Shown here: one piece after another, positions 1-32,157 of the stretch | Numbering within the stretch: the first letter of the stretch is position 1 | Layout of the letters: each line of letters opens with the position of its first letter | Source of the DNA: Acidimicrobiaceae bacterium | Lineage (GTDB): Bacteria; Actinomycetota; Acidimicrobiia; Acidimicrobiales; Ilumatobacteraceae | Length of the DNA stretch: 32,157 nucleotides | Direction of reading: 5' to 3' | Assembly: GCA_947488385.1 (NCBI GenBank) | Contig: CANKZL010000002.1 | Location: 1 to 32,157, forward strand | Made by a program: the position numbers and the translations under genes | The notes under the pieces: generated by a model | What the model was told of the DNA's origin: nothing | Database searches by the model: none | Seen by the model: only the letters and a program-made list of their open reading frames with translations

Positions 1-1456
1 GATATGCGTCTAGCCATGTCTTTGCAAGTTCAGTTGTTTTTGTCACAGCAGTAGGGCTTCCACCTTCTTGCCAACTTTCATAGTTGCGCCAATCAGAAAT
101 CATTGGTTTGTAAAACGCATCGCGGAAGCGATCTTGAGTGTGCTGCACGCCAAAGAAGTGGCCACCTGGGCCGACTTCGCCGATTGCTTCGTGAGCCAGC
201 GTGGCTTCATCAACAACAATCGGCTCTAAATATGCAGCCACCATTCCCAGCAGATCGGCGTCAAGTACAAATTTTTCGAGAGACGAGTGCAGTCCACCTT
301 CCATCCATCCGGCGCCGTGCATCAAGAAATTTACGCCACCTTGAATTGCTCCCCAAAGCGAGAACACACTTTCGTATGCAGCTTGAGCATCAAGTGCATT
401 GGATGCACAAACGTTGCTCGAGCGATATGGCACGTTGTAGCGACGCGCAAGTTGGCCACCAGCCATTGCTGTGCGCATGTATTCGGGAGTGCCGAATGCG
501 GGTGCGCCAGACTGCATGTCGACATTGCTTGTGAACCCGCCATATGCCACTGGTGCGCCTGGACGAACAACCTGAGTAAATGTCATGCCTGCGAGCGCTT
601 CGGCATTTTGTTGAGAGAGTGCGCCAGCGAGAGTGATCGGTGCCATTGCACCAGCCAATGTAAATGGCGTGATGATAATTATTTGATTGCGCGAAGAGAA
701 CTCCATGATGCCTTGCAACATCGGTGTATCAAGTCTCAAAGGCGAGGATGAATTGATGATGCTGAACACTGAAGGCTCGCGATCAAGTGTCGCGTCGTCT
801 ACTTGTCGTGCGATACGGCACATTTCAAGAACGTCTCTGTTGCGTTCACGCCCAAGGCTGTAACAGTGAATTGCTTTGTCGGTGAGAGTTAAAAGATCGT
901 AAGTAGTTTCAATATGGCGAATCGACGCGTGAAGATCGATCGGCTCAACTGGGTAGCCGCTGTTGAAATGAATGATGTTAAAAACTTGGGTCAGCTTGAG
1001 AAGGTTTTGAAAATCTTGGCGGTTTCCAGGGTGGCGAACGCCGTCGAGGCCGATGAAGTTCGGGGTGCTGGCAACTGCGCCGAAGGCCATCCACTTGCCG
1101 CCAATGTTTAACGTGTGGGCGGGGTTGCGTGCGTGAAGTTTGAACTCACTTGGACACGTTTTGATCGTTTCGAGAATCATCTCAGGGTCAAACCGCACGC
1201 GTTGATCTTCAATTTTGGCGCCAGCTTTTTTAAGCAGATCGCGGGCGTCGGGGTCTAAAAAATCCATTCCGTAGTCAGACAGAATGCGCAAACTTGCAAG
1301 GTGAATTGATTCAAGTTCGTCGTCACTCAGAACCTTCGTCGGTTCGTATCGCATGACGGGCTGCTTAAAGGGTTTTTGCTCGGGCAGTTTGACTTCGGTG
1401 CTGGATGTACGAGCCCTTCCACGACGACGGTTTGGTTCAAGACTCTCGGTACTCAC
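1..1456 (-). CDS. MttB-family (non-pyrrolysine) methylamine/betaine:corrinoid methyltransferase, 3' end outside window
   Basis: About 485 codons are visible before the window edge, close to the 490-515 residues usual for the family, so only a short C-terminus is missing. The reading frame is open on the minus strand from a GTG at 1456; the nearest in-frame upstream stop is near 1513 and no ATG lies between. MttB-like blocks include TPFTLAGAMAP, FTQVVRPGAPV, SGAPAFGTPE, LDAQAAYES and HGAGWMEGGLHSSLEKF. No in-frame TAG occurs, so it belongs to the non-pyrrolysine branch, whose characterised members demethylate glycine betaine, carnitine or proline betaine onto a corrinoid protein. The N-terminus is Arg-rich (RRRGRARTSS). 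It sits 67 bases downstream of etfA in the dimethylglycine dehydrogenase operon and is a diverged paralogue of the protein at 27472-29010. The substrate cannot be read from sequence; the family call is firm. Confidence 0.88.
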   Translation of the reverse strand, partial: MSTESLEPNRRRGRARTSSTEVKLPEQKPFKQPVMRYEPTKVLSDDELESIHLASLRILSDYGMDFLDPDARDLLKKAGAKIEDQRVRFDPEMILETIKTCPSEFKLHARNPAHTLNIGGKWMAFGAVASTPNFIGLDGVRHPGNRQDFQNLLKLTQVFNIIHFNSGYPVEPIDLHASIRHIETTYDLLTLTDKAIHCYSLGRERNRDVLEMCRIARQVDDATLDREPSVFSIINSSSPLRLDTPMLQGIMEFSSRNQIIIITPFTLAGAMAPITLAGALSQQNAEALAGMTFTQVVRPGAPVAYGGFTSNVDMQSGAPAFGTPEYMRTAMAGGQLARRYNVPYRSSNVCASNALDAQAAYESVFSLWGAIQGGVNFLMHGAGWMEGGLHSSLEKFVLDADLLGMVAAYLEPIVVDEATLAHEAIGEVGPGGHFFGVQHTQDRFRDAFYKPMISDWRNYESWQEGGSPTAVTKTTELAKTWLDAY

Positions 1457-1523
1457 GAGTTCAAACTCTAGTTTTACAAAGCCTAAATCCGAGTATTTAG
1501 GCGAGAATCGTTAAAGTTTTGCG

Positions 1524-2504
1524 CTATTTATTCTGACGGCGGCGGATCTCTGCCGAGATTGCTGGGACAACAGCGTGAAGGTCGCCAATTACGGCATAGC
1601 CAGCCTTGGTGACAATGTTCGCTTGTGCATCTGTGTTGATTGCCAAAATATTTTTTGACGCCATCGCACCGACCCAGTGTTGAATAGCGCCTGAGATGCC
1701 ACAGGCGATGTAAACATCTGGCGCGATTCGAGTGCCTGTCTGGCCAACTTGATCGGTATGGTTGCGCCAACCGTTGTTGGTGACCGCTCGGGAGCAACCC
1801 ACAACACCGTTTAATAGACCAGCGAGTTCTTCGAGCGGGGCAAATGCCTCGGCCGAACCGACACCACGACCGCCACTCACGACAACAGGCGATGTAGCCA
1901 GTGTTACGCCAGCGACTCGTTCAACGCGGTCTTGCACAAAACTTTGGGTGACCGACTCGTCAAGTTGCACGTCGATAACAGAGACACTGGCGGAAGTAGG
2001 TTCTTCTGTTGGCTCAACAACATGATTTGCCAATGTCACAAGTTTGATTGGCGAATCAATTTCTGCTTCTTCAAGAAGTGAGCCACCCCAGCGCGCGCGC
2101 ACAACTTTAAGTGGTTCTGCGCCGGTAAAGCCTTTGTCAAATTCAAGACAGTTCATTGATGCCGGCAAATTGAGACGGGCAGCAGTCTGGGCGATTACTT
2201 CGTGGCCACGCTCGGTGCCGGTGCCGATAACAAGTGTTGGCGAAACTTTGCGCACGACTTGGGCGACCGATTCGCCCCACGCTTCTGGCCCAAAATCGGT
2301 GAGCGCCGAGTGATGCGCTTGGTGAACGGTCGACGCGCCATACTTTGCGATCAACTCACTTAGTGCGTCAGCATTTGAGCCGATGGTGAGAGCCTCAAAT
2401 TTTGTGTTCATCTGTTTGGCGAGAGATCGTGCGGCAGTCAAGACGCCAAGTGATGCTGAAGTAATCGAGCCACGATCGTGTTCAACAACTGCAAGGACGC
2501 TCAT
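1524..2504 (-). CDS. etfA: Electron transfer flavoprotein alpha subunit
   Basis: 326 residues, the normal length for EtfA. The C-terminal FAD-binding domain carries the family signature YIACGISGAIQHWVGAM followed by NILAINTD, near residues 265-295; the region SGGRGVG around residue 210 is the start of that domain. ETF is a soluble heterodimer that accepts electrons from flavin dehydrogenases and passes them to the quinone pool through ETF:quinone oxidoreductase, which is not in the window. The start codon overlaps the etfB stop by four bases (ATGA). The dimethylglycine-dehydrogenase-like gene directly upstream is the obvious electron donor, since mitochondrial dimethylglycine and sarcosine dehydrogenases are ETF-linked. 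Co-transcription with that gene and the MttB-family gene downstream is likely. Confidence 0.95.
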   Translation of the reverse strand: MSVLAVVEHDRGSITSASLGVLTAARSLAKQMNTKFEALTIGSNADALSELIAKYGASTVHQAHHSALTDFGPEAWGESVAQVVRKVSPTLVIGTGTERGHEVIAQTAARLNLPASMNCLEFDKGFTGAEPLKVVRARWGGSLLEEAEIDSPIKLVTLANHVVEPTEEPTSASVSVIDVQLDESVTQSFVQDRVERVAGVTLATSPVVVSGGRGVGSAEAFAPLEELAGLLNGVVGCSRAVTNNGWRNHTDQVGQTGTRIAPDVYIACGISGAIQHWVGAMASKNILAINTDAQANIVTKAGYAVIGDLHAVVPAISAEIRRRQNK

Positions 2505-3268
2505 TTGAAAACACCCAACTCTTCGAGCAGGTCTACAACTGCAGATGCTGCTTCTGGACCAGTACCTAGAATTTTTGTGTTGCTCGCGCGCTCAGCCGGA
2601 CGTTGCAGAGTGATCAATTTAAGCCCGCCAGTTTCACCAGTCGCGGCGCTCTGGGTGATCGCGACTTTCTTCGATGCAAGCCGACCTTTCATCGTCGGGT
2701 ATCTCGGAAGATTGATGCCTTCTTTAACGCCCACACAAGCCGGAGTTTTAAGTTTGTAAATCTCGACGCCTGCATCACTTTCACGGCGAACTGTCGCGAC
2801 ACCAGATTCGATTTCGAGGCCTTTTGCACCGTTCACTATTGGCCGCCCAAGTTTCAATGCAACTCGAATGCCGACTTGATAGCCGCACGAATCAGCAGAC
2901 TCATTGCCGAAAAGAATCAAATCATATTTACCGTTTGCTGTTTCAAGTTCGGCAATCACTTTGGCGAGTGCTTCTGATGTCTTTTGCGGATCCCAATCTG
3001 TCGTGTCAATCGGCACCAAGACAGCTTTTGTTGCGCCGGTACTAACTGCAGTACGAAGTTGTTCTTCGGCTTCGGCGGGGCCGAGCGTCAAAACGGTGAC
3101 ATCTCCACCATGCTTTTCGATCAACTGAACCGCTTGTTCAACAGCGCACTCTTCGTGCGGACTAACTGTGAAACCCAAAAAAGCAGTGTCAACTTGTTGT
3201 CCGTCGGCAGTGATGTTGATGCGTGCACCAGGGGCTGGCACGCGCTTGACACAAACGAGGATATTCAT
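2501..3268 (-). CDS. etfB: Electron transfer flavoprotein beta subunit
   Basis: 255 residues, typical for EtfB. It opens with MNILVCVKRVPAPGARI, and SPHEECAVEQAVQL (near residues 36-50) corresponds to the NPxDxxAVE-type segment of the family; GPAEAEEQLRTAVSTGAT follows as the nucleotide-binding region and LGRPIVNGAKGLE lies further on. EtfB binds AMP and forms the docking surface for the partner dehydrogenase. It starts 32 bases after the dimethylglycine-dehydrogenase-like gene and overlaps etfA by four bases, the usual etfB-etfA order. The short spacer upstream contains several A/G-rich TAGAG-like repeats and no strong Shine-Dalgarno sequence, so translation may be partly coupled. Confidence 0.95.
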   Translation of the reverse strand: MNILVCVKRVPAPGARINITADGQQVDTAFLGFTVSPHEECAVEQAVQLIEKHGGDVTVLTLGPAEAEEQLRTAVSTGATKAVLVPIDTTDWDPQKTSEALAKVIAELETANGKYDLILFGNESADSCGYQVGIRVALKLGRPIVNGAKGLEIESGVATVRRESDAGVEIYKLKTPACVGVKEGINLPRYPTMKGRLASKKVAITQSAATGETGGLKLITLQRPAERASNTKILGTGPEAASAVVDLLEELGVFK

Positions 3269-3300
3269 TTTATTGGCTCTATTTTCTCTATTATCTCTGT

Positions 3301-5829
3301 TTAGCTCTTCATGCGTGCATCGGTTGGATCAAACAACGGTTGACTGCCGGCGCGCGCAACGCGAACTGGAAACAACTCATTCATATACATAACTTGAAGC
3401 TCGTTTCCTTCAACCGCATGTTCTGGTGTGAGATAGGCGAGAAGCAAGTATTTACCAACTGATGGACCTGCGCCCGCAGTAGTGACTCGCGAGACACGGC
3501 CCTTGGTATCGACAATTCTTTCGCCAGACTTTGTCAAGATCGGCTCGTTGCCGCCCGTTGGGTAGCGCTTGATGCCTGACTTGCTGGTGTTGTCAATCAT
3601 CTCAAGTGTGCACATGATTGCGCATGGCTTCTCGTCGCGGGCTTTGAGATATTCGGCTTTGCCAATGAAGTCTGCTGACTTTACTTTTGCTCGTGCCAAA
3701 CCAGCCTCGAGTGGGTTGTATTCGCTTTCGAGTTCGGCGCCCATCAAGCGGTAGCCCTTTTCGATGCGACCAGTCACTGCATAAACACCCATGCCAACCG
3801 GAATAATTTCAAATTCTTTGCCGGCTGCGGCGATTGCGTCCCAAACACGAAGACCATGCTCCATTTTTGTGTAGACCTCCCAGCCGTTCTCGCCGACGTA
3901 AGAAATTCTGAACATCGTGCAAGGAACACCGCCGATGAGAACTTCACGCACTGCACCGTACGGAAAGTTCTTTTGCGAAACGTCAAAGGCCTTGTGGTCG
4001 CCTGTGACGATCTTTGCCATTGTCTTTTCGGCATTCGGGCCCCAGACACCAATCGTGCAGAGTGCTGAGCTCATGTCGGTAAACGTCACCGATCCATCGT
4101 TTGGCATGTGGCGTTTGAACCAGTAGTTGTCTCGTCCGCCGTCAAAGGCACCAGTGATAACTCTGAAATGCTCGGCAGAAAGTCGCATGATCGTTAAGTC
4201 GCCTCTGAAGCCACCACCAGGTGTAAGCAGAGGTGTGTAAACAGATCGGCCAACTTCAACATCAACATTGTTGACGCACATGTATTGCAAGAACTTCATC
4301 GCACCTGGACCGGTGAAATCAAACTCATTGAATGCAGTGAGGTCAACCATGCCTACCGATTCGCGCATTTGCAAGTGCTCGGCGTTGGTAATTGGTGACC
4401 ACCATCGGGCGTCCCACTCGTGCGGGCGGGCTTCGCAAGCATCTTTGAACTTGCTGATCAACTTTTCGTTTGATGTAAACCACTGCGGACGCTCCCAGCC
4501 GCGAGCGTCGAAGAACTTTGCGCCTGCTGCCTCTTCGCGGGCATAGAACGGGCTGCGACGCATATCTCGTTGAGTTGCCCACTGTTCGCGAGGGTGAACA
4601 ATTCCGTAAGTTTTGTTGAAGTGCTCGTCACATCTTGCATAAATATGGTGCTCAGTTTTTTCGTGAGCGTAAAAGCGTGAAATATCTGAAGAATGCGGGT
4701 CGCACAAATGTGGGTATCCGTATGTCATCCATTCGGCCACGAGCTGTGCAATGCCTGGTCCTTCTTTGATCCAAACTGCTGCTGCTGACCAAAGATTTTT
4801 CACTTCAACTGTTTCGCCAAGTACTGGCATCGCATCTGGGGTCAGCGAAAGCAAACCGTTGATCGCATATTTGATCTCGGCGTCGCCCAGCATGTCCATC
4901 AATTCGATTGCTTGCTCCATCTGTGGGTCAAAGTCATCTTGCGTGAGTGGCAACTCGGTTGGTGAGAGAGCCGACGCTTCGTTGGATGGAATCTCATCTG
5001 GGTGCATAAAGATTGCGCGGTGTGCGTAACTTCCGACTTCCATTGAGCCAGCGGTCTGACGTTCGTAACAGAAAGTATCCATGTCGCGAACGATCGGAAA
5101 TGCAACTTCAGCATTTGTCTTTTGCAAAATATCAATCGGGCCAACGTCGGCCATTTGGTGAACAGCAGGAGTTAGCGGAATGTTCGCCCCGGCCATTTTC
5201 GCAATTCTTGGACTCCAAACTCCGCAAGCTACGACGACATATTCGGCTTCGATGCGACCCTTGTTTGTAACGACTGCTTTGATCGTGCCGTTTTCAACTT
5301 CGAGGTCAAGAACTTCGGTGTTTGCAAACACGCTGAGACTGCCAGACTTCACAGCGCTCTCACGCATCAACGTGCCGGTCTGAAGAGAATCAACACAAGA
5401 GACACTTGGCGTATAGAAACCACCAAGAATAATTTTCTCGTTGATGAATGGCACGAGTTCTTTTACTTCGGCAGGCGAGAGGAGCTTTGCGTCAATGCCC
5501 CAAGACTTTGCAGATGTCATACGGCGATTGAATTCTTCGAGACGTTCTGGGTTGCGTGCGACTTCGATGCCGCCGCATGTGTTATTCATTCCAAGTTCGA
5601 TGTATTGCTTTTGTGAAGCGAGCGTGAGCAACGCCATCTCTTTGTTGTGATCAGTTGGGAAAATAAAGTTTGATGCGTGACCAGTTGAGCCACCTGGGTT
5701 TGGCAACGGACCTTTATCGATTTGCACCATGTTGGTCCAGCCGAGTTTGGCGAGGTGACCGACTAGACAATTGCCGACGATGCCTGCGCCGATGACTACA
5801 CACTTTGCATTTTTTGGAAAATCGCTCAT
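3301..5829 (-). CDS. Dimethylglycine/sarcosine dehydrogenase-like flavoprotein (DAO + GcvT domains)
   Basis: 842 residues from the ATG at 5829, chosen because GGGGA lies just upstream and the product opens MSDFPKNAKCVVIGAGIVG; a GTG 39 bases further out would lie inside the probable operator. The N-terminal DAO-type FAD domain has GAGIVG at residues 14-19 and GGSTGHAS with His51 at the position used for covalent FAD attachment in the family. The second half (about residues 430-842) is a GcvT-like folate-binding domain with VGMVDLTAFNEFDF, GVWGPNAEKT, SYVGENGWEVYT and a GCV_T C-terminal barrel ending near ELFPVRVA. Family members oxidise N-methyl groups of dimethylglycine or sarcosine and load the carbon onto THF as 5,10-methylene-THF. 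etfB and etfA follow as likely electron acceptors, and a GntR regulator is divergent. Dimethylglycine versus sarcosine versus another N-methyl amino acid is undecided. Confidence 0.9.
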   Translation of the reverse strand: MSDFPKNAKCVVIGAGIVGNCLVGHLAKLGWTNMVQIDKGPLPNPGGSTGHASNFIFPTDHNKEMALLTLASQKQYIELGMNNTCGGIEVARNPERLEEFNRRMTSAKSWGIDAKLLSPAEVKELVPFINEKIILGGFYTPSVSCVDSLQTGTLMRESAVKSGSLSVFANTEVLDLEVENGTIKAVVTNKGRIEAEYVVVACGVWSPRIAKMAGANIPLTPAVHQMADVGPIDILQKTNAEVAFPIVRDMDTFCYERQTAGSMEVGSYAHRAIFMHPDEIPSNEASALSPTELPLTQDDFDPQMEQAIELMDMLGDAEIKYAINGLLSLTPDAMPVLGETVEVKNLWSAAAVWIKEGPGIAQLVAEWMTYGYPHLCDPHSSDISRFYAHEKTEHHIYARCDEHFNKTYGIVHPREQWATQRDMRRSPFYAREEAAGAKFFDARGWERPQWFTSNEKLISKFKDACEARPHEWDARWWSPITNAEHLQMRESVGMVDLTAFNEFDFTGPGAMKFLQYMCVNNVDVEVGRSVYTPLLTPGGGFRGDLTIMRLSAEHFRVITGAFDGGRDNYWFKRHMPNDGSVTFTDMSSALCTIGVWGPNAEKTMAKIVTGDHKAFDVSQKNFPYGAVREVLIGGVPCTMFRISYVGENGWEVYTKMEHGLRVWDAIAAAGKEFEIIPVGMGVYAVTGRIEKGYRLMGAELESEYNPLEAGLARAKVKSADFIGKAEYLKARDEKPCAIMCTLEMIDNTSKSGIKRYPTGGNEPILTKSGERIVDTKGRVSRVTTAGAGPSVGKYLLLAYLTPEHAVEGNELQVMYMNELFPVRVARAGSQPLFDPTDARMKS

Positions 5830-5856
5830 TTTGTCCCCATTAATTTTTCTCAGTTG

Positions 5857-5881
5857 GTGATATATCACTACGATATCACTA
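5857..5881. promoter_or_regulatory. Probable GntR-family operator between divergent genes
   Basis: A perfect 12-base palindrome GTGATATATCAC lies at 5857-5868. The 9-mer ATATCACTA occurs at 5862-5870 and again at 5873-5881, a period of 11 bases (about one helical turn), so the second copy is an extra half-site. The element is in the 70-base gap between the divergent dehydrogenase gene and the GntR gene, where FCD-type regulators commonly bind. Operator function is inferred from symmetry and position. Confidence 0.6.
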
Positions 5882-5884
5882 GGG

Positions 5885-5890
5885 TAGGAT
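5885..5890 (+). promoter_or_regulatory. Candidate -10 element for a leaderless GntR transcript
   Basis: TAGGAT fits the actinobacterial -10 consensus TANNNT and ends nine bases before the GntR ATG at 5900, which would place the transcript start at or next to the start codon. No good Shine-Dalgarno sequence lies at normal spacing. The putative operator half-sites would overlap the -35 region, consistent with autorepression. This is pattern matching only. Confidence 0.35.
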
Positions 5891-5899
5891 CTAACTCAA

Positions 5900-6556
5900 A
5901 TGGCAAAAGAATCGCTTAGCGAACAGGCATATGGCCTAATTCGGCGCATGATTGTGCGCCTTGAATTGACCCCTGGGTCGGTGGTTCGAGAAGACGAACT
6001 GCAAGAGAAACTTGGCATCGGGCGAACCCCGATTCGAGAAGCTCTTCAGCGTCTGGCGAGGGATCAATTCTTGGTCGTGATTCCACGACGCGGAATGATC
6101 GTTTCAAGTGTCGATATCGCCGAACTCGCAACGCTTTATGAGACTCGAGCGATTCTCGAACCATATGTTGCGCGACTCGCATGTGAACGGGGTCGACCAG
6201 AGCATTGGATCAAGATGCGCAAAGTTTTAGACAAGGCAAAGAAGCCCGGCGTTTCTGCTCAAGATCAAATTCACTTTGATGCTGAGTGTCACGAGATTGT
6301 GTGGCAAGCAGCAGGAAATCGTTTCTTGACCGACACGCTCGACGTTCTCTACGCCCAGAGTGATCGACTTTGGCACATGTATCTTGCAGATGTTGCCGAC
6401 ATGGGGCATGCTCTTGACGAACACGATGAAATTCTTGATGCGCTTGAAGCGGGGGACGCAGAGTTGGTTTACAAACTTTCCGCGTCACATGTTCGAAGCT
6501 TTGACGCCCAAGTTCGCGACGCAGTGCGCAAGCGACTTGAAACAGTTTTGGTTTAA
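5900..6556 (+). CDS. GntR family transcriptional regulator, FCD (FadR-like) subfamily
   Basis: 218 residues, normal for the subfamily. A winged helix-turn-helix occupies residues 1-70, with LSEQAYGLIRRMIVRLELTPG, then GIGRTPIREALQRLARD and IPRRGMIVS. The alpha-helical FCD ligand-binding domain follows, with LYETRAILEPYVARLA, HFDAECHEIVWQAAGNRF, DEHDEILDALEAGD and SHVRSF; its spaced Asp/His residues are the usual metal site. It is divergent from the dimethylglycine-dehydrogenase/ETF/MttB operon and shares a 70-base regulatory gap with it, so it probably controls that operon and itself in response to a catabolic acid such as a betaine intermediate. The 3' end converges on the sulfatase gene with 13 A/T-rich bases between. 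Confidence 0.92.
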   Translation: MAKESLSEQAYGLIRRMIVRLELTPGSVVREDELQEKLGIGRTPIREALQRLARDQFLVVIPRRGMIVSSVDIAELATLYETRAILEPYVARLACERGRPEHWIKMRKVLDKAKKPGVSAQDQIHFDAECHEIVWQAAGNRFLTDTLDVLYAQSDRLWHMYLADVADMGHALDEHDEILDALEAGDAELVYKLSASHVRSFDAQVRDAVRKRLETVLV

Positions 6557-6569
6557 ATTTTTTTAATTT

Positions 6570-8900
6570 TTATTGAGTGCTGAGGCTCGCACGAAATTCA
6601 CCCTCACGCATCTTTTCTAAAACTTCTTTGGGCGGCTCGTCAAGTCGTTCAAGTGTCACACTTTCGATTTGTGCGGTGCATTCAAAGTTGTGGCGATATG
6701 GTCCGACGGGTGAACCAGTGTCTACTCCGACATCAAATGTTTCACCGCTCATTGAAAACACGAGCGGAACCGTCTTGGTGATTTGACCGCGGCTCACTTC
6801 AGACCCGTTGACCGAAAGCGAGACAGTTCCGCCAGCGCCAAAGCCGCCGTCGTAAGCGAACAAAACTTCAATGCTTTGATGCCCCGATTTAAGAGGCGTA
6901 TCGCTCTTAAATGAAAAATGTTCATGACCGAACAGGTTGTAGTGGAACACGGGCTTCGTATGTTCGTCTAAGTAAAGCGACCAACCAGCCATGTTTCCGC
7001 CTTGGCACGCAATGACCCCCGAATCGCTCTTATTCGTGATTTTGATTTCAGCATTAATGCGATACGAACAATTTTTTAAATTGATCACCGAGCTTTCTGG
7101 CATTCGGGTGTGCGCAGACGTGTATTTGATTTTGTTGAAGCCATCTAGTGAGTGGGGCACGGCAAAGTCTCCGTTGCGCGGCGAGCCCGGGTCACGAAGC
7201 GGGTAAATGCCGAACTCTTTGGCGTGACGCTCAAAGAGGTCTTGTAACTCTTTTAGTTTCTTGGGTTCAGACTTGGCGAGATCAACGGCCTGCGAGAAGT
7301 CTTCGGCGACGTTGTACAGCTCCCAAACTTCTTGCGGTCCGTCAAATTCGAAACCCTGCAGTCGAATCCATGGCAGGCGACCGTGAAAGCAAGACGCAAT
7401 CCAGCCTTCGTGATACATCGCTCGGTTACCCAAGATCTCGAAATATTGCGTCTTGTGGGTGCTTGGTGATGAAGCACTTGCAAACGAATAAGTCATTGAA
7501 GTTCCGTGAATCGGCATTTGTTTGATGCCGTTGACAAACTCGGGGGCTTGAATACCGGCTGCTTCGTAAATTGTTGGTGCTATGTCTATGACGTGATGAA
7601 ACTGTGTTCGCAATTCGCCTGCAGCCGTGATCTTCTTCGGCCAAGAAATAGCAATTGCATTTCGGGTGCCACCAAAGTGTGAGGCGACTTGCTTCATCCA
7701 TTGAAATGGAGAGTCAAGCGCCCATGCCCAGCCGACGTTGAAGTGGTTCTCGCATCGAGCAGTGCCGAAATCATCGATGTGATCAAGCAGCCACTCAGGG
7801 TCTTCGGGTACGCCGTTTTGAAATGAAGGAGCACTCCATGCACCGTGAATTGTGCCTTCAGCGCTAGCTCCGTTGTCACCAGTTATATAAACGACCAAAG
7901 TATTTTCGGCAATATTTAAATCATCAAGGGCATTGATTACTCGAGCGATCTGAGCATCGGTGTGCGCGAGAAAACCAGCGAAGGTCTCCATTAAGCGTTG
8001 GGCGACTGGCCGATAGCGCTCGGGATATTCATCCCACGCTGGTATTTGTTCGGGTCGTTTGGTTAATGCTGTGCCTTGCGGAATCACACCAAGTTTTAGT
8101 TGGCGTTCGTAAATTTCGTTGCGCAGGCTGTCCCAGCCGCTATCAAACTTGCCTTTGTACTTTTCAATCCATTCGCGTGGCACATGGTGTGGTGCGTGCA
8201 CTGCGGGTGTTGAAAAGTAACAAAAAAATGGTTTGTCCGGTGATGACGCTTTCTGACGCTGCATCCAACTGATGGTTTGATCTGCCAAGTCTTCTGTCAG
8301 GTGATAGTCGGGTTTGCCGATGTGTGGAGCGATCGGAGTTGTCTGATCGTAAACAGGCGGTTCATATTGCGATGACTCCGCGCCCATAATTCCGTAGAAG
8401 CGATCGAATCCCATTCCTGTTGGCCAACGATCAAATGGCCCCGCCGGACTTTGCTCCCATGACGGGGTCAAGTGCCATTTTCCGAAACACGCTGTGCTGT
8501 AGCCCGACATGCGCAGCACTTGAGCAATCGTTGCTGACTCTGGCGGAATCGCACTGTCGTAGCCAGGAAATGAATTTGCAATTTCGGTTATGCCGCCCAT
8601 GTGCACAGTGTGATGATTGCGGCCAGTGAGAAGCGCTGCTCGAGTCGGCGAGCAGAGAGCGGTGGTGTGAAATTGGTTGTAGCGCAGACCGTTCTTGGCA
8701 ATTTTGTTTAGTCCGGGGGTGTCGACTGGGCCACCAAAGTTTCCGAACGAGCCAAACCCGACATCGTCGAGCATGATCAACAAAACGTTTGGCGCGCCTT
8801 TTGGTGCTTGCGGTGCCGTGAGTTTTCTCGGGGTGGACTGGGAGATCGTTTTAGAGATGCTTCCTGAAAACTCAGGTGTCGCGTTCGGCAGTTTTGTCAC
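6570..8900 (-). CDS. Type I (formylglycine-dependent) sulfatase, large arylsulfatase-like
   Basis: 776 residues. The alkaline-phosphatase-like sulfatase fold is clear: VLLIMLDDVGFGSFGN holds metal ligands Asp45 and Asp46, and CSPTRAALLTGR holds Cys83, the residue converted to formylglycine (C-x-P-x-R), and Arg87. GKWHLTP and YITGDNGAS supply further active-site residues. After about residue 600 comes a beta-rich extension of the kind found in long arylsulfatases. No signal peptide is visible, so it should be cytoplasmic. It is much longer than choline sulfatase (about 500 residues) and lacks an obvious BetC signature. It starts four bases inside the preceding gene of the NuoEF-FdhA operon. 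The substrate is unknown; an alkyl or aryl sulfate ester is likely. The maturation enzyme (FGE) is not in the window. Confidence 0.9.
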   Translation of the reverse strand: MTKLPNATPEFSGSISKTISQSTPRKLTAPQAPKGAPNVLLIMLDDVGFGSFGNFGGPVDTPGLNKIAKNGLRYNQFHTTALCSPTRAALLTGRNHHTVHMGGITEIANSFPGYDSAIPPESATIAQVLRMSGYSTACFGKWHLTPSWEQSPAGPFDRWPTGMGFDRFYGIMGAESSQYEPPVYDQTTPIAPHIGKPDYHLTEDLADQTISWMQRQKASSPDKPFFCYFSTPAVHAPHHVPREWIEKYKGKFDSGWDSLRNEIYERQLKLGVIPQGTALTKRPEQIPAWDEYPERYRPVAQRLMETFAGFLAHTDAQIARVINALDDLNIAENTLVVYITGDNGASAEGTIHGAWSAPSFQNGVPEDPEWLLDHIDDFGTARCENHFNVGWAWALDSPFQWMKQVASHFGGTRNAIAISWPKKITAAGELRTQFHHVIDIAPTIYEAAGIQAPEFVNGIKQMPIHGTSMTYSFASASSPSTHKTQYFEILGNRAMYHEGWIASCFHGRLPWIRLQGFEFDGPQEVWELYNVAEDFSQAVDLAKSEPKKLKELQDLFERHAKEFGIYPLRDPGSPRNGDFAVPHSLDGFNKIKYTSAHTRMPESSVINLKNCSYRINAEIKITNKSDSGVIACQGGNMAGWSLYLDEHTKPVFHYNLFGHEHFSFKSDTPLKSGHQSIEVLFAYDGGFGAGGTVSLSVNGSEVSRGQITKTVPLVFSMSGETFDVGVDTGSPVGPYRHNFECTAQIESVTLERLDEPPKEVLEKMREGEFRASLSTQ

Positions 8901-10615
8901 GACTGCAAATTATCAATGTCAAAGACTTGGAGTGCTTCAAGAGCCTGGTATTTATCACCGGTGACAGTTAGTGCATTCGTATTAACTGCAACAGAAAGTT
9001 TGAGATCGCCCGAAATAATGTCGGCCCAAATTTCTGGAGTGCAATTGATTGCAATCTCGGCTCCTACACCGTTCGTCGGCACAGCAACACAATTTCTGAT
9101 GTGTAAACCCACCTTTTTATGGCCAGTGAAATTAAACGCAATGTGGGTTTGAATTCGCGTTGCGCGCTCGGGAACCAGCAGCACTCGCAGTGCACTTAAA
9201 GAGTTGCCAGCAGGTGATGCGATGACTTGTTTCTTTGAAACTCGATGACGATTAAACCGTGTGAGGTCAAACGTCTCGTCCAGGTGGCGGGCGCGGGCCA
9301 AACACCAGTTGCGAATGTTTGCTGCGGTGGTTCGCTGGGCAATCAAACGAAGCACGCTCGATAAAAGGAGTTTGTCAGAATTTTCGACATCAGTGCTGTT
9401 GACCAGCCATGAGCCAAGTTCGCATGCCCAGCGAAGATCGTCATGTTCAATCGCATCGCGCGTCTGCTGGCGAACCTTCTCGCGGCCGCCGAAGCCCGCG
9501 ATCATTCGATCTGAGTGTTCAATTCGTGGTAGAGGAAATAAGTTTGCTTCGTCCCCGTCAAACCACCCGAGTAGTCCGCTGCGGATTTGGCGCACATGGT
9601 GTTCGGCGACGCCGTAAAACTCAGAAGTTAGGTTGTCGTCGTCATAAAAATCTGGCAGACGAATCGAGTGGGCCAGTTCAACGCTTGTATAGCCACGATT
9701 GGTGAGTCGCACTGTTTGATCCCACAAAAATTGAATTGAGTCGCGGTACTTTGTGACCCGTTCAAAAATTTCTTGCTCACCACTAATTGGCATGCCGTGC
9801 GCGCCGACTAGATGCTTTGCTGACAGTGATAGCAAATGATCGATACCAGTCAAGAGAATTTGTGGGTCGCGGTATTCTTCGCCACGAATAGCAAAAATGT
9901 TGAAGAGCACTGGCCAGACGAGATTGTTTACCGCACAGCCAAGTGATCTAAACCAATAAGTGACCGAGTCATCAGCGTCTGATGGGGCTGGCATCACATC
10001 GATTTCAAGGCCCGCAACTTTTATTGTGCATGCACCATTAAAAGTTTCAGTAGGTGCGATGAAGCCGTTGGTTTGAGTCCTGTGTTCAGGGTTGCGATAG
10101 AAACGACCAAGACCCACGTTGACGTTTCCGTCTTTGCCTTCTGCCGGCAGGGTGATGGCGAATTGCTCTACAAGTCCGCGACTATATGCAGGGGCGATTT
10201 CGGTTGCGGTGCGAACGCGGTTGTACGCGATCTTTTCGTGACCGTAAATCTTTATTTCTTGATCTGGAAATGCGTCAAGCGCAGCCTGGGTTCCCGCAAC
10301 GTAATGAAAATGTGTATACAGCACAGCCACAATTGGTTTTGTAGTTTGCTGTCGTAACTCTGCCATCGCGGCCAGCATTTCTTCGTTTGACTCGCCAGTG
10401 TCAATGGCGATGATTCCGTCTGGGGCGTCAATAAAAGTTTGGTTAGAAAGCCCATTGCCAACCAAGCACCAAACTTTTTCTCCAACTTGATAGAAATTTC
10501 TTTTTAAGCGGCTTGAGTGACCAACTAAATCGCGGTGGGCAACGAAGCCTTCGCTGGTAGTTACAGTATTTTCGGCAGATTTTTCAAAGCTTCGACCACG
10601 CTTTGCTTTTGTCAT
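8897..10615 (-). CDS. Alkylsulfatase-like metallo-beta-lactamase-fold protein with altered metal site
   Basis: 572 residues from the ATG at 10615, which overlaps the previous stop as ATGA. The order of domains matches linear alkylsulfatases of the SdsA1/BDS1 type: an N-terminal MBL domain (IAIDTGES, then LYTHFHYVAGT), a dimerisation region with FNIFAIRGEEYRDP, LLGWFDGDEANLFPLPR, and an SCP2-like C-terminus with QTHIAFNFTGHKKVGLHIRN. The canonical HxHxDH zinc motif is incomplete. His102 and His104 remain, but Val106 and Ala107 stand where Asp and His are expected, and the Glu of the usual AEN segment appears to be Asn. It may bind one metal differently, use another chemistry, or be non-catalytic. 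It lies between the 2OG oxygenase and the sulfatase in a tightly overlapping operon. Homology is good; alkylsulfatase activity is doubtful. Confidence 0.75.
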   Translation of the reverse strand: MTKAKRGRSFEKSAENTVTTSEGFVAHRDLVGHSSRLKRNFYQVGEKVWCLVGNGLSNQTFIDAPDGIIAIDTGESNEEMLAAMAELRQQTTKPIVAVLYTHFHYVAGTQAALDAFPDQEIKIYGHEKIAYNRVRTATEIAPAYSRGLVEQFAITLPAEGKDGNVNVGLGRFYRNPEHRTQTNGFIAPTETFNGACTIKVAGLEIDVMPAPSDADDSVTYWFRSLGCAVNNLVWPVLFNIFAIRGEEYRDPQILLTGIDHLLSLSAKHLVGAHGMPISGEQEIFERVTKYRDSIQFLWDQTVRLTNRGYTSVELAHSIRLPDFYDDDNLTSEFYGVAEHHVRQIRSGLLGWFDGDEANLFPLPRIEHSDRMIAGFGGREKVRQQTRDAIEHDDLRWACELGSWLVNSTDVENSDKLLLSSVLRLIAQRTTAANIRNWCLARARHLDETFDLTRFNRHRVSKKQVIASPAGNSLSALRVLLVPERATRIQTHIAFNFTGHKKVGLHIRNCVAVPTNGVGAEIAINCTPEIWADIISGDLKLSVAVNTNALTVTGDKYQALEALQVFDIDNLQS

Positions 10616-11607
10616 GACGCGTTGAATTCGCCAAGAACCTGAGCAGGGTCTGTTGAGACTGTGTCTGGCCAATTCGAATACCAAATATCGGCGGCCGATG
10701 TACCCACATGCAACGGCAGGCGGTCAAAACCTTCAATTGGTTTCACTAATGGTTGAATCACAACATCAAAACGGGGTTTTGAAAAAAATGGAAAAGACTG
10801 TCGGGGTTTGCCAGAACTATTGAAAACACGATGTGGTGTCGAGATCAGGCGACCGCCACTCCAAAGTTCGAGCATGTCTCCAACATTAAGCACCATTGCG
10901 TCTGGTGGACAATCGGCGGTGATCCACTCTTCATTGCGATTGCGAACTTCAAGCCCACCAACAGGGTCGTGAGCCAACAGTGTCATCAAGTTGAAGTCTT
11001 TATGCGGATGGATGCCCCATTGGTCGCTTTGGGGTGGCATGGGTGGGTAGTTGAGCAGCGTCATATTTGTGAGTGGGTTTGTCATGCATGAAAGTATTTG
11101 ATTCGGGTCAACATCGAGTTGCGTGCACAGTGCAACAATCAAATTCTCGCAAACACCTGTTAGCGCCTTCCAGTAACGCATGACTGGTGTTTGAATGTCA
11201 TGGTTGATGCGAGGCCATTTGTTGGGGCCATATAAATGACTCGCCTCACAAATCGGGTCATTCGAGTCAGTTTCGTTGTGCAGTTTCCAGGCTTCATATT
11301 GGTCGGCTTTGCCTTGACCTGAGTTTGGTGTGAAATAACCCAACGGCACAAACCCGCGATAGTTGCCTTTGACGACCATATCTTGCAGCAACACTTCTCG
11401 CGATGTTGAAAAGACTGTCGCAACCGCATCGCGCATCTCAGCAATGATCTCTGCGTCGACACCGTGATTGATAATCACAGCAAAGCCAATCTCGCCGAGT
11501 GCCGAATAAAGTTCTTGCGCCGATTTCAGGTAGTCGGTTGTATTTGTATTTTTGCTTCGTAGCGAAGCGATGTCGACAATCGGTAGACGTTTACCGAGCG
11601 AGTTCAT
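10612..11607 (-). CDS. 2-oxoglutarate/Fe(II) oxygenase, isopenicillin-N-synthase-like
   Basis: 331 residues, normal for this superfamily. The N-terminal DIOX_N-like part has LPIVDIASLRS and ALGEIGFAVIINHGVD. The jelly-roll core holds the iron facial triad in WGIHPHKDFNLMTLL (His and Asp of H-x-D), a distal His in STPHRVFNSSG, and the 2OG-binding Arg in RQSFPFF. All ligands are intact, so an active hydroxylase or oxidative demethylase/desulfatase is expected. Its ATG overlaps the stop of the FdhA N-terminal gene by one base (TAATG), and its own stop overlaps the next start (ATGA), so translation is coupled to both. The substrate is unknown. A role in cleaving a methylated or sulfated compound to an aldehyde, with the carbon ending at formate dehydrogenase, is a guess from context. 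Confidence 0.87.
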   Translation of the reverse strand: MNSLGKRLPIVDIASLRSKNTNTTDYLKSAQELYSALGEIGFAVIINHGVDAEIIAEMRDAVATVFSTSREVLLQDMVVKGNYRGFVPLGYFTPNSGQGKADQYEAWKLHNETDSNDPICEASHLYGPNKWPRINHDIQTPVMRYWKALTGVCENLIVALCTQLDVDPNQILSCMTNPLTNMTLLNYPPMPPQSDQWGIHPHKDFNLMTLLAHDPVGGLEVRNRNEEWITADCPPDAMVLNVGDMLELWSGGRLISTPHRVFNSSGKPRQSFPFFSKPRFDVVIQPLVKPIEGFDRLPLHVGTSAADIWYSNWPDTVSTDPAQVLGEFNAS

Positions 11608-12545
11608 TAGTCAATTTTATTATTTTGAACGTGCTGAAAACCAAATCGCCCCTTGATGCACAAATTGCCGTGGGTCACCGAGTGATCGCTAGGTGAGCTG
11701 ACTTTGACGATTGTGTTGTCTTGCACATGCAAGGTGAGCGCGCAACCCACGCCACAGTAAGGGCAGATTGTGTCTGTCTGTGTTTGTTCTTCTTCGTGCC
11801 ATGTGCCCGCTTCGCGCATTTCGTATTCGGTCGTAAACATCAATGCGCCAGTTGGGCAAACTTGAATGCAGTTTCCGCAATATACACAGGCTGAATCGGT
11901 GAGATCAACTGCAAATTCGGTTGAGATTCGAGCATCAAAGCCGCGACCAGCAGTCGTAATTGCAAATGTGTTCTGCCACTGTTCGCCACAGGCATCAACG
12001 CACTGATAACACAAAATGCACTTCGAATAATCGCGAATGTAGAGCGAGTTGTCGATCTTTACTGGTTGATGAACCGACTCGGCAGTCTTTCCATCAGGTG
12101 CATGATGATGACCAGTTACGGCTTCGTCGCGATCGCTGTGATGAAAAGATGGCGAGCCAAAACGCATTGGTTCTGCTCCGTAACTTTCGTTCCACCTGGC
12201 GACATTTTTTGTAAGCGAGAGATCAACTGAAGATCCGAGAAGTTCTAGCACGAGTTTGCGGCTGAGGCGGGTGCGATCGTTGTCGGTATTAACGACCATT
12301 CCGGGTTCGACTTTGCGCGAGCAACTCGGCACGAGGGTTCGAGATCCCTCAAGTTCAACCATGCACACGCGACATGCATTTTTAGGCGTGATTGTGTCGC
12401 CGTAGCAAAGAGTGGGGATGTCCTTACCTGACGCGCGACACGCATCTAGAAGTGTCGAGCCTTCGGGGGCAGTTATTTTCTTGCCATCAATTGTGAGTTC
12501 GACGCTCTTGCGAACTTGCAGACCAGAAGTGACTTGTGTGCTCAT
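11607..12545 (-). CDS. Split formate dehydrogenase alpha subunit, N-terminal Fe-S part
   Basis: 312 residues holding everything that normally precedes the catalytic core of NAD-linked FdhA/FdsA. A [2Fe-2S] ferredoxin domain has Cys47, 58, 61 and 75 (NACRVCMVE). A His-rich linker (residues 135-148) follows. Two [4Fe-4S] sites use Cys176, 179, 182, 186 and Cys220, 223, 226, 230. The first molybdopterin-family cluster is CPYCGVGC (Cys261, 264, 268) plus Cys296 in GNLCIKGRFGF. The protein then ends at a natural stop where full-length homologues continue with the RLTxP segment, and that segment opens the separate gene at 16404-18338. It starts by ATGA overlap with the NuoE-NuoF gene. Either the two polypeptides assemble into one alpha subunit, or this is a free electron-transfer module. 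The end is not ragged, which argues against simple decay. Confidence 0.88.
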   Translation of the reverse strand: MSTQVTSGLQVRKSVELTIDGKKITAPEGSTLLDACRASGKDIPTLCYGDTITPKNACRVCMVELEGSRTLVPSCSRKVEPGMVVNTDNDRTRLSRKLVLELLGSSVDLSLTKNVARWNESYGAEPMRFGSPSFHHSDRDEAVTGHHHAPDGKTAESVHQPVKIDNSLYIRDYSKCILCYQCVDACGEQWQNTFAITTAGRGFDARISTEFAVDLTDSACVYCGNCIQVCPTGALMFTTEYEMREAGTWHEEEQTQTDTICPYCGVGCALTLHVQDNTIVKVSSPSDHSVTHGNLCIKGRFGFQHVQNNKID

Positions 12546-14383
12546 GCCGAAAATACCTTAAGCCGAGTAAGGGCAGAGTCGATGGCATTGTGGGCCGTTT
12601 GACCCAAACCACAGATGCTTGCGTCGCGCATTACTTGACCCAGATCGCGTAACAGTTGCAGATCGACTGAAGCACTCGCTGTACCAGATGATTTAACAAG
12701 ACGGGCGAGCGCTTCTTGTTGGCGAACGGTGCCAACGCGACAAGGCACGCATTGTCCGCATGATTCGTCTCTGAAGAACGCGGCAATTCTTTGCAACTGG
12801 TCAACCATGTCGACAGTTTGATCTAGGACCATGATGACGCCTGAGCCAAGTGTCGTGCCGGCGGCCCTGGCAGCCTCAATGGTTAATTCAAGATCAAGGT
12901 CTTCGGGGCCAACGAAACCACCGGCGGCACCACCAAGAAGAATTGCCTGAATTGATGAACCTGTTTTAAGACCGCCCGCAAGTTCGATTAACTGACGCAA
13001 AGTTGCCCCGAATGTAACTTCGTAGACACCTGGCGTCTTGACCGCACCTGAAACGCAGAAAAGTTTTTTGCCTTTCGAGCCAGTTGAGCCCCACGAGGCA
13101 TATTTTTCGCCCGTGCTCTGAATAATCGGCAAAACGTTGAGAAGTGTTTCGACGTTATTGACAACAGTCGGCTTACCGAAGAGTCCGACTTCAACTGGAA
13201 ACGGCGGCTTGTTGCGCGGTTCACCACGGAAGCCTTCAATTGAATTAAAGATTGCGGTTTCTTCGCCACAAATGTAAGCGCCTGCACCTTTGAACATTGT
13301 GATTTCAAAGTTGAAACCTGAATTCAAAATATTGTCGCCGAGATAATTCTTTTTGCGGGCGATGCTGAGCGCGTTTTCTAGGTGTCGCATTGCGCGTGGG
13401 TACTCGCCGCGCAAGTAGATGTAACCGTGTTGACAACCTGTTGCAAATGCAGCGATCGTCATTGACTCGACCAACGCAAATGGGTCGCCTTCGAGCATGA
13501 CCCGATCTTTGAAAGTGCCAGGCTCTGACTCGTCGGCATTACAAATTAGATAACGAGTCTTTACGGGCTGACTTGCAACTGCGGCCCATTTTCTTCCGGT
13601 TGGAAATGCGGCGCCGCCTCGACCGACCAAGCCAGATGCCGTGACTTCATTAATTACTTTTTCTGGACCAATTTCAAATGCCCGGCGCAATGCAGTGAAG
13701 CCATTGTGCTTGATGTAGTCGTCAATGCTCAGCGGGTCGGCAATTCCGACTCGTGTCAGAAGCACCAGCGAACTGTCGGGTGTTTGCGGAGCGCCAGCAT
13801 TCACTGGCTGTTCGATGCCCGCTGACTTTCCTCCAACAAGTTCGACAATGTCATTGCGAGTTGCAGGTGCAAGAACTTCGAAACGAGGCGACACACCTGC
13901 CTCGATTAAAAGCACTGCCGGGGCACGTTCGCACGTGCCAAGACAAGGTGAAGCAACTGACCCTTCGGGCAGGTTTTCTTCGGTGCACCCGGCCATTGCA
14001 CGACACGCCAAGTCAACACAAACGTGAACTTGTCGAGCTGGTCTTTCGTTGGTGTCGAACAACGCATAAAATGTAGCAACGCCATAAATTTCGGCGGGGG
14101 CGACGTCAAGTCGTTGTGAGATGTAATTGATTGCGCCCCGACTGATGAATCCGACTCGATCGTTTACCGCGTGCAGTATCGGCAAAAGCAGATGGCGTAG
14201 TTCGCGCAACGACTCGCCACCGTGTGAAACACGCAGCCCAACTGCATCGCGCTCGGCGCCTTGCGATGTTTCAGGGGCGGGGCCGAGAAGCGAGTCGACT
14301 GCATCGCGTTCTTCGGTGGTGGCTTTCCCAGAGGAAATTTTGAGATCCATTGCGTCTTTGACTTTACGACTAAAAGTAGCCAT
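12542..14383 (-). CDS. Formate dehydrogenase beta subunit, NuoE-NuoF fusion (NADH:ferredoxin diaphorase)
   Basis: 613 residues, slightly longer than the roughly 570-residue Fdh1B of methylotrophs, which has the same fusion. Residues about 60-170 are NuoE-like thioredoxin-fold with [2Fe-2S] cysteines in VCVDLACRAMAGC and SPCLGTCERAPA. Residues about 200-600 are NuoF-like: GLVGRGGAAFPTGRKW (FMN/NADH site), CNADESEPGTFKDR, GAYICGEETA, and ESCGQCVPCRVGT with a further Cys for the [4Fe-4S] cluster. It transfers electrons from formate oxidation to NAD+. It is the first gene of the overlapping minus-strand operon. The ATG at 14383 has no clear Shine-Dalgarno sequence; an internal ATG at 14350 is an alternative. 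No separate gamma (FdsG) gene is needed because NuoE is fused. Confidence 0.92.
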   Translation of the reverse strand: MATFSRKVKDAMDLKISSGKATTEERDAVDSLLGPAPETSQGAERDAVGLRVSHGGESLRELRHLLLPILHAVNDRVGFISRGAINYISQRLDVAPAEIYGVATFYALFDTNERPARQVHVCVDLACRAMAGCTEENLPEGSVASPCLGTCERAPAVLLIEAGVSPRFEVLAPATRNDIVELVGGKSAGIEQPVNAGAPQTPDSSLVLLTRVGIADPLSIDDYIKHNGFTALRRAFEIGPEKVINEVTASGLVGRGGAAFPTGRKWAAVASQPVKTRYLICNADESEPGTFKDRVMLEGDPFALVESMTIAAFATGCQHGYIYLRGEYPRAMRHLENALSIARKKNYLGDNILNSGFNFEITMFKGAGAYICGEETAIFNSIEGFRGEPRNKPPFPVEVGLFGKPTVVNNVETLLNVLPIIQSTGEKYASWGSTGSKGKKLFCVSGAVKTPGVYEVTFGATLRQLIELAGGLKTGSSIQAILLGGAAGGFVGPEDLDLELTIEAARAAGTTLGSGVIMVLDQTVDMVDQLQRIAAFFRDESCGQCVPCRVGTVRQQEALARLVKSSGTASASVDLQLLRDLGQVMRDASICGLGQTAHNAIDSALTRLKVFSA

Positions 14384-14456
14384 CTAGCGACTTACTGGAA
14401 CTAGACGTTTTAAAAGAAAATACGCGTCAGCCGAGTCGGTGTGCGACTATTGAATA
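14384..14456. promoter_or_regulatory. Divergent promoter region between NuoEF and the 2OG oxygenase
   Basis: This 73-base gap must carry both divergent promoters. It ends with a perfect odd-centred inverted repeat ACTATT-G-AATAGT at 14446-14458, which overlaps the GTG start of the plus-strand gene and could bind a repressor. The 10-mer GTTCACTATT, read on the minus strand at 14453-14462, recurs upstream of the corrinoid protein gene. I cannot assign -35/-10 boxes with confidence. Confidence 0.35.
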
Positions 14457-15317
14457 GTGAACGATCTGACGGATTACACGGATTACACCGAATATCTAGA
14501 CACTTCGCGGTATCCGATCGCCGAATCGAGCCAGAAGCGTGACGAGATTGTCACAAGTGCACAGAGTTCAATTATGGCCGACGGCTGCGTTGTGCTTAAA
14601 GGCTTTATTAGAGCTGACAAAATCGCCGATTTGGTCGCCGAGTGCGACCGCGTCGAAAAGTTTGGACATCGCAACTTCACTCGCACGAACCCTTACTTCA
14701 CGGCCGATCGAGAAGATCTGCCGACTAGTCATCCACTGCGAAGGTTTTTTGATCGCTCAAATGCCTTTGTGCCTGCCGACAACTTTGGTGCTGACAGCAT
14801 CCTGCGAAAAATATTTGACTGGCCGGCTTTTTCTCGGTTCATCAAAGAAGTTTTGCAAGAAGATAAATTTTTTCCATACGCTGACCCGCTTGCCGATGTG
14901 ACCGTAAATCTCGCAGAAGAAGGCAACGGATTTCCGTGGCATTTCGATACGAATAATTTCACGGTGACACTGGCGATTCAAAATGCAGAGTCGGGTGGCG
15001 AGTTTGAGTACAGCCCTATGGTGCGGTCGTTAACCGAAGAGAATTATGAAAAAGTTGAACGGGTTTTGGACGGTGACAAAGATCTGATTAAAACACTTCT
15101 ACTTGAGCCAGGTGACTTACAAATTTTCAAAGGTCGCTATTCGCTTCATCGCGTTGCGCCACTGCGTGGACCGCGCAAAAGATATGTCGCGATTTTCAGT
15201 TATGTCTCGGAGCCTGGAATGGTCAGTAGTCCGCAACGCGCGAAAGAACTTTACGGTCGTGTTTTGCCGATTCACATTGAGCATGCGGGTATGCGCACTG
15301 ACGAGTTGATTGATTAG
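14457..15317 (+). CDS. 2-oxoglutarate/Fe(II) oxygenase (PhyH/ArpA-like)
   Basis: 286 residues from a GTG at 14457. The iron ligands are visible: PWHFDTNNF gives His and Asp of the H-x-D motif near residues 160-163, YSLHRVAPL gives the distal His, and an Arg-rich RGPRKRYVAIFSY follows as the 2OG-binding strand. The Asp is retained, so it is a hydroxylase type and not a halogenase type, where this residue is Gly or Ala. The N-terminus contains a repeated DYTDYTEY run caused by a short tandem DNA repeat. It is transcribed with the MDR oxidoreductase 15 bases downstream and against its neighbours, lying between the two halves of the split formate dehydrogenase. It is not similar enough to the IPNS-like oxygenase at 10612-11607 to be a recent duplicate. 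The substrate is unknown. Confidence 0.82.
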   Translation: MNDLTDYTDYTEYLDTSRYPIAESSQKRDEIVTSAQSSIMADGCVVLKGFIRADKIADLVAECDRVEKFGHRNFTRTNPYFTADREDLPTSHPLRRFFDRSNAFVPADNFGADSILRKIFDWPAFSRFIKEVLQEDKFFPYADPLADVTVNLAEEGNGFPWHFDTNNFTVTLAIQNAESGGEFEYSPMVRSLTEENYEKVERVLDGDKDLIKTLLLEPGDLQIFKGRYSLHRVAPLRGPRKRYVAIFSYVSEPGMVSSPQRAKELYGRVLPIHIEHAGMRTDELID

Positions 15318-15332
15318 TCGTAACATCTGCAA

Positions 15333-16400
15333 ATGAAAGCAATCGTCACAACCGGCAATGGCGGCTACGACAAACTCGAATATCGTGATGTGCCGTTGCC
15401 TGAAGTTGCAAGCGGCGAAGTTCTGTTGCAAGTCCTGGCAGCGGGTGTAAACAACACTGAGATCAACACTCGATTGGGTTGGTATTCGTCGTCGGTCAGT
15501 TCGGGTACCAATGAAATTGCGAGCGATGCTCGACAGCGTGATTTGCCGAAATCAGATGGTGGGTGGAGCGAGCCGACGCCTTTTCCTTTTATTCAGGGCA
15601 CAGATTGTTGTGGTCGTATTGTTGGTGTTGCGTCAGATGTTGATCAGAATCTGATTGGTGCCCGAGTTTTGGTCAGGCCGTGCATGCGCCCCGACGGGTT
15701 TAGTTCGATGCGAAACATCTGGATGGGCTCGGACTTTGACGGTTCGTTTGCGCAGTATGTAAAAGTTCCGGCATCAGAAGTTTTTGTGGTGCAATCGCAG
15801 TGGAGCGATGTGGAGTTAGGTTCGATTCCGTGCAGCTACGGCTCTGCAGAAAATATGTTGCACCGAGCAAAAGTTGTCTCTGGCGAACACGTTTTAATCG
15901 CTGGCGCTTCAGGCGGAGTCGGTTCGGCAGCCGTGCAGTTAGCAAAGTTGCGTGGGGCAAAAGTAACAGCGATTGTTGGCGGCAACAAAACACAGCAAGT
16001 TCTTGAACTTGGTGCTGACCGAGCAATCGAACGTGGAAAGAACTTAGTTAGCGAACTTGGGGATGAAGCGGTTGATGTTGTGATCGACAACGTTGGCGGT
16101 AAAGATTTTGCATCGTCGCTTCAGGTGCTGCGTCGCGGTGGGCGGTATGCGTCATCGGGGGCTATTGGTGGACCGATTGTCGAATTAGATTTACGAACTT
16201 TTTATTTGAAAGACTTAACTCTGATTGGTTGTACTGCGTGGGACGAGCCAGTATTTCCGAACCTGATTTCGTATATTGAAAAAAGCCAGATCAGGCCAGT
16301 TGTGGCGAAAACTTTTGCTCTGAAAGATATTGCACGAGCACAAGCCGAGTTTTTAGAGAAAAAGCATTTTGGCAAGTTTGTTTTAGTGCCTGAGCACTAA
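15333..16400 (+). CDS. MDR-family NAD(P)H oxidoreductase (quinone-oxidoreductase-like)
   Basis: 355 residues, medium-chain dehydrogenase/reductase fold. The N-terminal GroES-like domain reads YRDVPLPEVASGEVLLQV, then AAGVNNTEINTRLGWY and IQGTDCCGRIVG. The Rossmann domain starts at IAGASGGVGSAAVQLAKL with VDVVIDNVGG further on. The catalytic Cys/His zinc pattern of alcohol dehydrogenases is not obvious, so a zinc-free quinone or enal reductase type is more likely, although a zinc-type enzyme cannot be excluded. It follows the 2OG oxygenase by 15 bases and probably acts on its product or a related carbonyl. It converges on the catalytic formate dehydrogenase gene with only three bases between stops. 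Confidence 0.83.
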   Translation: MKAIVTTGNGGYDKLEYRDVPLPEVASGEVLLQVLAAGVNNTEINTRLGWYSSSVSSGTNEIASDARQRDLPKSDGGWSEPTPFPFIQGTDCCGRIVGVASDVDQNLIGARVLVRPCMRPDGFSSMRNIWMGSDFDGSFAQYVKVPASEVFVVQSQWSDVELGSIPCSYGSAENMLHRAKVVSGEHVLIAGASGGVGSAAVQLAKLRGAKVTAIVGGNKTQQVLELGADRAIERGKNLVSELGDEAVDVVIDNVGGKDFASSLQVLRRGGRYASSGAIGGPIVELDLRTFYLKDLTLIGCTAWDEPVFPNLISYIEKSQIRPVVAKTFALKDIARAQAEFLEKKHFGKFVLVPEH

Positions 16401-16403
16401 CTT

Positions 16404-18338
16404 TTATTCGCCGGCGACCGGTACTCGCTCGTTGATTCGATCAATACGAACAGCCGCTGCTTTAAACTCGGCAGTGCCTGACTTCGGGTCGGTTGCGTCA
16501 ATTGTGATCAAGTTTGTATTGACCTGATCAGGAAAGTGCATCGTCATGAACACAAGACCGGGACGCAAGTTTTTGTCGATGCGCACTGGCACTTCAAGCG
16601 AGCCGCGCAACGAGCTGACCCGCACGACTTCGCTATCGCGAACTGCAAGATTTGCTGCGTCTTCTGGAGAGACATCGATGGTTTCACCAAAGCGAAGCGG
16701 GCTATCAAAGCCACGAGTTTGAACGCCCGTGTTATACGAGTCAAGTCTGCGACCAGTTGTCAAGCGCAACGGAAACTCAGGTGATGTTGCTTCAACTGGT
16801 GGTTCGTCGACCACGACACTGAATGGGGCCAGGCGACCTCGCTTTGCCGGATCTTTGTCCCACAAGCGACCGTGCAAGAACGACGGCTCAAGAGTGTCTT
16901 CACTGAAGCATGGCCACTGAATGCCACCAAGTTCTGCCAAACGTTTGTACGACATGCCGGCGTGCATTGGCGAAAGGCTACGAAGTTCGTCCCAAATCTG
17001 TTCAGAAGATTCATATTTCCAGTCGTGACCCATCTCGCGGGCAAGGTCAAGAATAATTTGAATGTCGTCGCGAGCGTTTCCGGGCGAGTTGATTGCTTTT
17101 CGAACGCGTTGCACGCGGCGCTCAGAGTTGGTGACTGTGCCGTCACTCTCGCACCACGAAGCCGAACCAGGGAATACAACATCGGCGAGCTGCGCTGTTT
17201 TGGTCAAGAAAAGATCTTGCACGACGAGGAAATCGAGGTTCTCGAGTAGGTGAGTGGCGTGCGCACCGTCAGCTTCAGATTGCGCAGGGTTTTCGCCGAT
17301 TACAAAAACTGCGCGAAGTTCTTTGCGCTCCATTGCTTCGAACATTTGGGTCAAGTTCCAGCCATTTGTTGGTGGGATAACACAATTCCATTTTTGATTA
17401 AATTTTTTGCGGGCAACATCGTCTTCGACGTCTTGGAAACCAGGCAACTTGTTTGGCAGCGCTCCCATGTCGCCACCACCTTGCACATTGTTTTGACCAC
17501 GAAGCGGGCTGAGACCAGCACCTGGTCGACCAACATGACCGCAAAGGAGTGCCAAATTGATCAGCGAGAGAACGTTGTCAACTCCGTTGTGATGTTCAGT
17601 AATGCCGAGAGTCCAGCAGAGTTGTGCACTTCCGGCTTTGGCAAAAGCGTGGGCTAGTTCGCGAATCGACTCGGCGGGCACACCAGTAACTTGGCTGCCA
17701 ACTTCAAGAGTCCAGGGTTCGACTGAGTTTGCATATTCGGCGAAGTTTGTCGTACTGCCTTCGATGAACTCTCTATGCGCGAGACCCGCGTGAATGATTT
17801 CGCGGGCGATCGTATTTGAAAGAGCGATGTCGGTGCCGACATTCAAGCCAAGCCACATATCCGAGAACTGTGCAGATGCAGTGCGACGAGGGTCGACAAC
17901 AAAAAGTTTTGCGCCGTTACGAACGCCCTGCAAGACGTGATGAAAATAAATCGGGTGGGCTTCGCGGGCGTTAGAGCCCCAAAGAACAACTACTTCTGCA
18001 GTTTCAACTTCGGCGTATGAACTTGTTCCTCCGCCTGCTCCAAAAACGGTGGCCAGACCGACCACCGAAGGTGCGTGTCAAGTTCGATTACATGAATCGA
18101 TGTTGTTTGTGCCGATTACGGCGCGAGCAAATTTTTGAGCGATGAAGTTCATCTCGTTGGTTGACTTCGAGCAGGAGAAAAAGCCGACTGCCGACGGTGA
18201 GAAAGCGTCTCTCGTCGTAGCCAATCCTTTGGCAGCTTTCGAGAGGGCTTCTTGCCAAGTGGCAACACGTAAAACGCCGTTTTCGCGAACCATCGGTTCG
18301 GTCAACCTCATGTAAGGGTCAAATTTGTGTTTTGCCAT
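16404..18338 (-). CDS. Split formate dehydrogenase alpha subunit, catalytic part, selenocysteine-containing
   Basis: 644 residues when the in-frame TGA at 18080-18078 is read as selenocysteine, which becomes residue 87. It opens MAKHKFDPYMRLTEPMVREN, the segment that follows the CIKGRFG block in full-length enzymes, and has no Fe-S motif of its own. The TGA context is NNIDSCNRT-U-HAPSVVGLA, matching the active-site position that is Sec in E. coli FdhF and Cys in many NAD-linked enzymes. Bis-MGD domains follow: VLWGSNAREAHPIYFHH, VDPRRT, LRGQNNVQGGGDMGALPN and VIGENPAQSEADG. The MopB C-terminal barrel begins at RLTTGRRLDSYNTGVQTRG. The reaction is formate to CO2 with electrons to the clusters and NAD+. 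It is transcribed from its own 5' region, divergent from fhs, about 4 kb from its N-terminal partner. FdhD and the Sec machinery are not in the window. Confidence 0.92.
18047..18067 (-). promoter_or_regulatory. Putative bacterial SECIS hairpin
   Basis: On the minus strand, the arm CGGTGGTC pairs with GGCCACCG over eight base pairs (one G-U wobble) around the five-base loop GGTCT. The GG starting the core stem lies 11 bases after the TGA. From memory, E. coli fdhF has the same 11-base distance and also exposes GGUC in its apical loop, where SelB contacts G and U. The stem is coding, so protein constraint contributes to the resemblance. Function needs SelB and tRNA-Sec encoded elsewhere. Confidence 0.8.
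18078..18080 (-). other. In-frame UGA selenocysteine codon
   Basis: The TGA lies in one uninterrupted frame, 86 codons after the ATG at 18338 and 557 codons before the TAA ending at 16404. Flanking residues (CNRT before, HAPS after) align with the Sec-containing active-site loop of formate dehydrogenases. Both sides encode conserved FdhA sequence, so a true stop would destroy the catalytic residue itself. Confidence 0.88.
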
Positions 18339-18431
18339 GACATTTTTACTTTAGCGACTTCAGGTGGCAGAAAGTGATCTGTAGAGTAGGTGGTCGCATC
18401 AATTGAACGAAAAATAAGAGAAAAGGTAAAA
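18339..18431. promoter_or_regulatory. Divergent promoter region between catalytic FdhA and fhs
   Basis: A 93-base gap separates the two start codons. A TAGAGT at 18382-18387 fits a TANNNT -10 box for the plus strand, 44 bases before the fhs ATG, without a convincing -35. A purine-rich AGAGAAAAGG near 18417-18426 is the fhs ribosome-binding site. No strong palindrome was seen. Confidence 0.35.
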
Positions 18432-20129
18432 ATGAGCTTTCCATCAGATCTTGAAATCGCCCGCAAGGCAACAGCCAAACCGCTTACAGAAATTGCAGCG
18501 CAAATGGGTATTGGCAGCGAGTTTCTCGAACCGTATGGCAAAAGTCTCGCCAAGATTTCGTTGGATGCGATCGATTCGTTGAAGAGTCGCCCGAAGGCTA
18601 AATATGTAGTAGTCACGGCGATTACGCCGACACCGCTGGGCGAAGGAAAGACAACTACAACAGTCGGTCTGGGGCAAGCCATGAAGCACATTGGCAAAAA
18701 AGCCACGATCAGTTTGCGTCAACCGAGCATGGGTCCAACTTTCGGAATTAAAGGTGGTGCTGCTGGTGGTGGCTACAGCCAAGTGATTCCAATGGAGTTG
18801 TTGAACTTGCACTTAACGGGTGACTTTCATGCTGTGACTGCCGCACACAACTTGCTCTCGGCAATGGTCGACAACCATTTGCACCAAGGAAACGATCTCG
18901 ATTTAGACATCAACAACATCACTTGGCGTCGTGTGATGGACGTCAATGATCGTTCGATGCGAAACTTGATCATCGGTCTCGGAACAAAAGAAGACGGAGT
19001 GGTTCGTCAGACTGGTTTTGATATCACTGCAGCATCAGAAGTCATGGCGATTCTCGCGCTTGCAACTTCGAAAGAAGACATGCGTGCACGCTTCGCTCGA
19101 ATCGTCGTCGGTTATGACTCGCAAGGAAAGCCAGTGACAGCAGAGCAACTTAGTGGTGCTGGCTCGATGGCTGTGATCATGGGTGAAGCAATCAAGCCAA
19201 ACTTGTTACAGACGATTGAAAATACTCCGGTGATTGTGCACGCCGGCCCGTTTGGCAATATTGCGCACGGCAACTCTTCGATCGTGGGTGACTTGATTGG
19301 TATTCACTCGGGTGACTATTTGATTACCGAGGCAGGTTTCGGTGCCGACATGGGCGCTGAAAAATTCTTCAACATCAAATGTCGTGCTTCAGGTCTCGTG
19401 CCTGATGCCGCGGTGCTCGTTGCTACCGTGCGCGCGTTGAAAGCTCACTCGGGTAAATACAAGATCGTCGCTGGCAAAGCTCTGCCAGAAGATCTTTTGA
19501 AAGAGAACCCAGCAGATGTAATTGCAGGTGCGGCGAACTTGATGAAGCAAATTGAAAACGTCAAGGCGCACGGTGTTTCGCCAGTTGTGGCAATCAACAG
19601 CTTTCCAACTGACCATAAATCAGAGCATGATGCGATTCGCAAGATCGCCGAAGAAGCGGGCGCCCGAGTTGCGGTTTGCACTCACTTCGCCGATGGTGGT
19701 GCAGGAGCCAAAGATTTGGCCAATGCAGTAGTCGAAGCTTGCAATGACAAGAACACATTTCACTTCTTGTACCCAGACGAAGCGTCGCTCAAAGAAAAAA
19801 TCGAGAAGATTGCGACAACTATCTACGGTGCGGCGAAGGTCGAATACACCAGTCTTGCCAACAAGCAAATCAAGACTTATACCGATAACGGTTTTGCCAA
19901 GTTGCCGATTTGTGTCGCCAAGACACATCTTTCAATTTCTGGAGATGCGTCTCTTCGCGGAGCCCCAACGGGTCACACGTTGAACGTGCGTGAAGTACGA
20001 GCCTCAATTGGTGCCGGATTTGTTTATCCGATTTGTGGCGACATGCGAACGATGCCAGGACTCGGCACAAAGCCTGCTGCAGCGATTATTGACTTCGATG
20101 CGAACGGTGAAATTGTCGGACTTTCATGA
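18432..20129 (+). CDS. fhs: Formate-tetrahydrofolate ligase
   Basis: 565 residues from the ATG at 18432, chosen for its upstream AGAGAAAAGG and because the product then begins MSFPSDLEIARKA; a GTG 42 bases earlier is out of register with the family. The ATP site TPTPLGEGKTTTTVG is at residues 65-79, followed by QPSMGPTFGIKGGAAGGGYS. Other conserved blocks are AGFGADMGAEKF, VVAINSFPTDH and PGLGTKPAA. It interconverts formate plus THF and 10-formyl-THF with ATP. In a catabolic setting it would run toward formate and regain ATP, feeding the formate dehydrogenase encoded divergently next door. It overlaps folD by four bases (ATGA) and leads the long plus-strand C1 gene train. Confidence 0.97.
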   Translation: MSFPSDLEIARKATAKPLTEIAAQMGIGSEFLEPYGKSLAKISLDAIDSLKSRPKAKYVVVTAITPTPLGEGKTTTTVGLGQAMKHIGKKATISLRQPSMGPTFGIKGGAAGGGYSQVIPMELLNLHLTGDFHAVTAAHNLLSAMVDNHLHQGNDLDLDINNITWRRVMDVNDRSMRNLIIGLGTKEDGVVRQTGFDITAASEVMAILALATSKEDMRARFARIVVGYDSQGKPVTAEQLSGAGSMAVIMGEAIKPNLLQTIENTPVIVHAGPFGNIAHGNSSIVGDLIGIHSGDYLITEAGFGADMGAEKFFNIKCRASGLVPDAAVLVATVRALKAHSGKYKIVAGKALPEDLLKENPADVIAGAANLMKQIENVKAHGVSPVVAINSFPTDHKSEHDAIRKIAEEAGARVAVCTHFADGGAGAKDLANAVVEACNDKNTFHFLYPDEASLKEKIEKIATTIYGAAKVEYTSLANKQIKTYTDNGFAKLPICVAKTHLSISGDASLRGAPTGHTLNVREVRASIGAGFVYPICGDMRTMPGLGTKPAAAIIDFDANGEIVGLS

Positions 20130-21004
20130 GTTCAGAAGTTAAGCGCACAGCTGGTGGCGCATTGCTGCTCGACGGCATGCAGTTGCGAGATGAGACGGTT
20201 GCCAAAATAAAAGCGACGATTACTGCGGCCGGCAACCCAAAAATCTGCTTGGCAACCGTGTTGATTGGCGACGATCCACCTAGTCATATATATGTCGCGA
20301 ATAAACACAAAAAAGCTCAAGAGGCCGGCATGGTGTCAAAGGGTCTGCAACTGCCTGCTGATGCAACTCAGGCCCAAGTTGAGAAGGCAGTCAGCGAGTT
20401 GGTTGCCGACAAAAGCGTGCACGGAATCTTGGTGCAGTTGCCATTGCCTAAGCACATCAACACTGAAGCAGTTCTGGCATTGCTGCCAGTCGAAAAAGAC
20501 GTTGACGGTTTAACTGAACGCTCGTTGGGTCGTCTCGTTCGAGATTTGCCGGGCCATGTGCCATGCACGCCACTTGGGGTTGTTCGAATTCTTCAGCGAT
20601 ACAACATCGAAACAGTCGGTAAGCGAGTTGTAGTAATCGGCCGCTCGGCTTTAGTCGGGTTGCCTCAAATGTTGTTGCTGGTAAGACGAGGAGCCGACGC
20701 CACCGTGACGGTTGCACACAAATCGACCAAAGACATGATCGAAGTTTGTCGCGAGGCCGACATCATTATCGCTGCTGCTGGTGCTGCACGTATGGTGACG
20801 GCTGCTCATGTCAAACCAGGGGCGACCGTGATTGATGTCGGCGTGACTCGCATCAACAACAAGATCGTTGGCGATGTTGATTTTGATGCGGTTCAAGCAA
20901 TCGCTGGCGCGATCACGCCGATGCCCGGCGGCACCGGTCCGATGACGATTGCTTGTTTGCTCGAAAACACGCTTGAGGCTGCTCGCATGCAGGGAGCGAT
21001 TTGA
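20126..21004 (+). CDS. folD: Methylene-THF dehydrogenase / methenyl-THF cyclohydrolase
   Basis: 292 residues, standard for bifunctional FolD. The catalytic segment [17 protein letters not shown] holds the Tyr and Lys of the YxxxK motif. [13 protein letters not shown] and [11 protein letters not shown] are the conserved substrate-site blocks, [14 protein letters not shown] begins the NADP-binding half, and [17 protein letters not shown] closes it. It oxidises 5,10-methylene-THF to 10-formyl-THF via methenyl-THF, linking the dimethylglycine-dehydrogenase and MetF products to Fhs. The start overlaps the fhs stop (ATGA). The familiar GRSxxVGxP motif reads GRSALVGLP. Confidence 0.97.
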
Positions 21005-22659
21005 AGAAACTTAAGACTGTTTACGACTATGTAATCGTCGGTGGCGGATCCGCCGGGTCAGCGCTTGCAAACAGATTGAGTGCAAATCCAAATAATAAAG
21101 TTTTAGTGCTTGAAGCTGGGCGCCCAGATTATTGGTGGGACGTTTTTATTCATATGCCGGCGGCCTTGACGTTTCCGATTGGAAGTCGTTTTTATGATTG
21201 GCTCTACGTTTCAGAGCCCGAGCCAAATATGAACAACCGTCGCATCACGCAAGGTCGCGGAAAAGTTTTAGGCGGATCTTCAAGCATCAACGGAATGATC
21301 TTTCAACGCGGTAACCCGCTTGACTATCAACGATGGGCAAGCGACCCTGGCATGGGTACTTGGGACTACGCACACTGTCTGCCGTATTTCAAACGACTAG
21401 AAAATTGTTTAGCGGCAGATCCTGACGATCAATTTCGTGGGCACGACGGACCACTGCAGCAAGAACGTGGCCCGATTAAAAATCCGTTGTTCTCGGCTTT
21501 TTTCAAAGCAGTGCAGCAGGCTGGTCATGAATTAACTTCCGATGTAAACGGTTATAAGCAAGAGGGCTTCGCGGCTTTTGATCGAAATCTAAGGCGCGGA
21601 CGTCGACTTAGTGCGGCGCGTGCATATTTGCACCCGGTGATGCATCGCAAGAACTTGACAGTCAAGTGTCGTGCTCTAGTAACAAAGTTGAACATCGAGA
21701 ATAAAAAAGTTACAGGCGTCAATTTTGAGTTACCGTTTGGACGCAAACGCACTGTCGATGCAAAAGAAGTTGTTTTATGTGGAGGCTCATTCAACTCGCC
21801 ACAGTTGTTGCAAGTTTCTGGCATTGGCAATTCGCAGCATCTCAAGAGCGTTGGCGTTGAGCCGGTGCATCATTTGCCGGGTGTCGGCGAAAACTTGCAA
21901 GACCACCTCGAGGTTTATGTACAGCACTCTTGCAGTCAGCCCGTATCGCTGAACCCGATGTTGAAACTTCATTACCGACCATTTATTGGTTTGGCATGGC
22001 TGTTTCGTCGTGGGCCGGGTGCTTCAAACCATTTTGAAGGCGGTGGGTTCATTCGCGGCAATCAATCTTTCAAGTATCCGAACTTGATGTTTCACTTTTT
22101 GCCAATTGCCGTGCGCTACGACGGCACTGCTCCTGCGGGCGGTCACGGATATCAGGTGCATATTGGTCCGATGTATTCGAACTCTCGTGGATCAGTGCGT
22201 ATCAAGTCGCCCGATGTTCATGTGAAGCCAGAGTTACGCCTTAACTATTTGTCAACCCCTGAAGACCGTCAAGAGTGGGTCGAGGCAATCGCCGCAGCGC
22301 GCAAGATTTTGGCCCAGCCGGCGTTCAAAGAATTCGATGGTGGCGAGATTTCACCGAGTCCGGCTGTCGCAACCGATGAGCAAATTCTTGATTGGGTACG
22401 AAAAGACGGCGAGACGGCGTACCACCCTTCGTGCACTTGTCGCATGGGGATCGACGAGATGTCGGTAGTTGACCCGCTGACAATGGGCGTGAGGGGGATT
22501 GTGGGATTGCGCATTGTTGATGCCTCGGTGATGCCTTACGTCACTAATGGCAATATTTATGCGCCGACGATGATGATTGCCGAAAAAGCTGCCGACATTA
22601 TTCTCGGGGTCGCACCGCTGAAACCTGAGAATGTCAATTACTTCAGCCACTCAAACTGA
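21001..22659 (+). CDS. GMC-family FAD oxidoreductase, choline-dehydrogenase-like
   Basis: 552 residues from a TTG at 21001 that overlaps the folD stop by four bases; the N-terminus [20 protein letters not shown] starts at the expected distance from the FAD motif, supporting this rare start. GMC signature 1 is [20 protein letters not shown] and signature 2 is [16 protein letters not shown]. The C-terminal block HPSCTCRMG, then [18 protein letters not shown], resembles BetA and alcohol dehydrogenases of that clade. BetA oxidises choline to betaine aldehyde and can continue to glycine betaine, delivering electrons to the membrane. No betaine aldehyde dehydrogenase is in the window. Position inside the corrinoid C1 train favours choline or a related amino alcohol as substrate, but the family is broad and another alcohol is possible. 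Confidence 0.85.
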
Positions 22660-22723
22660 TAGCGTTTCAAACGTTGTGCGGAAGCCAGCTTTTTGATAGT
22701 TCACTATTGTCATTGGAGATCAC
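22660..22723. promoter_or_regulatory. Intergenic region with two inverted repeats, possible internal promoter
   Basis: This 64-base gap is the largest within the plus-strand train. It contains CGTTT-C-AAACG at 22663-22673 and ATAGT-TC-ACTAT at 22696-22707. The second overlaps GTTCACTATT (22699-22708), a 10-mer also found, inverted, at the start of the 2OG oxygenase gene at 14457. GGAG at 22714-22717 is the ribosome-binding site for the next gene. Neither repeat is followed by a T-run, so a terminator is unlikely. Confidence 0.35.
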
Positions 22724-23449
22724 GTGAGTAACGAAGAATTTCAAGATATTGACCTTGCTCAGTTGGCAGATGCTGATCTTGTCGCGCAGATGCACGACGA
22801 CTTGTATGACGGACTCGGCCCAGAAATTATCGAAGGCACAACAATTTTGCTTGATCGCGGTTGGTCGGCAACAAAAGTGTTAGAGACCGCACTTGTTGAA
22901 GGTATGCGAATTGTCGGTATCGACTTTCGTGACGGCATTCTGTTCGTGCCAGAAGTTTTGCTTTCAGCAAACGCGATGAAGGGTGGCATGGCGATTTTGC
23001 GTCCGTTGCTTGCAGAAACTGGCGCCGAATCAGTTGGCAAAGTTGTTATTGGCACCGTCAAAGGTGACATTCATGACATCGGCAAGAATCTTGTAGCGAT
23101 GATGATGGAAGGCGCTGGCTTCGAAGTTATTGACCTTGGCATCAACACAGATGTCAATAAGTATTTGGCGGCTCTCGAAGAGCACAAACCAGACATTCTC
23201 GGAATGTCGGCACTGCTCACAACAACGATGCCTTACATGAAAGTCGTTGTCGACACGATGAAAGAAAAAGGCATCCGCGACAAGTACATCATTTTGGTGG
23301 GCGGCGCCCCGTTGAATGAAGAGTTCAGTGTTGCTGTTGGCGCCGATGCATATTGTCGCGATGCAGCAGTTGCGTCAGAAACTGCCAAGCAACTTGTAGG
23401 TGCACGTCGTTTGCGTAACGCTGAACCTCCTGGTCCATCAGTCGCCTGA
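22724..23449 (+). CDS. Corrinoid (B12-binding) methyl-carrier protein, MtgC/MttC-like
   Basis: 241 residues from a GTG with GGAG seven bases upstream. Residues about 10-95 form the helical cap (B12-binding_2), with EVLLSANAMKGGMAILRP. The Rossmann cobalamin domain follows, with the base-off ligand motif DIHDIGKN (Asp115, His117, Gly120), then GAGFEVIDLGI, MSALLTTTMPYMK and LVGGAPLN. It shuttles the methyl group between MttB-type methyltransferases and the methyl-THF:corrinoid methyltransferase, cycling Co(I) and methyl-Co(III). It is the only corrinoid protein in the window and so may serve both MttB paralogues. The tail of about 20 residues is Arg- then Pro-rich and is not part of the fold. 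Confidence 0.95.
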   Translation: MSNEEFQDIDLAQLADADLVAQMHDDLYDGLGPEIIEGTTILLDRGWSATKVLETALVEGMRIVGIDFRDGILFVPEVLLSANAMKGGMAILRPLLAETGAESVGKVVIGTVKGDIHDIGKNLVAMMMEGAGFEVIDLGINTDVNKYLAALEEHKPDILGMSALLTTTMPYMKVVVDTMKEKGIRDKYIILVGGAPLNEEFSVAVGADAYCRDAAVASETAKQLVGARRLRNAEPPGPSVA

Positions 23450-23462
23450 TCATTAGTTTGCG

Positions 23463-24077
23463 ATGTCGACTGACACGCGACCGTTAATAATTGCCTGTGG
23501 TGCGCTAGTCAGCGAACTTCGTGCAGTTTTAGAAGCTTCTGGTTTTGATCAAAGTGTCGAAGTCAAATATCTGCCAGCGAACTTGCACAATCGTCCCGAG
23601 CATATTGCGCCGCAAGTTGGTGAACTGCTTGACCAAAATCTAAACCGATCGGTGTTTGTCGCCTATGCCGACTGTGGCACGGGAGGGCATCTAGATCAAC
23701 TGCTGGCAAAGCATCCAAAAGTTCAACGCTTGCCGGGCGCCCACTGTTACGAGTTCTTTGCCGGGTCGGAGGCTTTTTTGTCGGCACACGATCAAGAGCC
23801 GGGAACTTTTTATTTGACCGATTTTCTGGCCAAGCATTTTGAGGCTTTGGTTTGGCAGGGGCTGGGGCTCGATGAACATCCAGAGTTGCGTGATATGTAC
23901 TTTGGCAACTATCGCCGAGTCTTGCTTTTCTCACAAACGAACAATCTTGAAATAGTTGCAGCGGGAAAGGCCGCTGCGGCGCGTCTGGGTTTAGAATTTG
24001 AACACCGACATGTCGGCCTTGAAAGTTTTTCGAAATCAATACCGGTTACGTTTCTGAACTCGACCGCCAAGCAGTGA
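23463..24077 (+). CDS. DUF1638 family protein
   Basis: 204 residues. Recognisable DUF1638 features are LIIACGALVSELRAVLE at the N-terminus, YLPANLHNRPEHIAPQVGELL, then VFVAYADCGTGGHLD and GAHCYEFFAGSEAF. Function is unknown. The family recurs beside corrinoid-dependent methyltransferase genes in archaea and bacteria. The conserved Cys residues (ACGA, DCGTGG, HCYEF) suggest metal or cofactor binding, for example in corrinoid handling or methyltransferase activation. It starts 13 bases after the corrinoid protein gene and is followed by a small PF13769-like gene, so it is co-translated with this system. It is soluble, with no signal peptide or membrane segment. Confidence 0.82.
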   Translation: MSTDTRPLIIACGALVSELRAVLEASGFDQSVEVKYLPANLHNRPEHIAPQVGELLDQNLNRSVFVAYADCGTGGHLDQLLAKHPKVQRLPGAHCYEFFAGSEAFLSAHDQEPGTFYLTDFLAKHFEALVWQGLGLDEHPELRDMYFGNYRRVLLFSQTNNLEIVAAGKAAAARLGLEFEHRHVGLESFSKSIPVTFLNSTAKQ

Positions 24078-24094
24078 AATAGGGAGAATTTAAA

Positions 24095-24484
24095 GTGCCA
24101 CGCGGAAGTAACGAAGTGATCGTAATCATGTGGCGTGATATTCCGGCACAAGTTAACGCCCAATCGGGTCGTGAGCGAAAACAAGTGCAACTACCCGAAA
24201 AGTTTCAGCGTGCGATTGACCGCGCGAAACGTAAGGCACACATCTACACGGCTGAAGAAGATATTGCACAATGGCGACGATTGAGCTTGCCGCTTAACGG
24301 AGATCTAACCGAGGCCGCTCAACGCGAAGCAGATCGTTTAGATGGCGAGTACTCTCGTGAGCGTCTCGGCAAGCTCGCATTTGCGGGCGGTTTTGAAGCT
24401 GATGTCAACGAGGCAGGCTTCTCGAACCAAGATTTGCTGGATCTCGAAGAGCTAGAAGAAAACGAAGAAAACGAAATCAAATAG
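24095..24484 (+). CDS. Small PF13769-like ('virulence factor' domain) protein of corrinoid methyltransferase loci
   Basis: 129 residues from a GTG preceded by AGGGAGAA. The N-terminal half has VIVIMWRDIPAQVNAQ and KQVQLPEKFQRAIDRA, followed by AQWRRLSLPLNGDL and AAQREADRLDGEY. This matches my memory of small proteins annotated as virulence factor (PF13769) that sit next to MttB/MtgB clusters in marine alphaproteobacteria. The database name is misleading here. The C-terminus is very acidic (EELEENEENE). Nothing suggests catalysis; a small accessory or assembly protein for the methyltransferase-corrinoid complex is plausible. It lies between DUF1638 and the methyl-THF:corrinoid methyltransferase, with short spacers on both sides. 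Confidence 0.72.
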   Translation: MPRGSNEVIVIMWRDIPAQVNAQSGRERKQVQLPEKFQRAIDRAKRKAHIYTAEEDIAQWRRLSLPLNGDLTEAAQREADRLDGEYSRERLGKLAFAGGFEADVNEAGFSNQDLLDLEELEENEENEIK

Positions 24485-24518
24485 AAAACCATTAAATATC
24501 AATTAAAGAGGAAAGAAA

Positions 24519-25421
24519 ATGACCGACACAATTATCTCATCTGCCACAAAAGAAGTTGTGATTGGATTTGGCCGACCATTCGTAATGATCGGTGAGCGAA
24601 TCAACCCAACAGGTCGCAAGATGCTGGCAGCAGAAATGAAAGAGGGCAATTTCAGTCGCGTTGAAGCCGATGCATTGGCTCAAGTTGCTGCTGGTGCTCA
24701 CATGTTGGATGTCAATGCGGGTATCCCGCTTGCAGACGAGCCAGCACTTTTGGCTCGTGCAATCAAATTGGTTCAATCGATCACTGATGTGCCTTTGTCA
24801 ATCGACTCGTCAATTATTGAAGCGCTTGAAGCCGGCCTTGCGGTTTATCAGGGCAAGCCACTTGTCAACTCGGTTACGGGAGAAGATGCAAACCTTGAGC
24901 GGGTGCTTCCACTTGTTGCAAAATACGGCGCCGCTGTTGTGGCAATTTCGAACGATGAAACCGGAATCAGCATGGACCCTGATGAGCGTTTTGCTGTGGC
25001 CAAGAAGATCGTTCAACGCGCAGCCGACCACGGAATTCCGGCAAGCGACGTGGTGGTTGATCCTCTCGTGATGCCAATCGGCGCAATGGGCGATGCAGGT
25101 CGCACGGCTTTCAAGATCATTCGCCGTTTGCGTGAAGAACTCAAAGTGAACACAACTTGTGGTGCTTCAAACGTCAGTTTTGGTATTCCGTCGCGCAATA
25201 ACATCACCGGAACTTTCTTGGCGATGGCGATCGGTGCCGGCATGACATCGGCGATCATGAATCCGTTGCACGAAGAAGTAAAGACACTAGTTATGGCCGC
25301 AGACGTGTTGGTCGGAAACGACGAGAATTGTTCGGCATGGATTCGCGCAAATCGTGACCCCAACGAAGTGAACGCAGAGCGCACCGCCCGCAACAGTCGC
25401 GGTCGCCGCAGAACCGAGTAA
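24519..25421 (+). CDS. Methyltetrahydrofolate:corrinoid methyltransferase (MtgA/AcsE-like)
   Basis: 300 residues, a pterin-binding TIM barrel. Family blocks are MIGERINPTGRKMLAAEM, AAGAHMLDVNAGIP, PLSIDSSIIEALEAGL and NSVTGEDANLERVLPL. Further on come DPLVMPIGAMGD and CGASNVSFG, whose Asn hydrogen-bonds N5 of the pterin in AcsE and MetH. It moves the methyl group from methyl-Co(III) of the corrinoid protein to THF, giving 5-methyl-THF for MetF. A strong ribosome-binding site (AAAGAGGAAAG at 24505-24515) suggests high expression. The C-terminus extends beyond the barrel with an Arg-rich tail (SRGRRRTE), a feature shared with several neighbours. A dihydropteroate synthase role is excluded by the methyltransferase-type motifs and context. 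Confidence 0.93.
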   Translation: MTDTIISSATKEVVIGFGRPFVMIGERINPTGRKMLAAEMKEGNFSRVEADALAQVAAGAHMLDVNAGIPLADEPALLARAIKLVQSITDVPLSIDSSIIEALEAGLAVYQGKPLVNSVTGEDANLERVLPLVAKYGAAVVAISNDETGISMDPDERFAVAKKIVQRAADHGIPASDVVVDPLVMPIGAMGDAGRTAFKIIRRLREELKVNTTCGASNVSFGIPSRNNITGTFLAMAIGAGMTSAIMNPLHEEVKTLVMAADVLVGNDENCSAWIRANRDPNEVNAERTARNSRGRRRTE

Positions 25422-25430
25422 CAAAAAACC

Positions 25431-27449
25431 ATGGAGCGGCGCGTTGTCTTTACCCCGTCGGGGTTGGACGGCGTCGTGCCTGACGGCGTAACTGTTCTCG
25501 ATGCTGCTCGTCAATTGGGTGTCGACATTGATTCTGTTTGTGGTGGTCGCGGAATATGCGGTCGCTGTCAGATCACTCCTTCAAATGGAGTCTTTGCAAA
25601 GTGGGGGATAACTGCAACCGAGACTTCGCTGTCTGGGTTGGCAGAAACTGAAACTAACTATCGGGCTAAGCGTGCATTGGTCCCAGGTAATCGACTTGGG
25701 TGTGCGGCGCGAATTTGTGGCGATGTTGTAATTGACATTCCAGCGATTAGTCAGGTGCATCGTCAAATCGTGCGAAAAGATTTAGATCTAGATCCGATAA
25801 TCGTCGACCCGAGTTTCAGCTTGTTTTATTTGACCATCCCTGAAGCGCAACTTGGTGATTCGGTGAGCGCTGCCGATGCTTTATCTAACGCAGTTGCAGC
25901 ACAACATAAGCGCAAAGCACCTGAAGTTGCTAGACGGGCCTTGAATACGTTGCACTCGGCGATGGCAAAAGCCGAAGGCGAAGTGACGGTTGCAGTTCGA
26001 CACACTGACGGCGCAGATCAAATCGTTGCTGCTTGGCCAGGTTTCGTTGATGCTGCATACGGAATTGCAGTTGACGTGGGCTCGACAACAGTTGCTGGAC
26101 ACCTTTGCGAATTATTGACCGGAGAAATTGTCGGCAGCTACGGATTGATGAACCCACAAATTCGATTCGGCGAAGACCTGATGAGTCGCGTTTCGTTTGT
26201 AATGATGAACCCGGGTGGCGAAGTTGAGTTGACAAATGCAATTCGAGCAGCACTTAACGACTTGATTGCCAACTTGGTGAAAAATGCTGGCATTACTAAG
26301 TCGAATGTCCTCGAAATCACGATCGTCGGTAACCCGATTATGCACCACATAGTTTTAGGAATTGACCCAACGCCGTTGGGTATGGCCCCGTTCGTTTTGG
26401 CAACAAACGAATCAGTGAGCGGGTGGGCAAACGAACTTGATTTAGATTTGCCCAACGCCGCGTATTACGTCGGTCCGTGCATCGCTGGCCACGTGGGTGC
26501 TGATACTGCGGCCGCAATTTTGGCCGAAGGTCCGCATCGCTCGAAAGAAATGCAATTGCTCGTCGATATCGGCACAAACGCTGAAATTGTTTTAGGAAAT
26601 ACGAGTCATCAATTTGCTGCATCAAGCCCTACGGGTCCTGCATTTGAAGGCGCTCAGATCAGTGCCGGACAAAGAGCCACAGCGGGAGCTATCGAGCACG
26701 TACGAATTGATCGAACGACACTTGAGCCTCGCGTGAAAGTGATCGGTTCAGAATTATGGAGCAACGAGCCAGGTTTTATTGAGTCACTCGGCGACACTGT
26801 TGTAACCGGAGTTTGTGGTTCAGGCATTATTGAAGTAATCGCCGAAATGTATTTGAGCGGAATTATCGATACCGATGGCGTCGTGCGAGGTGAACTGACT
26901 TCGAAGTCAAGCCGAATTGTTAGCGATGAGAGAACCTTCTCATATTTGTTTTATGAACATGGCGATACCAAGTTGTACGTAACACAAAACGACGTTCGTG
27001 CGATTCAGTTGGCAAAGGCCGCGTTGCGCGCAGGTATTGATCTTCTCGTTGAGCACGCGGGCAACCCAGTTGTGCACGACATTCGTCTTGCGGGCGCTTT
27101 CGGTGCGCACATTGATCCGGTTTATGCGATGGTTCTCGGGCTTGTGCCGGATTGTCCGGTTGCAGGTGTTCGTGCAGTCGGAAATGCTGCAGGCGCCGGA
27201 GCCGTGCAGTCGCTTTTGTCGCGTAAGTTGCGTCAAGAAATGGAAGACACGGTGCGCAAAGTTACAAAAATTGAAACTGCAACTGAGCCAAGATTTCAAC
27301 AATTGTTTGTCGAAGCAATGGCGTTTCCGCATAAGACGGCTCTGGCGCCGAACTTGGCAAAGGTGATTGACCTGCCTGCGCGAGACGTATCTTCTGCCGA
27401 CGGTCAAGGTCGAGGCCCGTCTCGGTCGGGTCGCCGTCGCAGACCTTAG
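25431..27449 (+). CDS. Reductive activator of corrinoid proteins (RACE/RamA-like, DUF4445)
   Basis: 672 residues. Residues 1-105 are a [2Fe-2S] ferredoxin domain with Cys37, 43 and 46 (SVCGGRGICGRC) and Cys91 (GNRLGCAARI). A linker follows, then an ASKHA ATPase domain from about residue 205, with YGIAVDVGSTTVAGHL, VGNPIMHHIVLGI, HVGADTAAAIL, LLVDIGTNAEIVLG and the late LAGAFGAHIDP. Family members use ATP to reduce accidentally oxidised Co(II) back to Co(I), which matters most in oxygen-exposed cells. It starts nine bases after the methyl-THF:corrinoid methyltransferase and precedes the MttB gene. The final residues (SRSGRRRRP) form another basic tail. It lacks the C-terminal two-[4Fe-4S] arrangement of archaeal RamA, as expected for the bacterial type. 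Confidence 0.93.
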   Translation: MERRVVFTPSGLDGVVPDGVTVLDAARQLGVDIDSVCGGRGICGRCQITPSNGVFAKWGITATETSLSGLAETETNYRAKRALVPGNRLGCAARICGDVVIDIPAISQVHRQIVRKDLDLDPIIVDPSFSLFYLTIPEAQLGDSVSAADALSNAVAAQHKRKAPEVARRALNTLHSAMAKAEGEVTVAVRHTDGADQIVAAWPGFVDAAYGIAVDVGSTTVAGHLCELLTGEIVGSYGLMNPQIRFGEDLMSRVSFVMMNPGGEVELTNAIRAALNDLIANLVKNAGITKSNVLEITIVGNPIMHHIVLGIDPTPLGMAPFVLATNESVSGWANELDLDLPNAAYYVGPCIAGHVGADTAAAILAEGPHRSKEMQLLVDIGTNAEIVLGNTSHQFAASSPTGPAFEGAQISAGQRATAGAIEHVRIDRTTLEPRVKVIGSELWSNEPGFIESLGDTVVTGVCGSGIIEVIAEMYLSGIIDTDGVVRGELTSKSSRIVSDERTFSYLFYEHGDTKLYVTQNDVRAIQLAKAALRAGIDLLVEHAGNPVVHDIRLAGAFGAHIDPVYAMVLGLVPDCPVAGVRAVGNAAGAGAVQSLLSRKLRQEMEDTVRKVTKIETATEPRFQQLFVEAMAFPHKTALAPNLAKVIDLPARDVSSADGQGRGPSRSGRRRRP

Positions 27450-27471
27450 GTCGGCGTGGCAGAATAGAAAC

Positions 27472-29010
27472 ATGTCTGAAGTAACACGCACAAAACGGTC
27501 TGGAGGGCGAGCAGGTCGCCAAACCTTGAGAACTTCACACGAGCCTGATCGTGATGCTTTTATTACTCGGTTGATCAAGCCATACGAACTTGTTTCTGAT
27601 GAAGGTCTAGAAATTATTGAGCACAATGCCGACACAATTCTTGAAGAAGTTGGCATTGAAGTTCGCGACTATCCGTCGGCTATCAAGCGTTTCAAAGATG
27701 CTGGTGCAGATGTAGACGGCACGCGGGTGCGCTTTCCTCGAGGTATGTGTCGGCAAGTAGTTTCTGCAACTGCACCGCGCGTCTACACACAACACGCCCG
27801 TAATCCGATTAACAATGTGCAAATCGGTGGCGATGCAACAGTGTTCGCGCCTAACTACGGTTCGCCATTTGCTTTCGACCTTGACAACGGTCGCCGCTAT
27901 GCGACCATCACCGATTTTCAAAACTTCGTAAAACTTGCCTACATGTCGCCGCGCATGCACCATTCGGGTGGCACGGTGTGTGAACCAGTTGATATTCCGG
28001 TGAGCAAGCGTCACCTCGACATGGTTTACGCTCACATTAAATACAGCGACAAAGGTTTTATGGGTTCGGTAACTGCTGGTGAGCGTGCTCAAGACAGTGT
28101 CGAAATGGCACGCATTGGTTTTGGTGGAGACTTGCAAGACCGAACTGTGATGACGAGTTTGATTAATGCTTCGTCGCCACTTGTTTGGGACGCGTCGATG
28201 CTCGCTTCAGCTGAGGTTTACGCAACAAATAATCAAGCCACGATTATTACTCCATTTATTTTGGCCGGAGCTATGGCTCCATCTACTTCTGCAGGTGTCG
28301 CCACACAAACTTTGGCTGAAGCACTCGCCGGAATGATGTTCACTCAACTTGTTCGACCAGGCGCACCCGTAATTTTGGGATCATTCGCCTCGTCAATGTC
28401 AATGCAAACTGGTGCACCAACGTTTGGTACCCCTGAACCGGCGATTGTGCTTTACACAATGGCGGCTCTTGCGCGCCGACTCGGTGTGCCGTTTCGCTCG
28501 GGTGGTTCGTTGACCGCATCCAAACTTCCAGACGCGCAGGCTGCATATGAAAGTGCATCAACCTTGATTCCGACGTTGATGGCGGGCACGAACTTCGTTT
28601 TGCACGCAGCAGGTTGGCTCGAGGGTGGCTTAGCAATTGGTTACGAAAAGTTTATTTTGGACGACGACCAACTCGGCATGATGGCAACATTTGCAAAAGG
28701 CTTAGACATCTCACCAAACGGTCAAGCTCTCGATGCAATTCGCGAAAACCCACCAGGCAATCATTTCTTGGGCACTGCGCACACCTTGGCAAACTTCGAG
28801 TCGGCGTTTTATCGTTCGACAACGTCAGACAACTCAAGTTACGAACAGTGGCTTGAAGATGGTGGCGATGACTCGGCCAAGCGAGCCAACCGGATGTGGA
28901 AAGAACGGCTTGCGAACTATGTCGCACCGCCTCTAGACGACGCGATTGATGAAGAACTAAAAGAATATGTGACTAAGCGCAAAAATGAGTTGCCAGACAC
29001 GTTTGGCTAA
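27472..29010 (+). CDS. MttB-family (non-pyrrolysine) betaine/methylamine:corrinoid methyltransferase
   Basis: 512 residues from the ATG at 27472; longer in-frame starts lie inside the activase gene and are rejected. Blocks shared with the family are IITPFILAGAMAP, LAGMMFTQLVRPGAPV, TGAPTFGTPEPA, DAQAAYESAS and LHAAGWLEGGLAIGYEKF. No TAG occurs in frame, so this is the pyrrolysine-free type, typified by glycine betaine methyltransferase MtgB. The N-terminal extension is basic (TRTKRSGGRAGRQTLR). Immediate neighbours (corrinoid protein, methyl-THF methyltransferase, activase, MetF) form a full methyl-transfer set, and a choline-dehydrogenase-like gene upstream makes glycine betaine the leading substrate candidate. 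Carnitine, proline betaine or other quaternary amines remain possible. Confidence 0.93.
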   Translation: MSEVTRTKRSGGRAGRQTLRTSHEPDRDAFITRLIKPYELVSDEGLEIIEHNADTILEEVGIEVRDYPSAIKRFKDAGADVDGTRVRFPRGMCRQVVSATAPRVYTQHARNPINNVQIGGDATVFAPNYGSPFAFDLDNGRRYATITDFQNFVKLAYMSPRMHHSGGTVCEPVDIPVSKRHLDMVYAHIKYSDKGFMGSVTAGERAQDSVEMARIGFGGDLQDRTVMTSLINASSPLVWDASMLASAEVYATNNQATIITPFILAGAMAPSTSAGVATQTLAEALAGMMFTQLVRPGAPVILGSFASSMSMQTGAPTFGTPEPAIVLYTMAALARRLGVPFRSGGSLTASKLPDAQAAYESASTLIPTLMAGTNFVLHAAGWLEGGLAIGYEKFILDDDQLGMMATFAKGLDISPNGQALDAIRENPPGNHFLGTAHTLANFESAFYRSTTSDNSSYEQWLEDGGDDSAKRANRMWKERLANYVAPPLDDAIDEELKEYVTKRKNELPDTFG

Positions 29011-29032
29011 TAAAAGCCTCTAGTATTTCGGC

Positions 29033-29908
29033 ATGTCCATATTTTCCAGACTTAGTAAAACCTCACTTCGAGTAACGCCGGCGGTCAAGACGCTGGTCGG
29101 AAACATGCGCTACGAGTTGATTCCGATGAAGAGTATCGAACAAGGAATTCTCGACTTGCCAGCAGGCGCCCCAGTGTCGGTGACTTGTTCGCCAGTCAAA
29201 GGGATCTCGGCGACGCAAGAAATTTCGGCTCGTTTGATCGCATCAGGTCACGAAGTTGTGCCGCACTTTGCTGCGCGGCTTGTTGAATCGCGTGATCATG
29301 TGCAAAAGCTTGCAACTTGGGTGCGCGAGCAGGGGATCAAAGAAGTTTTTTTGATTGCAGGCGACGCAGAGCAACCAGCCGGACCATACACAGACGGCGT
29401 TGAGTTGCTGCGCGACTTTCTAGACAGCAATAGCGGTGTTGAGCGTGTTGGGTTTGGAAGCTACCCAGACGGTCATGCGTTCATCAGTCGCGAAGATTTG
29501 AGCACAGCATTGCATCACAAACAGAAATTATTGCAAGAGGCTGGCGTTCAAGGTCTTGCTTCGACTCAAATGTGTTTTGATATCGCGTTGATTCGTTCTT
29601 GGTTGAAACAAGAGCGCAACAACGGTTTCACAATGCCAATTCAGCTGGGTGTGCCGGGTGTTGTTGATCGCACACGATTGATGAGTCTTGGTGTGCGAGT
29701 TGGTGTTGGTGCCTCGATGCGTTATTTGAGCAAGAACCGCGCATCAATTATGAAAATGCTCTCACCAGCCGGCTATGACCCAACTGAGCTTGTGGCTGGT
29801 TTGGCCAAAGATGCAAAAGAATTGAACATTGTCGGTCTGCATTCGTTCACTTTCAATAGCGTTGCTGATACTGCAGCCTGGCAACGTGAGGTAATGGCAA
29901 GTCAGTGA
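29033..29908 (+). CDS. Methylenetetrahydrofolate reductase-like protein
   Basis: 291 residues, a TIM barrel of the MetF superfamily. YELIPMKSIEQGI replaces the usual FEFFPPK-type N-terminal strand. VTCSPVKGISATQEISARL, HEVVPHFAARLV, KEVFLIAGDAEQPAGPYTDG and FGSYPDGHAF then follow the family pattern. It would oxidise 5-methyl-THF from the corrinoid route to 5,10-methylene-THF, which FolD takes on. The sequence is divergent, like the short non-canonical reductases of actinobacteria, so its flavin and NAD(P)H requirements are open. It starts 22 bases after the MttB gene and overlaps the next gene by four bases (GTGA). The gene name metF would imply biosynthetic use and is left out. Confidence 0.85.
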   Translation: MSIFSRLSKTSLRVTPAVKTLVGNMRYELIPMKSIEQGILDLPAGAPVSVTCSPVKGISATQEISARLIASGHEVVPHFAARLVESRDHVQKLATWVREQGIKEVFLIAGDAEQPAGPYTDGVELLRDFLDSNSGVERVGFGSYPDGHAFISREDLSTALHHKQKLLQEAGVQGLASTQMCFDIALIRSWLKQERNNGFTMPIQLGVPGVVDRTRLMSLGVRVGVGASMRYLSKNRASIMKMLSPAGYDPTELVAGLAKDAKELNIVGLHSFTFNSVADTAAWQREVMASQ

Positions 29909-31200
29909 AAACCGATGCAGTTGTAATTGGCGCGGGAGTCATTGGCGGCGCAGTTGCGTTAGAGCTCGCAAAAGCCGGTCGTTCGGTAGTGATCGTTGAC
30001 AAGGGTTCGGCGGCTGGAGCCGGCTCGACGTCTGCGTCATCGGCAATCATTCGGTTCAGCTATTCAACTCTTGATGCTGTGTTGATGGCGTGGGAGTCGG
30101 CAACAGTCTGGGAAAACTGGGCAGAGTATCTCGGTGTGGTTGACCCCGACGGAATGGCAAAATTTATTCGCACTGGCTATCTGGTGTACCGCACCGAGGG
30201 ATACGACGGCGAAACCGTGCGCAAAATTTGGGACGAAATCGGAATCCCATACGACATATTGACTGCCGATGAGTTGCGCAAGAAGTTCCCCGCACTTGAT
30301 GCCGGCAGCTACTGGCCACCAAAGACGATCGATGATCCTGCCTTTGGTGACGACGCAGTGGGCGAGTTGTCGGGTCTTTACGATCCACTCAGCGGTTTCA
30401 TGGATGACCCGATGTTGGCGGCGCACAACTTGGTGAACGCAGCGAAAGCACATGGCGCGCAAACTCGATTCAAAGAAGAAGTTGTTGCGATTGATAATGA
30501 CGGCAAGAAAATTACTGGCGTAACACTGGCTAGTGGTGAAAAAATCGAAGCTGCAATTGTTGTCAATGCGGCAGGTCCGCATGCGAGCAAAATAAATCGC
30601 ATGGCCGGAGTTGCCGAAGAAATGAATATTCGACATCGCCCATTGCGCCAAGAGGTCTATGTGGCCCCTGCTCCAAAGGGATTCAAACTTGAAGACGACG
30701 CACCAATCGTGGCTGACCTAGATACGGGCATCTACTTCAGGCCTCATCCGGGCGGAACATTGAATCTCGGCGGTACTGAGCCAGCATGTGATGACCTGCA
30801 CTGGATCGAGGACGCCGACGATTGGCGTCAAGAAACGACCGTTGAAATCTGGGAGACGATGATGTTGCGTCTTGCGCGACGAATGCCCGAATTCGGCGTG
30901 CCGGTTTCACCATCAGGAATTGGCGCTCTCTACGACGCGACTGACGACTGGGTGCCGATTTACGATCGCTCGAGCATCGACGGTTTCTATATGGCTTGCG
31001 GCACGAGCGGTAATCAATTTAAGAACGCTCCGCTTGCGGCGATTTTTATTCGGTTGTTGATTGAAGCTTCCGAAGCTGGCAAGAATCACGACGATGAGCC
31101 AATTCAATACGTTGGTCCACGTTCTGGAAAAACTATAAACATTGGCGCGTTCTCGCGTTTGCGGCAAGCCTTGGTTACTTCTGGAACGGTGATGGGCTAA
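29905..31200 (+). CDS. DAO-family FAD oxidoreductase (sarcosine/N-methyl amino acid oxidase-like)
   Basis: 431 residues from a GTG at 29905 overlapping the previous stop. The FAD motif GAGVIGGAVALELAKAG is at residues 8-24, followed by ADELRKKFPALDAG, VVNAAGPHASKIN, RHPLRQEVYVAP and GIYFRPHPGGTLNLGGTE. A C-terminal GFYMACGTSGNQFKNAP closes the FAD site. The length and single-domain layout match sarcosine oxidase or dimethylglycine oxidase-like proteins without the GcvT part. A likely task is oxidation of dimethylglycine or sarcosine left after methyl transfer. It differs from the two-domain dehydrogenase at 3301-5829. Other N-alkyl amino acids are possible substrates. Confidence 0.85.
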   Translation: MKTDAVVIGAGVIGGAVALELAKAGRSVVIVDKGSAAGAGSTSASSAIIRFSYSTLDAVLMAWESATVWENWAEYLGVVDPDGMAKFIRTGYLVYRTEGYDGETVRKIWDEIGIPYDILTADELRKKFPALDAGSYWPPKTIDDPAFGDDAVGELSGLYDPLSGFMDDPMLAAHNLVNAAKAHGAQTRFKEEVVAIDNDGKKITGVTLASGEKIEAAIVVNAAGPHASKINRMAGVAEEMNIRHRPLRQEVYVAPAPKGFKLEDDAPIVADLDTGIYFRPHPGGTLNLGGTEPACDDLHWIEDADDWRQETTVEIWETMMLRLARRMPEFGVPVSPSGIGALYDATDDWVPIYDRSSIDGFYMACGTSGNQFKNAPLAAIFIRLLIEASEAGKNHDDEPIQYVGPRSGKTINIGAFSRLRQALVTSGTVMG

Positions 31201-31207
31201 TTCGCGA

Positions 31208-32157
31208 ATGCGAACTTCGCTTAGCGATTTAATCGCAACCGGAAAAATAATTCTCGCCGATGGTGCGACTGGTACAAACTATTTTGAACTTGGCTTGACA
31301 TCAGGTGAGCCACCAGAGTTTTGGCTTGACTCACACCCCGAACGTGTGACTGGTTTGCATCAACAATTTGTTGACGCGGGTGCAGACATTATTCTGACCA
31401 ACACATTCGGCGCGAATCGCCATCGTTTGAAACTGCACAACGCCCAAGCGCGTACATACGAACTTGCCAAGAAGGCGGCTGAGCTTGCGCGAAACGTCGC
31501 CGACTCATGCGCGCGGCCAGTTGTCGTGGCTGGCTCGGTTGGTCCGACTGGCGAATTGTTTGACCCACTCGGTGCGCTGACACATGATGAGGCCGTCGAC
31601 ACTTTTGAAGAACAGATCCGTGGATTAAAAGACGGAGGCGCGGATGTTGCATGGATCGAAACAATGTCGGCGATCGAAGAGGTTCGTGCAGCAGCTCAGG
31701 CTGCGATCAACGTGGGCATGCCATATGTGGCGACATGCAGTTTTGATACGGCTGGTCGCACGATGATGGGTCTGAAACCAGATGGCTTGGCAAATGTTTT
31801 TGCTGATCTGGCGGTGCCTCCGGTTGCCATGGGTGCAAATTGTGGCGTCGGCGCATCTGACATTTTGGTTACAGCACTCGAGATGGGTGCGACTGCCGAC
31901 CATGCGCACATTCCATTGATAACCAAAGGCAACTGTGGTATTCCACGATTTGAAGGAATTGAAATCAAATATTCTGGAACACCTGAACTGATGTCGAAAT
32001 ATGCCGACATGGCGGTGAATGCAGGAGTGCGAATCGTGGGTGGCTGTTGCGGAACTTCACCAAAACATCTTGCGGCGATGCGTCAAGCGATTGATAATCA
32101 TGTTGAGGGGCCACGACCGACTATCGAATCAATTATTCAAAATATTGGCCCGCTGAC
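31208..32157 (+). CDS. Betaine/homocysteine S-methyltransferase family protein, 3' end outside window
   Basis: 316 codons visible. The homocysteine-binding barrel starts at ILADGATGTNYFELGL, with ILTNTFGANRHRL, AGSVGPTGELFDPLG and WIETMSAIEEVRAA. The zinc ligands are Cys212 (GANCGVG) and Cys280-Cys281 (VGGCCGTSPKH), all present. The domain is nearly complete; what follows in the next window may be only a tail. Family members transfer a methyl group from glycine betaine, dimethylsulfoniopropionate or S-methylmethionine to homocysteine. The neighbouring dimethylglycine and corrinoid genes favour betaine, giving a second methyl exit from betaine besides MttB. It starts seven bases after the DAO-family gene in the same train. 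Confidence 0.88.
   Translation, partial: MRTSLSDLIATGKIILADGATGTNYFELGLTSGEPPEFWLDSHPERVTGLHQQFVDAGADIILTNTFGANRHRLKLHNAQARTYELAKKAAELARNVADSCARPVVVAGSVGPTGELFDPLGALTHDEAVDTFEEQIRGLKDGGADVAWIETMSAIEEVRAAAQAAINVGMPYVATCSFDTAGRTMMGLKPDGLANVFADLAVPPVAMGANCGVGASDILVTALEMGATADHAHIPLITKGNCGIPRFEGIEIKYSGTPELMSKYADMAVNAGVRIVGGCCGTSPKHLAAMRQAIDNHVEGPRPTIESIIQNIGPL

Follow-up and report, generated by a model that had tools for sequence, protein, structure and literature searches.

The closest described counterpart of the formate dehydrogenase (FDH) encoded at this locus is FdsABG, the NAD+-dependent Mo enzyme of R. capsulatus (PDB 6tga), in which a NuoE/NuoF diaphorase is combined with an iron-sulfur-rich N-terminal part and a bis-MGD part, the latter two being fused in a single A subunit with cysteine as the catalytic residue. 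The selenoprotein FDHs of the FdhA/FdhF type carry an active-site UGA and a SECIS element with a GGUCU loop, and among the selenoprotein families of bacteria FdhA is the most common (PMC1794560). For the other proteins of the locus, the described relatives are the alkylsulfatases SdsA1, Pisa1 and YjcS and the type I sulfatases of the P. aeruginosa arylsulfatase type. The alkylsulfatase AtsK, also a 2OG/Fe(II) oxygenase, belongs to the TauD family. The window (the whole stretch of 32,157 nucleotides that was analysed) comes from a metagenome-assembled genome (MAG) of 1.06 Mb and 69% completeness, and its named relatives are Ilumatobacteraceae/acIV-type MAGs, mostly from lakes as judged by isolate names. 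The genus is represented throughout by incomplete MAGs, and the locus counts given below were read by hand from neighbourhood tables.

The first-pass annotation had named five genes at 6570-14383; all five lie on the minus strand, and ORFs and domain matches agreed with the identities claimed. A NuoE-NuoF fusion, the diaphorase subunit of the FDH (12542..14383; PF01257, PF01512, PF10531 and PF10589), is followed by FdhN, the stand-alone iron-sulfur part of FdhA (11607..12545), a 2OG/Fe(II) oxygenase of the DIOX_N/2OG-FeII_Oxy (IPNS/EFE-like) type (10612..11607; PF14226 and PF03171), an MBL-fold protein with alkylsulfatase architecture and a reduced metal motif (8897..10615; PF00753 and PF14863) and a type I sulfatase with a C-terminal lectin-like domain (6570..8900; PF00884 and weak PF13385), respectively. 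The overlaps of 4, 1, 4 and 4 bases were reproduced from the ORF ends and starts (NuoEF/FdhN, 12542-12545; FdhN/oxygenase, 11607; oxygenase/MBL, 10612-10615; MBL/sulfatase, 8897-8900), with the MBL start taken as the ATG at 10615, whereas the longest ORF begins at a TTG farther upstream. The statement that FDH subunits belong to the operon held for NuoEF and FdhN, but the catalytic subunit FdhC had been overlooked; since it is encoded outside the five-gene span (16404..18338, minus strand), the FDH of that span is incomplete.

FdhC is the catalytic Mo/W-bisMGD subunit, with 644 amino acids and one in-frame TGA. It was aligned to residues 308-933 of R. capsulatus FdsA, and its alignment to FdhF-type enzymes begins at their residue ~57-64; the selenoprotein FDHs with solved structures compared here have an Fe4S4 domain of their own, whereas FdhC has none at its N-terminus. 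FdhN contains a 2Fe-2S cluster, two 4Fe-4S clusters and the Fe4S4 domain usually fused to the catalytic subunit (Molybdop_Fe4S4), and stops at the end of this domain. Since FdhN was aligned to FdsA 24-303, the pair makes up one FdsA, split at 303/308 between the Fe4S4 and bis-MGD parts, and the whole length of FdsABG is covered. In contrast to FdsABG, FdhA is thus split after residue ~303 into two genes, the catalytic residue is selenocysteine and the gene order is fdhC-nuoEF-fdhN, an arrangement that runs without interruption in other families of the order and likewise in a second genus of Ilumatobacteraceae.

The UGA codon read as selenocysteine (SCNRT-U-HAPSVVGL) was located at 18078..18080 on the minus strand, at residue 87 of FdhC, and TGA was found at the active-site position in every relative whose position was readable. 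Directly downstream, a bacterial SECIS hairpin lies at 18049..18065 (minus strand), the 6-bp stem of which is paired in 22/22 distinct sequences and the GGUCU apical loop of which is invariant. One stem pair covaries between GC and CG (15:7 across the 22 distinct sequences), and slid controls lose the hairpin; the single-sequence fold of the 61-nt SECIS region was not significant (z -0.65). tRNA-Sec was detected over the Rfam cut-off in 15 of the 29 genus genomes, and none was above the cut-off in the 69% complete source genome. Going by these sequences, the FDH is a predicted selenoenzyme made from separately encoded pieces.

The cluster cysteines are invariant in 22 aligned split-type FdhN proteins across the order. 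The His-ligated 4Fe-4S motif HxxxCxxCxxxxxC of FdsABG was found in 0 of these 22 and is retained in two fused Cys-type FDHs (L254 and L257); because of its absence, the split enzyme is probably one 4Fe-4S cluster short in comparison with FdsABG. An extra cysteine of FdhN (11607-12545), Cys36, is invariant in the split-type proteins and is Ala in both fused ones compared. Two kinds of FDH occur in the order, a split one with selenocysteine and a fused one with open frames of about 1000 amino acids (Cys in 4/4 checked). On plasmids, the best FdhN matches listed were 34-37% identical, and several of them were annotated as FDH alpha subunits. No description of a split selenocysteine FDH or of acIV formate metabolism was found in the largely open-access literature covered, and no such FDH is described in the passages covered of an actinobacterial paper (PMC7325909).

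The neighbourhood survey that had been proposed was run, and the five-gene order is not unique to the source genome: NuoEF-FdhN-oxygenase-MBL-sulfatase recurs in the second genus and in roughly twelve loci of the genus whose contigs extend far enough. Among the 22 genus loci in which the region past FdhN was visible, the oxygenase follows FdhN in 21 and the MBL gene follows the oxygenase in 17; two are without the MBL gene and two stop at a contig edge. The junctions NuoEF>FdhN and MBL>sulfatase are -4 in nearly all loci and are the only conserved overlaps; the spacing of FdhN>oxygenase lies between -1 and +56, that of oxygenase>MBL between -4 and +42. The 4-bp overlaps show coupling only inside each module (NuoEF/FdhN and MBL/sulfatase); some loci couple all five genes by overlap. 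The dN/dS values were 0.03-0.10 for every gene (against a relative with 94-99% identity), so that every gene of the cluster is under purifying selection and, by this measure, functional. The oxygenase, MBL and sulfatase genes would lie on a common transcript with nuoEF-fdhN, yet as separable modules.

This separability was observed in relatives. L051 and L052 have FDH and oxygenase genes without MBL or sulfatase, and no MBL gene was found anywhere in their genomes (G004 and G016, 90-91% complete). In L050, FDH, MBL and sulfatase are present and the oxygenase is absent. In L196 and L198, the oxygenase-MBL-sulfatase trio stands beside the formate-tetrahydrofolate ligase gene (FTHFS) at the same site with no FDH genes there, and the genome of L198 (G331) has a different, fused Cys-FDH elsewhere (L257), which suggests that the split Sec-FDH was replaced by the fused type. 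Because FDH, oxygenase and MBL-sulfatase come apart in relatives, the locus consists of three modules, of which the FDH and the MBL-sulfatase pair are old and the oxygenase joined in this lineage. In view of these five loci, the argument that the overlaps bind all five genes into one pathway is not supported; where genomes are compact, overlaps of a few bases cannot on their own demonstrate a shared pathway.

MBL proteins of this kind are spread over many families of the order, in most cases with the sulfatase next and FDH absent, and most MBL loci without FDH keep the MBL>sulfatase adjacency, often with a 4-bp overlap; both statements refer to the best 80 of 379 relatives and are hence biased to close kin. 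Alphaproteobacterial MAGs carry the MBL gene without an adjoining sulfatase, and a tally of neighbour families at 33 MBL loci gave diverse families and no recurrent partner pathway. In four loci of another lineage, where no split FDH is encoded at the site (L202, L209, L217 and L222), the MBL gene adjoins MTTB-type genes of low identity, with a sulfatase in 3/4 and DAO-GcvT-type genes in 3/4. No member of the MBL family was found on viral contigs, plasmids gave only distant alkylsulfatase-type proteins, and no description of the MBL-sulfatase gene pair was found in the same literature coverage. One gain and one loss were enough to explain linkage to the oxygenase on a tree built from 76 MBL proteins; on this basis the trio was added once behind the FDH genes. 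The addition of the oxygenase and a pre-existing MBL-sulfatase pair would have taken place in the common ancestor of the two Ilumatobacteraceae genera. Since the trio was added once and is separable, the five-gene order, though real, is alone no proof of a shared pathway.

The cluster lies in a locus of C1/methyl-group oxidation. Formate-tetrahydrofolate ligase and FolD are encoded divergently from fdhC (18390..21004, plus strand; PF01268 and PF00763/PF02882, respectively) and are its neighbours in the majority of genus loci whose contigs reach far enough. The window also encodes ETF alpha and beta, a DAO-GcvT demethylase, a GMC oxidoreductase and a corrinoid protein, together with DUF1638, a pterin-binding protein, RACo and MTTB. 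Such a locus is where formate would be made, and the context fits formate disposal. The MTTB ORF (27367-29010) is without an in-frame stop; Rfam PYLIS_3, the pyrrolysine insertion element of mttB, scored over its cut-off at 28510-28609 inside this gene, and the match probably reflects sequence homology of the MTTB gene rather than pyrrolysine. Between fdhC and nuoEF, the neighbourhood comparison revealed two inserted genes on the opposite strand (14457..16400, plus strand), one for a HalD-family 2OG oxygenase and one for a zinc-type dehydrogenase; the insertion is present in most genus loci and absent from L038, L050 and the second genus. The HalD-family enzyme (14457-15317; PF23169) carries HFD and not the halogenase triad HxG/HxA, and is therefore probably a hydroxylase.

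The oxygenase of the five-gene order has 9ovh and 6jyv as its nearest solved structures. It matched only PF14226/PF03171 and showed no TauD-family fold, which bears out the earlier remark that it is not of the AtsK subfamily. It might act as an oxidative demethylase that feeds formaldehyde or formate to the FDH, with only the MBL-sulfatase pair unrelated: the oxygenase stays with FdhN in nearly all visible genus loci, including the two without MBL-sulfatase. However, relatives of the oxygenase with 39-48% identity occur elsewhere in the order with no FDH genes adjoining, and the oxygenase itself is kept without FDH in L196 and L198, so this role is considered unlikely.

A single pathway, in which a sulfated methylated compound (e.g. 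choline sulfate) is desulfated by MBL/sulfatase and oxidised by the oxygenase, with the methyl carbon passing to formate and the FDH, is regarded as less probable again. The order kept in two genera and the low dN/dS could still reflect one pathway, and the five genes might together serve such a route in view of the C1 genes all around, the nearby GMC oxidoreductase and MTTB/DAO-GcvT genes, and the MBL-sulfatase genes close to low-identity MTTB-/DAO-GcvT-type genes in the other lineage mentioned above. Against this, the modules separate in relatives, most MBL-sulfatase pairs are without C1 neighbours or a constant partner family, and the sulfatase scored only 51 bits on the choline-sulfatase model (cut-off 433). 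No sequence evidence names the sulfated C1 or methylated substrate proposed in the first-pass annotation.

The AlphaFold model of the MBL protein (pLDDT 89) matched YjcS, SdsA1 and Pisa1 by Foldseek at 20-24% identity, with which it shares the MBL fold, the dimerisation domain (Alkyl_sulf_dimr) and a similar overall structure. In contrast to these alkylsulfatases, the dizinc motif THxHxDH is reduced to THxH and other residues of the ligand region are changed; THFHYxxGT is kept in 29 sequences, and the protein has invariant residues of its own. Because half of HxHxDH is missing, an alkylsulfatase activity is doubtful, and its chemistry should, from these residues, differ from that of the alkylsulfatases. 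Since it is conserved and under selection, it is not a decaying pseudogene.

The sulfatase resembles the P. aeruginosa arylsulfatase type in its CxPxR site (CSPTR here) and the surrounding active-site motifs, all intact in 23/23 sequences, but differs in its extra lectin-like domain and in its maturation background: the maturases FGE (PF03781) and anSME (TIGR03942) were each found in 0/29 genus genomes with positive controls. FGE was likewise not found in five other carriers of 98-99% completeness (G032, G037, G040, G061 and G113), and further carriers possess it. As no maturase was found, the sulfatase activity is a prediction; an unmodified Cys sulfatase is capable of slow turnover (PMC6189696). 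The genus genomes gave 1-5 sulfatase-family matches each, a second sulfatase of ~770 amino acids likewise having CSPTR, and CSPTR-type sulfatases (6570-8900; L262 and L263) occur in the genus without detected FGE or anSME. No signal peptide was evident by eye at the N-terminus of the sulfatase or of the MBL protein. Most likely, the pair would act in the cytosol (the location being judged by eye only) and release sulfate from a small ester taken up by the cell; catalysis would fall to the sulfatase, and the MBL protein would be its partner with altered chemistry. That the pair works without FGE or anSME, with the altered MBL protein activating the sulfatase or supplying the missing chemistry, is highly doubtful; if true, the pair could represent the third way of maturing sulfatases that Benjdia et al. 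(as cited in PMC6189696) put forward for prokaryotes. For the question of how sulfatases become active independently of FGE, enzymes that lack a known maturase are relevant.

The whole account, a C1/methyl-group oxidation island with a split Sec-FDH behind which the trio was added once as separable modules, is held to be fairly probable. The demethylase and the corrinoid methyltransferase system would supply methyl groups that pass through FolD/FTHFS to formate, formate would be oxidised by FdhC (selenocysteine, bis-MGD), and the electrons would flow to FdhN, a separate protein with the proximal Fe4S4 and the other clusters, then to NuoEF and NAD+. That NuoEF-FdhN is instead an orphan NADH-driven, HoxFU-like reductase serving the oxygenase or another enzyme and not FdhC is very improbable, although FdhN is HoxU-sized and two opposite-strand genes part it from fdhC in this lineage, since the other families and the second genus keep the three FDH genes side by side, the Fe4S4 domain that FdhC lacks is present in FdhN, and 2OG oxygenases of this class (DIOX_N/2OG-FeII_Oxy) are not known to require a reductase partner. 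If the split holds biochemically, the proximal 4Fe-4S cluster of this bis-MGD FDH would be carried by a second polypeptide, and its chain, one cluster short of that of FdsABG, would offer a naturally occurring way to learn which clusters are required for electron transfer. The locus suggests that lake actinobacteria, organisms known here from MAGs alone, oxidise formate in a selenium-dependent way.
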